Of a stretch of DNA of 64,000 nt, positions 1-64,000 are shown one piece after another. Numbering within the stretch: position 1 is the first letter of the stretch; each line of letters begins with the position of its first letter. The translations under genes were made by a program, and so were the position numbers. This stretch comes from Lutibacter sp. Hel_I_33_5 (GTDB lineage: Bacteria > Bacteroidota > Bacteroidia > Flavobacteriales > Flavobacteriaceae): contig NZ_VISM01000001.1 of the NCBI RefSeq assembly GCF_007827455.1, positions 1,465,501 to 1,529,500 on the forward strand, written 5' to 3'. A model generated the notes under the pieces. The model saw only the letters and a program-made list of their open reading frames with translations, made no database searches and was not told where the DNA came from.

Positions 1-1
1 T

Positions 2-1192
2 GTTTTAGAAGAACGAATGGCAGAAAGTCCAGAAAAAGTTTTAGCGTTTTCAAACGAGTTATTAGCAAAAGCTAAACCTGCAGCAAAACGTGAATTTGCT
101 TCCTTAGAAAACTATGCAAAAAAATTAGACGGAATAGATCAATTACAGAAGTGGGATTCTGCGTATTACTCAGAAAAATTAAAGAAAGAATTATTTAATT
201 TAGATCAAGAATTACTTAAACCTTATTTTAAATTAGAGAATGTTATAGAAGGTGTATTTCTAATCGCTGAAAAATTATTCGATTTAAAATTTGAAGAAAT
301 TAAGACCATCGACACCTATCATGAAGATGTAAAAACCTATAACGTTACTGATACTACTGGTAATTTTATTTCGGTATTTTATGCTGATTTCCATCCAAGA
401 AAAGGAAAACGAAATGGCGCGTGGATGACGTCTTATAAATCACAACAAATTAAAGGTAATACTAATGAAAGACCTCATGTTTCAATCGTTTGTAATTTCA
501 CAAAACCAACCGCTACAAAACCATCGTTATTAACTTTTAATGAAGTTACAACCTTGTTTCATGAATTTGGTCATGCCTTACATGGCATGTTAGCAAACAC
601 AATGTATAAAAGCTTATCTGGAACTTCTGTTTCTTGGGATTTTGTTGAATTACCAAGTCAAGTTTTAGAAAATTGGTGTTACGAAAAAGAAGCCTTAGAA
701 TTATTTGCCAAACATTACGAAACAAATGAAGTAATTCCGATGGAGTATGTTGAAAAAATTAAAGAATCAGCTAGTTTCCATGAAGGCATGCAAACCTTAA
801 GACAGTTAAGTTTTGGATTATTAGATATGCGATGGCATGCTGGCGAGTCTCCAGAGACAATTACCTCTGTAAAAGATTTTGAAAATGAAGCTTTTGCAGA
901 TACAAAATTATATCCTGATGTTACAGAAAACTGTATGAGTACCGCATTTTCTCATATTTTTCAAGGCGGCTATTCCGCTGGATATTATTCCTATAAATGG
1001 GCAGAAGTTTTAGATGCAGATGCGTTCGAATATTTCTTAGAAGAAGGAATTTTTAATAAAGAAGTTGCTACAAAATTTAAAGAGCATGTTTTATCAAAAG
1101 GTGGAACAGAAAAACCTATGAAGCTTTATAAACGCTTTAGAGGTAAAGCACCAAAACCAGACGCACTTTTAAAACGCGCAGGGCTAATTTAA
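2..1192 (+). CDS. M3-family zinc metallopeptidase (C-terminal part, cut by window edge)
   Basis: The reading frame is open to the first bases of the window, so this is the C-terminal ~396 residues of a protein that is normally about 680-700 residues. The zinc-binding HEFGH motif (HExxH) is encoded at 560-574. The third-ligand region with a Glu in VELPSQVLENW follows about 35 residues later, which is the arrangement of family M3 (oligopeptidase A / peptidyl-dipeptidase Dcp). Such enzymes degrade short peptides in the cytoplasm or periplasm; the N-terminus that would show a signal peptide is outside the window. Whether it is OpdA-like or Dcp-like cannot be decided here. No terminator is seen in the 64 bases before the next gene. 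Confidence 0.9.
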   Translation, partial: VLEERMAESPEKVLAFSNELLAKAKPAAKREFASLENYAKKLDGIDQLQKWDSAYYSEKLKKELFNLDQELLKPYFKLENVIEGVFLIAEKLFDLKFEEIKTIDTYHEDVKTYNVTDTTGNFISVFYADFHPRKGKRNGAWMTSYKSQQIKGNTNERPHVSIVCNFTKPTATKPSLLTFNEVTTLFHEFGHALHGMLANTMYKSLSGTSVSWDFVELPSQVLENWCYEKEALELFAKHYETNEVIPMEYVEKIKESASFHEGMQTLRQLSFGLLDMRWHAGESPETITSVKDFENEAFADTKLYPDVTENCMSTAFSHIFQGGYSAGYYSYKWAEVLDADAFEYFLEEGIFNKEVATKFKEHVLSKGGTEKPMKLYKRFRGKAPKPDALLKRAGLI

Positions 1193-1256
1193 ATAGTTTA
1201 ACTAGCAAGAAGTAACTGACTTGATAAATTTTTATATTTTTACCAAAATTCATTAA

Positions 1257-2483
1257 ATGAGCAGCAGACGCGCTATCCCTTTATTTCTGTTATGTTTTCT
1301 TTTTGCTAATCTATTAAGTGCAAAAGAAATTATTAAAGGTTTTGTGGTCAATCAAAATAGAAGTGCTGCAGAAAATGTTACGGTTTACTTAAACTATACA
1401 TCAGTTCACACTACTACCAATGCCAATGGATATTTTGAATTGGCTGCTGATGAAGGGAATTACGATTTAATTATATCTTCTGTTGGTTACACCACAATTA
1501 AACACAAATTAAAAATCACCAAATATAATTCGGCATTAACTTTTATTCTTGTTCAGAAAGGTTTAGCAAGTAAAAACACCAATTATAATAAAGTTTGGGA
1601 ACATCATTTTGAAGAATTTAAACATGTTTTTTTGGGTACAAGTGAAGTTTCTAAAGGCTGTACCATTAAAAATCCTAAATCATTATATTTTACTTTTGAT
1701 GTAAATACTGGAACTTTAATTGCAAAGTCTACCGAACCTATTTTAATCGAAAATAAAAGTCTTGGATATTTAGTTTCTTACGATTTACAGCACTTTTTAT
1801 ACTCACCTTCTAGAGTTTCCTATGATGGATATCTTCATTTTTTAGAGATGAATACTTTAGAATCTAACACAAAAAAATGGATTGATAATCGATTGAAAGC
1901 TTACAATGGTTCTAGAATGCATTTTGTGAGGGCATTATTAAAACAAGAATTAGAAGAAGAAGGTTTTTTTATCTACCAATTTAGAAAAATACCAAATAAA
2001 GATCGACCGACAGAAGAGTCCATAAAAAAAGCTAGAAATATAGTTACAGATAATTATAATTCACCAAATTTAAACCCCAAAGTAAAAAGACCAAGAACGG
2101 CATTAGATTCTGCTGTAGTTACTTTACGTAAAATTTCTCTACCTAAATATAAAGAAGTTTTGTACAAAAAATTTGTACCCTACGGGAGTATGACCAAAGA
2201 ATACAATAACGAAACCTTCATCAATTTTAAAGATTATTTAAAAGTAATTTACACCAAAGAAGGTGAAGAAAAGGCGTATTTGCAAGCTAGCCAATTAAAA
2301 AAAACTCGTGAAGCTGGATATCAAATTACTAATTTAGATTTACTGTCTAAAGCCACTGTTTTAGATAAATCTGGAATGTTATTAGACCCGTTAGATTTGT
2401 TGGTAGAAGGATATTGGGCATTTAAAAGAATTGCTGATATGCTACCGATAGATTATCAACCACCCGTAAAAACTATGAATTAG
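1257..2483 (+). CDS. Secreted carboxypeptidase-regulatory-like domain protein
   Basis: The 408-residue product has an N-terminal signal peptide (hydrophobic residues about 7-22, ending LLSAKE). A carboxypeptidase D regulatory-like beta-sandwich follows at about residues 24-92 (KGFVVNQ to SVGYTT), the same module found at the N-terminus of SusC/TonB receptors. The remaining ~300 residues show no plug, barrel or catalytic motif I recognise. Proteins of this layout are common in Flavobacteriia and have no settled function; an envelope location is inferred from the signal peptide. The 3' end overlaps the convergent glycosyltransferase gene by 11 bases. The start is the first ATG, preceded by an AT-rich region without a Shine-Dalgarno. 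Confidence 0.75.
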   Translation: MSSRRAIPLFLLCFLFANLLSAKEIIKGFVVNQNRSAAENVTVYLNYTSVHTTTNANGYFELAADEGNYDLIISSVGYTTIKHKLKITKYNSALTFILVQKGLASKNTNYNKVWEHHFEEFKHVFLGTSEVSKGCTIKNPKSLYFTFDVNTGTLIAKSTEPILIENKSLGYLVSYDLQHFLYSPSRVSYDGYLHFLEMNTLESNTKKWIDNRLKAYNGSRMHFVRALLKQELEEEGFFIYQFRKIPNKDRPTEESIKKARNIVTDNYNSPNLNPKVKRPRTALDSAVVTLRKISLPKYKEVLYKKFVPYGSMTKEYNNETFINFKDYLKVIYTKEGEEKAYLQASQLKKTREAGYQITNLDLLSKATVLDKSGMLLDPLDLLVEGYWAFKRIADMLPIDYQPPVKTMN

Positions 2484-3717
2484 TTTTATTCTTTTCTTCA
2501 ATCCATTTACTCATATATTTTGTTGCCTGTAACGTTTGATGTTGGAGTAAATTCCCTAAGAAATTTTGATTTCTATGTTCTTCTAATTTTTCTTGAAGTT
2601 GGTTTATTGTATTGATAAAAGGAGTTTCTAACTGTTCTTTATCATATATTTTATTAATGATTTCAATTCCGTTTTTTTGAGCATTCCTCCAAATATTATT
2701 GTTGATATATAATTCAACTGCTTTTTTCGCAAACTCTTCAAAATCATCTTCAATAAAACCATTCCAAGGTAAATTATTATGCATTCCTTCTGAACCAATT
2801 GATGTAGTTACACTTGGTGTTCCACAAATCATAGCTTCTGTTAATTTTCCTTTAATTCCTGCTCCAAAACGTAGCGGAACTAAAACTACTTTTGCATTTG
2901 CAACAACATCTAGTGCATTCTCTGCAAAACCTTTAATGATAAAACCATCTTTTTGATTATGTAAATCTTGGATTTGTTGATTTACATAGGCTCCATAAAT
3001 ATGAACCTCTGCATTTGGTAATTGTTTTTTAATTGAATTCCAAACATGATTTTTTAACGTAATTACTGCATCAATATTAGGTTTGTGATAAAAATTACCA
3101 ATAAAAACAAAGTGATTTCTTTCTTCAAAAGATTTCCATTGGTTAATTTGATGTTCGTTAATTTCACCTAATAAAAAAGGTAAATAATAGAGTAATCTTT
3201 CATCAATCTTAAAAACAGATTTAAGTAAATCCATTTCAAAAGTTGAGATGATTAAACTTAGATCGCAACGCAAAATTGACGCTATTTCGCGTTTTGCTTC
3301 ATCAGATTTTAATAAAACTTCATTAGTAAAAACTTCTCCTTTTTTTAACTGTTGATGTCTTACTTTTCTTAAAAAATGTAAATCCTCAGTATCTAAAACC
3401 CGTAATACTTTCGGACAGTTTTCTGCAACTCGCCAACCAAATTGTTCTTCAATCATAAAACGATCAAATAACACAATGGTTGGATTTAACTCTTTTACAA
3501 ATTCATCAAAAGAAGCATTATTCAATTGAATAATGACTTCTTCTACTCCAATCGAGTTTAAATCAAAAGCATTGTCGTTTTTTTGTGAAGTAGACGCAAA
3601 AGTTACCGTGTAATTTTGTTTTAAAAACAGTTCAATTAATTGCATCATTCTAGAACCTGCAGCAGAAGAATTAGGTTCTACCCATACAGTTCCAATAATT
3701 AAAATGGCCTTTTTCAA
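2473..3717 (-). CDS. Glycosyltransferase, GT-B fold
   Basis: The 414-residue protein has the two-domain GT-B plan. The N-terminal Rossmann half begins KKAILIIG. A C-terminal half starts at about residue 200 (HFVFIGNFYHKPN) and holds the nucleotide-sugar binding segment KGKLTEAMICGTPSVT (around residues 285-300). It probably transfers a sugar in envelope polysaccharide or glycoprotein synthesis; donor and acceptor are unknown. The start is a TTG that directly follows the TAA stop of the upstream haem-binding gene (TAATTG), so translation is probably coupled. The next in-frame Met lies about 24 residues inside the domain, which supports the TTG. Its last codons overlap the convergent gene. Confidence 0.8.
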   Translation of the reverse strand: MKKAILIIGTVWVEPNSSAAGSRMMQLIELFLKQNYTVTFASTSQKNDNAFDLNSIGVEEVIIQLNNASFDEFVKELNPTIVLFDRFMIEEQFGWRVAENCPKVLRVLDTEDLHFLRKVRHQQLKKGEVFTNEVLLKSDEAKREIASILRCDLSLIISTFEMDLLKSVFKIDERLLYYLPFLLGEINEHQINQWKSFEERNHFVFIGNFYHKPNIDAVITLKNHVWNSIKKQLPNAEVHIYGAYVNQQIQDLHNQKDGFIIKGFAENALDVVANAKVVLVPLRFGAGIKGKLTEAMICGTPSVTTSIGSEGMHNNLPWNGFIEDDFEEFAKKAVELYINNNIWRNAQKNGIEIINKIYDKEQLETPFINTINQLQEKLEEHRNQNFLGNLLQHQTLQATKYMSKWIEEKNKTNS

Positions 3718-4191
3718 TTATTTTGCGTTTAGTTGATCTTTATAATTTGCCTGAACTTTTTTACCCCAATCCACAATTTCAGCAATTTGTTCTTGCGTTA
3801 AATTAGCTTCACCATGCGTCCAAGTATACGAATCTAAAGGCATGTTTTTCTTTTCTACTTCTTCATGTACTTCATCCATTTTATGCTCTTTTCTTTTCAA
3901 TGAATATTCAGCCCATTTAGAAAAATTGAGTTTCTTTTTCCCAACTTTAACATGATCTGCTAACCAATAATTTATTGGTGTAACACTATTATACCAAGGA
4001 TATTTTGTCACATTACTATGACAATCGAAACAACTTTCTTTTAAAACTTTTTTTACATTTTCTGGCGGATTTGTTTCCGCAATAAATGCATCTAAAGAAG
4101 CATAACTTCCTTCATTTTTATCAGGTCTAAAAAATTGAGCAATGATAAAAACAATCAATAATAACCAACCAATTTTCTTCAGAATTTTCAT
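3718..4191 (-). CDS. Haem-binding (cytochrome c-like) domain protein
   Basis: The 157-residue protein has one N-terminal membrane segment (residues about 8-21) and a single CxxCH haem c attachment motif, CFDCH at residues 54-58, followed by a conserved N-K-Y-PWYNSVTP segment. This matches the Bacteroidota haem-binding domain family. It is probably a membrane-anchored periplasmic monohaem electron carrier; the distal haem ligand could be one of the later Met or His residues. It is the first gene of a two-gene minus-strand unit with the glycosyltransferase, with no gap between stop and start. The functional link between the two is unclear. Confidence 0.8.
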   Translation of the reverse strand: MKILKKIGWLLLIVFIIAQFFRPDKNEGSYASLDAFIAETNPPENVKKVLKESCFDCHSNVTKYPWYNSVTPINYWLADHVKVGKKKLNFSKWAEYSLKRKEHKMDEVHEEVEKKNMPLDSYTWTHGEANLTQEQIAEIVDWGKKVQANYKDQLNAK

Positions 4192-4297
4192 AAAGATTTA
4201 TTTTTAAAAGTTTAAAGATAGTAATTCTACCTAAATTTAATTTTATCAACATTTATATGTAATTTTGCTGTAATATTTTGAATAAAAAATACAACTC

Positions 4298-5698
4298 ATG
4301 AAGTACGATTTAATCGTTATTGGTTCTGGTCCTGGAGGATATATTGCTGCAGTTAGAGCGGCACAATTAGGTTCTAATGTAGCAATTATAGAAAAATATT
4401 CAACTTTAGGCGGCACATGTTTAAATGTTGGATGTATTCCTTCGAAAGCATTATTAGATTCTTCTCATCATTATTATGATGCTGTAAATCATTTTGAAGA
4501 ACATGGAATTTCTGTAGAAAAGCCTTCTTTTGATTTTGGGAAAATGGTTGATAGAAAAGCAAAAGTTGTTGAAACTACAACTGGCGGAATCAAATATTTA
4601 ATGGACAAAAACAAGATTACTGTTTATGAAGGTTTAGGTTCTTTTGAAGATGCTACGCATGTTAAGATTGCCAAGAATGATGGTTCATCAGAAATAATTG
4701 AAGGAACAAATATTATTATTGCAACGGGTTCTAAACCATCGTCATTACCATTTATTACTATTGATAAAGAGCGAGTAATAACTTCTACAGAGGCATTAAA
4801 GCTAAAAGAAGTTCCAAAACATTTATTAGTTATTGGTGGTGGTGTTATTGGACTTGAATTAGGTTCTGTTTATAAGCGTTTAGGTGCTTATGTTACAGTA
4901 ATTGAGTACGCTCCAAAAATTACTCCAACAATGGATGCTGATGTTTCTAAAGAACTAAACAAAGTTTTGAAGAAACAAGGAATGAAAATTAATGCAAGTC
5001 ATGGTGTAACTGCTGTTGAAAGAAAAGGTGATGAAGTAGTTGTAACCGCTACCAATAAAAAAGGTGAAGAAGTTACTTTTACAGGAGATTACTGTTTAGT
5101 TTCTGTTGGTAGAAAAGCATATACTGCTGGTTTAGGATTAGAAAAAGCAGGAGTAAAAGTTACCGAAAGAGGACAGATTGATGTAAACGATCATTTACAA
5201 ACCAATGTTTCAAATATTTATGCGATTGGTGATGTTGTTCGTGGAGCCATGTTAGCGCATAAAGCTGAAGAAGAAGGTGTTGTTGTTGCTGAATTTTTAG
5301 CAGGACAAAAACCTCATATTGATTATAATTTAATACCAGGTATTGTGTATACATGGCCAGAAGTTGCTGCAGTTGGAAAAACTGAGCAAGAGTTAAAAGA
5401 TGCTGGCGTAGATTACAAGTCTGGTAAATTTTCTATGCGTGCTTTAGGACGCTCTAGAGCTAGTGGAGATATTGACGGATTTGTAAAAGTTTTAGCTGAT
5501 AAAAATACTGATGAAGTTTTAGGAGTTCATATTGTTGGCGCACGTGCTGCCGATTTAATTATGGAAGCAGCTGTTGCCATGGAATATAGAGCTTCTGCCG
5601 AAGATTTAGCAAGAATATGTCATGGACATCCAACATATTCAGAAGCTATAAAAGAAGCTGCTAAAGCTGCTTGGGATGGAATGCCATTAAATGCCTAA
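4298..5698 (+). CDS. lpdA: Dihydrolipoyl dehydrogenase (E3)
   Basis: The 466-residue flavoprotein reoxidises the dihydrolipoyl group of 2-oxoacid dehydrogenase and glycine cleavage complexes using NAD+. The FAD site is GSGPGG at residues 9-14, the redox-active disulfide is Cys41/Cys46 in GGTCLNVGCIPSK, and the NAD motif is GGGVIGLE around residue 180. The C-terminal dimer-interface catalytic pair His444/Glu449 lies in HGHPTYSE. Length is typical for the family. It stands alone between divergent and accessory genes and ends at a clear intrinsic terminator. The start ATG is preceded by an AT-rich leader with a TATTTTG-type -7 element. Confidence 0.97.
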   Translation: MKYDLIVIGSGPGGYIAAVRAAQLGSNVAIIEKYSTLGGTCLNVGCIPSKALLDSSHHYYDAVNHFEEHGISVEKPSFDFGKMVDRKAKVVETTTGGIKYLMDKNKITVYEGLGSFEDATHVKIAKNDGSSEIIEGTNIIIATGSKPSSLPFITIDKERVITSTEALKLKEVPKHLLVIGGGVIGLELGSVYKRLGAYVTVIEYAPKITPTMDADVSKELNKVLKKQGMKINASHGVTAVERKGDEVVVTATNKKGEEVTFTGDYCLVSVGRKAYTAGLGLEKAGVKVTERGQIDVNDHLQTNVSNIYAIGDVVRGAMLAHKAEEEGVVVAEFLAGQKPHIDYNLIPGIVYTWPEVAAVGKTEQELKDAGVDYKSGKFSMRALGRSRASGDIDGFVKVLADKNTDEVLGVHIVGARAADLIMEAAVAMEYRASAEDLARICHGHPTYSEAIKEAAKAAWDGMPLNA

Positions 5699-5720
5699 AA
5701 GCATTCTTTAATAAAAACAA

Positions 5721-5750
5721 AAAAGCAACCAATTTGGTTGCTTATTTTTG
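5721..5750 (+). terminator. Intrinsic terminator after lpdA
   Basis: A perfect 9-bp stem (AAGCAACCA with TGGTTGCTT, 5723-5731 and 5735-5743) with a 3-base loop is followed by a T-rich tract. It separates lpdA from the recombinase gene and marks the left border of the accessory region. Confidence 0.85.
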
Positions 5751-5809
5751 TTTTAAAAACAGGCACCTATTAAAAAATATTTCTTAAATTTGAGGTAATT
5801 GCACTGAAA

Positions 5810-6994
5810 ATGAAAAAATTACCTACGCTTTTTATATCCAAAGGATATCATAAAAAAGAACATCTTATCATTATTAAATTTGATTATAATGAAAAGTTAA
5901 TTGCTCTTATAAAATCTATTAAAGGGATCCGATGGAGTCAGACTTTAAAAGCTTGGCATCTAAAAAACAATCCAGAAAACCTTCAAACTCTACACACTTT
6001 ATTTAAAGATATCACTATCATTGATAGTAGTCAGTTTTTTAAAAAACAAATCAACATTATTAAAAAGAATGAACCTATTAAGAGAAATTTAGATGCTACT
6101 CAAAAAGAGTTTTTAAATGATTTTTATAAGTATTTAAGAGGTAAACGATATAGTAAAAGCACCATGGATTCCTATACTTTTTATGTAGCCGATTTTATTT
6201 CTTTTTATCATAAGAAACCACTTTCTGAAATTAATAATAGGGATGTTGAAATCTATATAGAAACTATTTTTATTAAACGGAATTATGCTGTTAGTACCCA
6301 AAGACAATTTATAAGTGCTTTAAAAGTATTTATTGTCTTTTGTTCTACTACACAAATAAATAGTTTAGAACTGGTTAGACCAAAAAAGCATAGAAGACTT
6401 CCTAACGTTATATCACAAGAAGAAGTTTTAGATATTATACGTTTTACAAAAAACTTAAAACATAGAGCTGCTATCACTTTATTATATTCCTGTGGATTAC
6501 GGATTAGTGAGTTGATAAATTTAAAATTAAAAAATATTGATGTTGACAGAAAACAGTTACGAATAGAAAATAGTAAGGGAAGAAAAGATAGATATGTTAG
6601 TTTAGCTGATAGTTTTCTACCTTTATTCTCCAATTATTTTTATACGTTTTCTCCAATAAACTATTTTATTGAAGGAAAAGAAGGTGAAAAATATAGTGCA
6701 GAAAGTGTTCGACAATTTTTAAAACGAAGTTGTAAACTCGCAAAAATTAGCAAAGTAGTTACACCTCATACTTTACGACATAGTTATGCTACCCATTTAT
6801 TAGAAAATGGAGTTGATATACGCTATATACAATCTTTATTAGGGCATGCAAGACCAGAAACAACTATGATCTACACGCATGTAAAACGAAAGGACTTATT
6901 AGAAATTTCTAACCCTTTAGACATGGCGATTAAAAAAATAAAACAAACGGATAATAACAAAGCGAATGTTCTTTTATCCCGTAAATTAACATAA
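5810..6994 (+). CDS. Tyrosine recombinase (integrase) of the cassette array
   Basis: The 394-residue protein has the complete tyrosine recombinase set: R231, K256, H320, R323, H346 and nucleophile Y355 (motifs CGLRISEL, TPHTLRHSYATHLLENG, LLGHA, IYTHV). Residues about 92-185 form the SAM-like core-binding domain. Residues 1-75 are an additional N-terminal module (pattern IKGIRW..LKAWHL) not present in XerC/D or IntI. K256 to H320 spans 64 residues, close to XerD and about 40 shorter than in IntI1, so the IntI-specific insertion is missing. The gene points toward the attC-like sites and ends 31 bases before the first cassette junction, so it is the obvious candidate to recombine the cassettes. 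A TAAATTTG -7 element lies at 5785-5792. It could instead be a resident Xer-like protein; activity on attC is inferred. Confidence 0.85.
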   Translation: MKKLPTLFISKGYHKKEHLIIIKFDYNEKLIALIKSIKGIRWSQTLKAWHLKNNPENLQTLHTLFKDITIIDSSQFFKKQINIIKKNEPIKRNLDATQKEFLNDFYKYLRGKRYSKSTMDSYTFYVADFISFYHKKPLSEINNRDVEIYIETIFIKRNYAVSTQRQFISALKVFIVFCSTTQINSLELVRPKKHRRLPNVISQEEVLDIIRFTKNLKHRAAITLLYSCGLRISELINLKLKNIDVDRKQLRIENSKGRKDRYVSLADSFLPLFSNYFYTFSPINYFIEGKEGEKYSAESVRQFLKRSCKLAKISKVVTPHTLRHSYATHLLENGVDIRYIQSLLGHARPETTMIYTHVKRKDLLEISNPLDMAIKKIKQTDNNKANVLLSRKLT

Positions 6995-7033
6995 TAAATC
7001 CATATATTTGATTGGATATAACTAGTTGTACCC
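6995..7033 (+). other. Putative attI-like primary recombination site
   Basis: Directly after the recombinase stop there is a core site at 7025-7033 (G then TTGTACCC) whose right half pairs perfectly with the end of the first cassette (TGGGTACAAC at 9285-9294). Only the G and the sequence to its left belong to the platform. No large inverted repeat is seen on the left side, as expected for attI rather than attC. A TATATTTG (-7 type) at 7003-7010 could drive the first cassette, but a good -33 element is not visible. Confidence 0.6.
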
Positions 7034-7118
7034 AATTAACCCAAGCAACAACTTCCCTACTCAAATTCGACTAAATGCATTGAAATTCTGAAATAAAAGC
7101 AAGAATGTTTTTTTATTT

Positions 7119-7139
7119 CTAACCGATTGTTTAGTTTTG
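7119..7139 (+). promoter_or_regulatory. Operator 1 overlapping the promoter of the TetR gene
   Basis: CTAACCGATTGTTTAG at 7119-7134 matches the reverse complement of operator 2 (7737-7756) at 15 of 16 positions and overlaps TAGTTTTG (7132-7139), a perfect TAnnTTTG -7 element, 18 bases ahead of the TetR start codon. This placement suggests autorepression. Confidence 0.7.
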
Positions 7140-7156
7140 TTATGTAAATAGAAGCA

Positions 7157-7720
7157 ATGGCTCGAAAAAAAGAATATATTGAAGAAGAAGTTGTCGAAAA
7201 GGCAATGGATTTATTCTGGAAAAAAGGTTATGAAACAACTTCTATGCAAATGCTTGAGGAAGAAATGGGTATTAACAAGTTTTCTATTTACTCAAGTTTT
7301 GGCAATAAAAATGGGCTCTTTGTAGCTGCAATGAAACTTTATAGAAGAAAATTAGGAGAGATAACCAATAAATTAAAATTTTCAGACAATGGTGTTACTG
7401 GAATAAAAGAATATTTCTATGATTTTATTCCTTTTTCACATGACAAAGGACATTGTAAAGGGTGTTTAATAACTAACACTGCTAACGAAGTCAATAAAGA
7501 TGCAAACCAATTGATTTTGACGGAAATCGAAAAATTTAGTATTGAAATTAGACAGTTATTTTTAAGTAACCTTAAACAACATCAAAATAAAGATGAAAAA
7601 ACTATTGAAAATCAAGCTGATTATTTATTAATATCTATGATTGGATTGGCTACTGCATCAAGAATATGTAGTGAGACTCAACTTCATAATTATATAGAAA
7701 ACACATTTAATAGACTATAA
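7157..7720 (+). CDS. TetR/AcrR-family transcriptional regulator (cassette A)
   Basis: The 187-residue protein has an N-terminal helix-turn-helix at about residues 28-50 (SMQMLEEEMGINKFSIYSSFGNKNGLF) typical of TetR regulators, and a helical ligand-binding C-terminal domain with a Cys-containing CKGCLITNTANE segment as in the YcdC/TetR_C-type group. It probably represses itself and the two downstream genes, because two near-identical operators lie immediately before its own start and before the next gene. The inducer is unknown. It is the first gene of the three-gene cassette A. The start is the ATG after operator 1. Confidence 0.88.
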   Translation: MARKKEYIEEEVVEKAMDLFWKKGYETTSMQMLEEEMGINKFSIYSSFGNKNGLFVAAMKLYRRKLGEITNKLKFSDNGVTGIKEYFYDFIPFSHDKGHCKGCLITNTANEVNKDANQLILTEIEKFSIEIRQLFLSNLKQHQNKDEKTIENQADYLLISMIGLATASRICSETQLHNYIENTFNRL

Positions 7721-7736
7721 AAAAAATTTAATCAAT

Positions 7737-7756
7737 AACTAAACAATCGTTTAGTT
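7737..7756 (+). promoter_or_regulatory. Operator 2 (palindrome) before the membrane protein/SDR pair
   Basis: AACTAAAC-AATC-GTTTAGTT is a perfect 8+8 bp inverted repeat around 4 bases, overlapping a TAGTTTTA -7-like element, 17 bases before the ATG at 7773. Its resemblance to operator 1 makes it the probable target of the cassette-encoded TetR regulator. Confidence 0.75.
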
Positions 7757-7772
7757 TTAAACAACAAATGAA

Positions 7773-8456
7773 ATGAAAAAATCAAACAAAAAAATTGGAG
7801 CAATTGCATTAATCTTAGGAGCGTTTTTAAATATGATAAGAATGATACCAATATACTTAGAGGTTGGTATTACGGGTTATCCACCTAAAGACTTGTCTGA
7901 AACTATTCTAATAGCACAAACTAACGGATACTATATATCTCATACAATGGTATATTTTGCCACCCCATTATTTTTGCTTGGTTTTTACACTTTATATCAA
8001 GAACTTAAAAAGCGTACATCAAATAAGTTGCTTACTTTATCTCTTATAGTTTTTTTCATAGGGCAATTATTTTATACGATAGGTGTAGTCTTACACGGCT
8101 TGGTATTACCAGAAATGGCTCACGAATATATTGTCGCTTCAGTTTCATATCAAAATACTATGACGCCACTCTTTGAAGTCATACACCATATGGCAACAAG
8201 TTATGGTGGACTTGGGTTTGCGTTTTGTTTATTAAGTACTGGAATTTTAGGGTTTTATCTACGACCAAAATTTAAAATATTGGGTATCACTGCAATCGCT
8301 TTAGGGTTTTTAGCACTACTTGGATATAGTACAGGCACTTTAGCTATCTTATTATTCAAGAACTTTGAACTTACAGCAGGATTTATAACAGTCCTTTTCG
8401 TGTTCTATTTTGCAACAGGAATCACAATGTACAAATCATCAGTATTTAACGATTAA
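7773..8456 (+). CDS. Integral membrane protein of unknown function (cassette A)
   Basis: The 227-residue protein has about six hydrophobic segments (around residues 8-28, 52-72, 82-104, 127-150, 155-185 and 190-215) and no catalytic motif that I recognise. It looks like the DUF4386-type small membrane proteins but I cannot assign it firmly. It lies between operator 2 and an SDR gene, which starts 13 bases after its stop, so the two genes are probably one TetR-controlled transcript. A role in the response to a small hydrophobic compound would fit but is only an inference from context. Confidence 0.7.
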   Translation: MKKSNKKIGAIALILGAFLNMIRMIPIYLEVGITGYPPKDLSETILIAQTNGYYISHTMVYFATPLFLLGFYTLYQELKKRTSNKLLTLSLIVFFIGQLFYTIGVVLHGLVLPEMAHEYIVASVSYQNTMTPLFEVIHHMATSYGGLGFAFCLLSTGILGFYLRPKFKILGITAIALGFLALLGYSTGTLAILLFKNFELTAGFITVLFVFYFATGITMYKSSVFND

Positions 8457-8469
8457 AGAACTAAATAAC

Positions 8470-9276
8470 ATGAATAACTTAAAAAACAAATACGGAACCA
8501 AAGCTTTAGTGACTGGAGGTTCTTCTGGAATGGGAAAAGCTTTTGCTAATGAGCTTGCTAAACAAGGAATAGAGCCTATATTAATAGCAAGAAGTATAGA
8601 TAAACTAAAAGAAACGGCAAAAGCTATTTTTGAAGAACACAATGTTAAACCTCAAATATTCTCAGTTGATTTATCAGATGAAAATGCAATAAATAAATTT
8701 TTATCTGAAATTGAAAATCAGTCAATCGGATTACTAATTCATTGCGCTGGAATGGAAAATAATGGGAGTTTTCTCAAAATCAATGAAGGCAAGGAATTGC
8801 AAATGATAAAACTTAATGTTACATCTACTTATCTGTTAACAAATCACTTTGCGAGAAAAATGGCTAAAATTAAGAAAGGTGGTATTCTATTAGTATCAAG
8901 TATGGCTGGACTAATGGCAACACCGTATTTCAGTAATTATGCAGCAACAAAATCCTATGTTCATAATTTAGGACTTTCTTTATATCCTGAACTTAAAATG
9001 CATAATGTAGACATAAGTGTTCTTGCACCTGGATTAACAGAAACTAATATGGTTGCTGATAATGGAATTGATTGGTCAAAACTGCCTATGAAAAGTATGA
9101 AACCATCAGAAGTTGCTTTAATAGCATTAAATAACCTTGGAAAAAAAGGAACAATAATCCCCGGATTTATGAACAAAATGATGGTCTTTATGGCTAAAAG
9201 AGTTTTTTCTATTAAAGGATTTAGTAAAATGAATGGCTGGATGATAAGAAAAGCAATTTCAAACAACAAAATCTGA
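8470..9276 (+). CDS. Short-chain dehydrogenase/reductase (cassette A)
   Basis: The 268-residue SDR begins at ATG 8470 (MNNLKNKYGTKALVTGG). An upstream in-frame start at 8410 would lie inside the preceding gene and add 20 residues before the Rossmann fold, so it is not used here. The cofactor motif is TGGSSGMG at about residues 14-21. The SDR catalytic Ser and YxxxK are in LLVSSMAGLMATPYFSNYAATKSY. It most resembles the DltE/YqjQ type of classical SDRs acting on a carbonyl or alcohol substrate with NAD(P)H; the substrate is unknown. It is the last gene of cassette A, with its stop 8 bases before the attC-like site. Confidence 0.88.
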   Translation: MNNLKNKYGTKALVTGGSSGMGKAFANELAKQGIEPILIARSIDKLKETAKAIFEEHNVKPQIFSVDLSDENAINKFLSEIENQSIGLLIHCAGMENNGSFLKINEGKELQMIKLNVTSTYLLTNHFARKMAKIKKGGILLVSSMAGLMATPYFSNYAATKSYVHNLGLSLYPELKMHNVDISVLAPGLTETNMVADNGIDWSKLPMKSMKPSEVALIALNNLGKKGTIIPGFMNKMMVFMAKRVFSIKGFSKMNGWMIRKAISNNKI

Positions 9277-9284
9277 AAAATAAC

Positions 9285-9417
9285 TGGGTACAACAATGTA
9301 TAAAAGCAATAGCGGTTTGGGTGTATGCTCGAGCCGCTCTTACATTTAATTAATTATCTTGCTGCTCGAATGGTAAGTGTGTTAAATCCGCTACTTCTCT
9401 TATACTAAACGTTGGGC
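9285..9417 (+). repeat. attC-like site A
   Basis: R'' TGGGTACAAC (9285-9294) pairs with the start of cassette A at 7025-7034. The left arm continues ATGTATAAAAGCAATAGCGG and the right arm (about 9387-9410) is its imperfect complement, ending at R' GTTGGGC (9411-9417), which is the start of cassette B. The arms differ by several unpaired bases, as in folded attC sites. Its middle differs from the other sites: it lacks the shared CCTACTTACGAAA block and instead has its own inner stem. Confidence 0.8.
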
Positions 9418-9422
9418 GCAAT

Positions 9423-10154
9423 ATGAAAATGACTGATAAAACGAGTAACTTCTTATTTTATAGTGGACTAATTCTACTTGCAGTCGGAGCTTTTGGACTG
9501 ACTTTCGCTTCGTTCTTTGCAATAATCGGATTACCAATTTTTGTAGTTGGAATTATTTTGATTTTAGTTTCTAAAAAGACTTGGAAACAAAGATTAATAC
9601 CAATCGGACTTTTCATTATCGGAATAATTGCTTTTTGGCCAATTTGGAGAAGTATTAATACTGTCGGACCAGAAACCTTCTTAATACCAAATGACTATAG
9701 AGGAAGAGTTAATATAATTCACAAAAAAGATTGCGGAATCTTACTCGATAGAACGGAAAATGGACTGATTTATGAAATCCCAAATGACGGAATTTTACTG
9801 TTGACTAATGACCTAAAATATGGCTTAATCGACCATAATTATTACTTAATTGACAAAAACGGAAAGAAAACTGAATTACCGAAAATGGATGTCAGAGATT
9901 TTAATGAAGAATGGACAACCGAAAAAAATCCTAATGAACCACCAAGAGACAAACTCGGAGTTTTTCATTGGGGACGAACAGGAAGTACAGGAATTATAAG
10001 AGACGAAAATGGAATTGCGACAAACGAAGATGAACAATACTCATTTTTAGAATTTTACGTTTCTACTTATAGTGACTTGACTGAAAAGTTTAATTTTAAA
10101 TATGAACGGAAATTTGACACGATAAGAGATATTAAAGTAAAAAAATGCGAATAA
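9423..10154 (+). CDS. Membrane protein of unknown function (cassette B)
   Basis: The 243-residue protein has three closely spaced N-terminal hydrophobic segments (about residues 10-30, 32-48 and 55-72). A soluble part of ~165 residues with many charged residues and beta-prone stretches follows. I do not recognise a family. The gene starts 5 bases after the R' core of site A and ends 7 bases before R'' of site B, so it fills cassette B completely. Codon choice (many GGA, CGA, AAC and GAC) looks different from the flanking chromosomal genes, which suggests acquisition from elsewhere. Confidence 0.7.
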   Translation: MKMTDKTSNFLFYSGLILLAVGAFGLTFASFFAIIGLPIFVVGIILILVSKKTWKQRLIPIGLFIIGIIAFWPIWRSINTVGPETFLIPNDYRGRVNIIHKKDCGILLDRTENGLIYEIPNDGILLLTNDLKYGLIDHNYYLIDKNGKKTELPKMDVRDFNEEWTTEKNPNEPPRDKLGVFHWGRTGSTGIIRDENGIATNEDEQYSFLEFYVSTYSDLTEKFNFKYERKFDTIRDIKVKKCE

Positions 10155-10161
10155 ATACTGT

Positions 10162-10297
10162 GCCCAACACCTTACAAAATTAATTGCTTTGTTTCTAGCC
10201 TACTTACGAAAGTCCTCGAGGACTTTCTTGGTTAGTTTTTTATTTAGTAAATTCTTTTCTTAACCACAGCAACTAATCTTGTACAAACACGTTGTAC
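10162..10297 (+). repeat. attC-like site B
   Basis: R'' GCCCAAC (10162-10168) is the exact complement of GTTGGGC at 9411-9417. The arms TTACAAAATTAATTGCTTTG and CAGCAACTAATCTTGTACAA (10266-10285) are complementary with a few mismatches. R' GTTGTAC lies at 10291-10297. The centre holds a perfect 20-base palindrome GAAAGTCCTCGAGGACTTTC at 10208-10227, which would form the terminal hairpin of a folded strand. Confidence 0.85.
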
Positions 10298-10314
10298 ACC
10301 ATTAACCAAAACCA

Positions 10315-11610
10315 ATGAAATATATTAAATCATTAATTGCAATAACTTTTTTTATAACCTCAATCTGTAGTGCACAATTTAGTTTTGACAATTATGCTCT
10401 GCATAATTTAAATGTCATTGATGTCAATTCAAAAAAGATTCTTAAAGATTATTCAATTGTAATCCACAATGGTTTAATTATAGATATTTTACCAACAAAG
10501 AATTTTATTGAGAACGATAGCACACATTCAATTAATCTAAAGAATAAGTTTGTTTTACCTGGTTTAATAGATGCTCACGTACATTTTGCGACAGACCCAA
10601 CTGAAGAAAGAAGAGATAATGCTGAAAAAGTTCTGAAAGAAATGCTTTTAACAGGAGTTACTTCAGTTAGAGACATGGCTGGTGATACAAGAGCTCTTTC
10701 TAACCTTTCAAGAAACACTTTAGTTGGAGATATTGATGGTCCAAACATTTATTATTCTGCTTTAATGGCTGGTCCAGATTTTTTTGCTGACCCAAGAACT
10801 ATAGCAACAGCACAAGGAGGTATAAGTGGGAAAATGCCTTACATGAAAGCTATTGATAGTACCTCAAATTTAACTTTGGAAATTGCACAAGCAAGAGGTA
10901 CTGGTGCAGCTGGAATAAAATTATATGCAAATTTGTCAAGTCGAGAAATTAATAATATTGTAAAAGAGGCTAAAAATCAAGGTATCAATGTCTGGGCTCA
11001 TACTGCTTTAATGCCAACAAAACCATCTGATATAATAACTTCTGGAGTAATTTCCGTGTCTCATGTAGATATGTTGCTTTATGAATACTTTAAATCGAGA
11101 AAAGAACTAGTCGACAAATGGACAATTTCTGAAAATAACACAAAAAGCAGTAACTATTGGGATGATGAATTTAAGAAACTTGACTTTTCAGAATTGTACC
11201 AATTAATGATTGATAACAAAGTGGTTCTTGATGCTACAATGACGGTCTATGAAAAATATAAAGATAGACCTAAATATACTTGGCGATTTGAAATTGGAAA
11301 GCGAATTACAAACCAAGCCTATAAAAAAGGAGTTTTAGTAGCAGCTGGAAGTGATTCTGACCAAAAAACGTTTGTTCAACATGAGATGAAATTATTAGTT
11401 AATGAATGTGGTTTTAGTCCTTTTGAAGGAATTGTTGCAGCAACCAAAAATTCTGCAATGGCTACTGGAATTTTAGAAACAGAAGGCACAATTGAAAATG
11501 GAAAAAAAGCTAATTTACTTTTATTGAATTCAGACCCAACAAGCGATATAGAAAACATAGATAATGTTTTTATGGTAATCAAAAACGGTAAACTTTATAA
11601 TCCAAAATAA
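10315..11610 (+). CDS. Secreted amidohydrolase (cassette C)
   Basis: The 431-residue metal-dependent hydrolase has an N-terminal signal peptide (residues 1-20). The metal-binding HxH is His88/His90 in PGLIDAHVHFA, a candidate carbamylated Lys is Lys202 (AGIKLYA), and further ligands are His229 (WAHTAL), the His of SHVDML and the Asp of AAGSDSD. This is the imidazolonepropionase-like / Xaa-Pro dipeptidase branch of the amidohydrolase superfamily. The substrate is unknown; export to the periplasm is inferred from the signal peptide. The gene fills cassette C: its ATG is 18 bases after R' of site B and its stop lies one base before R'' of site C. Confidence 0.9.
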   Translation: MKYIKSLIAITFFITSICSAQFSFDNYALHNLNVIDVNSKKILKDYSIVIHNGLIIDILPTKNFIENDSTHSINLKNKFVLPGLIDAHVHFATDPTEERRDNAEKVLKEMLLTGVTSVRDMAGDTRALSNLSRNTLVGDIDGPNIYYSALMAGPDFFADPRTIATAQGGISGKMPYMKAIDSTSNLTLEIAQARGTGAAGIKLYANLSSREINNIVKEAKNQGINVWAHTALMPTKPSDIITSGVISVSHVDMLLYEYFKSRKELVDKWTISENNTKSSNYWDDEFKKLDFSELYQLMIDNKVVLDATMTVYEKYKDRPKYTWRFEIGKRITNQAYKKGVLVAAGSDSDQKTFVQHEMKLLVNECGFSPFEGIVAATKNSAMATGILETEGTIENGKKANLLLLNSDPTSDIENIDNVFMVIKNGKLYNPK

Positions 11611-11654
11611 CGGTGTACAACAAAGTACTGTGGTAAAAAACAAGTAAAAACTCA

Positions 11655-12626
11655 TTAAATATTCACTAAAGTACTTCTATAAGTATCATCATATATTAAT
11701 CCTGATTTAGCAATGGCAAATGCTTGTTTTAATAGTTTATTACACACCGCTATTAATGCTAATTTTTTACTCTTTCCTTTGGCAACTATTCGTTCATAAA
11801 TTTCTCTACAAGCCTTGTTGTATTTACAAGCATTAAAACTGCACATAAATAATAAATTTCGAAGCTTCTGGTTGCCTATTTTACTTATTCTGGCTCGTCC
11901 ATTTATACTACTTCCACTTTGTCTAATTACAGGAGTTAATCCAGCATAACTACACAATTCACTTCCGCTTTTAAAACGATCAAATCCATCTGTTAAAACA
12001 ACTAGCATTAGCGCTGTTTTATTTCCAATTCCAGGTATTGTTTTTAAGCGTGTTAAAACATCTTGATGTAGCTTTCTTACTAAAATTAATAATGCTGCTT
12101 CTACCTTTTCTATTTGTTTTGTTACCTGTCTCAAACTACTTTTTAATGAGCTCGTAACTACTTTACTTGGATTGCCCAAAACTTCTTCTCCATGTATTTT
12201 GTTTTTTAACATAGTACTCTGTTTTGTATACACAGAAAGAAGTCTTGTCATTTGTAAGCATTCTAACTGATGTTTTGAATTACCTTGCCATAACTTTAAT
12301 TCAACTTGTTTTGCATACTCACAAATCAATCTTGAATCGCTTTTATCTGTCTTTATTTTTGATAACTTCATCTGGATAAAGCGTTTCACCGACAGAGGGT
12401 TTTCTACTGAAACTTTTATACTGTTTTCCTGTAAAAAATAAGCCAACCTGTAATGGTAATAACCTGTAGCTTCCATTACACAATGACTATTGTAATCTAG
12501 ATGTTTTACAAATTTTTTAAATCCAGTTACATTGTTTTTAAACTGATAGTAATTACCAGAAGAATCTGTAACATCAAATACTAAATGACTAATGTCTATT
12601 CCAAAATATTTAATATCTTTATTCAT
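11655..12626 (-). CDS. IS110-family transposase (DEDD recombinase), copy 1
   Basis: The 323-residue protein has an N-terminal RuvC-like DEDD domain with candidate catalytic residues Asp11 (GIDIS), Glu52 (MEATGYY), Asp94 and Asp97 (KTDKSDSR), then a coiled linker. The C-terminal Transposase_20 domain has the helix-hairpin-helix-like IPGIGNKTA and the serine-containing VIRQSGSSINGRARISKIGN around residues 232-251, where the catalytic Ser of this family lies (Ser239 or Ser240). Family members use a structured RNA from the element end to recognise donor and target DNA. Full length and intact, so probably active. Confidence 0.95.
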   Translation of the reverse strand: MNKDIKYFGIDISHLVFDVTDSSGNYYQFKNNVTGFKKFVKHLDYNSHCVMEATGYYHYRLAYFLQENSIKVSVENPLSVKRFIQMKLSKIKTDKSDSRLICEYAKQVELKLWQGNSKHQLECLQMTRLLSVYTKQSTMLKNKIHGEEVLGNPSKVVTSSLKSSLRQVTKQIEKVEAALLILVRKLHQDVLTRLKTIPGIGNKTALMLVVLTDGFDRFKSGSELCSYAGLTPVIRQSGSSINGRARISKIGNQKLRNLLFMCSFNACKYNKACREIYERIVAKGKSKKLALIAVCNKLLKQAFAIAKSGLIYDDTYRSTLVNI

Positions 12627-12851
12627 AAGAAAATGTTTTAACGAAAGGACAACCTACGCAAGTTTCAACGACTTAAAATCGAGGTCTGAAGCCTCATAAA
12701 ACTGTACGAAATCTGTGTAGAAAAGAGAGGGGATTTTCAATGTTGACGAGATCAATAGTCTCTCCGTATATAATAACCTTAATCCTCTCTTCTGTGCTTT
12801 CTAATTTATATTGCTTAATTTAACCTTTTTATTAAAATGCTAACTTAAGAC
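12627..12851 (-). ncRNA. Putative bridge RNA region of IS copy 1
   Basis: The 225 bases upstream of the transposase form the long non-coding end, the location of the bridge RNA in IS110-group elements. Read on the minus strand, 12781-12789 (GAGAGGATT) pairs with 12725-12735 around an internal loop; a smaller GAGG/CCTC hairpin lies at 12681-12695. One side of the loop is ATTATATAC (12766-12774), close to the attC arm ATTATACAC. The other side is CAACATTG (12738-12745), close to the attC segment CAACAATG. This is what a target-binding loop with left and right guides would look like. The rest of the 366-base gap to the next gene is attC-like site C. The call is by position and folding by eye only. 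Confidence 0.55.
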
Positions 12852-12992
12852 GTATAAAATTAATTGCTTGTTTCGAGCCTACTTACGAAAATCCTCGCGG
12901 ATTTTCTATTAGGTTTGTACTTGCAAAGTTAGTTACTAAACCACGCAACTAATCTTATACAAGACCGTTAGCTACAATTAAAAACAAACATT

Positions 12993-13865
12993 ATGAAAAA
13001 TTCAATTAAACTTTTAGGACTACTTATTTTCTCTTTGATTTGGAATATTACCAATGCTCAAGTCAAAATGAACATTGAATTTGACACACCTTATGGAGAA
13101 AATGAAACAGTTGGGAATTATATCACAATAGATGGAGCAAAAATTTATTATGAGGAATATGGAAAAGGCGAACCATTATTACTTATTCACGGAAATAGTG
13201 GTAGTATTAAATCAATGGGTAATCAAATAGATTATTTCAAATCAAAATATAGAGTAATCATAGCTGACAATAGAGGACAAGGAAAATCTGAATTAAAAAC
13301 AGATTCTTTGACATATGTTCAAATTACAAAAGATTGGGAAGGAATAGTTAATCACTTAAAATTAGATTCTATTAATATTATTGGATGGAGTGATGGTGGA
13401 ATTATTGGATTGAAGATGGGAATTTCAGGTAAATCAAAAATTAAAAAAATTGTAGCGATGGGAGCTAATTTGAGACCTGATTCAACAGCTGTTAACTCTT
13501 GGGCAGTTAATTACGTTTTGAAATCCAAAAAGATGGTTGAGTTAAAAATTCAGGAGCACGATACTACTCGAAATTGGAACTCACAAAAACAACGTCTCGG
13601 ACTATTGGGGGACCAGCCAAATATCCCAATTAAAGACTTGTCAAAAATTAAAGCAAAAGTATTAATAATGTCTGGAGATGAAGATATAATTAAAAGTAAA
13701 CATAGTTTAGAAATATATGAAAATATTCCCAAAGCTCAATTATGCATAATGCCGGGCGAAACACATTATACACCTGCATCTAATCCAGAATTATTTAATG
13801 AAATTGCGAATAGATTTTTATCAAAAACATTTAAAAGACCTGATTCTGATTTTACAAAATGGTAG
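12993..13865 (+). CDS. Secreted alpha/beta hydrolase (cassette D)
   Basis: The 290-residue protein has a signal peptide (residues 1-23, ending NITNAQ) and an alpha/beta hydrolase fold: oxyanion HGNSGS, nucleophile elbow GWSDGG with the catalytic Ser, the acid in SGDEDIIK and the His in PGETHYTPAS. It probably hydrolyses an ester or related bond in the periplasm; the substrate is unknown. The gene fills cassette D, with its ATG 18 bases after R' of site C and its stop 8 bases before R'' of site D. It is flanked on both sides by direct copies of the IS, each inside an attC-like site. Confidence 0.88.
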   Translation: MKNSIKLLGLLIFSLIWNITNAQVKMNIEFDTPYGENETVGNYITIDGAKIYYEEYGKGEPLLLIHGNSGSIKSMGNQIDYFKSKYRVIIADNRGQGKSELKTDSLTYVQITKDWEGIVNHLKLDSINIIGWSDGGIIGLKMGISGKSKIKKIVAMGANLRPDSTAVNSWAVNYVLKSKKMVELKIQEHDTTRNWNSQKQRLGLLGDQPNIPIKDLSKIKAKVLIMSGDEDIIKSKHSLEIYENIPKAQLCIMPGETHYTPASNPELFNEIANRFLSKTFKRPDSDFTKW

Positions 13866-13915
13866 AAATAACTGTAGCTAACAAAGTACTGTGGTAAAAA
13901 ACAAGTAAAAACTCA

Positions 13916-14887
13916 TTAAATATTCACTAAAGTACTTCTATAAGTATCATCATATATTAATCCTGATTTAGCAATGGCAAATGCTTGTTTTAATAGTTTA
14001 TTACACACCGCTATTAATGCTAATTTTTTACTCTTTCCTTTGGCAACTATTCGTTCATAAATTTCTCTACAAGCCTTGTTGTATTTACAAGCATTAAAAC
14101 TGCACATAAATAATAAATTTCGAAGCTTCTGGTTGCCTATTTTACTTATTCTGGCTCGTCCATTTATACTACTTCCACTTTGTCTAATTACAGGAGTTAA
14201 TCCAGCATAACTACACAATTCACTTCCGCTTTTAAAACGATCAAATCCATCTGTTAAAACAACTAGCATTAGCGCTGTTTTATTTCCAATTCCAGGTATT
14301 GTTTTTAAGCGTGTTAAAACATCTTGATGTAGCTTTCTTACTAAAATTAATAATGCTGCTTCTACCTTTTCTATTTGTTTTGTTACCTGTCTCAAACTAC
14401 TTTTTAATGAGCTCGTAACTACTTTACTTGGATTGCCCAAAACTTCTTCTCCATGTATTTTGTTTTTTAACATAGTACTCTGTTTTGTATACACAGAAAG
14501 AAGTCTTGTCATTTGTAAGCATTCTAACTGATGTTTTGAATTACCTTGCCATAACTTTAATTCAACTTGTTTTGCATACTCACAAATCAATCTTGAATCG
14601 CTTTTATCTGTCTTTATTTTTGATAACTTCATCTGGATAAAGCGTTTCACCGACAGAGGGTTTTCTACTGAAACTTTTATACTGTTTTCCTGTAAAAAAT
14701 AAGCCAACCTGTAATGGTAATAACCTGTAGCTTCCATTACACAATGACTATTGTAATCTAGATGTTTTACAAATTTTTTAAATCCAGTTACATTGTTTTT
14801 AAACTGATAGTAATTACCAGAAGAATCTGTAACATCAAATACTAAATGACTAATGTCTATTCCAAAATATTTAATATCTTTATTCAT
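13916..14887 (-). CDS. IS110-family transposase (DEDD recombinase), copy 2
   Basis: The product is identical in all 323 residues to the copy 1 transposase, with the same candidate residues Asp11, Glu52, Asp94, Asp97 and Ser239/240. The gene is intact and begins at the same ATG, followed upstream by the same 225-base non-coding end. Insertion at the same attC position as copy 1, but in a site with a different core sequence, indicates that the target is recognised through the conserved arm rather than the variable core bases. Confidence 0.95.
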   Translation of the reverse strand: MNKDIKYFGIDISHLVFDVTDSSGNYYQFKNNVTGFKKFVKHLDYNSHCVMEATGYYHYRLAYFLQENSIKVSVENPLSVKRFIQMKLSKIKTDKSDSRLICEYAKQVELKLWQGNSKHQLECLQMTRLLSVYTKQSTMLKNKIHGEEVLGNPSKVVTSSLKSSLRQVTKQIEKVEAALLILVRKLHQDVLTRLKTIPGIGNKTALMLVVLTDGFDRFKSGSELCSYAGLTPVIRQSGSSINGRARISKIGNQKLRNLLFMCSFNACKYNKACREIYERIVAKGKSKKLALIAVCNKLLKQAFAIAKSGLIYDDTYRSTLVNI

Positions 14888-15112
14888 AAGAAAATGTTTT
14901 AACGAAAGGACAACCTACGCAAGTTTCAACGACTTAAAATCGAGGTCTGAAGCCTCATAAAACTGTACGAAATCTGTGTAGAAAAGAGAGGGGATTTTCA
15001 ATGTTGACGAGATCAATAGTCTCTCCGTATATAATAACCTTAATCCTCTCTTCTGTGCTTTCTAATTTATATTGCTTAATTTAACCTTTTTATTAAAATG
15101 CTAACTTAAGAC
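14888..15112 (-). ncRNA. Putative bridge RNA region of IS copy 2
   Basis: This is the same sequence as the copy 1 region, with the guide-like segments at 15027-15035 and 14999-15006. The remaining part of the 371-base gap (15113-15258) is the right part of attC-like site D and the short leader of the cassette E gene; I see no other gene there. Confidence 0.55.
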
Positions 15113-15258
15113 GTGTATAATTCATTGCTAGTACTCGCCTACTTACGAAAATCCTCGCAGATTTTCTATTCGGTTTATATTTGCTAATTTAGTTGCTGAA
15201 ACACGCAACGAAATCATACACAAACACGTTGTGCTTCATTATAACCAACAGCTAACCT

Positions 15259-15984
15259 ATGATAAAATTCTTTAGAAAAATTAGACAAAAACTGCTAACT
15301 GAAAATAAGTTTAGCAAATATCTGATTTACGCAATTGGAGAAATCATACTTGTCGTTATTGGAATTTTGATTGCGCTTCAGATTAATAATTGGAATGAAC
15401 ATCGTAAAACAGCTAAAGAACTACAAAGTTACTATCAACAAATACTAATTGAAATCAATCAGGAAAAACAGTATATAGATAGAGAATTATATAGACTTAA
15501 TAAAAGTATTGCAACTTACGAAGCTTATACAGAATATATTAAAAACTCTGAATTAAAACCTAATGAAATAATTCAGGAACTTGGAAAAATTGAATTAACA
15601 TTTTCATATTTAACTTTTAGCAATGAAACAATAACTTCGTTAGAGACAACTGGAGAGATAAAGTTAATTCCAGAAAGTATAAGAAATAAACTAATTGAAT
15701 CTAAAAGACTTAAAGAAGTACTTATTAGTCAACAAGCTGGAAACGACCAATTGTATTTAGAAGGGCAGAAAAAGGCTTTTGAGCTTGGTTTTAATAGACT
15801 TTTAAAATATACAGAACCTTATCAAGGGATTAATGTTAATAGAAATACTACGGAAATAATCTTAACTCTTGAATATGCTTTCGGACTTAAAAACTATACT
15901 GAAAATGATAAGATTAGAATGCTAAATGGTTTGTTAGAAAATATTATGGAATTAGAAGCAATGATTAGAAAAGAACAAAAATAA
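15259..15984 (+). CDS. DUF6090-type membrane-anchored protein (cassette E)
   Basis: The 241-residue protein begins IKFFRKIRQKLLTENKFSKY and has one membrane helix at about residues 22-42 (AIGEIILVVIGILIALQINN). A helical, probably coiled-coil domain extends to the end. This N-terminal pattern is characteristic of the DUF6090 family, abundant and multi-copy in Flavobacteriaceae and without known function. It is a single-gene cassette: the ATG is 24 bases after R' of site D and the stop 7 bases before R'' of site E. Orientation with a short N-terminal cytoplasmic basic segment is inferred from the charge pattern. Confidence 0.85.
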   Translation: MIKFFRKIRQKLLTENKFSKYLIYAIGEIILVVIGILIALQINNWNEHRKTAKELQSYYQQILIEINQEKQYIDRELYRLNKSIATYEAYTEYIKNSELKPNEIIQELGKIELTFSYLTFSNETITSLETTGEIKLIPESIRNKLIESKRLKEVLISQQAGNDQLYLEGQKKAFELGFNRLLKYTEPYQGINVNRNTTEIILTLEYAFGLKNYTENDKIRMLNGLLENIMELEAMIRKEQK

Positions 15985-15991
15985 ATAACGA

Positions 15992-16125
15992 AAGCACAAC
16001 AATGTGTATAATTCATTGCTAGTTAAAGCCTACTTACGAAAGTCCTCGCGGACTTTCTATCTGTGATTTATTTGCTAAATTTAGTGCTTAAACACGCAAC
16101 GAAATCATACACTAGACCGTTAGCA
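15992..16125 (+). repeat. attC-like site E (intact)
   Basis: R'' AAGCACAAC (15992-16000) pairs with GTTGTGCTT at 15228-15236. The left arm GTGTATAATTCATTGC (16004-16019) pairs with the right arm GCAACGAAATCATACAC (about 16096-16112) with a few mismatches and extra bases. The centre has the CCTACTTACGAAA block and the perfect palindrome GAAAGTCCTCGCGGACTTTC (16038-16057, allowing the CGCG core). R' GTTAGCA lies at 16119-16125. This is the best intact reference for the interrupted sites C and D. Confidence 0.88.
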
Positions 16126-16145
16126 AAAATTTAAAACCAACTGAA

Positions 16146-16658
16146 ATGAACAAAATAATTCTAACATCATTAAGCATAATTTTTGCTTTTAATTCAATTT
16201 TCGGGCAGACGAACGAAGATAAATATGCGAAAGATGTGCAATCAATAGATGCAATAATTAATGCATATTATGATGTTGTTTCAGGTTCGAGTAGTGACCC
16301 TTGGGAATTCGAAAGAGATAAATTTATTCATTCAGAAAATGCTGTAATCACAAGATTGGACGAAAATGGAAAAGCGGAATCGCATAGTCTTGAAGCGGAA
16401 TATATACCAATCGGATTATCACCGAAAGAGGATTTTTACGAAAAGGAACTTAAAAGAAAAGTGAGCAAATACGGAAATATTGCACAAGTTTGGAGTGCAT
16501 TTGAAATACGAACTGACCCAAATACGGAATCTAATATTAGAGGACTGAATAGCGTTCAACTTCATTACGAAAATGGAAGATGGTGGATAGATAGTTGGAC
16601 TTGCGAAATGGAATCTGAAAAAAGTTCTGTGGTGACTGAATTTATGAAGAATGAATAA
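16146..16658 (+). CDS. Secreted NTF2-like protein (cassette F)
   Basis: The 170-residue protein has a signal peptide (residues 1-20, ending SIFGQ). The body (AINAYYDVVSGSS, then VWSAFEIRTDP, ending LHYENGRWWIDSWTCEME) follows the cone-shaped NTF2/SnoaL-like fold pattern, in which the closing strands NGRWWIDSW are typical. No catalytic residues can be assigned; a periplasmic ligand-binding or enzymatic role is possible. The codon pattern (GCG, CGA, ACG) is unlike the neighbours. The gene occupies cassette F alone, ending 6 bases before R''. Confidence 0.8.
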   Translation: MNKIILTSLSIIFAFNSIFGQTNEDKYAKDVQSIDAIINAYYDVVSGSSSDPWEFERDKFIHSENAVITRLDENGKAESHSLEAEYIPIGLSPKEDFYEKELKRKVSKYGNIAQVWSAFEIRTDPNTESNIRGLNSVQLHYENGRWWIDSWTCEMESEKSSVVTEFMKNE

Positions 16659-16676
16659 AAAAACTTTTGCTAACAA

Positions 16677-17262
16677 AGTACTGTGGTAAAAAACAAGTAA
16701 AAACTCATTAAATATTCACTAAAGTACTTCTATAAGTATCATCATATATTAATCCTGATTTAGCAATGGCAAATGCTTGTTTTAATAGTTTATTACACAC
16801 CGCTATTAATGCTAATTTTTTACTCTTTCCTTTGGCAACTATTCGTTCATAAATTTCTCTACAAGCCTTGTTGTATTTACAAGCATTAAAACTGCACATA
16901 AATAATAAATTTCGAAGCTTCTGGTTGCCTATTTTACTTATTCTGGCTCGTCCATTTATACTACTTCCACTTTGTCTAATTACAGGAGTTAATCCAGCAT
17001 AACTACACAATTCACTTCCGCTTTTAAAACGATCAAATCCATCTGTTAAAACAACTAGCATTAGCGCTGTTTTATTTCCAATTCCTGGTATTGTTTTTAA
17101 GCGTGTTAAAACATCTTGATGTAGCTTTCTTACTAAAATTAATAATGCTGCCTCTACCTTTTCTATTTGTTTTGTTACCTGTCTCAAACTACTTTTTAAT
17201 GAGCTCGTAACTACTTTACTTGGATTACCCAAAACTTCTTCTCCATGTATTTTGTTTTTTAA
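16677..17262 (-). mobile_element. IS110-family element, copy 3, truncated
   Basis: The sequence matches copies 1 and 2 from the left end to 17262, where homology stops abruptly inside the transposase gene. Only about three base differences from copies 1 and 2 are visible. The lost part includes the 5' half of the transposase and the whole non-coding end that would encode the bridge RNA. Confidence 0.88.
16708..17262 (-). pseudogene. IS110-family transposase fragment (5'-truncated)
   Basis: This fragment encodes the last ~183 residues of the transposase (from LKNKIHGEE to the C-terminus), including the Transposase_20 domain with SGSSINGRARISK. The DEDD domain is absent, so it cannot be catalytically active. 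The open frame runs on to 17325, but those extra ~20 codons come from the attC-like right arm and do not resemble transposase. The fragment could still be mobilised or recombined by the complete copies. Confidence 0.9.
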
Positions 17263-17401
17263 TAAATTGCTTACTTTTAGCATAACATAAACGCAACAAA
17301 GCTTATACCAAACCGTTGTGCCCAATTAAAAAATTCCGTTTCATTAGATAATTCAGAATAAATGATTGTATCTTTGATAGTATCAAATGATATTATCATA
17401 A

Positions 17402-18355
17402 ATGAAACCACCCTATAAAATAACATCTTCTATTTTAAAATTAATAACTTCTATTTCAGAAAAAATAGGAGAAGTAAATGCTAATTTATTAAACAGACCT
17501 TCACCTAAATTGAGAAAACAGAATAGAATCAAAACTATTCATTCTTCTTTGAAAATAGAAGGAAACACACTATCAGTAGAGCAAATAACAGCACTTCTTG
17601 AAAACAAAAGAGTTATTGGTCCTAAAAAAGATATTCTTGAAGTTTTAAATGCAATTAAAATCTATGAAAACTTAGAAGATTATAATCCTTCAAATGAGAA
17701 ATTCTTTTTAAAAGCACATCAAAACTTAATGGAAGGTTTAATTGAAAATTCTGGAAAATATAGAAATCAAAGTGTCGGAATTGTAAAAGGCTCAAAAGTT
17801 GAGCATTTAGCACCACCTTTTGAAAATGTTCCATACTTAATGAAAGACCTTTTTGAATATTTGAAAAAGTCTGATGAAATTGAATTAATTAAAAGTTGTG
17901 TTTTCCATTACGAAATGGAATTTATACATCCATTTTTGGATGGAAATGGTAGAATGGGAAGATTATGGCAAACTTTAATTTTAATGGAAAAATATCCAAT
18001 CTTTGAATTTTTGCCTTTTGAAACTCTAATCTGTAAAGACCAGGAAAAATATTATAAATCTTTAGCTGAGAGTGATAAATCAGGAAAGTCAACTAATTTT
18101 ATTGAATATATGCTAAACGTTATTGATATTTCAATAAGTGAACTATTAGATTTCAATAATCGAACGTTAAATGAAAAAGATAGATTAGACTATTATGTTT
18201 CATTAAATAAAACTGAATTTACAAGAAAAGATTATATGGATATTTTTAAAGATATTTCTTCATCAACAGCAAGTAGAGATTTAAAGAAAGGAGCTGAATT
18301 GGATTTATTTGAAAAAATAGGAAAAAAAAATAAGACAATCTATCGTTTAAAATAA
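17402..18355 (+). CDS. Fic-domain protein (cassette G)
   Basis: The 317-residue protein has the Fic motif HPFLDGNGRMGR at residues 176-187 with catalytic His176, the phosphate-binding Asn182 and both Arg residues. A typical inhibitory motif, Ser49-LKI-Glu53-Gly54, lies N-terminal to the Fic core (class II arrangement). The C-terminal ~60 residues look like a winged helix. Fic proteins transfer AMP (or other nucleotide moieties) from nucleotides to a target hydroxyl; with the N-terminal helix the protein would be self-inhibited and need no separate antitoxin. The target is unknown. It is the only gene of the last cassette, with its stop 1 base before R'' of site G. A TATCATA-type element lies just before the start. 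Confidence 0.93.
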   Translation: MKPPYKITSSILKLITSISEKIGEVNANLLNRPSPKLRKQNRIKTIHSSLKIEGNTLSVEQITALLENKRVIGPKKDILEVLNAIKIYENLEDYNPSNEKFFLKAHQNLMEGLIENSGKYRNQSVGIVKGSKVEHLAPPFENVPYLMKDLFEYLKKSDEIELIKSCVFHYEMEFIHPFLDGNGRMGRLWQTLILMEKYPIFEFLPFETLICKDQEKYYKSLAESDKSGKSTNFIEYMLNVIDISISELLDFNNRTLNEKDRLDYYVSLNKTEFTRKDYMDIFKDISSSTASRDLKKGAELDLFEKIGKKNKTIYRLK

Positions 18356-18356
18356 C

Positions 18357-18490
18357 TGGGCACAACAACATATATAATATATTGCTGTTTCTAGCCTACT
18401 TACGAAAATCCTTGCGGCTTTTATTTGTCAGTAATTATTTACTAAATTAGTTGCTGAAACACGCCACTATCATACACAAAAACGTTAAAG
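18357..18490 (+). repeat. attC-like site G (distal end of array)
   Basis: R'' TGGGCACAAC (18357-18366) pairs perfectly with GTTGTGCCCA at 17315-17324. Left arm ATATATAATATATTGCTG, the CCTACTTACGAAA block, a decayed palindrome (18404-18422) and the right arm ACGCCACTATCATACAC lead to R' GTTAAAG (18484-18490). No complementary CTTTAAC was noticed downstream, so the array ends here. Confidence 0.8.
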
Positions 18491-18570
18491 TACATTAAAA
18501 ATTGTTAGTTTATAAGGGAAATCAAATCAGTTGTGTTTTTCGTTAGAAAACTTTCCACTATTTTTGCCTT

Positions 18571-19791
18571 GTGAAAAAGTATCCTACAATTATATTTTTA
18601 TTTTTTTCTATTATCTTTTGTTTTGGACAAAAAAAAGATACCATTTATTTCAAAAACGGGATAGACAAGCCTAGTATGCTAACAACGCATCATTTTGGAA
18701 TGTTTAGTTCACGTATTAATCATAATTTTAAAGAGATTGCACCAAAAAGAAGCACGCTTAGTTTTAATTATGAAACTGGAAATTCTTTTCATCCATTTGT
18801 TGAAGGTTATTATCCAAAAGACCCCAATATTAGAAAACATTTAAGTCAGGTTATTTGGCATGATAGACGTTTTAATTTTATAGATCAGCAAACAACACCG
18901 GCTGAATATACCAATATTATAATTGATGCTGTTTTTAAAAGTTTTAGAGTCGACTTTAATACTGCTTTATCTGAAAATCATGAACTCGGCATTTCACTTC
19001 GCTCCTATTTAGCTACAAAAGGAAATTACCCATTTACTTTTTTCATGTCTGATGAAAGCATTGAATGGTTTCATAGCAATGTTGCTGGCGGCGAGGATCC
19101 TTTTGGAAGAAGATATTATGGCTTAAATCAAGTAAACATAAAATATACCGATAGAAACGGCAACGTATTAGAACTTAATGAAGGAGATTTTTTTGGTCTA
19201 GGAATTGAGTTTAATCATTTTTATTATCCAACATTTATTAATAAAAACAAAAAAGATATTCGTGTTAATTTTGGTTCTCACTTAGGAATTAACACCTCAA
19301 AATTTAATCCATCAATAGATATTGGAATTTCAGCAAACGGAATTAAAAAATGGACATTAAAAAACAATAATGAATTTAGATTTGCCTTGGGAGGGAGTAT
19401 TTTAAGAAAAAACCTTATCAATTTTAAAACAGTAATTGATTTAGGAAACAGACCCTACCTTTTTACAATTGAACCTCAAATTGAATATACAAAATACACT
19501 CGAAAAAACAATTATCATTCTTTTGGCGTTCATTTCCAGCTACAAACTAGCTACAATAAAGCATCTGAAAGAGACTATTATTTTTTAGTAGGTAAATGGC
19601 AGGAAATTCATTCTGGCTGGCAAAACGGTGTAGAAAAATTACATGAAGGACTACAAGTTTGGACATTTTTATACACTTATGGAAGAGAGAATTTCACACT
19701 TTCATTATTTCTTAAAGAAGATTTATTTTTAAACAATGCACCAGATGGTCAAACAGGAATCAGTTTAAAAATACCCATTTTTAAAAATTAA
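18571..19791 (+). CDS. Putative outer-membrane beta-barrel protein
   Basis: The 406-residue protein starts at a GTG (MKKYPTIIFLFFSIIFCFGQ), the only start that retains a proper signal peptide. The mature part consists of many alternating amphipathic strands with aromatic ends and finishes with a terminal strand (GISLKIPIFKN), which suggests an outer-membrane beta-barrel. I do not recognise the family. A TATTTTTG -7 element at 18559-18566 lies only 4 bases before the start codon, so the transcript may be nearly leaderless. The gap of 215 bases before it holds attC-like site G and then about 80 bases in which I see nothing else. Confidence 0.65.
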   Translation: MKKYPTIIFLFFSIIFCFGQKKDTIYFKNGIDKPSMLTTHHFGMFSSRINHNFKEIAPKRSTLSFNYETGNSFHPFVEGYYPKDPNIRKHLSQVIWHDRRFNFIDQQTTPAEYTNIIIDAVFKSFRVDFNTALSENHELGISLRSYLATKGNYPFTFFMSDESIEWFHSNVAGGEDPFGRRYYGLNQVNIKYTDRNGNVLELNEGDFFGLGIEFNHFYYPTFINKNKKDIRVNFGSHLGINTSKFNPSIDIGISANGIKKWTLKNNNEFRFALGGSILRKNLINFKTVIDLGNRPYLFTIEPQIEYTKYTRKNNYHSFGVHFQLQTSYNKASERDYYFLVGKWQEIHSGWQNGVEKLHEGLQVWTFLYTYGRENFTLSLFLKEDLFLNNAPDGQTGISLKIPIFKN

Positions 19792-19797
19792 GAATTG

Positions 19798-19805
19798 TAT
19801 TTTTG
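19798..19805 (+). promoter_or_regulatory. -7 promoter element of pabB
   Basis: TATTTTTG fits the Bacteroidota TAnnTTTG element and lies 9 bases before the ATG at 19815. It also argues against translation starting at the TTG at 19803, which lies inside it. No good -33 element is visible. Confidence 0.5.
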
Positions 19806-19814
19806 CATACGTAT

Positions 19815-21116
19815 ATGCAAAGAACAATTCGAACTTTTTCCGTTGAGAATATTGGCAACTTTAAACAAAATCTTTTAGTTTGGTCTCAAAATTTCGACAC
19901 TGCACTGTTATTAGATTCAAATAAATATCAACAAAAATATTCATCTTTTGATTGTGGGTTGGCTGTTGAAGAATTCACTTCTATAAAAACTGATTATCAT
20001 AATGCTTTTGAAAAATTAAAAGAATATCAAACCATAACTAATGATTATATCTTTGGTTATATTTCTTATGATGTAAAAAATGATGTAGAAAATCTTTCTT
20101 CTACTAATTTTGATGGATTAGACTTTGCTGATTTATACTTTTTTCAACCGAAAAAAATTATTTTTATAAAAGGAAATACTATTGAATTTCATTACTTAAA
20201 AATGGTTGATGATGAGATTGAAAATGATTTCAAAAACATTCAAGATTCTAAGCAGCAGAAAATTATAAATTCTTGTAAAGACATCAAAATAAAGTTAAGG
20301 ATTCATAAAGATAAATATCATCAAAAAGTAAGTAAAGTTTTAGAGCACATTTATAGAGGTGATATTTACGAAGCTAATTTTTGTCAAGAGTTTTATGTTG
20401 AAAACTGCACAATAGATCCATATAAAGTTTACGAACATTTGAATCAAATTTCAGAACCACCTTTTGCAACTTTTTTAAAAATTGATGATAATTTTTTACT
20501 ATCTGCTTCACCAGAACGTTATATAAAAAAAGAAGGGACAAAAATTATATCTCAACCTATAAAAGGAACTGCAAAACGATTTATTAATAAAATTGATGAT
20601 GATAAAGCTGCTTTTGATTTAGCACGTGATGAAAAAGAAATATCAGAAAATGTAATGATTGTAGATTTAGTAAGAAACGACTTATCTAAAACAGCAAAAA
20701 AAGGATCTGTAAATGTGGAAGAACTCTGCAAAGTATATTCTTTTAAACAGGTTCATCAATTAATTTCTACTGTTGTTTCTGAAGTTGAAGAAACCACTCA
20801 TCCTATAGACATTATTAAAAGTACGTTCCCGATGGGAAGTATGACAGGTGCCCCAAAAGTTTCTGCCATGCAAATTATAGAAAAACTTGAAGAAACTAAA
20901 AGAGGATTATATTCTGGTACTGTTGGTTACTTTACTCCTACTGGTGATTTTGACTTCAATGTAGTCATAAGAAGCATACTTTACAATCAAGAGAAAAAAT
21001 ACATTTCCTATTCTGTTGGCGGAGCAATCACAGCAAAATCAACTCCTGAAAAAGAATATGAGGAATGTTTATTAAAAGCCAAAGCAATGAAATATGTTTT
21101 GCTAAATTCTGATTAA
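19815..21116 (+). CDS. pabB: Aminodeoxychorismate synthase component I (anthranilate synthase I family)
   Basis: The 433-residue chorismate-binding enzyme has the characteristic segments QPIKGTAKR, SENVMIVDLVRNDLS, FPMGSMTGAPK and the C-terminal SVGGAITAKSTPEKEYEECLLKAKAM. It aminates chorismate for p-aminobenzoate, and thus folate, synthesis together with a glutaminase. There is no adjacent trpG/pabA or trp cluster, and the length fits stand-alone PabB rather than TrpE, but TrpE cannot be excluded completely. The start was set at ATG 19815, because the in-frame TTG upstream is part of the promoter. The next small gene begins 20 bases after the stop. Confidence 0.85.
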   Translation: MQRTIRTFSVENIGNFKQNLLVWSQNFDTALLLDSNKYQQKYSSFDCGLAVEEFTSIKTDYHNAFEKLKEYQTITNDYIFGYISYDVKNDVENLSSTNFDGLDFADLYFFQPKKIIFIKGNTIEFHYLKMVDDEIENDFKNIQDSKQQKIINSCKDIKIKLRIHKDKYHQKVSKVLEHIYRGDIYEANFCQEFYVENCTIDPYKVYEHLNQISEPPFATFLKIDDNFLLSASPERYIKKEGTKIISQPIKGTAKRFINKIDDDKAAFDLARDEKEISENVMIVDLVRNDLSKTAKKGSVNVEELCKVYSFKQVHQLISTVVSEVEETTHPIDIIKSTFPMGSMTGAPKVSAMQIIEKLEETKRGLYSGTVGYFTPTGDFDFNVVIRSILYNQEKKYISYSVGGAITAKSTPEKEYEECLLKAKAMKYVLLNSD

Positions 21117-21136
21117 ACTTTTAGTTATATTTACAA

Positions 21137-21376
21137 ATGATTCTTAACAAAGAAGAAAAATTTAAACATGTTTTTGATACTCTAAAAGAAAAACAGACCG
21201 AACAAAGCATGTTCAATATGTTTTTAGAAAACTATCCAGAAGATTGGAAACAATTAAAAATTACGTTCTCTAAATTTAATAGAAGTAAACAATTTGGCAA
21301 AACAATTCCGTTACCAAAACCCGAACAATCTTTACGAAAAGAAATTAGAGTTTGGCTTAAAAAACAACACTTATGA
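21137..21376 (+). CDS. Small conserved-type protein of unknown function
   Basis: The 79-residue hydrophilic, mostly helical protein (MILNKEEKFKHVFDTLKEKQ to WLKKQHL) has no recognisable domain. Its 3' end overlaps the start of the hydrolase gene by four bases (ATGA), and it follows pabB closely, so it probably belongs to the pabB-hydrolase transcript and is translated together with the hydrolase. A TATATTTA -7-like element is located a few bases before its ATG. Confidence 0.6.
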   Translation: MILNKEEKFKHVFDTLKEKQTEQSMFNMFLENYPEDWKQLKITFSKFNRSKQFGKTIPLPKPEQSLRKEIRVWLKKQHL

Positions 21377-22197
21377 AACATTCAGAATTTACTTTCAATA
21401 TTTATAAAACTGATTTTTCAGGTCAAATTTGGGAAGCAAAAAGTACAAAAGCAGTTGTAGTTTTAGTGCACGGAATGGGCGAACATGTTTCAAGGTATAC
21501 GAGTTCTGTAATTCCAAAACTACTAGAAAATGAATATTCTGTTGTTGGTTTCGATCATTTTGGACATGGAAAAACTTCAGGAAAAAGAGGTCATAATCCA
21601 AGTTATGATGCCGTTTTAGAAAGTATTTCTGAAGTAATCGAAAAAGCGAAAAACTCTTTTCCAAACAAACCAGTTTTTTTATATGGACATTCGATGGGAG
21701 GAAATACAGTTATTAATTATACACTTAAAAAAGATAATGAAATAACTGGAACAATTGCAACAAGTCCGTTTTTAAAACTTGCCTTTCAACCACCAAGTTG
21801 GAAAATTTCTTTAGGAAAAATCATGCAAAAAATTGCTCCTTCTATTACTTTAGGAAATGAATTAGATGCAAATGATATTTCAAGAGATAAAGTTGAAGTT
21901 CAGAAATACATTGACGATCCTTTAGTACATGATAAAATAAGTCCGAACTTTTCTCTAACCTTTATAGATACTGGAAAATGGGCAATAGAAAATGCTGCAA
22001 ATTTAAAAACTCCAATGAAATTATTTCATGGAACAAGCGATAAAATTATCGATTTTAAAGGATCCGAAGATTTTACTAAAAAAAGCAAAAAAGCTTCATT
22101 AAAATTATACGAAGACGGATATCACGAATTGCATAACGATCTTTGTAAAGATGAAATGCTTCAAGATGTTGTAGATTGGTTAAATTCTCAACTTTAA
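21373..22197 (+). CDS. Alpha/beta hydrolase, monoacylglycerol-lipase-like
   Basis: The 274-residue protein has the serine aminopeptidase S33/lysophospholipase layout: VLVHGMGEH oxyanion region, nucleophile Ser in YGHSMGGN (about residue 101), an acid in FHGTSDKIID and the catalytic His in DGYHELHND. It lacks a signal peptide, so it probably acts in the cytoplasm on monoacylglycerols, lysophospholipids or similar esters. It is translationally coupled to the small gene before it (ATGA overlap). Confidence 0.85.
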   Translation: MKHSEFTFNIYKTDFSGQIWEAKSTKAVVVLVHGMGEHVSRYTSSVIPKLLENEYSVVGFDHFGHGKTSGKRGHNPSYDAVLESISEVIEKAKNSFPNKPVFLYGHSMGGNTVINYTLKKDNEITGTIATSPFLKLAFQPPSWKISLGKIMQKIAPSITLGNELDANDISRDKVEVQKYIDDPLVHDKISPNFSLTFIDTGKWAIENAANLKTPMKLFHGTSDKIIDFKGSEDFTKKSKKASLKLYEDGYHELHNDLCKDEMLQDVVDWLNSQL

Positions 22198-22207
22198 TTT
22201 AAAGTCG

Positions 22208-22226
22208 TTCTGAACTTGTTTCAGAA
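22208..22226. repeat. Small hairpin repeat (GAACTTGTTTCAG type)
   Basis: TTCTGAACTTGTTTCAGAA forms a 7-bp stem. A close relative with the same loop, ATGCTGAACTTGTTTCAGCAT, is found at 35745-35765. It belongs to a short palindromic repeat type that recurs between genes in Flavobacteriaceae, and may act as a terminator for the hydrolase gene. Confidence 0.7.
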
Positions 22227-22283
22227 TCTCACATGAAATTTAGATTCTTGTTTTTCCAGGAATGACAAGCCAACTAAAATCCG

Positions 22284-22291
22284 TACTTTTG
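22284..22291 (+). promoter_or_regulatory. -7 promoter element of tilS
   Basis: TACTTTTG (TAnnTTTG type) ends 9 bases before the ATG at 22301. If transcription begins from it, the in-frame ATG at 22262 would be upstream of the RNA start and could not be used. Confidence 0.5.
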
Positions 22292-22300
22292 AAACTGAAA

Positions 22301-23629
22301 ATGCTTCAGGAATTTCAAAAACATATAGACACTAATTTCCCTTTTCTAAGGGATAAAAAATTACTCATTGCTATTTCTGGAGGATTAGATTCTGTAGTGT
22401 TAACAGAGTTATTACACAAACTAAATTTTGATATTTCACTAGCGCATTGCAATTTTAAACTTAGGGAGAAAGAGAGTGATTTAGATGAAGAATTTGTTAT
22501 TTCTCTGGGTGAAAAACTAGATTTAAAAACATTCGCAATTCAATTTAACACCGAAGAATATTCCACAAAAAATAAAGTTTCTACACAAATTGCAGCAAGA
22601 GAATTACGGTATTCATGGTTTGATGATTTAATTGAAGAACATCATTTTGATTTCCTTCTAACCGCGCATCATGCAAATGATAATTTAGAAACATTTTTAA
22701 TCAACTTAACTCGCGGAACAGGTTTAGATGGCTTAACAGGTATTCCTGTTATTAATGGAAAAATTGTTCGTCCACTTTTAGTTTTTTCAAGAGAAGAAAT
22801 CACGCATTATGCTACTGATAATAAAATTGAATGGCGAGAAGATAAAAGCAATGCTTCAACTAAATATATTCGTAATAAAATAAGACATCAAGTTGTCCCT
22901 ATTCTAAAAGAAATTAATCCGAGTTTATTAGAAACATTTGCAAAAACTTCAGAAAACCTTCAAGAAAGCAATCAAATTATTGAAGACAGCATTGAAAAAA
23001 TTACTTCTGAAGTTATAGAAAAAGATTTCTCGTCTGAGCTCGAAATGATAAAAGTTGATATCAAAAAAATAAAACAGCTTTCTAACCCAAAAGCCTATTT
23101 ATATCAACTTTTAAAAAGCTATGAATATACTGAATGGAATGATGTTTATGGTTTATTAGATGGTCAATCTGGAAAACAGGTTTTATCAAAAACACATAGA
23201 TTGATAAAAGATAGAGAGTTTTTATTATTAACTAAAAAAAAACCTTTCGACTGCGCTCAAGGAGACAAATATTATATTGCAAAAGATGAATTAGAAATTT
23301 CTAGTCCAATTCATTTAACTTTTAAAGAATCAAATCAGAATTCATCAGCTGAAAAAAACTGTATTGATGTAGATAAAGATTTGTTAAAATTTCCATTAAT
23401 TGTAAGAAAATGGCAAAAAGGTGACTATTTTTATCCTGTTGGAATGCAAGGAAAAAAGAAGTTGAGCAAATATTTTAAAGACGAAAAGTTTTCGTTGATT
23501 AATAAAGAACAGACTTGGTTACTTTGCAATAATGACAATGATATTATTTGGATTATCAACAAAAGACAAGACCGACGTTTTAGCACAAATAAAACAACTG
23601 AGAACAAAATAGAAATTACTTTTAAATGA
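22301..23629 (+). CDS. tilS: tRNA(Ile)-lysidine synthase
   Basis: The 442-residue enzyme converts C34 of the CAU-anticodon tRNA-Ile to lysidine using ATP and lysine. The PP-loop SGGLDS is at residues 26-31, followed by LAHCNFKLR and LTAHHANDNLETFLINLTRGTGLDGL, both typical of TilS. The C-terminal domain is present (FPLIVRKWQKGDYFYPVGMQGKKKLSKYF). The start at 22301 is preferred over 22262 because a -7 element lies between them and the family starts shortly before the PP-loop. A stretch encoding PFDCAQGDK (23243-23267) looks like an inserted dispersed repeat. The stop overlaps the dsbD-like gene by four bases. Confidence 0.93.
   Translation: MLQEFQKHIDTNFPFLRDKKLLIAISGGLDSVVLTELLHKLNFDISLAHCNFKLREKESDLDEEFVISLGEKLDLKTFAIQFNTEEYSTKNKVSTQIAARELRYSWFDDLIEEHHFDFLLTAHHANDNLETFLINLTRGTGLDGLTGIPVINGKIVRPLLVFSREEITHYATDNKIEWREDKSNASTKYIRNKIRHQVVPILKEINPSLLETFAKTSENLQESNQIIEDSIEKITSEVIEKDFSSELEMIKVDIKKIKQLSNPKAYLYQLLKSYEYTEWNDVYGLLDGQSGKQVLSKTHRLIKDREFLLLTKKKPFDCAQGDKYYIAKDELEISSPIHLTFKESNQNSSAEKNCIDVDKDLLKFPLIVRKWQKGDYFYPVGMQGKKKLSKYFKDEKFSLINKEQTWLLCNNDNDIIWIINKRQDRRFSTNKTTENKIEITFK
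23243..23267. repeat. Dispersed repeat inside tilS
   Basis: The segment CCTTTCGACTGCGCTCAAGG (and the next five bases) matches a short repeat that I know as common between genes in Bacteroidota genomes. It is in frame here and adds about eight residues (PFDCAQGD) in the linker before the C-terminal TilS domain. Confidence 0.6.
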
Positions 23630-25638
23630 AACAATTAACCCTCATATTTTTTCTACTCTTTAGTATTGTTTCTTTGGCACAAACAGAAGATAACCCAATA
23701 CTTTTAACTACATCATTAGAAAAAATATCCGATACAGAATACGATGTTGTTTTTAACGCAAAACTGCTAAAAGACTGGTATTTATATTCACAATACAATC
23801 CAGATAATGCTTCTCTACCTATTATAATTAGTATAACAGAAGGAGAAACCGGCTATCAATTAGTTGGGAAAGCTAAAGAAAGTGAAACATTAAAAAAGTA
23901 TTCTGACACTTGGGAAAAAGAAGAAATTGTTTTTAAAGACAAAGCTACAATTACTCAAAGAATTCAATTAACCAATAAAGAGATTAATCAAGTAAAATTA
24001 AACTTTTTTGGCCAAGTTTGTGAAACTGCTTGTATAAATATTGATGAAGATTTTATTGTTTCTTTAACTGGAGGTTCAACAAAACAGGATGTAACTATAG
24101 ACAAAAGAAGCAAGGAATTATCTAATAAACTAAAACTTGATTTAAAAAATACAGCATTATTAAAAAATGGATCAGACTCTGATTCGGATGAGAAAAGCGG
24201 TTTATTTAATATCTTTTTCTTAGGGTTTATCGGTGGATTATTAGCCTTATTAACACCTTGTGTTTTCCCAATGATTCCCTTAACAGTTTCGTTTTTCACC
24301 AAACAATCTCAAAATAAAAGCAAAGGTATTCTCAACGCCATTTTATATGGCTTATTTATTGTTTTAATTTACATTTTATTGAGTGTTCCCTTTCATTTTT
24401 TAGATAATTTAGATCCTGAAATATTGAATAATATCTCAACAAATATTTGGTTAAACATATTCTTTTTTGCCGTTTTAGTATTTTTTGCAGGCTCATTTTT
24501 CGGGTTTTACGAAATTACATTACCAAGTTCTTGGGGAAATAAAATGGATTCAGCTTCCTCAGTTGGTGGAATCATCGGTATCTTTTTCATGGCATTAACC
24601 TTAGCTATTGTTTCCTTTTCTTGTACTGGCCCAATTTTGGGATCTTTATTAGCAGGGTCATTAACATCCGATGGCGGCGCATATCAACTAACAGCTGGTA
24701 TGAGTGGTTTTGGATTAGCGCTTGCGTTACCATTTGCATTGTTTGCATTGTTTCCTAGTTGGTTAAATTCGTTACCAAAATCTGGTGGCTGGCTAAATAC
24801 AACGAAAGTTATTTTAGGCTTTTTAGAATTAGCTCTAGCTTTTAAATTTTTATCAAACTCTGATTTAGTTGGACATTGGGGAATTTTAAAACGTGAAGTT
24901 TTTATCGGAATTTGGATACTCATTTTTATAGGTTTAGCCTTATATTTATTAGGGAAAATAAAATTCCCTCATGATTCTCCAATCAAGAAACTATCTTTTT
25001 CAAGAATAAGTTTTGGTGTGTTAGTAATTGCTTTTGTTATTTATTTAATTCCTGGAACACTTAAAAATCCGACTTGGAATTTAAGTTTATTAAGCGGTTT
25101 TCCTCCTCCACAATTTTATAGTATTTATGATCAAGAAAATGATTGTCCTTTAGGGCTAGATTGCTATAAAGATTGGGATACTGGTTTAGCTAAAGCTAAA
25201 GAAACCAACAAACCAATTTTATTAGATTTTACAGGTTGGGCTTGCGTAAATTGTCGTAAAATGGAAGAAAATGTTTGGAGTGATCCATCAATTTATAAAT
25301 TATTAAAAGACGATTATATTTTGATTTCTTTATATGTTGATGATAACGAAGAAAAACTTCCAACAAATGAACAATTTGACTTTTTAAGAGCTAACGGAAA
25401 TATCAAAAAAATAAAAACGAAAGGTAGCAAGTGGGCAACTTTTCAAGCGTTGAACTTTAAAACAGCTTCACAACCTTACTACGTTTTAATGAGTCCAAAT
25501 TTAGAGATTTTAAATTCACCTCAACAATACACCGATAAAACAACATATTACAATTGGCTGAAAGAAAGTTTAGACTCTTTTAAGAAGGGAAATACTGGCA
25601 TAAATTTTGATGATAATAAAAATCTAAACATCAACTAA
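23626..25638 (+). CDS. dsbD: DsbD-type thiol:disulfide interchange protein
   Basis: The 670-residue protein has a signal peptide (1-18) and a periplasmic DsbD-alpha-like domain (about 25-160) with Cys pair ETACINI. The central CcdA-like membrane domain has about eight helices and redox Cys212 (TPCVFPM) and Cys333 (SCTGP). The C-terminal thioredoxin-like domain has Cys540-VN-Cys543 (GWACVNCRK). It would carry reducing equivalents from cytoplasmic thioredoxin to the periplasm for cytochrome c maturation and disulfide correction, relevant to the multihaem cytochromes at 54-62 kb. All three modules and their cysteines are present. Translation is coupled to tilS by an ATGA overlap. Confidence 0.9.
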   Translation: MKQLTLIFFLLFSIVSLAQTEDNPILLTTSLEKISDTEYDVVFNAKLLKDWYLYSQYNPDNASLPIIISITEGETGYQLVGKAKESETLKKYSDTWEKEEIVFKDKATITQRIQLTNKEINQVKLNFFGQVCETACINIDEDFIVSLTGGSTKQDVTIDKRSKELSNKLKLDLKNTALLKNGSDSDSDEKSGLFNIFFLGFIGGLLALLTPCVFPMIPLTVSFFTKQSQNKSKGILNAILYGLFIVLIYILLSVPFHFLDNLDPEILNNISTNIWLNIFFFAVLVFFAGSFFGFYEITLPSSWGNKMDSASSVGGIIGIFFMALTLAIVSFSCTGPILGSLLAGSLTSDGGAYQLTAGMSGFGLALALPFALFALFPSWLNSLPKSGGWLNTTKVILGFLELALAFKFLSNSDLVGHWGILKREVFIGIWILIFIGLALYLLGKIKFPHDSPIKKLSFSRISFGVLVIAFVIYLIPGTLKNPTWNLSLLSGFPPPQFYSIYDQENDCPLGLDCYKDWDTGLAKAKETNKPILLDFTGWACVNCRKMEENVWSDPSIYKLLKDDYILISLYVDDNEEKLPTNEQFDFLRANGNIKKIKTKGSKWATFQALNFKTASQPYYVLMSPNLEILNSPQQYTDKTTYYNWLKESLDSFKKGNTGINFDDNKNLNIN

Positions 25639-25640
25639 TT

Positions 25641-26009
25641 ATGAATAAAACTACACTTCTTTTCTTAGGACTTATTTTTACTTCTTCATCGCTTTTAGCG
25701 CAAACAAACAACTCTAAAAAACTACCTATTAGTATCTATACATTTAACAAAATCACAAAAGATAATTACGGATTTGCATCAATTAATAAAAGATTAAACA
25801 TTAAAGAATATGATTTTGCTTTTGTTGATTTTTTCGACATAGAAAACAACCTTTTTACTTTTGATTATAAAAATTTTGGTAGAGATGCTAATACTTTTAA
25901 TGAAGATGATTTAAAAAGGTACCAGAATACAAATTTCACTAAAAAATTCTTGTTAAAAAACGACCCAACAAGGTGGAATTTACATAATTGCAACAACAGA
26001 ACTCAGTAA
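25641..26009 (+). CDS. Small exported protein of unknown function
   Basis: The 122-residue product has a signal peptide (residues 1-20, ending LLAQ). The remaining ~100 residues, rich in Asn, Lys and Phe, match no family I know. It starts two bases after the dsbD-like stop, so it is the last gene of that transcript. The sequence ends with a polar run (NLHNCNNRTQ) and could be a C-terminally shortened version of a longer protein. The following 160 bases before ppc hold a TATTTTTG -7 element (26141-26148) and nothing else I can identify. Confidence 0.6.
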   Translation: MNKTTLLFLGLIFTSSSLLAQTNNSKKLPISIYTFNKITKDNYGFASINKRLNIKEYDFAFVDFFDIENNLFTFDYKNFGRDANTFNEDDLKRYQNTNFTKKFLLKNDPTRWNLHNCNNRTQ

Positions 26010-26171
26010 ATTACTGTTTAAAAAAGCACAAAACACAGCTTTAATCATTAAATAATAACATTTTTTAATCAAAAAACGCAATCTACATCGATTTCGTAAA
26101 TTATTAAAGACTAAATCTAACAACTTCTCTATCTGTGAAGTATTTTTGTAAGACACGATTTTAAAACGAAA

Positions 26172-28754
26172 ATGATGTCTGCACAACCGAAATTAAAAAG
26201 GTTTAACGAAAACGTACTATCAAAATATCAAATTTACAATAGTATTTTCATGACCTTACCTTTTGATGCTATTGGAAAAACTGGTGTATTATTACCCCTT
26301 TTTCATGCTGTTTGTAAAAAAGGGTTTGCACAAGGTAAAAATCCATCTGAAATAGTAGATACTTTTTTTAAGAAGTATCAAGAAAATCCAACAGAAAAAG
26401 AAAAAATAAGTTTACTATTTAAATTTATTCAATATATAGAGCGTCAAGTAGTTTTGTTTGATGCCATTGAAGATGCTGCGTTTCCTATTGTAAATAATAT
26501 GGATGGAATTGGAACACTTAGAAATTCTAAAGAGATTGCACTTTCTAAAGATAAAAAAGAAGAGTTAAAAGAATACTTAGAAGAATTTAAAGTTCGTGTA
26601 GTTTTAACCGCACATCCAACCCAGTTTTATCCAGGAGCAGTTTTAGGAATTATTACAGATCTAGATAAAGCCATCCAAAACGATGATTTATTATTAATAA
26701 AAAGTTTATTGGTTCAACTTGGAAAAACACCTTTTTTCAAAAAGAAAAAACCAACACCATATGATGAAGCAGTAAGTTTAATCTGGTATCTAGAGAATGT
26801 ATTTTATCATTCAGTAAGTGAAATTTACAACTATCTACAACAAAATATTTTTGATGGAGAACCTATGGAAAATGAGATTGTTGATCTTGGTTTTTGGCCA
26901 GGAGGTGATAGAGATGGAAATCCTTTTGTAACAACAAAAATTACTATTGATGTTGCAGAACGTTTACGCCAAACAATTCTTAAAAATTACTATAAAGACA
27001 TAAGAAATTTAAGAAGACGTTTAACGTTTACAGGTGTTGAAGAAATTTTATCTAGATTGGAAAAAAGATTACTAAAACATGTTCGTAAGAGTTATGAAAA
27101 AGTGAACTTTTCTCAACACGTATTATTAGAAGAATTACACGCTATAAGAACTATTTTAATTGATGAACATCAATCGCTATTTTTAGACGAATTAGATGAT
27201 TTCATCAACAAAGTAAATATTTTTGGTTTCCATTTTGCAACCTTAGATATTAGACAAGATAGTAGAGTTCATCACGATGCATTTACACAGATTGTTACAG
27301 ATTTAATTGCATCTGGAGATGCAACTTTTCCAAAAAATTATTTAGATCTTTCTGCTGATGATCAAATAGCAGTTTTATCTAAAGTGAAAGGAAATATAGA
27401 CACGTCTATCTTAACTGATGAAATGTCTGTAAAGACCATCGAATCTATTTTTGCTTTAAAGAAAATTCAATCTAGAAACGGAGAACGTGGCGCTAACAGA
27501 TACATTATTAGTAACAACCAAACCGCATTAAATGTTATGCAAACGTTTGCTATGCTGAATTTATGTGATTTTGGTGACACTCTTCCAGTAGATGTAATTC
27601 CACTTTTTGAAACGGTTGAAGATTTAGAAAATGCTGAAGGTGTGATGCGTCAATTATACTCTAATCCAATATATAGAGCACATGTTTCACAAAGAAAAGA
27701 CAAGCAAACTATTATGCTAGGTTTTTCTGACGGAACAAAAGACGGAGGGTATTTAATGGCAAACTGGGGTATTTTTAAAGCCAAGGAAGCCTTAACAAGA
27801 ATTTCTAGAGAATTCGGAATTACGGTTATTTTCTTCGACGGTCGTGGTGGACCACCAGCACGTGGAGGTGGAAAAACACATCAATTTTACGCTTCTTTAG
27901 GCCCAACGATTGAGGATAAAGAAATTCAGTTAACCATTCAAGGGCAAACGATTAGCTCTAATTTTGGAACCAAAGATTCGTCTCAATTTAATTTAGAACA
28001 ATTATTAAGTTCTGGGATTAAAAATGAGGTGTTTACCAAAGATCAGATTACTGATAAAAATAGAATTATCATGAATGATTTATCTACTACAAGTTATAAA
28101 ACCTATGTAGATTTTAAAAATCATCCACAATTTTTACCGTATTTAGAAAAAATGAGTACGTTAAAATATTATGCAAAAACTAATATTGGTAGTAGACCAA
28201 GTAAGCGTTCTAATTCTGACACTTTAGATTTTTCTGCGTTGAGAGCAATTCCGTTTGTTGGTAGCTGGAGTCAGTTAAAACAAAACGTACCTGGATTTTA
28301 TGGTGTAGGAACTGCGCTTAAAAAATATGAAGATGCAGGTGAGTTTGATAAAGTTGTTGAGTTTTACAATACGTCTGATTTCTTTAAAACGTTGTTAGAA
28401 AACAGTATGATGAGTTTAACAAAATCGTTCTTTGAGTTAACTGCTTATATGGCGAATGATGAAGAGTTTGGAGACTTCTGGAAACTAATTTTTGAAGAAT
28501 ATAAAACAACAAAACGTTTACTTTTAAAATTAGCAGGTTATACAGAATTAATGGAAAATCATCCTGACGGAAAAGCATCTATTGAAGCTAGAGAGCAGAT
28601 TGTTTTACCTTTATTAACCATTCAACAATTTGCGTTAAAGAAAATTCAAGAATTACAGAAAGAAAAACCTAATTCTAAAAAAATAGCAACTTTAGAAAAA
28701 ATGGTGATGCGTTCTTTATTCGGAAATATTAATGCGAGTAGGAATTCAGCTTAA
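26172..28754 (+). CDS. ppc: Phosphoenolpyruvate carboxylase
   Basis: The 860-residue enzyme carboxylates PEP to oxaloacetate, replenishing the TCA cycle. Catalytic His148 is in LTAHPTQ, the bicarbonate/PEP loop is in GFWPGGDRDGNP, and the mobile glycine-rich loop is FFDGRGGPPARGGGKTH (around residue 560). GSRPSKR and the C-terminal NASRNSA, homologous to the conserved NTG terminus, are also present. Length is typical of the bacterial enzyme. The start could be the first or second of two adjacent ATG codons. It ends before a strong terminator and stands as a single gene. Confidence 0.95.
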   Translation: MMSAQPKLKRFNENVLSKYQIYNSIFMTLPFDAIGKTGVLLPLFHAVCKKGFAQGKNPSEIVDTFFKKYQENPTEKEKISLLFKFIQYIERQVVLFDAIEDAAFPIVNNMDGIGTLRNSKEIALSKDKKEELKEYLEEFKVRVVLTAHPTQFYPGAVLGIITDLDKAIQNDDLLLIKSLLVQLGKTPFFKKKKPTPYDEAVSLIWYLENVFYHSVSEIYNYLQQNIFDGEPMENEIVDLGFWPGGDRDGNPFVTTKITIDVAERLRQTILKNYYKDIRNLRRRLTFTGVEEILSRLEKRLLKHVRKSYEKVNFSQHVLLEELHAIRTILIDEHQSLFLDELDDFINKVNIFGFHFATLDIRQDSRVHHDAFTQIVTDLIASGDATFPKNYLDLSADDQIAVLSKVKGNIDTSILTDEMSVKTIESIFALKKIQSRNGERGANRYIISNNQTALNVMQTFAMLNLCDFGDTLPVDVIPLFETVEDLENAEGVMRQLYSNPIYRAHVSQRKDKQTIMLGFSDGTKDGGYLMANWGIFKAKEALTRISREFGITVIFFDGRGGPPARGGGKTHQFYASLGPTIEDKEIQLTIQGQTISSNFGTKDSSQFNLEQLLSSGIKNEVFTKDQITDKNRIIMNDLSTTSYKTYVDFKNHPQFLPYLEKMSTLKYYAKTNIGSRPSKRSNSDTLDFSALRAIPFVGSWSQLKQNVPGFYGVGTALKKYEDAGEFDKVVEFYNTSDFFKTLLENSMMSLTKSFFELTAYMANDEEFGDFWKLIFEEYKTTKRLLLKLAGYTELMENHPDGKASIEAREQIVLPLLTIQQFALKKIQELQKEKPNSKKIATLEKMVMRSLFGNINASRNSA

Positions 28755-28759
28755 AATAG

Positions 28760-28779
28760 ATTCCTGCCTACTCAGGAAT
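28760..28779. repeat. Small hairpin repeat (CAGGAATGACA type)
   Basis: ATTCCTGCCTACTCAGGAAT has a 7-bp stem and 6-base loop, followed by GACA. A related CAGGAATGACA stands at about 22258-22268. It is the same class of short intergenic palindromes as those at 22208 and 35745. Confidence 0.6.
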
Positions 28780-28790
28780 GACAAACAATA

Positions 28791-28822
28791 AAAATGCCAG
28801 CAACTTATTGCTGGCATTTTTT
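28791..28822 (+). terminator. Intrinsic terminator after ppc
   Basis: AAATGCCAGCAA and TTGCTGGCATTT form a 12-bp stem around CTTA, followed by a run of T. It separates ppc from the comM-like gene. Confidence 0.9.
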
Positions 28823-28863
28823 TATTCATCAATATTCTTTATCTTTAGCTAAAAAGAAAAAGA

Positions 28864-30402
28864 ATGCTAGTTAAAGTTTTTGGCTCTGCCGTTTTCGGTA
28901 TAGAATCTACTACAATTACTGTAGAAGTAAATATTGATAAAGGAATTGGTTATCACTTAGTTGGTTTACCAGATAATGCAGTAAGAGAAAGTTCCTACAG
29001 AATTTCTGCCGCACTAAACAATAATAATTTTAAACTTCCTGGAAAGAAAATAATCATTAATATGGCTCCTGCTGATATTAGAAAAGAAGGTGCTTCTTAT
29101 GATTTAACAATTGCTATAGGAATTCTTGCAGCTTCCAATCAAATAAAATCAGAGAACATACATGAATATATAATTATGGGTGAGCTATCTTTAGATGGAA
29201 GTTTACAACCCATAAAAGGTGCATTACCCATAGCTATTAAAGCAAAAGAAGAAGGTTTTAAATATTTAATTGTTCCAAATGATAATGCGAAAGAGGCAGC
29301 TATTGTAAATGATGTTCAAGTTTTTGGTGCTTCTTCTATTTTAGAAGTTATCAATCATTTTAATGGTGATAATAAATTGACTCCAACCATTATTGATACA
29401 AGAGCTGAATTTTATAAAAACATCGATTTTCCAGAGTTTGATTTTTCTGATGTAAAAGGCCAAGAATCTATAAAACGTTGTATGGAAATAGCAGCAGCTG
29501 GTGGTCATAATATTATTTTAATTGGTCCTCCAGGTTCTGGAAAAACAATGTTAGCAAAACGATTACCTTCTATTCTTCCTCCAATGACTTTACATGAAGC
29601 ATTAGAAACTACAAAAATTCATTCTGTGGTTGGGAAAACAAAAAATAACGGATTGTTATATGAACGTCCTTTTCGCTCACCTCATCATACAATCTCCGAC
29701 ATCGCTCTTATAGGTGGCGGCAATAGTCATCCACAACCTGGAGAAATCTCTTTATCACATAATGGTGTTTTATTTTTAGATGAATTACCCGAATTTAAAC
29801 GTGGTGTTTTAGAAGTGATGCGTCAACCTTTAGAGGATAGAGAGGTCACCATTTCTAGAGCAAAATTTACGGTTAATTACCCAAGTAGTTTTATGTTGGT
29901 CGCAAGTATGAATCCGAGTCCAAGTGGATATTTTAATGATCCTGATTCTCCTCTCACCTCTTCCCCACAAGAAATGCAACGGTATTTAAGTAAAATTTCT
30001 GGGCCTTTGTTAGATAGAATTGATATTCATATAGAAGTTACTCCTGTTCCATTTGATAAGTTATCCGATGATAGAAAAGGAGAATCTTCAGTTGCAATTA
30101 GAAAACGAGTAACTGAAGCTAGAGAAATTCAATCTGAACGTTTCAAAGATTTTGAAAACGTACATTATAATGCGCAAATGAGTGTGAAACAAATTAGAAA
30201 ATTCTGTAAACTATCTCCAGAAAGTTTAACCCTTTTAAAGACCGCCATGGAAAAACTAAATCTTTCAGCTAGAGCGTATGATCGAATTTTAAAAGTTTCA
30301 AGAACTATTGCAGATTTAGCAAAAAAAAGTGATATTTCTCAAGATCATATTGCAGAGGCAATTCTATATAGAAGTCTAGATCGTGAAGGTTGGTTGGGGT
30401 AA
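28864..30402 (+). CDS. comM: YifB/ComM-family Mg-chelatase-like AAA+ ATPase
   Basis: The 512-residue protein has an N-terminal Lon-like ChlI domain (about 1-165), an AAA+ module with Walker A GPPGSGKTM starting at Gly221, Walker B GVLFLDELPEF, and a C-terminal Mg-chelatase-like lid domain. In Vibrio and relatives ComM is a helicase that promotes branch migration during integration of transformed DNA; in Bacteroidota the role is presumed similar but not shown. It is a single gene between two terminator-like regions. Confidence 0.9.
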   Translation: MLVKVFGSAVFGIESTTITVEVNIDKGIGYHLVGLPDNAVRESSYRISAALNNNNFKLPGKKIIINMAPADIRKEGASYDLTIAIGILAASNQIKSENIHEYIIMGELSLDGSLQPIKGALPIAIKAKEEGFKYLIVPNDNAKEAAIVNDVQVFGASSILEVINHFNGDNKLTPTIIDTRAEFYKNIDFPEFDFSDVKGQESIKRCMEIAAAGGHNIILIGPPGSGKTMLAKRLPSILPPMTLHEALETTKIHSVVGKTKNNGLLYERPFRSPHHTISDIALIGGGNSHPQPGEISLSHNGVLFLDELPEFKRGVLEVMRQPLEDREVTISRAKFTVNYPSSFMLVASMNPSPSGYFNDPDSPLTSSPQEMQRYLSKISGPLLDRIDIHIEVTPVPFDKLSDDRKGESSVAIRKRVTEAREIQSERFKDFENVHYNAQMSVKQIRKFCKLSPESLTLLKTAMEKLNLSARAYDRILKVSRTIADLAKKSDISQDHIAEAILYRSLDREGWLG

Positions 30403-30482
30403 ACTAATGTTAAAATAAAAACACTTTCAATTATAAACTTTAAAGAGAATATGTATATTGCTTATTAGATTATACAAAAAGA

Positions 30483-31067
30483 ATGAAGCCAACAAAGTTT
30501 GAAATTGCCATCGCATTAATTGACAAAAAAAACACTGAAGACACTAATACTTACAAATTTTCAGAAGTAGAATACCCAAAAGAATTATTGTATTCTCATA
30601 GAATGACAAGAACATTGCTTCAATTTCATCCTACCGCTTCCGAAGAATTACAAATTGCAGCGAGAGCACAACATATTTGTCGTTGGAAAATTCCTAGAGA
30701 TGAATATCCAATGGATAGAATTGGCTATTTAAAATGGCGTGAAACGCTTAAAAAAATGCATTCGGATATTACTGGAGATATTTTACAACAAGTTGGATAC
30801 GATGATGATTTCTCAAAAAATGTTCAAAAAATAATATTAAAGAAATTCATTAAAAAGAATGAAGATTCTCAAACCTTAGAAGACACCATTTGTTTGGTTT
30901 TTTTAGAATACTACTTTGAAGAATTTGCTGTAAAACATACTGATGAAAAAGTAATTGATATTCTTAAAAAAACTTGGAAGAAAATGTCCGATAAAGGACA
31001 TGAAGCAGCATTAAAAATAACTTTTTCAGAAAAAAGCTTAAATTTAGTTAAACAAGCGATTTCTTAA
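30483..31067 (+). CDS. DUF4202-family protein
   Basis: The 194-residue cytoplasmic protein has the conserved ELLYSHRMTRTL and AARAQHICRWKIPRDEYPMDRIGYLKWR segments of DUF4202. The His, Arg and Asp-rich conserved motifs suggest an HD-like metal-binding enzyme, but the function is unknown. Its stop codon abuts that of the convergent anion transporter with no spacing, so there is no separate terminator between the two genes. Confidence 0.85.
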   Translation: MKPTKFEIAIALIDKKNTEDTNTYKFSEVEYPKELLYSHRMTRTLLQFHPTASEELQIAARAQHICRWKIPRDEYPMDRIGYLKWRETLKKMHSDITGDILQQVGYDDDFSKNVQKIILKKFIKKNEDSQTLEDTICLVFLEYYFEEFAVKHTDEKVIDILKKTWKKMSDKGHEAALKITFSEKSLNLVKQAIS

Positions 31068-32498
31068 TTAAAAAAACAAAGGAATTACAAATTGATAATA
31101 TAAAATAAGCAACCCAACTGCGATTAAGTTTAAAACAATTCCTGCTCTAACCATTTGATTCACTTTTACATAACCACTTGCAAATACAATAGCGTTTGGT
31201 GGTGTTGCCATCGGTAACATAAACGCACAACTAGAAGCCATGGTAACTGGAATTAATAAATTTAAAATAGGAATATCTAATCCTATTGCAATTCCTGCAA
31301 CTACTGGCGCTAAAACAGCTACTAAAGCAACATTACTCATTAGCTCTGTCATAAATAACATTAAGATTATTAATAAAGAAACTGTAAATAAAATATTAAA
31401 GTTTCCTGCAGCAATTGTATCGGTAATTAACGCAACTAATCCACTCGAAGCCATTCCTTTTGCAAGTGCTAAACCTCCACCAAAAAGGATTAAAATTCCC
31501 CAAGCTAATTTTTCTGTGTCTTTCCATTCTAATATAAAATTTCCTTTTTTAAAATTCATAGGAACTGCAAATAAGGAAACTGCACCTATTAAACTTATGA
31601 CAGTATCAGACAATTTTAATCCAGGAAATAATTTATTAATAATAGTTCTTGTAATCCATAAAGAAACGGTGATTGCAAAAATGGTTAACACTCTTTTTTC
31701 TTCTGTAGATATTTTACCTAACTTTTTTAATTCATCATCTATAATTGTTGCTGATGAAGTAAACAAAATATCTTTACAAGGAAATAGCCATTTTACCAGC
31801 ACAAAATAAACGGCGGTTAACATTAAAATCGAAAACGGTAATCCAAAACTCATCCAAGTTAAAAATGATATTTGAATGTTATATTGATTTTCTAACAAAC
31901 CAATTAAAACCGAATTTGGCGGAGTTCCAATTACGGTTGCAATTCCACCAGCATTTGCAGAAAATGCGATACCTAACATAATTGCTAACGCAAAGTTTTT
32001 ATCTGCTTTTGTAAATCCGTCTTCGTCTTTTATTAATAATCTAATCACAGAAATAGCAATCGGTAACATTACAACTGTACTTGCTGTATTGCTAATCCAC
32101 ATACTCATAAAAGCAGTGGCAATAATAAAACCTAAAATGACTTTATTGGGTGTTGTTCCTGTTAGTTTTACAATGGTTAATGCTATTCTTTTATGTAAAC
32201 TGACTTTCTCTAACGCCAACGCCAATACAAAGCCTCCAAAGAATAAAAAAATAATGGGGCTTCCGTAATTAGCACCAACATCAGTAATTGGCATTACTTT
32301 TAATAATGGAAAAAGTATTAATGGTAATAAGGCTGTAACGGCAATATTTACAGTTTCTGTTATCCACCAAATAACCATCCAAATTGCAACAGCAATTACT
32401 GCGTCTGCTTTTTCTGAAACTATTGTAATCGGTAAAAACTGAATTAGAAAAAATAAAAGTGGCCCTAGTATTAATCCTGTTTTTTTTCTAAACTGCAT
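31068..32498 (-). CDS. SLC13/DASS-family sodium:dicarboxylate or sulfate symporter
   Basis: The 476-residue membrane protein has about 11-12 helices. It has the DASS signatures of two SNT/SNV-type motifs, here SNTAST in the first half and MSNVALVAV in the second, and the helix-hairpin MATPPNAIVFASGYVK near the end. Such transporters take up C4-dicarboxylates, citrate or sulfate with Na+; the substrate cannot be told from sequence. The gene stands alone on the minus strand. Confidence 0.88.
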   Translation of the reverse strand: MQFRKKTGLILGPLLFFLIQFLPITIVSEKADAVIAVAIWMVIWWITETVNIAVTALLPLILFPLLKVMPITDVGANYGSPIIFLFFGGFVLALALEKVSLHKRIALTIVKLTGTTPNKVILGFIIATAFMSMWISNTASTVVMLPIAISVIRLLIKDEDGFTKADKNFALAIMLGIAFSANAGGIATVIGTPPNSVLIGLLENQYNIQISFLTWMSFGLPFSILMLTAVYFVLVKWLFPCKDILFTSSATIIDDELKKLGKISTEEKRVLTIFAITVSLWITRTIINKLFPGLKLSDTVISLIGAVSLFAVPMNFKKGNFILEWKDTEKLAWGILILFGGGLALAKGMASSGLVALITDTIAAGNFNILFTVSLLIILMLFMTELMSNVALVAVLAPVVAGIAIGLDIPILNLLIPVTMASSCAFMLPMATPPNAIVFASGYVKVNQMVRAGIVLNLIAVGLLILYYQFVIPLFF

Positions 32499-32562
32499 TA
32501 TTATACTTTTTAGGTGGTAAATTTAACTTATATTTATAAAATATAATATACCCCTAAATATT

Positions 32563-32772
32563 ATGTTTTTAATTTTATTGTTTTTTCAATGTAAAGCTTG
32601 CTGTATGGATCCCGGTGGAGGTAATTCTTGCAGCAACCCTTCTAAACAATGTAAAGGCTGTCCAGATCCTCCAGGTATACCTATAGATGATTGGATTTTT
32701 TATCTAATGATTATTGCTTTATTTTATGGAGTATGGATAATAACCAAAAACTATAAGGCATCTAAATTATAA
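32563..32772 (+). CDS. Short exported protein with Cys/Pro-rich segment and PID-type C-terminal anchor
   Basis: The 69-residue product has a hydrophobic N-terminus, a Cys/Pro/Gly-rich middle (six Cys between residues 9 and 37) and a C-terminal PIDDW followed by a membrane helix and a basic tail (about residues 43-69). The PID-then-helix arrangement resembles the short C-terminal PID sorting motif noted in Bacteroidota small proteins. The function is unknown. It is followed by a terminator, which supports it as a true gene. Confidence 0.65.
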   Translation: MFLILLFFQCKACCMDPGGGNSCSNPSKQCKGCPDPPGIPIDDWIFYLMIIALFYGVWIITKNYKASKL

Positions 32773-32777
32773 AACAA

Positions 32778-32812
32778 TAAAACCCTCTCAAATTTAATGA
32801 AAGGGTTTTCAA
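32778..32812 (+). terminator. Intrinsic terminator after the PID-type small gene
   Basis: AAAACCCT and AGGGTTTT form the stem (32778-32787 and 32800-32808) around a 14-base loop, followed by T-rich DNA. The remaining intergenic DNA to ahcY contains degenerate ACTAA-type repeats (32864-32898). Confidence 0.65.
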
Positions 32813-32903
32813 ATTTTTATTAAGATTTCCTGCCTAAACAGAAATTATAAACAATTAAGATTTTAATCACTAATAACTAGCGACTAAAAACCAATAACTA
32901 TCT

Positions 32904-34220
32904 CTAGTATCTATAATGTTCTGGCTTATATGGGCCATCTACAGTTACACCAATATAAGAAGCTTGATCTTCACGTAATTCTGTAAGCTCTACGCCTATT
33001 TTTGCCAAGTGTAATTTAGCTACTTTTTCGTCTAAATGTTTTGGTAACATATATACTTCATTTTCGTACGCATCTCTGTTTGTCCAAAGTTCAATTTGAG
33101 CTAACGTCTGATTTGTAAATGAGTTAGACATTACAAAACTTGGGTGCCCAGTTGCACAACCTAAGTTTACTAAACGTCCTTCTGCTAAAATGATAATATC
33201 TTTTCCTGCAATATTATATTTATCAACTTGAGGTTTGATTGTATCTTTGGTATGACCGTGGTTTTTGTTTAACCAAGCCATATCAATTTCGTTATCAAAA
33301 TGTCCAATATTACAAACAATTGCTTTGTCTTTTAAAGCTTCAAAATGACGTCCTTGAATAATATCTTTATTTCCAGTTGTAGTGATTACAATATCAGAAT
33401 TACCTATAACAGTTTCTAATTTCTTTACTTCAAAACCATCCATTGCAGCTTGTAATGCACATATTGGATCGATTTCTGTAACCGTTACAATAGAACCAGC
33501 ACCCTTAAAAGAAGCGGCTGTTCCTTTACCAACATCACCATAACCACAAACAGTTACACGTTTACCAGCTAACATAATATCAGTTGCTCTTCTAATTGCG
33601 TCAACTGCAGATTCTTTACATCCGTATTTGTTATCAAATTTAGATTTTGTAACAGAATCGTTTACATTAATTGCTGGCATTGGTAACGTTCCTGCTTTTA
33701 CTCTATCATATAATCTATGAACTCCAGTTGTAGTTTCTTCAGATAATCCGTTAATTCCTGCAGCCAATTCTGGATAACGATCTAACACCATATTGGTTAA
33801 ATCTCCACCATCATCTAAAATTAAGTTTAGTGGTTTTTTGTCTTCCCCAAAAAATAAGGTTTGTTCTATACACCAGTCAAACTCTTCTTCTGTCATATCT
33901 TTCCAAGCATATACTGGTGTTCCAGCAGCAGCTATTGCAGCAGCAGCTTGATCTTGTGTAGAAAAGATATTACAAGAACTCCAAGTAACTTCTGCTCCTA
34001 AAGCTTGTAATGTTTCAATTAAAACAGCTGTTTGAATTGTCATGTGTAAACATCCTGCAATTCTAGAACCTTTTAACGGTTGACTATCTTTATACTCTTC
34101 TCTTAAAGACATTAATCCTGGCATTTCTGCTTCTGCCAATTCAATTTCTTTTCTTCCCCAATCCGCTAAAGAAATATCTTTAACTTTAAAAGGAACATAG
34201 GTAGCGGTTTTTGTGCTCAT
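32904..34220 (-). CDS. ahcY: Adenosylhomocysteinase
   Basis: The 438-residue enzyme hydrolyses S-adenosylhomocysteine to homocysteine and adenosine in the methyl cycle, with bound NAD+. Recognisable segments are [17 protein letters not shown], the NAD-binding [32 protein letters not shown] and the C-terminal PEHYRY. Length is typical. The promoter region is divergent from the phosphopantetheinyl transferase gene; TACCTTTG on the minus strand (34255-34262) is a likely -7 element. Confidence 0.97.
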
Positions 34221-34282
34221 AATATGTATATTTATATCCTAATTTTTTCGACTGCAAAGGTACGATATAGATTTTAAAAAAC

Positions 34283-34909
34283 ATGCCGCTTTATAAAACA
34301 ATTAACGTTAATAAAAGAACTAAAGTTCTGATTTGGAAGATTTCTGAAGATGTAAAAACACTTTCTACTAATATTGATCTAAATGATAAAAACCAAGTAA
34401 GATTAGATGGAATGAAATCAGAATTACATCAAAAAGGTTTTTTAAGTGTGCGTCAATTATTAAAAGTTGCTGGTTATGTTGATGCTGATGTTATTTATGA
34501 TGACTATGGAAAACCTCATTTAAAAGATGGAAATTATATTTCGATAACCCATTCTTTTACATTTTCTGGATTGATAATTTCTGAGGATATACCAGTTGGA
34601 ATTGACATTGAAAAACAACGTGAGAAAATTTTAAAAATAGCGCATAAGTTCACCCCTTTTGAAGAATACAAAACAATTGCAAATGTTGATGCGTTGATTA
34701 GCAAATTGACTATTGTTTGGGGAGGAAAAGAGAGTTTGTATAAAATTTACGGAAAGAAAAAACTACTTTTTAGAGATCATATTTTTGTAGATGACTTTAA
34801 TTTTATTGATGAAAAAACTACAGGAGAAATAAGATATGATGGAAAAACTTCTAACTATGACATTCACTTTTTAGAATTTGATGGTTTTACTTGTGTTTAT
34901 GCTTTTTAA
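34283..34909 (+). CDS. 4'-phosphopantetheinyl transferase superfamily protein
   Basis: The 208-residue protein has the two signature regions PVGIDIEKQREKI (Mg-binding Asp/Glu) and IVWGGKESLYKIYGK (WxxKEAxxK type). It transfers the phosphopantetheine arm from CoA to carrier proteins. Length matches the Sfp-like two-repeat form shortened to about 210 residues that is common in Flavobacteriia. The partner carrier protein is not in the window. It is divergently transcribed from ahcY with 62 bases between the starts. Confidence 0.88.
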   Translation: MPLYKTINVNKRTKVLIWKISEDVKTLSTNIDLNDKNQVRLDGMKSELHQKGFLSVRQLLKVAGYVDADVIYDDYGKPHLKDGNYISITHSFTFSGLIISEDIPVGIDIEKQREKILKIAHKFTPFEEYKTIANVDALISKLTIVWGGKESLYKIYGKKKLLFRDHIFVDDFNFIDEKTTGEIRYDGKTSNYDIHFLEFDGFTCVYAF

Positions 34910-35015
34910 ATGAATAGCAAAGTTTCAAAGTAAAATAGTGGCAAAGTTTTGTCAGTTCGAGTGAATTTGTGATGAAAGAACAAATTTGTATCGAGAACTT
35001 CTTATTTTCGCAACT

Positions 35016-35738
35016 GTGAATATTTACCAAAACATTTTATCAGCAAAAGAAAAAGACAAAAAATTACTCGCTGTTTTAATTGATCCTGAAAAAATTGATT
35101 TAAAAAATATTCCTTCATTTTTTGACAAAGTTCATCAATCTATTGCGACACACATTTTTGTTGGTGGAAGTACTGATGAAAATAATCAAACAGAAGAAGT
35201 AGTTATTGCTATAAAAAAAGTAACTCATTTACCTGTTATTTTATTTCCTGGTGACATAAAACAAATCACAAATAAAGCAGACGGAATTCTTTTTTTAAGT
35301 TTAATATCTGGTAGAAATCCAGAATATTTAATCGACCAACAAGTTCGCTCTGCTCCTATTTTAAAAAATACTGATTTAGAGATTTTACCAACGGGTTATA
35401 TTTTAATTGATGGTGGAAAAGAAACTGCAACGCAAAAAGTCAGCAAAACAAAACCACTTACTCAAAATAATATTGATTTAATTTTAAACACTTCTTTGGC
35501 AGGAGAATATTCTGGAAAAAAACTTATTTACCTTGAAGCTGGAAGTGGAGCTATAGTACCTGTGGATGCAAGCATTATTAGTCTTGTAAAAAAAGATCTA
35601 AATATTCCATTAATAGTTGGTGGCGGAATCAGAAATAAAAAACAACTTGAAAATGCCTTTAACGCTGGTGCTGATTTAGTAGTCATCGGAACAGCTTTTG
35701 AAAATGACGAAAATTTCTTTGAAGAATTAAAATCTTAA
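35016..35738 (+). CDS. Geranylgeranylglyceryl/heptaprenylglyceryl phosphate synthase-like protein
   Basis: The 240-residue TIM-barrel protein of the PcrB/GGGPS family has LLAVLIDPEK, HIFVGGSTDEN, VILFPGD, YLEAGSGA and PLIVGGGIRN in the family order. In archaea this enzyme joins glycerol-1-phosphate with geranylgeranyl diphosphate; Bacteroidota homologues make related prenyl-glyceryl phosphates whose end product is unclear. The start was set at GTG 35016 (NIYQNIL), because the longer frame from TTG 34986 includes a TATTTTCG -7-like element at 35003-35010 and has no family similarity. Confidence 0.85.
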   Translation: MNIYQNILSAKEKDKKLLAVLIDPEKIDLKNIPSFFDKVHQSIATHIFVGGSTDENNQTEEVVIAIKKVTHLPVILFPGDIKQITNKADGILFLSLISGRNPEYLIDQQVRSAPILKNTDLEILPTGYILIDGGKETATQKVSKTKPLTQNNIDLILNTSLAGEYSGKKLIYLEAGSGAIVPVDASIISLVKKDLNIPLIVGGGIRNKKQLENAFNAGADLVVIGTAFENDENFFEELKS

Positions 35739-35744
35739 TTCGTC

Positions 35745-35765
35745 ATGCTGAACTTGTTTCAGCAT
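35745..35765. repeat. Small hairpin repeat (GAACTTGTTTCAG type)
   Basis: ATGCTGAACTTGTTTCAGCAT has an 8-bp stem with the same loop as the repeat at 22208-22226, preceded by CGTC. An open frame starting in it is an extension of the next gene and is not coding. Confidence 0.75.
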
Positions 35766-35804
35766 CACATAATTATTTACTTTTACATTTTCACAAAAAC
35801 AAAC

Positions 35805-36065
35805 ATGAAAATATCAATTGAATTAACGTTAACACCTTTGCGAGATAATTTTGAAGAACCTATAATTGAGTTTATTAAAGAATTAAGAGCTTCAAGTTTT
35901 ACTGTTTTAGAAAATCCTTTGAGTACACAAATCTATGGCGATTATGATACTTTAATGCCATATTTAACAAATGAAATAAAAACAGCCTTCGAAAATATTG
36001 ACAATGGTTTGTTAACTATGAAAATTGTAAAATCAGATAGAAGCAGCTATGAACCAACTTTTTGA
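35805..36065 (+). CDS. Thiamine-binding protein, MTH1187/YkoF type
   Basis: The 86-residue protein (MKISIELTLTPLRDNFEEPI) matches the small ferredoxin-like fold of the MTH1187/Thiamine_BP family (former DUF77) in pattern and length, with the N-terminal beta strand and the IYGDYDTLMPYL helix. Family members bind thiamine. The start is the ATG at 35805, 20 codons inside a longer open frame, because the upstream part is a repeat and because a TACTTTTA -7 element lies at 35778-35785. It overlaps the pnuC-like gene by 17 bases, so the two are probably one operon. Confidence 0.8.
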   Translation: MKISIELTLTPLRDNFEEPIIEFIKELRASSFTVLENPLSTQIYGDYDTLMPYLTNEIKTAFENIDNGLLTMKIVKSDRSSYEPTF

Positions 36066-36678
36066 TTTTTTTCTAAATGCTTATCAAAACACACCTACTT
36101 CTTTCATAATTTTAGAAGCAGTTGCTTTTGTATTTGGTATTGCCAGTGTTTGGTATGCTAAAAAAGAAAATATTTTAGTTTATCCTACAGGCTTAATTGC
36201 CACAATTATTACTGTATATTTATTATATAAAGCAGAGTATTTTGGAGACATGATGATGAATTTCTATTACTCAGTTATGAGTATATATGGATGGTGGAAT
36301 TGGTCTAGGAAAAAAAACAACAAAGTTCTAGTTCCTATTTCTAGAACAACTTCAAAAGAAAAAATCATTGGAATAATTTTAGCTATAATAACTATGATTG
36401 TCACCTATGGTGTTTATAGATATTTTGGTAATGAAATTAAAACAGAAAATTATTTAGATATTTTCACTTCTGGTATTTTCTTTACTGCAATGTGGTTCAT
36501 GGCAAATAAAAAATTAGAAAATTGGACGCTTTGGATTTTTGCTGACTTAATAACAGTTCCTTTGTATGCCTATAGAGGTTTAGGAATGTTATCATTACAA
36601 TATCTTATATTTACCATTCTTGCAATTCAAGGTTACATCACATGGAAAAAAAGCTTAGTCAAAAACCTATCAACTTAG
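36049..36678 (+). CDS. pnuC: PnuC-family vitamin transporter
   Basis: The 209-residue membrane protein with seven predicted helices has the PnuC motif region YYSVMSIYGWWNWSRKKNN (aromatic-rich substrate site) and a second ENWTLWIFADLITVPLYAYRG element. PnuC proteins facilitate uptake of nicotinamide riboside and PnuT relatives that of thiamine; the substrate is trapped by phosphorylation. The downstream kinase favours nicotinamide riboside, the upstream thiamine-binding protein favours thiamine. The gene overlaps both neighbours (17 and 37 bases), indicating one tightly coupled operon. Confidence 0.88.
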   Translation: MNQLFDFFLNAYQNTPTSFIILEAVAFVFGIASVWYAKKENILVYPTGLIATIITVYLLYKAEYFGDMMMNFYYSVMSIYGWWNWSRKKNNKVLVPISRTTSKEKIIGIILAIITMIVTYGVYRYFGNEIKTENYLDIFTSGIFFTAMWFMANKKLENWTLWIFADLITVPLYAYRGLGMLSLQYLIFTILAIQGYITWKKSLVKNLST

Positions 36679-37277
36679 TAAAAGTTGTTTTATTTGGTCC
36701 AGAATCAACAGGAAAAACGACACTTTCTGGTCAACTTGCTCGTCATTACAATACGGTTTGGGCACCAGAATTTGCACGTGAATATTTGCAGAAAAAATGG
36801 AATAATGAGCGTAAAACATGTGAACAATCAGATTTAATTCCAATTGCAAGAGGACAAATTAAATTAGAAAACAAATTAGCCTTAAAAGCGGATAAAATAT
36901 TAATTTGTGATACCGATTTACTCGAAACAAAAGTCTATTCAGAAGAATATTACGGAGGTTTTGTAGACTCAGAACTAGATAATGCTGCAACAGAAAATCA
37001 ATATGATCTCTACTTTTTAACCTATATAGACACGCCATGGGAAGAAGATGATTTACGTGATAGACCCGAACAACGTTTAGAAATGTTTACCGCTTTTGAA
37101 AACGCATTAATAAAAAACAATAGACCTTATATTTTATTAAAAGGCGATAAAGAAACTCGTTTAAAAACTGCAATTAACGCTATTGATAAAATCATAAAAA
37201 GAAAAGAGAATTTATATTCGTTTTCAAATACACTAACCGATTTTGACATGCATTTTATGCATCAGAATATCAACTAA
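36642..37277 (+). CDS. NadR-like kinase (ribosylnicotinamide-kinase-type ATPase)
   Basis: The 211-residue P-loop protein has Walker A GPESTGKTT at residues 19-27, WAPEFAREYL, a CDTDLLETKVYSEEYYGG segment and DRPEQRLEMF. This is the AAA_28/NadR C-terminal kinase pattern without the NMN adenylyltransferase domain. It most likely phosphorylates the vitamin imported by the preceding PnuC protein, nicotinamide riboside being the best-known substrate. The start overlaps the pnuC-like gene by 37 bases; there is no shorter start that keeps the P-loop. Confidence 0.85.
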   Translation: MEKKLSQKPINLVKVVLFGPESTGKTTLSGQLARHYNTVWAPEFAREYLQKKWNNERKTCEQSDLIPIARGQIKLENKLALKADKILICDTDLLETKVYSEEYYGGFVDSELDNAATENQYDLYFLTYIDTPWEEDDLRDRPEQRLEMFTAFENALIKNNRPYILLKGDKETRLKTAINAIDKIIKRKENLYSFSNTLTDFDMHFMHQNIN

Positions 37278-37286
37278 CTCAAAAAA

Positions 37287-38213
37287 ATGAAAAAATTTAA
37301 AAAGATTGCTACAATAACATTATTTATTACAATAAATTGTATTTATTCCCAATCAGATAAAAAAAATACAAAAAATAATATTTTAAAAACTTCAGGCAAA
37401 GTCATAAAAAACAGTTTGCTAACAATACCTAGTGATTTTGTATTTATAGGTAAAGAATTATCAAATGATTGGAAAAAAACAGGATATTATTTAGCAGGAA
37501 TTACTGGTTTAGTATTAACTGATAAAATTACTACTCGTTTATGGCATAAGCATGTAGAACCAACAATAAATTATTCTTTACCCGATATCACAATGATTAA
37601 CAATACCTCCACACATAAGTGGCTTCTTAATAATAATGCATACATTTCTTATCCAATTATTGCTAATTATTTAGGTGCGTTTTTTTCAAATAAAGAAAGA
37701 GGTCAGTATGCTTCTATTAATGCTTTAAAAGCTATTCAATATTCTACAATAATAACTCAATTAGGTTTAAAAACTATTTTTGGAAGACATAGACCTAATA
37801 GACCATTAAGTGAACCTGCAAAGCATCCTTGGACAAATGATCATTTAGATTTTTTTAATAAAAGAGAAAAATATCTTTTTTCTAGCCCAGAAGGTTCTGC
37901 TTTTCCTTCTTTACATACAACTGCTTATTTCGCTATTGCAAAAGTTTTTCAAATGGAGTATGATAATTATTGGATTCCATATAGTTTTATGTCTTTAATA
38001 TATCTCGCTGAGATTAAAGAACATAATCATTGGGTAAGCGATTTAGTTGTTGGTGGAATTGTTGGTACTTTAATTGGAAAGTCTATAGTTTTGAGCAGTT
38101 GGAAAAAAAGAAATATTAATGGTCAGTTAAAAAAGGAGAAACACATCTCTTTTAATATTGTCCCACAATATTCAAAAGATTTTACAGGAATTCATATCGT
38201 AGGTGTTTTTTGA
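37287..38213 (+). CDS. PAP2-family membrane phosphatase
   Basis: The 308-residue protein has a signal peptide-like N-terminus (residues 5-20) and several hydrophobic segments. The PAP2 phosphatase motifs are GRHRPNRP, SAFPSLHTT (in place of the more usual PSGH) and EIKEHNHWVSDLVVGG with the catalytic His and Asp. It probably dephosphorylates a lipid phosphate such as undecaprenyl diphosphate or phosphatidic acid at the periplasmic side. It begins 9 bases after the kinase gene and overlaps the following gene by one base. Confidence 0.88.
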   Translation: MKKFKKIATITLFITINCIYSQSDKKNTKNNILKTSGKVIKNSLLTIPSDFVFIGKELSNDWKKTGYYLAGITGLVLTDKITTRLWHKHVEPTINYSLPDITMINNTSTHKWLLNNNAYISYPIIANYLGAFFSNKERGQYASINALKAIQYSTIITQLGLKTIFGRHRPNRPLSEPAKHPWTNDHLDFFNKREKYLFSSPEGSAFPSLHTTAYFAIAKVFQMEYDNYWIPYSFMSLIYLAEIKEHNHWVSDLVVGGIVGTLIGKSIVLSSWKKRNINGQLKKEKHISFNIVPQYSKDFTGIHIVGVF

Positions 38214-38617
38214 TGAATAAAGAAGCCATCATAAAAGAATTAAAATTTAAAGGAATCAGAAGTTCTGGCGCTGGTGGTCAACATGTAAATAAAGTTTCTT
38301 CGAAAATAGAATTAACCTTTGATTTAGAAAACTCATTAGCTCTTTCTGTAGAAGAAAAAGAACTTTTAAAAAGTAAACTTTCTTCAAAACTATCCAAAGA
38401 AAATAGTTTGATTTTATTCTGTGATGAAAGTAGATCTCAACATAGAAATAAAGAAATTGCAATTAAACGATTTTTAGAAATTATTACTAAAAGTTTAATC
38501 AAACCTAAAAAAAGAAAATCGACTAAACCAAGTAGAGCATCCATCAGAAGAAAAGCAGAGAACAAACAAAAGCAAAAGCTAAAAAAAACACTACGAAAAA
38601 AACCTAAATTAGATTAG
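38213..38617 (+). CDS. arfB: Peptidyl-tRNA hydrolase ArfB (class I release-factor-like)
   Basis: The 134-residue protein has the GGQ motif in RSSGAGGQHVNKVSSKIEL, and no codon-recognition domain. The C-terminus is a Lys/Arg-rich tail (KPKKRKSTKPSRASIRRKAENKQKQ) as in ArfB/YaeJ, which inserts into the empty mRNA channel of stalled ribosomes. It releases nascent chains from ribosomes on broken mRNA. The ATG at 38213 overlaps the stop of the phosphatase gene in TGATG, which favours it over the TTG three bases upstream. Confidence 0.92.
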   Translation: MNKEAIIKELKFKGIRSSGAGGQHVNKVSSKIELTFDLENSLALSVEEKELLKSKLSSKLSKENSLILFCDESRSQHRNKEIAIKRFLEIITKSLIKPKKRKSTKPSRASIRRKAENKQKQKLKKTLRKKPKLD

Positions 38618-39009
38618 TTATTCATTTTTTGTAAATATTCACCCATTTTTTGATGCACCATATTCACTGCCTTTAAAGGTCTAACCATTACTTTTATTTC
38701 TTTTAATTTTCCTTCATCTGTAAATTTTAGCATATCTACTCCTTCAACACTTATTTCGTTAATTTCGGTTGAAAATTCTAGAACTGCGCCAGTTTCATCT
38801 GTTAGTTCACGTTCATATTTAAAATTATTATTGGCTATTATTTCTGCCGCTGCCATTAAATACATCGTTACCATAAATTTACCTTCAATCGGTTTAAAAA
38901 CTACTGGTGAATATAAAACTGCATCATCATCAATAAAACTATCCAATCCATCTGTATTTTTTGTTGTTACAAAATGATGCCAATTCTCTAAACCTATTTT
39001 TACGCTCAT
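38614..39009 (-). CDS. NTF2-like (SnoaL-type) protein
   Basis: The 131-residue cytoplasmic protein has the NTF2-like pattern WHHFVTTKNTDGLDSFIDDDAVLYSPVVFKPIEG at the N-terminus, a middle MYLMAAAEIIANN helix, and a final strand LKEIKVMVRPLKAVNMVHQKM. Relatives act as small-ligand-binding proteins or isomerases; no specific function can be given. It is convergent with arfB, overlapping by 4 bases. Confidence 0.8.
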   Translation of the reverse strand: MSVKIGLENWHHFVTTKNTDGLDSFIDDDAVLYSPVVFKPIEGKFMVTMYLMAAAEIIANNNFKYERELTDETGAVLEFSTEINEISVEGVDMLKFTDEGKLKEIKVMVRPLKAVNMVHQKMGEYLQKMNN

Positions 39010-39059
39010 AATCTATATTTTATGCTATAATCAAAGCTACAAAAAAAATACTTTTGTTG

Positions 39060-39090
39060 TTTGTCAATTCAAAAATGCTATTTACTTTTG
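39060..39090 (+). promoter_or_regulatory. Bacteroidota-type promoter of the TPP-controlled receptor
   Basis: TTTG at 39060-39063 and TACTTTTG at 39083-39090 are separated by exactly 19 bases, matching the consensus for the primary sigma factor of Bacteroidota. Transcription would begin just before the riboswitch. Confidence 0.8.
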
Positions 39091-39099
39091 CCGCGTTCT

Positions 39100-39248
39100 C
39101 ATAAAGGGGTGCTAATTTAAAGTTATTCGTTTTTAGTTATCAGTTTTTAATCTTATTCAACTTTTAACTTTCTAACTTTTAACTAAAAAAAGGCTGAGAT
39201 CATACCCATTGAACCTAGAACAGGTAATGCTGTTTAGGAAAGCAAGCG
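39100..39248 (+). promoter_or_regulatory. TPP riboswitch (THI element)
   Basis: GGGGTGC (39106-39112), GGCTGAGATCATACCC (39192-39207), GAACCT (39211-39216) and TAGGAAAGCA (39235-39244) are the conserved parts of the thiamine pyrophosphate riboswitch in the right order. The optional P3 extension between GGGGTGC and GGCTGAG is unusually long, about 78 bases, and AT-rich. It explains the 363-base gap between genes and indicates that the following receptor is repressed by thiamine pyrophosphate. Confidence 0.9.
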
Positions 39249-39253
39249 TTAAG

Positions 39254-39275
39254 AAAAGATCAGGTAGATCTTTTT
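39254..39275 (+). terminator. Riboswitch-associated terminator hairpin
   Basis: AAAAGATC and GATCTTTT form an 8-bp stem around AGGTA, followed by T. Its position just after the TPP element suggests the expression platform, with transcription ending here when TPP is bound. Confidence 0.65.
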
Positions 39276-39372
39276 AGCGAGTGCAAAAAGTAAAGCTATG
39301 CTTTACACAAAAATTATTCAATATTAATCACAAGAATAATTACCTCTTTTTATTCGTTTTAAATTTTTTAAA

Positions 39373-41718
39373 ATGAAAAAAAACATCTTTTTTTTATTCT
39401 TGTTTACAAGTATACTTGTAAACTCCCAGACATTTACACTCTCAGGAAAAGTTGTAGATGAAAGTAATCAATCTTTACCAGAAGCAACTATTTTGGTAAA
39501 AGAGACTAATCAAGGAACTTCTACTGATTTTGATGGAAAATTCCAATTAAAACTTAGTAAAGGAACTTATAAGATTGAAGTATCTCATGTAGGTTTTAAA
39601 ACTGGTTATTTTACCCAAGAAATTTCTAAAAATGAAGACATTATTATTAAGTTAATTTCAGATTCTACAGTTTTAGACGAAGTTTTAGTTTCCGCAGTTC
39701 GAGTAAAAGCAGATGCACCTGTTACACATTCTAATCTTTCAAAAAAAGAGATAGCAAAACGTAATTTAGGACAAGACATTCCTATTTTAATGAATTATTT
39801 ACCCAATGTAATTTCTTCTTCTGATGCGGGTGCGGGTGTTGGATACACATACATTCGGGTTCGTGGTTCAGACGCTTCTAGAGTAAATGTAACTGTAAAC
39901 GGAATTCCTTATAACGATGCAGAAAGTCAAGGTACATTTTGGGTAAACATGGGTGATTTTGCTTCTTCTACACAGAATTTACAATTACAGCGTGGTGTTG
40001 GAACTTCAACAAATGGTTCGGGAGCTTTTGGAGCGAGTTTAAATATTTTAACAGATGCTGTTTCGGAAGAATCTGGCGGAGAAATTTCGAATTCTTTTGG
40101 TTCTTATGGAACAAGAAAACATACTGTAAAATTTACAACTGGAAAAGTAAATAAGCATTTTGAATTTGCAGGTCGTTTATCAAATATTTATTCTGATGGT
40201 TATGTAGACAGAGCCTTCACAGATTTAAAATCATACTTTTTACAAGGAAGTTATACGGATGAAAACACGTTAATTAAGGCATTAGTTTTTGGTGGAAAAG
40301 AGCATACATATCAAGCTTGGTTCGGATTAACACCAGATGAATTAGCTGCAGACAGAAGACAAAACCCGTATACGTATGATAATGAATCAGACAATTATCA
40401 ACAAGATCATTATCAAATCCATTGGAATGAAAAATTAAACAACAATTGGTCTACAAACATTGGCTTAAATTATACAAGGGGAAAAGGTTTTTTTGAACAG
40501 TTTAAAGATGGTGAAGATGCCATAGATTATAACAATTTAATTGTTGACGGAAGTGATGTAATTGTAGATAGATGGTTAGATAATCATTTTTATGTGGCAA
40601 ATTTTAATGCAGATTATCAAAATGAGAACTTCAATATTATTTCTGGTTTTTCTTACAGTAATTATAAAAACGATCATTATGGAGAAATAATATGGGGAAG
40701 TGATTTAGCTGCAAGCACTAATATTAGAGACCGATATTATGAAAGTAATTCTAAAAAATCTGACTTTAGTGTTTTCTCAAAAGCTACTTTTAATCTAGCA
40801 AAAAAAATAAAGGCTTTTGTAGATTTTCAATACAGAACTGTAAACTATACAACTGTAGGGTTAACATCTGACAGAGCCCCAATAAATGTTGATAAAACTT
40901 ATAACTTTTTCAATCCGAAGTTAGGGTTTACTTATAAAGTAAATGATGAGAACAGTTTATACGCTTCTTATGCACGTGCAAATAGAGAGCCAAATAGAAA
41001 TGATTTTGAAGGTGGAAATTCTAAACACGAAAGTTTAGATGATTACGAATTTGGTTGGCGTTTAAAAAATGAAACTGTTAAATTAAATACCAATATTTAT
41101 TATATGGATTACCAGAATCAGTTAATTTTAACGGGTGCAATTGATCCAAATACTGGTGAACCATTAAGAGGTTCTAGTGGTAGCAGTTATAGATTTGGTT
41201 TAGAAATTGATGCAAAAATTACATTATCTGAAGAATTTTCTATGATTCCAAACTTAGCTATCAGTAAAAATATCAATAGAGATTATCATGAAAAAATTGA
41301 CGGAGTTTTACAAAATTTAGGTGATACACCAATTACTTTTTCACCAAACATAGTTTTTGGAAATTCATTTGTTTTTAAACCTATTGATAATTTACAAATC
41401 GCATTTTTATCAAAATTTGTAGACAAACAATTTATGAGTAATTTAAATAGTAAGGTATCTAAATTAGATGTTTTAAATGACTTCTTTACAAGCGATTTAA
41501 ATGTGGTTTACGAAGTTGAAACTTCTAAAATTTTTAAGTCAATTGTATTTACTGCTTTAATTAATAATATTTTCGACAAAGAATATGTTGATAGAGGTTA
41601 TTATTACACATATGATGACACTTGGTCTAACCCTGGAACAGCAAAAACTATTGATGGTGCTGGATATTATCCTCAAGCAACAAGAAATTTTTTAGTTGGA
41701 GTTACTTTAAAATTTTAA
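39373..41718 (+). CDS. TonB-dependent outer-membrane receptor, probably for thiamine
   Basis: The 781-residue protein has a signal peptide (1-19), a carboxypeptidase-regulatory-like domain (about 21-105), a plug (LGQDIPILMNYLPNV to NLQLQRGVG, about 130-225) and a 22-strand barrel ending in an aromatic strand (RNFLVGVTLKF). The plug motif GSDASRVNVTVNGIPYND is typical. Such receptors import scarce nutrients using TonB energy. Substrate prediction as thiamine or a derivative comes from the TPP riboswitch in front of it, not from the protein. It ends at a strong terminator. Confidence 0.92.
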   Translation: MKKNIFFLFLFTSILVNSQTFTLSGKVVDESNQSLPEATILVKETNQGTSTDFDGKFQLKLSKGTYKIEVSHVGFKTGYFTQEISKNEDIIIKLISDSTVLDEVLVSAVRVKADAPVTHSNLSKKEIAKRNLGQDIPILMNYLPNVISSSDAGAGVGYTYIRVRGSDASRVNVTVNGIPYNDAESQGTFWVNMGDFASSTQNLQLQRGVGTSTNGSGAFGASLNILTDAVSEESGGEISNSFGSYGTRKHTVKFTTGKVNKHFEFAGRLSNIYSDGYVDRAFTDLKSYFLQGSYTDENTLIKALVFGGKEHTYQAWFGLTPDELAADRRQNPYTYDNESDNYQQDHYQIHWNEKLNNNWSTNIGLNYTRGKGFFEQFKDGEDAIDYNNLIVDGSDVIVDRWLDNHFYVANFNADYQNENFNIISGFSYSNYKNDHYGEIIWGSDLAASTNIRDRYYESNSKKSDFSVFSKATFNLAKKIKAFVDFQYRTVNYTTVGLTSDRAPINVDKTYNFFNPKLGFTYKVNDENSLYASYARANREPNRNDFEGGNSKHESLDDYEFGWRLKNETVKLNTNIYYMDYQNQLILTGAIDPNTGEPLRGSSGSSYRFGLEIDAKITLSEEFSMIPNLAISKNINRDYHEKIDGVLQNLGDTPITFSPNIVFGNSFVFKPIDNLQIAFLSKFVDKQFMSNLNSKVSKLDVLNDFFTSDLNVVYEVETSKIFKSIVFTALINNIFDKEYVDRGYYYTYDDTWSNPGTAKTIDGAGYYPQATRNFLVGVTLKF

Positions 41719-41737
41719 AAATAAAAACGAATAACTT

Positions 41738-41770
41738 AAACCTTCTAGATTCTTCTAGAAGGTTTTTTTG
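41738..41770 (+). terminator. Intrinsic terminator after the TonB receptor
   Basis: AAACCTTCTAGA and TCTAGAAGGTTT form a 12-bp stem with loop TTCT, followed by a run of T. Confidence 0.92.
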
Positions 41771-41856
41771 GTTATAAAAACCACCGCTACTTGAACAATC
41801 ATTCCCATAAACATCTATATTATATTAGTATTTTTGAGTATAGATAATTATTTACC

Positions 41857-43317
41857 ATGAAAAGATTACAATTATTTCTTTACTTCCTAACTGTATCTAG
41901 CTTCGTTTTTGCAAATGACACAACGCTAACTCCCTCAACATTTACTACTGCAAATTTAAATGCAATTGCTAATGGAAGTACTATTACATTAAGTGCTGGA
42001 AACTATACATTAACAAGTACACTAATTTCAGTTTGGAGTTCTGGTAGTAAAAGCAATGTTAGTTTTATAGGTAATGGTAATGTTATTATGGATGCTACTA
42101 ACGCCGGAGACATTAAGGATAATAAAATGGATTTTGTTAGTTGGAGTAATCTTACGTTAAAAAATATCAATTTTAGAAATGTACAAATCTTAATAACTAG
42201 TTGCTCTAATACAACTTTAGATGGTATAAAAGTTTATGATCAAAAATATAATAGCAATAACTTACCAAGTGTTAATAATAGTTCTAGTCCTAAAAAAGCA
42301 GCTGAATGGTCTTTAAGAGTTGTTGATGGAGCCAACAACGTAATTAAAAACTGCACTATTGAATGGCCATCTACTTCAGAACCTGGTAAAGGGCTTAAAG
42401 TAAATGATGGCGATAATCATCATTTTTTAAATAATAGTATTACTGGAAACCTGGTAATGGGAATGAATATAATCACTACTAAAAAAGACACAAATTCTAT
42501 AAACCCTATTACAAATCATGTTGTAAATGGTGGGCAAATTATTCGTACTGTTAGCACTACTTATTCTGGTACAGAATGGGAAGATCATGGTCTTTATCTT
42601 CATAATGTAGCTAATATTACCGTTACTGGAGTTACTTTTGATGGTTGGTCTGATAGACCTTCTGGCCATGGAATTAAATTAAAAGGTGTTCAAAACGTTG
42701 AAATTAGAAGCTCTACATTTAAAAATATTGGCGGTATTATTATTAGAGAAGCTTCCAATTGGGAAGATGTAAATGATCATATTTGGATTCATAATAATAG
42801 TTTCGAAGATTATGGTATTAATGCATTTGGTATTAGTGGTCCCGCTATAAGAGAGTCTATAGTAATTGAAAAAAACAATATTAGAGGAGGAACTATCGAG
42901 TTAAAAAATGAAGCTCCGAGTCAAATAAATGATTTTAATACTTTAGCGAATAAAGCGGGTGGAGTATATAACAATTGTACTAGTGCAATGATTGATATTA
43001 AAAGCGGAATTAATAATTCTAGTAATGGAATTAATTGTACAATATCATTAAGTGTTAATGATATTCTCTTTAAAAATATTAGAGTATATCCTAATCCTTT
43101 AAATAATCAATTAAATATTGATTTAGGAAATAACCACAGAATTAATAAAATTGAATTAGTAAATCTTAATGGGAAATTAATCTTAAATAAATCTATAAAA
43201 AGTGATGACAAAAAAATGTCTTTTAATCTAAATAAACATCAACTTTCTTCGGGTGTTTATTTTTTAAATTTATCTACAGGAAAGACAACTAAATCTTTTA
43301 AAATAATTAAAAACTAA
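41857..43317 (+). CDS. Right-handed beta-helix protein with T9SS type A sorting domain
   Basis: The 486-residue protein has a signal peptide (1-19). A long series of parallel beta-helix rungs (about 30-380; segments such as NVIKNCTIEW, NHHFLNNSITGN, NITVTGVTFDGW, NVEIRSSTFKNI) follows, as in pectate lyase/chondroitinase-B-like (PL6-type) enzymes. The C-terminal type IX secretion sorting domain spans about 405-486 (IRVYPNPLNNQLNI, LSSGVYFLNLSTG, KSFKIIKN). It is probably exported to the surface and acts on an acidic polysaccharide, but no catalytic residues could be assigned, so lyase activity is an inference. The 3' end overlaps the convergent rhodanese gene by four bases. Confidence 0.85.
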   Translation: MKRLQLFLYFLTVSSFVFANDTTLTPSTFTTANLNAIANGSTITLSAGNYTLTSTLISVWSSGSKSNVSFIGNGNVIMDATNAGDIKDNKMDFVSWSNLTLKNINFRNVQILITSCSNTTLDGIKVYDQKYNSNNLPSVNNSSSPKKAAEWSLRVVDGANNVIKNCTIEWPSTSEPGKGLKVNDGDNHHFLNNSITGNLVMGMNIITTKKDTNSINPITNHVVNGGQIIRTVSTTYSGTEWEDHGLYLHNVANITVTGVTFDGWSDRPSGHGIKLKGVQNVEIRSSTFKNIGGIIIREASNWEDVNDHIWIHNNSFEDYGINAFGISGPAIRESIVIEKNNIRGGTIELKNEAPSQINDFNTLANKAGGVYNNCTSAMIDIKSGINNSSNGINCTISLSVNDILFKNIRVYPNPLNNQLNIDLGNNHRINKIELVNLNGKLILNKSIKSDDKKMSFNLNKHQLSSGVYFLNLSTGKTTKSFKIIKN

Positions 43318-43679
43318 TTATTTTCTTTTTTCCATTGATTATAACCACCTATCACATTAAATGTTACAAAACCATTTTCTTGTAATATTTTAGCAGATTT
43401 TTCGCTTCGTTTACCAGATCTACAATACAAATAAACAGGTTTAGATTTATCTAATTGACTTGAAGCATTTTTGTAAAAATCTTTGTCATAAAAATTAGCA
43501 AAGCGAGCACCAATTATATATCCTTCATCAATTTCTTTTGGTGTTCGAACATCTAATAATTGAATGTTATTTTTAGATACTATTTTTTTTAATGCTATTG
43601 TAGAAATTGATTTATCCTCTTGCGCATTTGTACAACTAAAAAATAAATTAATTATTAAAACTGACAAAAGACTTCTCAT
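43314..43679 (-). CDS. Rhodanese-like lipoprotein
   Basis: The 121-residue protein has a lipoprotein-type signal (FFSC, Cys at about 16). One rhodanese domain has the active-site Cys in YLYCRSGKRSEKSA. It is likely a periplasmic sulfurtransferase or persulfide carrier anchored to a membrane. It is the last gene of the minus-strand sulfur group with the MBL-rhodanese protein and the SulP transporter, starting four bases after the stop of the MBL gene. Confidence 0.88.
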   Translation of the reverse strand: MRSLLSVLIINLFFSCTNAQEDKSISTIALKKIVSKNNIQLLDVRTPKEIDEGYIIGARFANFYDKDFYKNASSQLDKSKPVYLYCRSGKRSEKSAKILQENGFVTFNVIGGYNQWKKENN

Positions 43680-43683
43680 AGTT

Positions 43684-45090
43684 TTATTTTAATGTTGACG
43701 GACATACCGAATCTGTTCTTTTAATAGGAGTCTTTTTTATTGCTCCATATCCTCCAGCTACATCAATTACCTTATGAAAACCTCTAGCTTTTAAAATAGA
43801 AGCTGCTATTACAGATCTATACCCACCAGCACAATGCACATAAAAATCTTTATCTTTTGGAAATTCTGAGATATGATCATTTAAAAAATCTAAAGGAGTA
43901 CTTTTTGCACTTTCTATATGTTCATTGTCAAACTCACCAGGTTTTCTAACATCAAAAACTAAGGCTTTTTTATTTATTTTTTCTGCTAAAGTTTCAGCAG
44001 AAATAGAAACTAAGGTGTCAATTTCTTTATTTTCTTTTTCCCAAAATTCAAAACTACCTTCGAGATATCCTAAAACATTATCAAATCCTACACGTGACAA
44101 TCTTGTAATTACTTCTTCTTCTCTTCCAACAGGAGAAACTAATAAAATAGGCTGTTTTATATCTTTAATTAAAGCACCCACCCAAGGAGCAAATCCTCCA
44201 TCTACACCAATAAAAATTGATTGTGGAATAAATCCTTTTATAAATTCTGATTGATGTCTAACATCTAAAATAACGGCGTTAGTTTCATTAGCAATCAATT
44301 CAAAATCCTGAACAGAAAGAGCTTTATTACTCGTTTTTAATACTTCTTCAAAACTCTGATATCCTTCTTTGTTCAATTTAACATTTAAAGGAAAATATGC
44401 TGGAGGCGGTAACAAACCATCGGTCACCTCTTTTACAAATTCTTCTTTTGTCATATCCGCTCTTAAAGCATAATTTGTTTTCTTTTGCTCTCCAATGGTA
44501 CCAACCGTTTCTTTACTTAAATTTTTACCACATGCTGAACCTGCACCATGTGCTGGATATACCAATACATCATCAGACAATGTCATTATTTTAGTTCGTA
44601 AACTATCAAATAATAGGGATGCTAAATCTTCTTGGGTTAAATCGCTTTTTTGAGCTAAATCGGGTCTTCCAACATCACCTAAAAAAAGTGTATCACCAGA
44701 AAAAATTGCATGATTTTTTCCAGTTTCATCTTTTAATAAATACGTAGTACTTTCTAAGGTATGTCCTGGAGTATGCAACGCTGTTATTGTTATATCTCCT
44801 ATTTTAAATACCTGATTATCCTCAGCAATTAAAGAATCAAAATCTGTATTAGCTGTTGGTCCATATACAATTTTTGCACCTGTTTTTTCAGCAAGCGTAA
44901 CATGTCCGCTCACAAAATCTGCATGAAAATGGGTTTCGAAAATATATTTAATTTTTGCATTATTCTTTGACGCTTTACTAAGATACTCTTGTACTTCTCT
45001 TAATGGGTCAATTATAGCTACTTCTCCATTACTTTCTATATAATACGCACCTTGCGCTAAACAACCTGTATAAATTTGTTCTACTATCAT
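43684..45090 (-). CDS. Metallo-beta-lactamase-fold protein with two rhodanese domains
   Basis: The 468-residue protein has an N-terminal MBL domain (1-~240) with the metal-binding THFHADFVSGH, HTPGHT and FSGDTLF segments of persulfide dioxygenase/glyoxalase-II-like enzymes. Two rhodanese domains follow. The first (about 265-360) has Ser in place of the catalytic Cys (LLVSPVGREEE), so it is probably inactive. The second (about 370-460) has the active Cys in VHCAGGYRS. It probably oxidises or transfers persulfide sulfur (GSSH) in the cytoplasm. It lies between the SulP transporter and the rhodanese lipoprotein on one strand. Confidence 0.9.
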   Translation of the reverse strand: MIVEQIYTGCLAQGAYYIESNGEVAIIDPLREVQEYLSKASKNNAKIKYIFETHFHADFVSGHVTLAEKTGAKIVYGPTANTDFDSLIAEDNQVFKIGDITITALHTPGHTLESTTYLLKDETGKNHAIFSGDTLFLGDVGRPDLAQKSDLTQEDLASLLFDSLRTKIMTLSDDVLVYPAHGAGSACGKNLSKETVGTIGEQKKTNYALRADMTKEEFVKEVTDGLLPPPAYFPLNVKLNKEGYQSFEEVLKTSNKALSVQDFELIANETNAVILDVRHQSEFIKGFIPQSIFIGVDGGFAPWVGALIKDIKQPILLVSPVGREEEVITRLSRVGFDNVLGYLEGSFEFWEKENKEIDTLVSISAETLAEKINKKALVFDVRKPGEFDNEHIESAKSTPLDFLNDHISEFPKDKDFYVHCAGGYRSVIAASILKARGFHKVIDVAGGYGAIKKTPIKRTDSVCPSTLK

Positions 45091-45106
45091 AAATCTTTTC
45101 TAACTA

Positions 45107-46837
45107 TTAATGGTATGCTTGATGTATATATTCTGCATACTTTTTTTGATGATCTCTATCTCCTGTTTTATAAAATTTTACGGCACCATATGCACGCATA
45201 AAAAAATGACTTACATCTACAATTTCTAATAATCCTGCTTTAAATAAAGAATCTCTTACAGGCCCTTTTATCCCAGCAAAATAAAAAGTGATACCTTTCT
45301 TTTTATAAAACCTCACTCTATCTTTTAACATTTCAACTCCTGTACTATCGACTCTATTTATGCTTTCTCCATCTAAAACAATAAGCTTTAAATTATCCCC
45401 TTTTGCTAAAGTCATTTCTTCTAAATTATCTCTAAAATAACTAGCATTTGCATAAAATAATTGTGCGTCAAATCTAAAAATTATAATATCTTTTTCAACT
45501 ATTACATCTTTAAACCTGTTTTTATTTCGATAAAAATCTGAATCTGGCACTTGTCCTAATTCTGTTACATAAGGTCTCGATGTTCTAAAAATTAATACGA
45601 TTAACGATAAGCCTACACCAGTAATTATACCAAACTCTATACCTAATAATAACGTAGCTAAAAATGTTGCCATCATTAACCAAAAATCTAAAGTATTCGA
45701 TTTCCATAAAAATGAAGCTTCTTTAAAATTGATAAGTCCTGCTACAGAAACTATAATAATCGCTGCTAATACTGTTTTTGGTAAATGATAAAATAATGGC
45801 GTTAAAAACAATAAGGTTATCAAAACCATGCCAAACGAAATAATGGCAGCCATTCCTGTTTTTCCGCCACTTTCTTCATTAATTGCAGATCGTGAAAAAC
45901 TTGATGTTGATGGATATGCTTTAAATAATGAACCTACAATATTACTTACACCTAAAGCAATTAATTCTTGATTTGGTCTAATTCTATATTCGTCTTGTTT
46001 GGCTTCAAGAGATTTCCCTATCGATATAGTTTCTAGATATCCAACCATTACTAATGTTAAGGCTATTGGTAACAATTCTCTTATTTGTTCAAACTCAAAA
46101 TTTGGAATATCAAATTTTGGTAATCCAGAAGGAATTTCTTTTACAATAGAAACATCGATAAAGTTTTTACCAAAATAACGCATTACTAAAATGCTAATTA
46201 TAACAACTATTAATGCATTTGGAATGTTCTTATTAATTTTTCTAAAGATGATAATTATTAAAATTGCTCCGATTCCAATTAATGTTGTATGATTATTAAA
46301 ACTAAGAATGTTAGACCAAATATCTTCCAATAAGATTTGTATTTGATCACTCTGAATAAAATCTACCCCTAATAAATTTTTAAATTGATTCAAACCAATA
46401 ATTAAAGCTACTGCAGATGTAAATCCAGTTATTACAGGTTTTGAAAGGAAATTAACTATAAAACCTAATCTAAAAACACCCATAAAGAATTGAATTACTC
46501 CTACCATTAAAGCTAATAAAATAGCAATAGAAATATAACTTTCCGACCCAGCTAATGCCAATGTAGAAACTCCTGTAGCAACAATTAACGAATCCATTGC
46601 AACTGGACCAACTGCTACTTGACGAGAAGAACCAAAAATTGCATACATCAATTGCGGAACTAAAGCCGCATATAAACCATAAATAGGTGGCAATCCAGCA
46701 ATTAAAGCATAGGCTATTCCTTGCGGAATTAAAATAATTCCGACAGTAATTCCCGCAATAAAATCTCCTCTAAAATTTGAAGCTTTGTAGTTTGGCAACC
46801 ACTCTAAAATCGGTATGAGTTGCTTTAATAATTTCAT
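45107..46837 (-). CDS. SulP-family anion transporter with STAS domain
   Basis: The 576-residue membrane protein has the SulP core (about 20-430, with GIILIPQGIAYALIAGLPPIYGLYAA near the N-terminus) and a C-terminal STAS domain (about 440-560; VIVLDGESINRVDSTGVEML). It transports sulfate, bicarbonate or another anion. The position before the persulfide-type genes suggests sulfate or sulfite export or uptake. The ATG follows the ruvB stop directly (TAAATG), so the genes are probably co-transcribed. Confidence 0.9.
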   Translation of the reverse strand: MKLLKQLIPILEWLPNYKASNFRGDFIAGITVGIILIPQGIAYALIAGLPPIYGLYAALVPQLMYAIFGSSRQVAVGPVAMDSLIVATGVSTLALAGSESYISIAILLALMVGVIQFFMGVFRLGFIVNFLSKPVITGFTSAVALIIGLNQFKNLLGVDFIQSDQIQILLEDIWSNILSFNNHTTLIGIGAILIIIIFRKINKNIPNALIVVIISILVMRYFGKNFIDVSIVKEIPSGLPKFDIPNFEFEQIRELLPIALTLVMVGYLETISIGKSLEAKQDEYRIRPNQELIALGVSNIVGSLFKAYPSTSSFSRSAINEESGGKTGMAAIISFGMVLITLLFLTPLFYHLPKTVLAAIIIVSVAGLINFKEASFLWKSNTLDFWLMMATFLATLLLGIEFGIITGVGLSLIVLIFRTSRPYVTELGQVPDSDFYRNKNRFKDVIVEKDIIIFRFDAQLFYANASYFRDNLEEMTLAKGDNLKLIVLDGESINRVDSTGVEMLKDRVRFYKKKGITFYFAGIKGPVRDSLFKAGLLEIVDVSHFFMRAYGAVKFYKTGDRDHQKKYAEYIHQAYH

Positions 46838-47860
46838 TTAGAACAATTCTCCTTGATTTTTTCCTTTTATCCTACCCAAGTGTTTATAGGCTAAATCTGT
46901 AACTTCTCTTCCTCTTGGAGTTCGCATAATAAATCCTTGTTGAATTAAAAAAGGTTCATATACTTCTTCAATAGTTTCAGTATTTTCAGAAACAGCAGTT
47001 GCAATGGTACTAATACCTACAGGACCTCCTTTAAATTTATCAATTATGGTCGCTAATATTTTATTATCCATTTCATCTAAACCATGCGCATCAACATTAA
47101 GCGCTTTCAATGCATATTTTGCAATCTCAATAGTAATATTTCCATCTCCTTTAATTTGTGCAAAATCACGTACTCTACGTAGTAATGCATTCGCAATTCT
47201 AGGTGTCCCTCTACTTCTACCAGCAATTTCAATTGCTGCTTCCATCGAGATTGGTACATTTAAAATATGTGAACTTCTCTGAACAATAGTTGTTAAAAGT
47301 TCTGTAGAATAATAATGTAATCTGCTGCTAATACCAAAACGAGCTCTCATTGGAGCAGTTAATAAACCAGAACGTGTAGTTGCTCCGATTAAAGTAAAAG
47401 GTTCTAAATTGATTTGAACTGTACGTGCATTTGGTCCAGATTCAATCATAATATCGATTTTATAATCTTCCATTGCAGAATATAAATACTCTTCTACAAT
47501 TGGACTTAATCGATGGATTTCATCAATAAATAAAACATCACGTTCATCTAAATTAGTAAGTAAACCTGCTAAATCTCCTGGCTTATCTAACACAGGACCC
47601 GAAGTTACTTTTATACCGACTTCTAACTCATTTGCTAAAATATGTGCTAAGGTTGTTTTTCCTAATCCTGGAGGCCCATGAAACAACGTATGATCTAATG
47701 CTTCATCTCTTTGATTGGCTGCTTCAACAAAAATTTTTAAATTTTCTATTGCTTGATCTTGACCAGAAAAATCTTCGAAACTTAACGGACGTAATTTTTT
47801 TTCTACGTCTAATTCTTCATTAGAAAGGTTTGAGTTTTCTGGGTTTAGATTTTCATTCAT
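46838..47860 (-). CDS. ruvB: Holliday junction branch-migration helicase RuvB
   Basis: The 340-residue AAA+ ATPase has Walker [12 protein letters not shown], Walker [12 protein letters not shown], sensor [18 protein letters not shown] and the winged-helix C-terminus ending with [19 protein letters not shown], all diagnostic of RuvB. With RuvA it moves Holliday junctions during recombinational repair. The N-terminal extension of about 20 residues ([21 protein letters not shown]) is usual in Flavobacteriia. It precedes the SulP gene with no gap. Confidence 0.97.
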
Positions 47861-47893
47861 ATCCTTACAAAGATAGTTTAAAATTGAATGGTT

Positions 47894-48760
47894 TTATTGA
47901 TAAATTCCAGCCTCGATAAATGCTTTTTTAGCTGCTTCAGTTACATCACCTTCAAACAATTTTTCATATCGAGCATCTAATACATATGCTTTTACTAAAA
48001 CTTTTGTTGCAGCATGATCATCAAAATGATCAAAAAACAAAATAGTAACAGGTTTATCAATATTTAAATAACGAGAAGTAATGGCTGCTTCTTGAGCAAT
48101 TTTTCTAACCTTCGTAATATTTACATTTACTGGCAACCATAAATTGATAACTACCATACAATCTAAAGCTCCAGAATTTGCATTTGAAATACTATCAGAA
48201 ATTATCGCAGAATTGGGGATAGTTACTAAATTATCATCCAACGTATTTACTTGCGTATTCCTTAGACCAATATTTACAACTTCACCGTAATTTCCTTTAA
48301 TATTTATTCTATCACCAATTTGAAAAGGTCTATCTAAAATGATTAATAATCCACCAAAAACATTTTTTAAGATATCTTGTAAGGCAAAACCTAATGCTAA
48401 TGCAGATGAACCCATTAATGCATAAATTGCTTCTGCAGATGGATTAAACAGTGTGACAATTAAGGTATAGATTGCAAGTGTCCACACCAAAATATTGATG
48501 ACGGGTTGAATACGTAAAATTTTTAATCTGTGACGATTAAAGTTTTTAACCATGTTCTTAAAAAACCAGTTAAACAACTTTATTAATCCCCATGTTAAAA
48601 CAAGTACTACAAAAATGGTAATGACTTTAGTAAACGATACTATCTCTGTGGCATTATTTAATGTATCTCCAACATTTTTATGAACATCTTCAACAGTTTC
48701 TTCTTGCGCAAAAATGATTCCGCTTAGCAATAGAAATATATAGGTAAGTCTCTTTTTCAT
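47894..48760 (-). CDS. MscS-family mechanosensitive channel
   Basis: The 288-residue protein has a signal peptide (1-18), then membrane segments at about 45-66, 85-105 and a pore helix with ALMGSSALALGFALQDILKNVFGG. The beta domain follows (PFQIGDRINIKGNYGEVVNIGLRNTQVNTLDDNLVTIPN), characteristic of MscS. It would release osmolytes when turgor is high. The gene starts one base after the stop of the ATPase-like gene (TAAGATG), so the two are translationally coupled. Confidence 0.92.
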   Translation of the reverse strand: MKKRLTYIFLLLSGIIFAQEETVEDVHKNVGDTLNNATEIVSFTKVITIFVVLVLTWGLIKLFNWFFKNMVKNFNRHRLKILRIQPVINILVWTLAIYTLIVTLFNPSAEAIYALMGSSALALGFALQDILKNVFGGLLIILDRPFQIGDRINIKGNYGEVVNIGLRNTQVNTLDDNLVTIPNSAIISDSISNANSGALDCMVVINLWLPVNVNITKVRKIAQEAAITSRYLNIDKPVTILFFDHFDDHAATKVLVKAYVLDARYEKLFEGDVTEAAKKAFIEAGIYQ

Positions 48761-48761
48761 C

Positions 48762-49946
48762 TTATTTAATATTTCTGTTTAAACGTTCTCTTAGTCTATT
48801 TTTTAACTCATCTAAATACATTAAATTAATTCTGTATTCAGTATCTCCTTTTTTATTTTGAGTAGTTCTTATCAAGTTTTTTTCAAGTAATTTTTCAATT
48901 GTTAATCTACTTTGTCTGTTAGAGTTTCTTAATACCACATTAAGTTCATTAATGGTTAAAGCTCTATGTTGAAAAATTGCTTCTAGAATGAATAAATCAC
49001 TTAATTTAAGTTCTTCAATTATTTTAGGTTCATAGGGTTTTATGTACACCGATTTTTCCTTGACATTAAAGGCTGAGTTTCTAGCATATAAAATTGCTTT
49101 AGACATATTCCCATTTGCAAATTCAAATAGTTTTTTAAAAAACAACTCTTCTAACTGTTTCTGTCGTTCTTCTTTTGATAATTTTTTTAGTTGATTTTCT
49201 AACTTTTTTGTAATAGTGTCAGGCTTTAAAAAGACCATAGAATATCCAGAGTTCCTTGCTAGAATATCTTCTTTTAATTCTTGATTTTCAATTGGATTTA
49301 AATTGATTACATATGGAAAATGCGAAGAGAAAAATTTTACTCTATTTAAAAAGTAAAAAGAATATTTGTTTACAGAGATTATCCAGTAAATATGCTTTTT
49401 TGTTGCGTGTAAAAACAATAAAAAATCTTCAAGTAAATTAAATCCGTTTATTTTTCTAATGAACAAACGTTCAATATTTTCAAGAATAATTACTGATTCT
49501 TCTATATTTTCAACAATATAATCTTTAAGATCTTTTAGTGTTTTAAACTCCTGGTCTATCTGTAAATCTTTTTGTAAGTGATTGATTAACTTTTGATAGG
49601 TATCAATAGCTTCGTGACTTTCTAAAATTCTAGCTGAAGGATAAATATAAGTACTTGCATGTAATAAAGACGTTGCTCCCTCTCCAGGATTTGTAACAAC
49701 TAATAATGGAGCTTTTACAATTTTCCAATTATCATAGGCTCTTTCTAGACTTAATAATCCATTTTCTCTTCCTTTTAAAGCTTCCTTACTTTGTAAAGAA
49801 TATAGAGTAAATCGTTCTAGATATTCATCTGGTAATTGTCTAATTTCTTCTGCTTCTTCAATTAAAGAAACTTCTTCATCAGTTTCAATATCGAGAACTT
49901 TAAAGATTATATTTTTAAATTTTTGCCACTTTTCTGAAGAAAACAT
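48762..49946 (-). CDS. AAA-like protein with degenerate P-loop and winged helix
   Basis: The 394-residue soluble protein has a P-loop-like segment VTNPGEGATSLL (residues 84-95) in which the usual Lys is Ala91, a Walker B-like SVIILENIERL (about 155), a sensor-like WIISVNKYSF, and a C-terminal winged helix (about 320-390; LTINELNVVLRNSNRQSRLTIEKLLEKN). The order resembles STAND/AAA NTPases with an HTH, but nucleotide hydrolysis is doubtful without the Lys. It is directly upstream of the MscS gene and may regulate or anchor the channel; this is inferred only from the coupling. Confidence 0.7.
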   Translation of the reverse strand: MFSSEKWQKFKNIIFKVLDIETDEEVSLIEEAEEIRQLPDEYLERFTLYSLQSKEALKGRENGLLSLERAYDNWKIVKAPLLVVTNPGEGATSLLHASTYIYPSARILESHEAIDTYQKLINHLQKDLQIDQEFKTLKDLKDYIVENIEESVIILENIERLFIRKINGFNLLEDFLLFLHATKKHIYWIISVNKYSFYFLNRVKFFSSHFPYVINLNPIENQELKEDILARNSGYSMVFLKPDTITKKLENQLKKLSKEERQKQLEELFFKKLFEFANGNMSKAILYARNSAFNVKEKSVYIKPYEPKIIEELKLSDLFILEAIFQHRALTINELNVVLRNSNRQSRLTIEKLLEKNLIRTTQNKKGDTEYRINLMYLDELKNRLRERLNRNIK

Positions 49947-50002
49947 CTATTCCAATTTATGAATAGTAAATATAATCAATAGAAATGAAAATTACTAGGC
50001 AC

Positions 50003-50035
50003 AAAAAAAGGCTTTCAAAATTGAAAGCCTTTTTA
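50003..50035 (-). terminator. Terminator of the act-cox operon
   Basis: AAAAAGGCTTTC and GAAAGCCTTTTT form a 12-bp stem around AAAATT, flanked by A and T runs. It lies just downstream of ctaD on the minus strand. Confidence 0.9.
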
Positions 50036-50051
50036 TAAAATTTATATTTTT

Positions 50052-51821
50052 TTAAGAGGGTTCTTCACCGTCTTTTAATGGTGTAGTTTGTAGTACAAAA
50101 TCTTGTCCGTGAACATATTCTCCATTTTCATCAACCTTACTATAGTCATATGCCCAACGATGAACTTCAGGAATTTTACCTGGCCAGTTTCCATGGATAT
50201 GTTCTACTGGAGTTGTCCATTCAATTGTATTTGAATTCCAAGGGTTTTGAGATGCTTTATTTCCTCTTTTAATCGAGATAAAGAAGTTTGCTAAGAAAAT
50301 AATCTGAGCCAATCCTCCAATTAAGGCAAATATGGTAATTACAACATTAATATCTGCTAAATCATCAAACATTGGAAAGTTTGTATTTGTATAATATCTA
50401 CGTGGTAATCCAGCTAAACCAATAAAGTGCATTGGCCAAAATACTCCGTATGCACAAATAATTGTAATCCAGAAATGCCAATATCCTAAGGTCTTATTCA
50501 TCATTCTACCATACATTTTTGGAAACCAATGATAAATCCCGGCATACATTCCGAAGATAGCAGAAACCCCCATTACTAAGTGGAAATGTGCTACAACAAA
50601 ATACGTATCATGAATATTAATATCTAGAGCAGAATCTCCTAAAACTAATCCTGTTAAACCTCCTGTAACGAATGTAGAAACTAATCCGATAGAGAATAAC
50701 ATGGCAGGGTTTAATTGTAGATTTCCTTTCCAGAGTGTGGTAATATAATTAAATGCTTTTACCGCTGATGGGATTGCAATTAATACCGTTGTAAACGTAA
50801 ACACAGATCCTAAGAAAGGATTCATTCCTGAAATAAACATATGGTGTCCCCAAACAATTGTAGATAAAAATGCAATTGCCATAATAGACATCACCATCGC
50901 TCTATATCCGAAAATTGGTTTTCTAGAATGTGTCGATATAATTTCTGATGTTATTCCTAATGCTGGTAATAATACAATATATACTTCTGGATGTCCTAAG
51001 AACCAAAATAAGTGTTCAAATAATACCGGCGACCCTCCTTGATAATGTAATACTTCTCCAGAAATAAATATATCTGATAAGTAAAACGATGTTCCAAAAC
51101 TTCTATCAAAAATTAATAATAATGCTGCAGATAATAAAACTGGGAAAGAAACTACACCAATAATTGCAGTGATAAAGAATGCCCACATTGTAAGAGGCAA
51201 TCTTGTCATTTTCATTCCTTTTGTTCTTAAATTGAAAATTGTTACGATATAGTTTAACGATCCAATTAATGAGGATGCAATAAATATTGCCATAGAAACT
51301 AACCATAACGTCATCCCTGCTCCAGAGCCTGGAATGGCTTGAGGTAATGCACTTAATGGTGGATAAATTGTCCAACCTGCTGATGCTGGTCCAGCTTCAA
51401 CAAATAAAGAGATAACCATTAAAATACTTGATATAAAGAATAACCAATACGATATCATGTTTAAGAAACCTGATGCCATATCTCTTGCTCCAATTTGTAG
51501 TGGTATTAATAAGTTAGAGAATGTACCACTTAATCCAGCTGTTAATACAAAGAATACCATAATGGTACCGTGTATAGTAACTAATGCCAAATACATATCT
51601 GGATTCATTACACCATCTGTTTGATGTGGTCCTAAAAATGCTTCAATGATCGAAAATGATTTTTCTGGCCATGCTATTTGTAAACGAAATAACATTGACA
51701 TAAACACTCCAATAACACCCATAATCATACCTGTGATTAGGAATTGCTTCGAAATCATTTTATGATCTTGACTGAAAATATATTTTGTTACAAATGTTTC
51801 TTTATGATGATGATCTGACAT
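50052..51821 (-). CDS. ctaD: Cytochrome c oxidase subunit I
   Basis: The 589-residue membrane protein has twelve or more helices and the haem-copper ligands: haem a His in HGTIMVFF, Cu-B His-Tyr in WFLGHPEVYI, the HHMFISG pair, and the final haem ligands in YFVVAHFHLVMG. It reduces oxygen and pumps protons, fed by subunit II. It is the last gene of the act-cox operon; a gene for subunit III is not found next to it. Length is somewhat larger than the usual 530-550 because of an extended C-terminus. Confidence 0.97.
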   Translation of the reverse strand: MSDHHHKETFVTKYIFSQDHKMISKQFLITGMIMGVIGVFMSMLFRLQIAWPEKSFSIIEAFLGPHQTDGVMNPDMYLALVTIHGTIMVFFVLTAGLSGTFSNLLIPLQIGARDMASGFLNMISYWLFFISSILMVISLFVEAGPASAGWTIYPPLSALPQAIPGSGAGMTLWLVSMAIFIASSLIGSLNYIVTIFNLRTKGMKMTRLPLTMWAFFITAIIGVVSFPVLLSAALLLIFDRSFGTSFYLSDIFISGEVLHYQGGSPVLFEHLFWFLGHPEVYIVLLPALGITSEIISTHSRKPIFGYRAMVMSIMAIAFLSTIVWGHHMFISGMNPFLGSVFTFTTVLIAIPSAVKAFNYITTLWKGNLQLNPAMLFSIGLVSTFVTGGLTGLVLGDSALDINIHDTYFVVAHFHLVMGVSAIFGMYAGIYHWFPKMYGRMMNKTLGYWHFWITIICAYGVFWPMHFIGLAGLPRRYYTNTNFPMFDDLADINVVITIFALIGGLAQIIFLANFFISIKRGNKASQNPWNSNTIEWTTPVEHIHGNWPGKIPEVHRWAYDYSKVDENGEYVHGQDFVLQTTPLKDGEEPS

Positions 51822-51854
51822 AATCTTGTAATTTGTAGTATCTCTTTTAAATTC

Positions 51855-52859
51855 TTATTTAATAACTTCTGCTAAGGTTGGTTGTTCTGCTAACCAAGCT
51901 TTGTATTCTGCTTCTTCTACAACTGTAATTTTCATTTGCATGTTGTAATGTGATGCTCCACAAATTTTATTACAAAGTAATAAGTAATCAAAAACATAAG
52001 GGTCTTCCCCTTTAGCTTTTCTAATTTTATTAATTACTTCATTTTTCGCAATTACTTCTTCGTTTAACCTCATTTCCTCAGTTGTAAACTTTGGTGTAAA
52101 ACCAAACTCTGTAACCATACCAGGAACACAATTCATCTGCGCTCTAAAGTGTGGCATATATGCTGAGTGTAAAACATCTTGCGAACGGAACTTGAAATGT
52201 ACTTTTTTACCTTTTGGTAAGTATAATTCTGTCGCATAGATATCATCTTGAGAGTTTTTATCAGACATATCAACACCAATTGTATTAATACCTTTAATAA
52301 AGTTTACGTTCCCAAGACCTAATGTGTTATCAGCTCCAGCATAACGTGCTTCCCATTGAAATTGTTTTGCATACACTTCTATAACAATAGAATCATCATC
52401 AGATAAATCCATCATGTTGTTCCATTGCCATAATCCATATCCAATTAAAACAACAATTACAATTGCAGGGATGGTTGTCCAGATAATTTCTAATTTATGA
52501 CTATCTGCAAAAAACAATGCTTTGTTTTCTTTCTTTCCTCTATACTTAAAAGTAAAGTAGAATATTAAGAATTGCATGATAAATTGAACTATACCAATTA
52601 ACCAAAACGTAATGTCAAATAAATTATCATCATGTTCTCCTTCAATAGATGCAGATTCTGGCAACATTAACACGTTCATTGCAATTAAACAATAAACCAT
52701 CGCAGCATAAAAACCAACAGTAAAAAGAATTGCTAATTTACCTTGTGTGTCATTATCTTTATCGGTAGCAATATCACCTCTTAGGTTCATGATTCTGGTT
52801 ATCTGCCAAAAACTTACTCCTATTGCAACAGCTATTAAAATATAAAATAGAGCTAGCAT
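51855..52859 (-). CDS. coxB: Cytochrome c oxidase subunit II
   Basis: The 334-residue protein has an N-terminal helix and two further membrane segments (about 35-60, 85-110 and 128-150). The periplasmic cupredoxin domain contains the Cu-A site CNKICGASHYNM (CxxxCxxxHxxM) and the preceding His in HSAYMPHFR. It accepts electrons from cytochrome c or directly from alternative complex III. An insert of about 40 residues (MRLNEEVIAKNEVINKIRKAKGEDPYVFD) before the Cu-A motif is present. Upstream of ctaD by 33 bases. Confidence 0.95.
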   Translation of the reverse strand: MLALFYILIAVAIGVSFWQITRIMNLRGDIATDKDNDTQGKLAILFTVGFYAAMVYCLIAMNVLMLPESASIEGEHDDNLFDITFWLIGIVQFIMQFLIFYFTFKYRGKKENKALFFADSHKLEIIWTTIPAIVIVVLIGYGLWQWNNMMDLSDDDSIVIEVYAKQFQWEARYAGADNTLGLGNVNFIKGINTIGVDMSDKNSQDDIYATELYLPKGKKVHFKFRSQDVLHSAYMPHFRAQMNCVPGMVTEFGFTPKFTTEEMRLNEEVIAKNEVINKIRKAKGEDPYVFDYLLLCNKICGASHYNMQMKITVVEEAEYKAWLAEQPTLAEVIK

Positions 52860-52894
52860 ATTATTTTGTCTTAATTTATTTTAATTCTTTATTA

Positions 52895-54352
52895 TTAATG
52901 ATGGTCTTTAGCACTTTCTCCTCTATGCTCAATATTGTAATAGTGGAAATGCTCACTTTCTTTTAAGAACGGATTCCCTTCTGGAACAGCACTTGCTTTT
53001 GCAAATGAACTAAATGTAGCATAAATAAATATTCCTAAGAAAAACGCTATAGAACTTAGTTCTGGTATTCCAATAAACCATTGTGCTCCAACTGTAGCAG
53101 GCATTATCATAACAAAAACATCAATATAATGTCCTGCTAAGATTACTAAACCTCCAATGACAACAAACCAAGGAATACTTTTAAAATCACTATTGATTAA
53201 AAGTAAGATTGGAAATGCAAAGTTCATGGCAACCATTCCTAAAAACGGTAATTTATATTCTGCAAAACGCATTGCAAAATAAGTTGTTTCTTCTGGAATG
53301 TCTGCATACCAGATTAACATAAATTGTGCAAACCATAAATAGGTCCAGAATACAGAAAAACCAAACATAAATTTTGCTAAATCATGTATATGACTATCAT
53401 TTACTCTTGGTAAATATCCTTTAGAACGTAAATAGATCGTTACAAAAGCTATAGTTGTTAATGCGCTTACTAATAAAGTAGCTAAAACATACCAACCAAA
53501 TAAGGTCGAGAACCAGTGAGGATCTAAGCCCATAATCCAATCCCAAACTGCCATACTTTCTGTAAGCATAAATAAGAATAAGAAAACAACTGATATATTA
53601 TAGTTTCTTTTATATGTTTTATTACCATCGTTTGCAGTATCTTCTGCAATAGAATTCTTACGGATAAACCATCTATAAGCATTCCAAATTGCTAAATAAA
53701 TAACACTTCTTATTGCCCAACCTGGTAAATTAATCCACCAAGATTTACCATCTACTATGGCATCATATTTATCATGTCCTGGCGTAAATGTTCCTTCTGC
53801 CATCCAAGAAAACAAATGATTATAATGCATTGCTGAAGCAGCAATAACTAATAACATAATAATTGATGTAGGCACTAAGTTAGCCGTAATTGCTTCCATT
53901 ACTCTAAATAAAACAATAGACCAACCAGATTGTGCAACACGTTGTGCTGCATAAAAAGCTAATACTAATAACGTAACACCTAAAAAGAAAAATAAAGCTA
54001 CATAAAAAGCAGACCAAGGTCTATTTTGTAATTGATTAAAAACATGTTCTGCATGTGCATCATCATGAGATGTTCCATGAGAATCAACAGCTGCATGGGC
54101 GTCTTTTACTTTTTCTACGTGATTAGCGTGAGTTTCTTCTCCATGTGCGTGCGTCTCTTCTTTCTTTTTTTCGTGATGATTTTCAACAGCATGCGAATCT
54201 CCATGAGCACCATGAGCTGCTTGGTGTGCTAAAATTTCTTTAGCTTCTTCAACTGTTTTTGGAGCAGTTAAAAAACCGTATCCTATACCTAATGCTCCTA
54301 AGATCATTAAGATTATTGAGAACATTTTTAATTTACCTGAGAATTGATACAT
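52895..54352 (-). CDS. actF: Alternative complex III subunit ActF (quinol:cytochrome c oxidoreductase)
   Basis: The 485-residue membrane protein has about ten helices and the NrfD-like plan seen in ActF (WWINLPGWAIRSVIYLAIW, VFWTYLWFAQFMLIWYADIPEE). Together with ActC it forms the membrane part of the complex. Between helix 1 and helix 2 (residues 43-103) there are 15 His in 61 residues, a charged His/Glu-rich segment that could bind metal. It is the sixth gene of the operon, 26 bases after actE. Confidence 0.93.
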   Translation of the reverse strand: MYQFSGKLKMFSIILMILGALGIGYGFLTAPKTVEEAKEILAHQAAHGAHGDSHAVENHHEKKKEETHAHGEETHANHVEKVKDAHAAVDSHGTSHDDAHAEHVFNQLQNRPWSAFYVALFFFLGVTLLVLAFYAAQRVAQSGWSIVLFRVMEAITANLVPTSIIMLLVIAASAMHYNHLFSWMAEGTFTPGHDKYDAIVDGKSWWINLPGWAIRSVIYLAIWNAYRWFIRKNSIAEDTANDGNKTYKRNYNISVVFLFLFMLTESMAVWDWIMGLDPHWFSTLFGWYVLATLLVSALTTIAFVTIYLRSKGYLPRVNDSHIHDLAKFMFGFSVFWTYLWFAQFMLIWYADIPEETTYFAMRFAEYKLPFLGMVAMNFAFPILLLINSDFKSIPWFVVIGGLVILAGHYIDVFVMIMPATVGAQWFIGIPELSSIAFFLGIFIYATFSSFAKASAVPEGNPFLKESEHFHYYNIEHRGESAKDHH

Positions 54353-54378
54353 ATCTTTAGTATTCTATCTTTTTGTAA

Positions 54379-54927
54379 TTATTTTGTTAATTCTGTACGT
54401 AATTTCTCTACGTATTGCACAACTTCCCAACGTTCATTGGTATTTAATTGTGATGAATGAGAACCCATTAAGTTTTTACCATACATAATAACATGGTAAA
54501 TACTTCCTGCATTAATATCTCTATCTTTATAATTAGGAATTCCTGCGAATTTCTCTCTCGTTGTTAATGTTCCTTCTCCATCACCTTTTTTACCATGACA
54601 AATAGCACAATAGATATCGTAGTTCTTTTTACCATTTGCTAAACTCTCTTCAGTTACTTCTAAAGGATTTGTTAGTTCAGCTTTTGCTTTCTCATAACCT
54701 TCGTTAGTATCTGCAATATCATAAGCTGGCTGCCCTCCTCTAGGAATAGTCCCAGCAACTGGTTTTAAGTTAACTGCTTTTCCGTTTAATCCATCAACAC
54801 CATTTACATCATAAGGTACAGACACATACATATCTGGCATATATTGTACTTGAGGCGTACGTTTATCGTTACAAGAAATGATACTTGAAACTACAACTAA
54901 AGCGATAAGTAATTTAAAATGTTTCAT
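54379..54927 (-). CDS. actE: Alternative complex III subunit ActE (monohaem cytochrome c lipoprotein)
   Basis: The 182-residue protein has a lipoprotein signal (SSIISC, Cys at residue 19) and one class I cytochrome c domain with CAICHG (about residue 110) and a likely Met ligand in MYGKNLMGSH. In the complex it passes electrons to the oxidase or a soluble cytochrome. It lies 11 bases after actD. Residues 25-100 contain the conserved ActE N-terminal segment DMYVSVPYDVN, GTIPRGG. Confidence 0.94.
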   Translation of the reverse strand: MKHFKLLIALVVVSSIISCNDKRTPQVQYMPDMYVSVPYDVNGVDGLNGKAVNLKPVAGTIPRGGQPAYDIADTNEGYEKAKAELTNPLEVTEESLANGKKNYDIYCAICHGKKGDGEGTLTTREKFAGIPNYKDRDINAGSIYHVIMYGKNLMGSHSSQLNTNERWEVVQYVEKLRTELTK

Positions 54928-54938
54928 TATCTATTGAC

Positions 54939-55466
54939 TTAGTGGGTATCTACTACATTAATTTCTACAGCGCCAGTATCTGCTAATAAAGACTTAATCT
55001 CATCTTCATTATTATGAACTGGAATTTCCATTAAAAAATGATCATCTGTTGTTCTTGGGTCTGGATTTTCAGCTTTCTTAAATGGCCATATTCTACTTCG
55101 CATATAAAAAGTAATTACCATTAAATGCGCTGCAAAAAATACCGTTAATTCAAACATAATTGGAACAAATGCTGGCATATTTTCTGCCCAAGAAAAACTT
55201 GGTTTACCACCAATATCTTGTGGCCAATCATGAATCATTGTATACCAAGTAAGCCAAATAGCAGTACTTAATCCTACAATTCCAAACATAAAAGATGCAA
55301 TTGCAATTCTTGTTGGCGCTAATCCCATGGCTTTATCTAAACCGTGCACAGGAAAAGGGCAAAATACTTCTTCTATATGATGATGTGCTCCTTTAACTTT
55401 CTTAACTGCGTCTAATAAGACTTCGTCATCATTATAAAATGCGTGAATAACTTTTGAAGATCCCAT
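54939..55466 (-). CDS. actD: Alternative complex III subunit ActD
   Basis: The 175-residue protein has two membrane helices (about 55-78 and 97-120) and the ActD (DUF3341) pattern VIHAFYNDDEVLLDAVKKVKGAHHHIEEVFCPFPVHGLDKAMG. It is a structural subunit of the complex without cofactor. It starts two bases after the actC stop, consistent with one operon. Confidence 0.95.
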   Translation of the reverse strand: MGSSKVIHAFYNDDEVLLDAVKKVKGAHHHIEEVFCPFPVHGLDKAMGLAPTRIAIASFMFGIVGLSTAIWLTWYTMIHDWPQDIGGKPSFSWAENMPAFVPIMFELTVFFAAHLMVITFYMRSRIWPFKKAENPDPRTTDDHFLMEIPVHNNEDEIKSLLADTGAVEINVVDTH

Positions 55467-55468
55467 AA

Positions 55469-57217
55469 TTATTCGTTTAATAATTTTTTAGCTTGTTCTG
55501 CCCAGTTATCACGTTCTGCTCTTCCAGGAAAAGATTTTGTGATACTGTCTAACAAGTCATATTCTTTTTTAGTCATTTTACTCACTTGTTGAAAAGTGAA
55601 TAATCCAATTCCATTTAAAACTCCTTCTAATTTTGGTCCAACACCGCTAATCTTTTTTAAATCGTCAGCAGTTTGAGTTTTGGCATCAAAAACACCAATA
55701 GTTCCAAATAAACTTTTTAATTTATCAGCAGAATCACTAACAGCATCTGTTATATCTTCTACAATAGAAGTATCATCTTTTTTGGATGCTTCAACATTTC
55801 TTGGTTTCGTTTCTATTGGACCAGTTGCATTTTTACCATCTCTTCTTTTCTTATAGAATTCTCCAGAAGATTTCAAGATGGTCTTTACTTCCGCTTGCGC
55901 GATAACAGGGAATGTTCTTGCATATAATAAGAATAATACAAAGAAGAATCCTATGGTTCCAATAAAGATACCTACATCAACAAAAGTTGGTTCAAAACGC
56001 CACCATGTAGATGGTAAGTGCCCTTTACTTAATACAATAGCAATAATATCAAAACGCTCAAACCACATACCAATATTAATAAATATCGAAATGATGAATG
56101 ACCATATAAAACTTCTTCTAATTTTCTTAAACCATAATAATTGTGGCGTTAATATATTGAAGAATAATAATGAATAAAATGCCCAAGCATAAGGTCCTGT
56201 TGCAGCTCCAACAGATAAGTATGTGTAATTTTCATATGGCGATCCAGTATACCAAGCAATAAAGAATTCAGTTGCATAAGCTACTGCTACAATTCCACCT
56301 GTTAAGATGATAACTATATTCATATATTCAACGTGTAAACGTGTAATATAATCTTCCATATTCGTCACCTTTCTCATAATTCCTAATAAGGTTTGTACCA
56401 TGGCAAATCCTGAAAAAATTGCTCCTGCTACGAAATAAGGTGGGAATATTGTTGAGTGCCATCCTGGATTGATTGACGTAGCAAAGTCCATCGATACAAT
56501 TGTATGTACAGAAAGTACTAATGGTGTAGCTAAACCTGCAAGCACTAAAGATACTTCTTCAAAACGTTGCCAATCTTTTGCTCTACCAGACCAACCAAAA
56601 CTTAATAATGCATATATTTTTTTCTGAAAAGGCTTTACAGCTCTATCTCTAATCATTGCAAAATCTGGTAATAAACCTGTCCACCAGAAAACTAATGATA
56701 CAGATAAATACGTTGAGATTGCAAATACATCCCATAATAATGGTGAGTTAAAGTTAACCCATAATGATCCAAACTGATTTGGAATTGGCAATACCCAATA
56801 TCCATTCCATGGACGACCCATGTGAATAATTGGAAACAATCCTGCTTGAAAAACCGCAAAAATTGTCATTGCTTCTGCAGAACGGTTTATGGCCATTCTC
56901 CATTTTTGACGGAATAATAAAAGTACTGCTGAGATTAATGTACCAGCATGACCGATACCTACCCACCATACAAAGTTGGTAATATCCCAAGCCCAACCAA
57001 TATTTTTACTTAATCCCCAAACTCCAATACCTGTTCCAACAGTATAAAAGATACATCCAAATCCCCAAAGCATTGCTGCTAAAGAAATATAGAATGCCAT
57101 ATACCAGTTTCTATTTGCTTTTCCTTCAATAGGTCTAGCGATATCCTCGGTAATGTCATGGTAACTTTTATCACCTAATACTAAAGGTTCCCTAATGGGT
57201 GCTTCGTAATGAGACAT
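55469..57217 (-). CDS. actC: Alternative complex III subunit ActC with C-terminal helix-hairpin-helix extension
   Basis: The 582-residue NrfD-like protein has ten membrane helices (about 40-445; NFVWWVGIGHAGTLISAVLLLF, GRPWNGYWVLPIPNQ). ActC carries the quinol site together with ActB and ActF. Residues ~505-582 add a helix-hairpin-helix domain (DDLKKISGVGPKLEGVLNGIGLFTFQQVSKM), preceded by a charged linker (about 450-505). This extension is not part of the NrfD fold. It is placed between actB (22 bases upstream) and actD. Confidence 0.93.
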   Translation of the reverse strand: MSHYEAPIREPLVLGDKSYHDITEDIARPIEGKANRNWYMAFYISLAAMLWGFGCIFYTVGTGIGVWGLSKNIGWAWDITNFVWWVGIGHAGTLISAVLLLFRQKWRMAINRSAEAMTIFAVFQAGLFPIIHMGRPWNGYWVLPIPNQFGSLWVNFNSPLLWDVFAISTYLSVSLVFWWTGLLPDFAMIRDRAVKPFQKKIYALLSFGWSGRAKDWQRFEEVSLVLAGLATPLVLSVHTIVSMDFATSINPGWHSTIFPPYFVAGAIFSGFAMVQTLLGIMRKVTNMEDYITRLHVEYMNIVIILTGGIVAVAYATEFFIAWYTGSPYENYTYLSVGAATGPYAWAFYSLLFFNILTPQLLWFKKIRRSFIWSFIISIFINIGMWFERFDIIAIVLSKGHLPSTWWRFEPTFVDVGIFIGTIGFFFVLFLLYARTFPVIAQAEVKTILKSSGEFYKKRRDGKNATGPIETKPRNVEASKKDDTSIVEDITDAVSDSADKLKSLFGTIGVFDAKTQTADDLKKISGVGPKLEGVLNGIGLFTFQQVSKMTKKEYDLLDSITKSFPGRAERDNWAEQAKKLLNE

Positions 57218-57239
57218 ATTCTTATATCTTAATTTTTAA

Positions 57240-60200
57240 TTACGCTTCGTTTGTATTTCTTACTTTCACTTGATACACTACATTCGGTTTCGTTTGTAGA
57301 TAATCTAATACGTGAAATGCTCTTTTATCTTCTGCTAATGCGGCAACTTCGTCTTTTTCGTTATTAATATCTCCAAAGACCATAGCACCTGTTGTACATG
57401 CTGATGAACAAGCTGTTTCAAATTCGTCTGTATTTACAGCACGTCCTTCTTTTTTAGCTTTTAAAATTGTTGCTTGTGTCATTTGAATACACATAGAACA
57501 TTTTTCCATCACACCACGAGAACGAACTACAACATCAGGATTTAACACCATTTTACCGTATTCGTTATTCATGTTAAAATCGAATTCGTTATTATCTGCG
57601 TAATTAAACCAGTTAAAACGACGAACTCTATATGGACAGTTGTTTGCACAATATCTTGTACCCACACATCTGTTATATGCCATTTGATTTTGTCCTTGAC
57701 GACCATGCGATGTTGCGGCAACTGGACAAACAGTCTCACAAGGAGCATGGTTACAGTGCTGACACATCATTGGTTGGAAAGTAACTTCTGGATTTTCAGC
57801 CTCAGTTTCTAACTTTCTATATGTTTCTGCTCTACTTAAACCAAGTTCTTTTGCATCTTCTCTTGTTTCTACTTCAGAAGAATAATATCTATCGATACGC
57901 AACCAGTGCATATCTCTACCTACTCTTACTTCGTTTTTTCCAACTACAGGAACATTGTTTTCTGCATGACATGCAACTACACAAGCTCCACAACCTGTAC
58001 AAGATGTTAAGTCTATTGATAAATTAAAGTGATGTCCAATTTCTCTATTGTGCTCATCCCATAAATCAATAGTTTTTGCTTCTACTTCTTGATGATCATA
58101 AGAAACATATGCAGGTTTGTTCCAAGAATGTTTTGGATCTACATCACTATTATATTCTTTTAATGTTGCTACTTTTAAAATATCATGACGTCCAGCAATA
58201 GTTTTTTGTACTTGTGTACAAGCAAACTCATGAACTGGGCCAGATGTTTTTTCTATAGTTACATTGTATTGTATAGCATTACCATTTGCATAGAAAGGAT
58301 ACGCATTTATCCCTACTTGCATTTCTGGTTTTAAGTTTTCTTTTCTACCAAATCCAAGTGCTAATCCAACAGAACCTTTTGCTTGTCCTGGCTGAACCAT
58401 TACTGGAATATTTTTAATAGTTACTCCGTTTACTTTTACAGTTGCGTAGTTTCCATTAATTGCTCCATTATCTTTCACTGGATTAGAGAAGCCTAACGCT
58501 TTTGCATCAGACATAGAAACTGTTAAGTAATTATCCCAAGAAGCTCTTGTAATTGGATCTGGAAATTCTTGTAACCAAGGATTGTTTGCTTGCTTACCAT
58601 CACCTAAACCAACTTTAGTATATAAATTTAATTCAAAAGCTGATGCTTTGGTTGCTTTTGCTAATTCAGCAGCAGCAGCATTTACATCAACATCAATTGC
58701 TACATTACTAGCAGTGTTTTCAATTTTTACAATACCATCATGCACAGCTTTGTTCCAAGAAGTTCCTCCTAAAACAGTTCCAGAAAATGCTTTTAAATAC
58801 TCGTAATACGAAGTACTGTTTCCAGTCCATTTTAATAATGTATCTTGAACTTGACGTGTATTAAATAATGGTTGGATTGTTGGCTGAACTAAACCGTAAG
58901 AATTTTCTGATGTTTGAACATCTCCCCAAGATTCTAAAAAATGTGGAGCTGGTAATGCAAATTGAGTAGCATTTGCAGTTGCATTATTTTCAGTTGAAAT
59001 TGCAACAGATAAAGATGCTTTTTTTAATCCATTAACAAAACCTGAAGAATTTGCTAAAGAATATACAGGATCAACATTATATGTAATAACTCCTCCTATA
59101 TTTCCTGCATTTAAGTCAGTAATAAATTGTGCAACTTCTGCATCATTTCCTTGACGGACATTCAACGTATTATTTACATCAATTACTTCACTACTTAACG
59201 CTTTATTAATTGCTAAAGCTATTAATTGCGCATTCTTATCATTAATTCCGGTAAGAACTACCCCTTTATTTCCTGCTTTTTTAAGTGCTTCAGCTAATTT
59301 CTTAATATCTGCATCTACAGGTGTTGCTTTAGAAGCAACTGAATTTCCTGTTACTGCATTATATAAATTTAACAACGCAAATACTTGATCTGATGGTTTT
59401 GCAACCACACGCTTATCAGCATTCGCTCCCGTTAAAGACATATTTGCCTCTACCTGAACATGGTAAGACATCTTACCTCCTTCTGGCTTTCTACTAGCAG
59501 CATATGATTTATCGAATCCACCGTGAAAATCTCCTAAGAAATCTGCTCCAAAAGAAGCAATCACTTCAGCTTTACTAAAATCGTAATTTGGTAACGCACG
59601 TTTACCGTACATTGCCTCAAAAGCATCAGCGGCTCCAGATTCTGAAACTGCATCATATGTAATATGTTTTACATTTGGATAGGCTGCAATAAATTCTGAA
59701 GCTATTTTATCGGTAGAAGGACTTGCCATTGTTCCTGTTAAAAAAACAACAGGCTTATTCTCCTCTTTTAATTGATTTAATTGAGCTCCAATTGCTGCAT
59801 CAGCATCTGCCCAAGTAATATTGTTACCATTATTTTTTGGTTCTTGCAAACGTAAATCACCATCATATAAAGATAAAACAGAAGCTTGCACACGTGCATT
59901 TGTTGTTCCGTTTGCCTCTTTATTTGGCATGATTTGAATTGGTCTACCTTCACGAGTTTTTACTAAAACATTAGCAAAATCATATCCATCTGCAATTGTT
60001 GTAGCATACCAATCTGCAACTCCAGGAGTTATATCATTTGGTTTTACAACATAAGGAATTGATTTTCTAACCGGCCCTTCACAGGCAGCTAAAGAAGCAG
60101 CAGCAGTTGTGAAACCAACATACTTTAAGAAATCTCTACGAGATGTAGATGTGTTCTCTAAGGTTTCTTGATCACCTAAAAAAGCATCTGTAGGTATTTC

Positions 60201-60290
60201 TTCTACAAACTCTTGTTTACTTAGCGTTTCAACAACAGAACTATCTTTTAGTTCTTCAACACTTTTCCAGTATTTTTTGTTTGAAGCCAT
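57240..60290 (-). CDS. actB: Alternative complex III subunit ActB (molybdopterin-like fold plus Fe-S ferredoxin)
   Basis: The 1016-residue protein has a twin-arginine motif Arg51-Arg52 (SRRDFLKYVGF) and a following lipobox LAAC (Cys70), as typical for ActB. Residues ~80-740 are the molybdopterin-oxidoreductase-like part, which lacks the Mo cofactor in this family. The ferredoxin-like C-terminal part contains the four Cys motifs CTGCGACVVAC, CQHCNHAPCETVC, CVGTRYCANNC and CSMCIQM...CSSACTTGA, which hold the Fe-S clusters. It passes electrons from the quinol site to the haems of ActA. Confidence 0.96.
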   Translation of the reverse strand: MASNKKYWKSVEELKDSSVVETLSKQEFVEEIPTDAFLGDQETLENTSTSRRDFLKYVGFTTAAASLAACEGPVRKSIPYVVKPNDITPGVADWYATTIADGYDFANVLVKTREGRPIQIMPNKEANGTTNARVQASVLSLYDGDLRLQEPKNNGNNITWADADAAIGAQLNQLKEENKPVVFLTGTMASPSTDKIASEFIAAYPNVKHITYDAVSESGAADAFEAMYGKRALPNYDFSKAEVIASFGADFLGDFHGGFDKSYAASRKPEGGKMSYHVQVEANMSLTGANADKRVVAKPSDQVFALLNLYNAVTGNSVASKATPVDADIKKLAEALKKAGNKGVVLTGINDKNAQLIALAINKALSSEVIDVNNTLNVRQGNDAEVAQFITDLNAGNIGGVITYNVDPVYSLANSSGFVNGLKKASLSVAISTENNATANATQFALPAPHFLESWGDVQTSENSYGLVQPTIQPLFNTRQVQDTLLKWTGNSTSYYEYLKAFSGTVLGGTSWNKAVHDGIVKIENTASNVAIDVDVNAAAAELAKATKASAFELNLYTKVGLGDGKQANNPWLQEFPDPITRASWDNYLTVSMSDAKALGFSNPVKDNGAINGNYATVKVNGVTIKNIPVMVQPGQAKGSVGLALGFGRKENLKPEMQVGINAYPFYANGNAIQYNVTIEKTSGPVHEFACTQVQKTIAGRHDILKVATLKEYNSDVDPKHSWNKPAYVSYDHQEVEAKTIDLWDEHNREIGHHFNLSIDLTSCTGCGACVVACHAENNVPVVGKNEVRVGRDMHWLRIDRYYSSEVETREDAKELGLSRAETYRKLETEAENPEVTFQPMMCQHCNHAPCETVCPVAATSHGRQGQNQMAYNRCVGTRYCANNCPYRVRRFNWFNYADNNEFDFNMNNEYGKMVLNPDVVVRSRGVMEKCSMCIQMTQATILKAKKEGRAVNTDEFETACSSACTTGAMVFGDINNEKDEVAALAEDKRAFHVLDYLQTKPNVVYQVKVRNTNEA

Positions 60291-60365
60291 TTATCTATTA
60301 GTTATTAGTTGTTAGTCTTTAGTTCTTAGTTTTCACTAAAATCAAAACTATCTTTTCTTCTTTTA

Positions 60366-61646
60366 TTAATAATGACACTTACCACATTCTTTTCCACCTA
60401 ACTGAGCAATTGTAACTTGATCTACACCAAACTTAGCTGCTAAATCTTCATGGATTTTCTTGTAATACTCATTACCTTTTAAATCTACTTTTGTTTCTTT
60501 ATGACAATCTATACACCAACCCATAGTTAACGGAGAATGTTGATATAATTCTTCCATTTCTTCTACGGGACCATGACATTTCTGACATTTTAATCCTGCA
60601 ACAGTAACGTGTTGTGAATGATTAAAATATGCAAAATCTGGTAAATTATGAACACGCACCCATTTTACTGGTTTTGTTTCTCCTGTATATTCTAATTTCT
60701 CTGCATCCCAACCAGCTGCTGCATATACTTTTGCAATTTCTTTATCTAAATCTTCTTTACCTAAAGTAACATCATCCATTACCACTTTTGTATCTGAAGC
60801 TACTTCTGAAATAAACTTATGACAATTCATACAAACATTTACTGTAGGTATACCTGATGTTTTACTATGTTTTGCTGATGAATGACAATACTGACAATCT
60901 ATTTTATTATCTCCTGCATGTACTTTATGTGAAAATGCAATTGGCTGAATTGGTTGATATCCTTCTTCTACACCAATTTTAAATAGTGTTCCAAATAAGA
61001 AATAAGCCGTAACTAACAATCCAAAAATAACAGCCAACACATGTAAAAACGTGTTTTGCTTGATTCCGTCCCAAACTTCATGTAACGTACCTAAGGCTCC
61101 TGGAGTTTTTGGCGCTCCTTTTAATTCACTAATCGTTTTTAATAAACTTGCAATGATTAAAAAGGCAACGATGATTGCAGAAGCTAAAATATAGATAAGC
61201 CAAGGAACCTTTTCCTCTTTAGGTTCTATTGGGCTCTCACCTCCTGGCGGAAGTGGATCACCAACAGTAGTATAATATAAAATATCATCTATCTGCTTAT
61301 CACTTAACTGAGGAAAAACAGTCATTTGTGAGCTATCAAACAGTGATGCTTCTGCCGCTAATGGATCTCCAGAAGCTATTAATTCTGCGTTATTTTTAAT
61401 CCATTTTTTTAACCAGTCATTCTCATATTTCCCTTCTACTCCACCTAGAGGAGGCCCAATTAATTTCTTATCTAACTTATGACAAGACCCACAAAAATTC
61501 TTAAATAATTTTCTACCTTCTTTTTGACGAGCTTCATCTACTGCATCTTGCGCAAAAGAAGAAAAACTAATGGCAAAAAACAAAAGAAATGTAAGGCTCT
61601 TAAGAAGTACGTTGGTTAGTCTATTGTGCAGTGCTACACTTTTCAT
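60366..61646 (-). CDS. actA: Alternative complex III subunit ActA (multihaem cytochrome c)
   Basis: The 426-residue protein has a signal peptide (about 1-32) and six CxxCH motifs. One (CGSCH at residues 52-56) lies in an N-terminal monohaem cytochrome c domain. After two membrane helices (about 148-170 and 200-222), five (CQYCH, CMNCH, CQKCH, CIDCH and CGKCH at the very C-terminus) lie in the pentahaem domain usual for ActA. The pentahaem part conveys electrons from ActB. It is the first gene of the act-cox operon; the start at 61646 is 70 bases downstream of the promoter. Confidence 0.95.
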   Translation of the reverse strand: MKSVALHNRLTNVLLKSLTFLLFFAISFSSFAQDAVDEARQKEGRKLFKNFCGSCHKLDKKLIGPPLGGVEGKYENDWLKKWIKNNAELIASGDPLAAEASLFDSSQMTVFPQLSDKQIDDILYYTTVGDPLPPGGESPIEPKEEKVPWLIYILASAIIVAFLIIASLLKTISELKGAPKTPGALGTLHEVWDGIKQNTFLHVLAVIFGLLVTAYFLFGTLFKIGVEEGYQPIQPIAFSHKVHAGDNKIDCQYCHSSAKHSKTSGIPTVNVCMNCHKFISEVASDTKVVMDDVTLGKEDLDKEIAKVYAAAGWDAEKLEYTGETKPVKWVRVHNLPDFAYFNHSQHVTVAGLKCQKCHGPVEEMEELYQHSPLTMGWCIDCHKETKVDLKGNEYYKKIHEDLAAKFGVDQVTIAQLGGKECGKCHY

Positions 61647-61715
61647 ATTTACAAACTATATTTTTAGTATCAGTATAAAAATGTAATGAAATTTTTACAC
61701 CTCAAAACAGTTGCA

Positions 61716-61746
61716 CAAAAGTACTACTTCTTCCTAAATTTTGAAA
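61716..61746 (-). promoter_or_regulatory. Promoter of the act-cox operon
   Basis: On the minus strand TTTC (61743-61746), a 19-base spacer and TACTTTTG (61716-61723) closely match the Bacteroidota consensus (one change in the -33 box). The position 70 bases before actA is appropriate. Confidence 0.6.
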
Positions 61747-61823
61747 TGGTAAAAGACTGTTAAATTATAATTTATAACAATTCTAAATAAGTTTATTTTT
61801 CAATATATTATAAAACAAGTCGT

Positions 61824-61831
61824 TACTTTTG
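61824..61831 (+). promoter_or_regulatory. -7 promoter element of the SPOR gene
   Basis: TACTTTTG matches TAnnTTTG and lies 17 bases before the ATG at 61849. A good -33 element is not obvious. It is divergent from the act-cox promoter, the two being about 80 bases apart. Confidence 0.5.
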
Positions 61832-61848
61832 TAGAAAGTAAAAGTAGT

Positions 61849-62220
61849 ATGAAATTAAATTCAAAATTCGCTCTTTTATTGTTGATCGTTTTTATAGGGT
61901 TTTCTACCCAAAAAACGAAAGCACAAAACAATGATAATGAGAAAATTAAGAGTATGATTTCTAAAAAAAGAGCCTTTAACAAACGTTATGGTTTTGGTTT
62001 TAGAATTCAGCTATATAATGGTGCAGAACAACGCGCTAAAAGAACCAGAGCGAGATTTAGTGTTGAATTTCCTAATATAAAATCATATTTATCGTATGAT
62101 ACTCCAGAATGGAAAATTCAAGTTGGAAACTATAAAACAAGATTAGATGCCGATAGAGCTTTGGTAGAAATTCAACCAGAATTTTCTGGCGCTATTGTAG
62201 TTCCTCTTAAAGTAAAATAA
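61849..62220 (+). CDS. SPOR-domain protein
   Basis: The 123-residue exported protein has a signal peptide (1-25, ending TKAQ) and a C-terminal SPOR domain (about 45-123; GFGFRIQLYNGAEQRAKRTRARFSVEFP, then EWKIQVGNYKTRLDADRALVEIQ). SPOR domains bind denuded glycan strands of peptidoglycan at division sites. The position between infB and the act-cox operon is a familiar arrangement in Flavobacteriaceae. It stands alone and ends before a bidirectional terminator. Confidence 0.88.
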   Translation: MKLNSKFALLLLIVFIGFSTQKTKAQNNDNEKIKSMISKKRAFNKRYGFGFRIQLYNGAEQRAKRTRARFSVEFPNIKSYLSYDTPEWKIQVGNYKTRLDADRALVEIQPEFSGAIVVPLKVK

Positions 62221-62237
62221 TTTTAAAATTATTCATA

Positions 62238-62269
62238 AAAAAACCGAAGCTTATGCTTCGGTTTTTTGT
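62238..62269. terminator. Bidirectional terminator between the SPOR gene and infB
   Basis: AAAACCGAAGC and GCTTCGGTTTT form an 11-bp stem around TTAT, with A and T runs at both sides, serving the convergent genes. Confidence 0.9.
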
Positions 62270-62305
62270 TTTATATATTTTTGATTTAATAAGAATAGTA
62301 AGGGT

Positions 62306-64000
62306 TTACTTCAACTTTTTCTTAACCGCTACTTCTTGATATGCTTCAATAACATCTCCTTGAACAATATCATTATATCCTTTTATTTGAAGACCACAAT
62401 CGTATCCTTTTGCAACTTCTTTAACATCATCTTTAAATCGTTTTAGAGAGGTTAATAAACCATCGTGAACAACAATTCCTTCACGTATAATTCTAATTTT
62501 AGAATCTCTAAATATCTTACCAGACATTACCATACATCCTGCAATGTTTCCAACTTTAGAAATTTTATACACTTCTCTAATTTCAACATTACCACTAATT
62601 TCTTCTTTCATGTCTGGAGACAACATGCCTTCCATCGCATCTTTAAGCTCATTAATTGCGTCATAAATAATAGAATAGAATCTAACATCTACTTCTTCTT
62701 TATCTGCAACCGAACGTGCATTTCCTTGCGGACGAACATTAAATCCAATAACAATTGCATCGGATGCTGATGCTAATAATACATCACTTTCTGTAATGGC
62801 TCCAACACCTTTATGAATAATATTTACTTGTATTTCTTCTGTAGATAATTTCTGGAACGAATCTGTTAAGGCTTCAACTGAACCATCAACATCACCTTTT
62901 AAGATAATGTTTAATTCTTTAAAGTCTCCTAACGCAATTCTACGTCCGATTTCATCTAATGTTAATGTTTTCTGAGTTCTAACCGACTGCTCACGTTGTA
63001 ATTGAGAACGTTTAGATGCAATTTGTTTTGCTTCACGCTCGTCATCAAATACATTAAATTTATCTCCTGCCTGTGGCGCGCCGTCTAATCCTAAAATAGA
63101 AACTGGCGTTGATGGCCCTGCTTCTTTTAGGTTATTTCCTTTATCATCAAACATAGCTCTTACTTTACCACTATGTTTTCCTGCTAAAATATAATCTCCA
63201 ATTTTTAAAGTACCTGCTTGAACTAAGATTGTAGAAACATATCCTCTACCTTTATCTAACAATGCTTCAACTACAGCACCAACTGCATTTTTATTTGGGT
63301 TTGCTTTTAATTCTAAAACCTCTGCTTCTAATAATACTTTTTCTAATAATTCCGGAATTCCTTCTCCAGTTTTAGCAGAAATATCTTGAGATTGAATGCT
63401 TCCACCCCAATCTTCAATTAATAAGTTCATCGCAGATAATTGTGTTTTCACATTATCAGGATTCGCATTAGGTTTATCAATTTTATTGATTGCAAAAATA
63501 ATTGGCACTCCAGCAGCTTGCGCATGTGAAATTGCTTCTTTTGTTTGCGGCATTACATCATCATCAGCTGCAGCAACAATAATTACTAAATCTGTTACTT
63601 GAGCTCCACGTGCACGCATCGCTGTAAAGGCTTCGTGACCTGGTGTATCTAAAAATGCAATTTTCTGATCTCCTACGTTTACTGAATACGCACCAATATG
63701 CTGAGTAATCCCTCCACTTTCTCCATCAATAACATTTGCTTTTCTAATATAATCTAACAAAGATGTTTTACCATGATCTACGTGACCCATTACTGTAATA
63801 ATTGGCGCACGTGTTACAAGATCTTCTTCCTTATCTACAACTTCAACAATAGACTCTTCTACTTCTGCACCAATAAATTCTACTTTATAATTGAACTCTT
63901 CCGCAACAATTACCAAGGTTTCCGCATCTAAACGCTGATTCATGGTTACCATCATTCCTAACATCATACATGAAGAAATAATATTTGTTACTGGTACATC
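62306..64000 (-). CDS. infB: Translation initiation factor IF-2 (C-terminal part, cut by window edge)
   Basis: The reading frame is open to the right window edge (first codons [11 protein letters not shown]), so 564 residues of the C-terminal part are visible of an expected ~950. The GTPase domain has G1 [10 protein letters not shown]3 DTPGHEAF and G4 NKID. It is followed by domains II, III and the fMet-tRNA-binding C-terminal domain ([22 protein letters not shown], ending [17 protein letters not shown]). It brings initiator tRNA to the 30S subunit. The absent N-terminal half would lie to the right. Confidence 0.97.

Follow-up and report, generated by a model that had tools for sequence, protein, structure and literature searches.

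The 64-kb stretch of DNA analyzed here (the window) contains an array of gene cassettes behind a tyrosine recombinase gene. We regard this locus, with high confidence, as a chromosomal platform for cassette capture that functions like an integron but depends on a non-IntI recombinase lineage. The reading is drawn from sequence features, namely the complementarity of each cassette's own ends, covariation in the attC hairpin, a predicted bottom-strand bias, array polarity, an attI-like site, and cassettes shared between species with exact borders. In the proposed mechanism, the attI-like site directly after the recombinase gene and attC hairpins folded from the bottom strand would both be bound by the enzyme, with the cut made beside the AAC/GTT core. 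Circular cassettes would be inserted at attI and excised by attC x attC recombination, and the outcome would be oriented arrays pointing away from the recombinase gene. We infer that the product of 5810-6994 is the enzyme moving these cassettes, by excision as well as insertion, that its substrate is single-stranded, that the exact cut position is beside the core, and that the platform is active at present.

Cassette array and attC hairpins

The integron-like cassette array described in the earlier note is real. Behind the recombinase gene, positions 7025-18483 contain seven cassettes. Their GTT cores run from 7025 to 17315, and the core of the last site is at 18484 (Table 1). The repeats had been put at about 130 bases; both boxes are present, but the uninterrupted repeats (n = 4) measure 144-150 nt with both boxes included. 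Three of the seven attC sites are interrupted, sites 3 and 4 by a full-length IS110 and site 6 by a truncated copy. The two full-length elements are identical over 1232 nt, a length that may include a few target bases at the extreme ends. IS1111-attC elements are IS110-family relatives that insert into attC. The elements in this array resemble them in being IS110-family elements found at one place in the attC sites, and on cursory comparison differ in the insertion beside R''.

Table 1. Features of the recombinase gene and cassette array in the window
Feature	Position	Strand	GTT core	R'' box end	Basis
Tyrosine recombinase ORF, XerA/IntI-like, 394 aa	5810..6994	+			ORF, Pfam/NCBIfam, alignment
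attI-like site	6991..7034	+			consensus of 41 same-strand loci
Cassette 1: TetR-family regulator 7157-7720, attC1	7025..9410	+	7025	9294
Cassette 1, second gene: protein without Pfam family	7773-8456	+
Cassette 1, third gene: short-chain dehydrogenase	8470-9276	+
attC1	9281..9424	+	9411	9294	box pairing, covariance model
Cassette 2: DUF6843 protein 9423-10154, attC2	9411..10290	+	9411	10168
attC2	10155..10304	+	10291	10168	box pairing, covariance model
Cassette 3: amidohydrolase-family protein 10315-11610, IS110-interrupted attC3	10291..12966	+	10291	11621
IS110-family element, transposase 11655-12626, beside R'' box of attC3	11622..12853	-
attC3, right-hand part	12836..12980	+	12967		covariance model
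Cassette 4: alpha/beta hydrolase 12993-13865, IS110-interrupted attC4	12967..15227	+	12967	13882
IS110-family element, transposase 13916-14887, beside R'' box of attC4	13883..15114	-
attC4, right-hand part	15097..15241	+	15228		covariance model
Cassette 5: DUF6090 protein 15259-15984, attC5	15228..16118	+	15228	16000
attC5	15987..16132	+	16119	16000	box pairing, covariance model
Cassette 6: protein without Pfam family 16146-16658	16119..17314	+	16119	16674
Truncated IS110 copy in attC6	about 16675-17262
Cassette 7: Fic-like protein 17402-18355, attC7	17315..18483	+	17315	18366
attC7, array end	18353..18497	+	18484	18366	box pairing, covariance model

The complementary R''/R' boxes claimed in the earlier note were confirmed by the pairing of cassette ends. 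In the window, the first 10 nt of each cassette pair with the cassette's own 3' box at 68/70 positions, whereas the physically adjacent boxes pair at 32/70. Five of the cassettes pair fully with their own box (10/10), and the other two miss one position (9/10). In the permutation test, 1/5040 reaches 68/70, namely the observed order. Read from the sequence, this own-end pairing is the footprint of circular cassettes. The first set of loci showed pairing of at least 9/10 in 184/220 own pairs, and the controls reached that level in 10/250 (same attC), 7/185 (next but one), and 3.1% of 5360 (random pairs). With 15 loci added, the window and relatives together gave 223/265 cassettes versus 10/304 same-attC controls, and the stretches fetched later gave 48/65 versus 2/77 controls. 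The cassette strand holds the longest ORF in 244/265 cassettes. For the pairing and polarity counts, loci were oriented by the strand that carries the majority of their hits, and opposite-strand hits did not enter the counts (one among 271 in the first set, and one in locus L104 that overlaps another hit).

Dispersed intergenic palindromes, such as REP-like or terminator repeats, might resemble attC, and single attC sites are likewise scattered through the genome. The own-end pairing test argues against this explanation, which we reject and give practically no weight, since it leaves unexplained both the exact-border sharing of cassettes and a start box that matches the box one gene downstream instead of its partner in the same repeat. 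The interruption of three sites raises another issue, because the array here may be largely frozen as a result. The locus might even be a former integron, immobile in this strain, with the array as a relic carrying IS110 in its sites; the genome also holds additional attC clusters without a neighboring recombinase. We consider such a relic unlikely, given the unbroken recombinase with its catalytic residues kept, the 92.7% identity of cassette 7 to a cassette in another genus, and the nearly complete own pairing in all seven cassettes.

A covariance-model search, a kind of check suggested in the earlier note, gave seven matches at E <= 1 in the window, all inside 9281-18497 and one of them weak and partial; the model was trained on 60 sites, of which the window supplied four. 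The 60-site alignment consists of 57 of 63 candidates (6 were dropped) and three further window sites, and the candidates were chosen by E below 1e-7 and a box spacing of 95-140, a selection that favors regular structure. The attC profile found 330 sites in 49/56 of the real sequences; dinucleotide-shuffled loci (813 kb) yielded one match at E <= 0.1.

The consensus hairpin contains 21 pairs, 14 of which changed on both sides; three R-box pairs are without any variation. Paired cells amount to 94.5% versus 76.6 in shuffles, and the covariation score is 0.460 versus a shuffled mean of 0.143, with slid versions at 0.114 or below. Two of the five covariation measures separate the structure from the shuffles less clearly: the 14 double-change pairs compare with 11.3 in shuffles (reached by 6/500), and 41 further pair types with 36.1 (reached by 12/500). 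In predicted folding, the bottom strand is more stable than the top in 165/167 circle-form sites, and the circle form beats the array form in 163/167 sites. The consensus has a 5 by 2 internal loop, and a minority of the 60 sites have a base in insertion column 29; the conservation of extrahelical bases in the L stem that marks classical attC did not emerge clearly from this alignment. G-T wobbles occur at columns 15/144 in 59/60 sites, at 33/130 in 58/60, and at 27/135 in 44/60. Rfam showed no family at the repeats, and one attC compared with phages by BLAST had three matches, all weak and partial.

A recombinase without the IntI additional domain

The unbroken recombinase ORF encodes an N-terminal extension (approximately residues 1-95), a SAM-like core-binding domain, and a catalytic domain (PF00589, 6.3e-41). 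Residues R231, K256, H320, R323, H346, and Y355, which we take to be the catalytic positions of a tyrosine recombinase, are invariant in 30/30 alignment rows, the window included. By alignment and motif spacing, the IntI additional domain of about 42 residues is absent. The alignment to IntI4 (2a3v) shows a gap, and the TIGR02249 (integron-integrase) match reaches 215.4 bits against a cut-off of 265 and is split around the missing domain. The distance from KGxKxR to HxLRH is 64 or 65 residues in relatives (25/29 loci with both motifs found) versus 106 residues in canonical IntI (24/30 loci with both motifs found). In the tree, the window-type recombinases and canonical IntI form two separate, supported groups.

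The sub-cut-off score, the motif spacing, and the separate grouping led us to reject a plain canonical integron. For the same reasons, a canonical integron with an ordinary but divergent IntI is very improbable, although IntI4 is among the PDB neighbors, TIGR02249 does match, and canonical IntI is common elsewhere in the phylum. Because the domain is absent, the recombinase is not an IntI by the accepted criterion, and an IntI-based tool would probably not label this locus as a complete integron. The architecture and the cassette borders proposed in the earlier note are strongly supported, with a correction for the recombinase.

XerA-type recombinases give the best NCBIfam and PDB matches, with a 5hxy alignment free of large gaps; two XerA/XerC-like chains rank ahead of IntI4 among the PDB matches. 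However, the recombinase falls short of the curated XerA cut-off (NF040815, 216.1 bits versus 220), is linked to an attI-like site with arrays of cassettes behind it, and has the N-terminal extension. The window piece of this extension scores 16.3 bits against HARP (PF07443), below the gathering cut-off of 25, and the unrelated Lipocalin family (0.0032) outscores HARP for the same piece. PF07443 matches at E <= 1 were found in the extensions of 4/28 members (best 6.3e-05), and SMARCAL1 (4o66) matched with an E of 1. Speculatively, the weakly HARP-like extension may aid the grip on hairpin or junction DNA. Relatives without the extension likewise adjoin arrays.

The attI-like site, array polarity, and shared cassettes

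A putative primary attI-type site lies beside the recombinase gene. Its sequence is TATATTTg...gATATAACtA followed by GTT (7025), 30 nt from the recombinase stop codon, and ATATAAC is conserved just before the core. The GTT of the first cassette was found with a match of at least 9/10 in 48/56 loci, and in 29/42 same-strand loci it sits 30-46 nt downstream of the last sense codon. This GTT is the best of several per stretch (in one of the 48 loci the distance is 1908 nt), so that 9/10 by itself may be chance in a long stretch; the attI argument depends instead on the constant place and flank. TAnnTTT[GA] is present in 22/41 attI regions versus a shuffled mean of 3.7 (maximum 9). TTG upstream at the spacing looked for was seen in 0/41 regions, and the claim of a promoter in the attI-like region, comparable to the Pc of integrons before the first cassette, was dropped because this upstream element was not found.

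In 52 same-strand and 6 opposite-strand loci, with only the best recombinase per locus considered, 376/377 counted sites are on the flank with cassettes oriented away from the recombinase gene. This polarity bears on the possibility that real integron cassettes are moved in trans by XerC/XerD or IntI, with the neighboring recombinase as a passenger. The genome encodes two further, more distant tyrosine recombinases, by inference Xer-like, and 7/20 picked attC-rich genomes have Xer-level matches only. A passage in PMC9892861 also describes that IntI1 recombined the predicted attC2 of Polaribacter phage P12002L; this phage has sites of the window type, of which attC2 may be one. Against movement in trans, the arrays begin at a conserved site beside the recombinase gene and point away from it on either gene strand, and this genome has no TIGR02249 match at E <= 1e-50. 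Movement by another enzyme is therefore quite improbable, and we favor the neighboring recombinase as the enzyme of the platform.

Some cassettes are also shared between species. The Fic cassette is common to the window and a Tenacibaculum aquimarinum array (L117:17395-18446), with 92.7% identity from GTT to R''. In 12 shared cassette pairs, which represent five cassette families, the identity is 0.85 over the first 100 nt inside the cassette, versus 0.63 in the attC just upstream and 0.61 in the next cassette (baseline 0.60). There were 26 homologous hits, and six without a called GTT in the partner were excluded from the 12 pairs. Cassettes shared from species to species start at GTT and stop at R'', and the earlier note's claim of borders at the GTT cores thus survived comparison between species. 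The cassettes carry genes that look adaptive, with relatives of Shedu, AbiGi, and methyltransferases among the first 25 families listed.

Taken as a known system, the locus resembles a chromosomal integron with IntI in its tyrosine recombinase beside an attachment site, its oriented cassette array, and its attC hairpins with R and L stems around an internal loop and a predicted bottom-strand bias. R'' is complementary to the cassette's own start, and the borders are at GTT, as in such integrons. The differences are the missing IntI additional domain, the roughly 95-residue N-terminal extension that many window-type members have, the G-T wobbles in the hairpin, and the recombinase gene on the cassettes' strand, which applies to the window and 52/58 loci chosen mostly by likeness to it.

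Distribution in Flavobacteriaceae and other Bacteroidota

A close relative of the recombinase (E <= 1e-60) is present in 93/199 Flavobacteriaceae genomes, and attC of the window type in 177/199, with at most 15 candidates scored per genome. The attC sites occur in 92/93 genomes with the close recombinase and in 85/106 without it. Among 20 hand-picked attC-rich genomes without a close recombinase, 12 have a clear distant relative and one a partial one; the only matches in the remaining seven are as weak as the second-best, Xer-like ones. Outside the family, R1 (attC) matches at E <= 1e-6 were found in 93/296 genomes of the phylum, other classes included. A window-type recombinase at E <= 1e-50 is present in 10 of 18 hand-picked R1-match genomes, and the match and recombinase are on one contig in at least 5 (G304, G234, G242, G249, and G365). 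Canonical IntI exceeds the cut-off in 84/296 genomes of the phylum. The attC model finds no site near canonical IntI genes of Bacteroidota (30 loci, approximately 110 kb, about 1.5 kb on each side).

The earlier note had called integrons at most poorly described in this lineage. The counts indicate a widespread platform and no local curiosity, and integrons have been described in Bacteroidota (PMC8618304, PMC9668308). For Bacteroidetes, a passage by the IntegronFinder 2.0 authors cites their earlier study with only In0, followed by a single complete integron, that of Salinibacter ruber (PMC9024848). Integron surveys, as passages in three reports describe, count IntI via its additional domain (PMC9668308, PMC8352920, PMC2426708). 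The expected label for the window array in an IntI survey, if attC were found at all, would be CALIN (attC clusters without integrase), but this array is linked to a recombinase gene and starts from an attI-like site.

We lean toward a second integron lineage, in which a clade without the IntI domain would capture cassettes on folded single-stranded attC in Flavobacteriaceae and further Bacteroidota, on plasmids too, with similar cassettes in one phage, and in some genomes alongside a canonical IntI. Such a lineage would have been missed because surveys search for the IntI additional domain. This domain is held to be essential; the second lineage, if true, does without it or never had it. An old question becomes testable, whether the IntI domain is needed for folded attC or is one of two solutions. 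If 177/199 Flavobacteriaceae carry such attC, a large share of the cassette pool was hard to see.

No attC site was found in 4/40 fetched stretches of relatives and in 4/15 added loci. In most of these stretches the contig ends close behind the recombinase gene; in locus L116, 10 kb behind the gene are without attC. Several relatives' recombinase genes contain internal stop codons.

A fixed chromosomal home in the genus was rejected. The recombinase is found beside lpd in 0/27 other genomes of the genus (1.5 kb on each side), the comparison covering those with lpd found at threshold and shown as a locus. In these 27 genomes, lpd is adjoined by pabB in 10 and by the 18571 gene in 3, and the distance from lpd to pabB is 1.3-1.5 kb in 3. 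Neither gene is within reach of lpd in 11/27, including the seven with the most similar lpd. From this comparison of neighbors, the platform was likely inserted between lpd and its old neighbors.

Cassette array and pairing of cassette ends

The window covers positions 1,465,501-1,529,500 of a 3.10-Mb single-contig genome. The claim of the earlier note that a tyrosine recombinase gene is followed by seven cassettes of one to three genes each was confirmed. Cassette 1 carries three genes and each other cassette carries one, IS110 elements not counted.

Features of the array in the window
Feature	Position	Strand	Remark
Tyrosine recombinase gene	5810-6994	+, same strand as cassettes	followed by seven cassettes ending at 18483
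IS110-family element	11622-12853		beside R'' of attC3
IS110-family element	13883-15114		beside R'' of attC4
Truncated IS110 copy	about 16675-17262		in attC6

In integrons, the 3' box of a cassette is complementary to the 5' start of the same cassette, because both ends are joined in the circular cassette. In the array, the cassette start that partners a 3' box lies one cassette upstream. The R''/R' complementarity reported earlier for the repeats is present, and it holds with each cassette's own box: over the seven cassettes, the first 10 nt paired with the own 3' box at 68 of 70 positions; the corresponding count for the boxes physically next to the cassette starts was 32 of 70. When the boxes were permuted, 68/70 was reached by 1 of 5040 arrangements, namely the observed one.

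We extended the comparison to stretches around 40 recombinase genes from family genomes with a match at E ≤ 1e-60. An attC profile, built from six window sequences and then iterated, was run on the 40 stretches plus the window; it detected 277 attC, spread over 38 of these 41 sequences, and gave 1 match in 813 kb of shuffled sequence. Own pairing of at least 9/10 was found in 184 of 220 cassettes, against 10/250 within the same attC, 7/185 with the next but one and 3.1% of 5360 random pairs. Enlarging the sample by 15 named loci of Polaribacter, Tenacibaculum and relatives yielded 330 attC in 49 of 56 sequences, with own pairing at this level in 223/265 versus 10/304 in the same-attC control. 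For 16 later stretches outside the profile building, one of them without a site, the values were 48/65 versus 2/77. Two more attC clusters without an adjoining recombinase lie elsewhere on the window's contig, at 2482310-2494698 and 2953719-2958962; own pairing is good in the former, where 4 of 5 reach 9 or 10, and poor in the latter, where 0 of 3 do.

Three of the seven window attC sites carry IS110 at an equal place beside R'', all in one orientation, and the copies at attC3 and attC4 are identical over 1232 nt. By analogy with IS1111-attC elements, for which attC is the chosen target, this placement looks like target choice for attC.

Hairpin, polarity and shared cassettes

The bottom strands of 60 attC sites were folded with RNAalifold, giving a consensus of 21 pairs that comprises an R helix outside, an L helix inside and a 5 by 2 internal loop. 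Changes on both sides occurred in 14 of the 21 pairs, and the covariation score was 0.460, compared with 0.143 for shuffles and at most 0.114 for slid versions. Separation from the shuffles was weaker on two of five measures (14 vs 11.3 and 41 vs 36.1), and the R helix hardly varied across the 60 sites. G-T wobbles were found at columns 15/144 in 59/60 sites and 33/130 in 58/60; since these are G-T on the bottom strand, the opposite strand would have A-C mismatches. Folding with DNA parameters predicted a more stable bottom strand in 165/167 circle-form and 163/167 array-form sites, and a circle form more stable than the array form in 163/167.

Polarity was assessed in 58 loci with a recombinase above 180 bits; 6 further loci lacked such an ORF. 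In the 58 loci, 377 attC were counted, and 376 of them are on the side for which the cassettes are directed away from the recombinase gene. The gene itself is on the cassette strand in 52 loci and on the opposite strand in 6. To locate the GTT of the first cassette we used its pairing with the first R'', which succeeded for 48 of 56 loci. In same-strand loci it lies 30-46 nt past the last sense codon in 29/42 and within 300 nt in 41/42, preceded by TATATTT...ATATAACnA; this conserved site beside the recombinase gene is attI-like. At loci L168, L170, L171, L175, L176 and L179 the recombinase is transcribed away from the array, an orientation like that of the classical integron.

Cassette 7 (Fic-like) shares 92.7% identity from GTT to R'' with a cassette of Tenacibaculum aquimarinum K20-16, with unlike flanks. 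Of 26 directed homologous matches between loci, 20 have their start no more than 2 nt from a called GTT. In 12 unique shared pairs from five cassette families, identity was 0.85 inside the cassette, compared with 0.63 for the attC immediately upstream, 0.61 for the next cassette and an unrelated baseline of 0.60. Judged from these comparisons, the cassettes move as units. Of 265 cassettes, 244 have their longest ORF on the cassette strand, 15 have it on the opposite strand and 6 have none. Among 100 proteins sampled from 232 cassette proteins were some related to Shedu, AbiGi and DNA methyltransferases.

Recombinase and relation to IntI

The window recombinase scored 215.4 bits with TIGR02249 (cut-off 265), in a match split in two, and 216.1 bits with the XerA model NF040815 (cut-off 220). 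Aligned to IntI4 (2a3v), its residues 274-299 stand opposite chain residues 178-246. Where the KGxKxR and HxLRH motifs were both present, their distance was 64 or 65 residues in 25/29 loci of relatives versus 106 in 24/30 canonical Bacteroidota IntI loci. A tree built from 53 proteins kept 25 members of the window kind apart from 26 IntI, with group supports of 97/96 and 100/99; its two Xer-like outgroups sit on long branches and their joining is unsure. We rejected the recombinase as an IntI on the split sub-cut-off match, the motif distance and the tree. The additional domain of IntI is reportedly necessary for activity, going by a 2001 title of Messier and Roy. The N-terminal extension of the window recombinase is weakly HARP-like, and the recombinases of L168, L170 and L171 are without it, yet stand beside arrays. 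The NCBI name of some relatives, "site-specific tyrosine recombinase/integron integrase", is the NF040815 model description.

The proposed integron architecture is supported, with a recombinase other than IntI. Read from its sequence, the system is built like an integron, would most likely work like one, and is outside the IntI-defined family. Our search of titles and abstract starts, with most subscription papers and all preprints outside it, found no paper on such a system in Flavobacteriales.

Distribution and chromosomal setting

The recombinase was matched (E ≤ 1e-60) in 93 of 199 family genomes. Window-type attC occurred in 177/199 family genomes (E ≤ 1e-3), comprising 92 of the 93 recombinase-bearing genomes and also 85 of the 106 others, and in 93/296 phylum genomes (E ≤ 1e-6). 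Canonical IntI exceeded its cut-off in 84/296 phylum genomes, and none of the full set of 86 matching rows belonged to the window's family (30 genomes of the same draw). The window-type attC model had no match in 30 canonical IntI loci, whose flanks were short. Five genomes (G234, G287, G223, G249 and G481) carry both recombinases on different contigs. One locus (L177, genome G071) has twenty attC in 20 kb, and the recombinase matches of its genome are only Xer-level. At a locus of an uncultured Polaribacter (L116, 10001-21155), a family recombinase has no attC in the 10 kb behind the gene, being either an empty platform or one with an array of another type.

Mobile replicons also carry such sites. 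Behind a recombinase relative on a Chryseobacterium sp. SNU WT5 plasmid (L183, 11974-22102) come five attC matches, interspersed with an IS110 and a group II intron; own pairing, with boxes set at fixed offsets, is 9 for one neighbour out of four. The mobilizable plasmid of Flagellimonas marinaquae (L185, 9893-12813) holds a cassette flanked by two matches, with own pairing of 9. The gene between these matches is of the dihydrofolate-reductase family and divergent from the family recombinase, and erm(F) lies between the attC matches and the recombinase. Nine attC-type matches are set among methyltransferase and small genes in Polaribacter phage P12002L (L182, 29998-39720), and own pairing reaches 8 to 10 for five of the eight neighbours. 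Oddly, the genes run against the cassette sense, on the other strand. IntI1 recombined the predicted attC2 of P12002L (PMC9892861), which may be one of the nine matches.

Among 27 other genomes of the genus, lpd has pabB as its immediate neighbour in 10 and the 18571 gene (the gene at 18571, past the array end) in 3; pabB lies 1.3-1.5 kb further in 3 more, and neither is within reach of lpd in 11. As the window platform stands between lpd and pabB/18571 gene, it was probably inserted there. A recombinase of the family (E ≤ 1e-70) is found in 23 of 30 genus genomes, some copies being partial or with stop codons. One of the same genus (G484) has two copies of nearly equal score plus a further copy that contains five stop codons.
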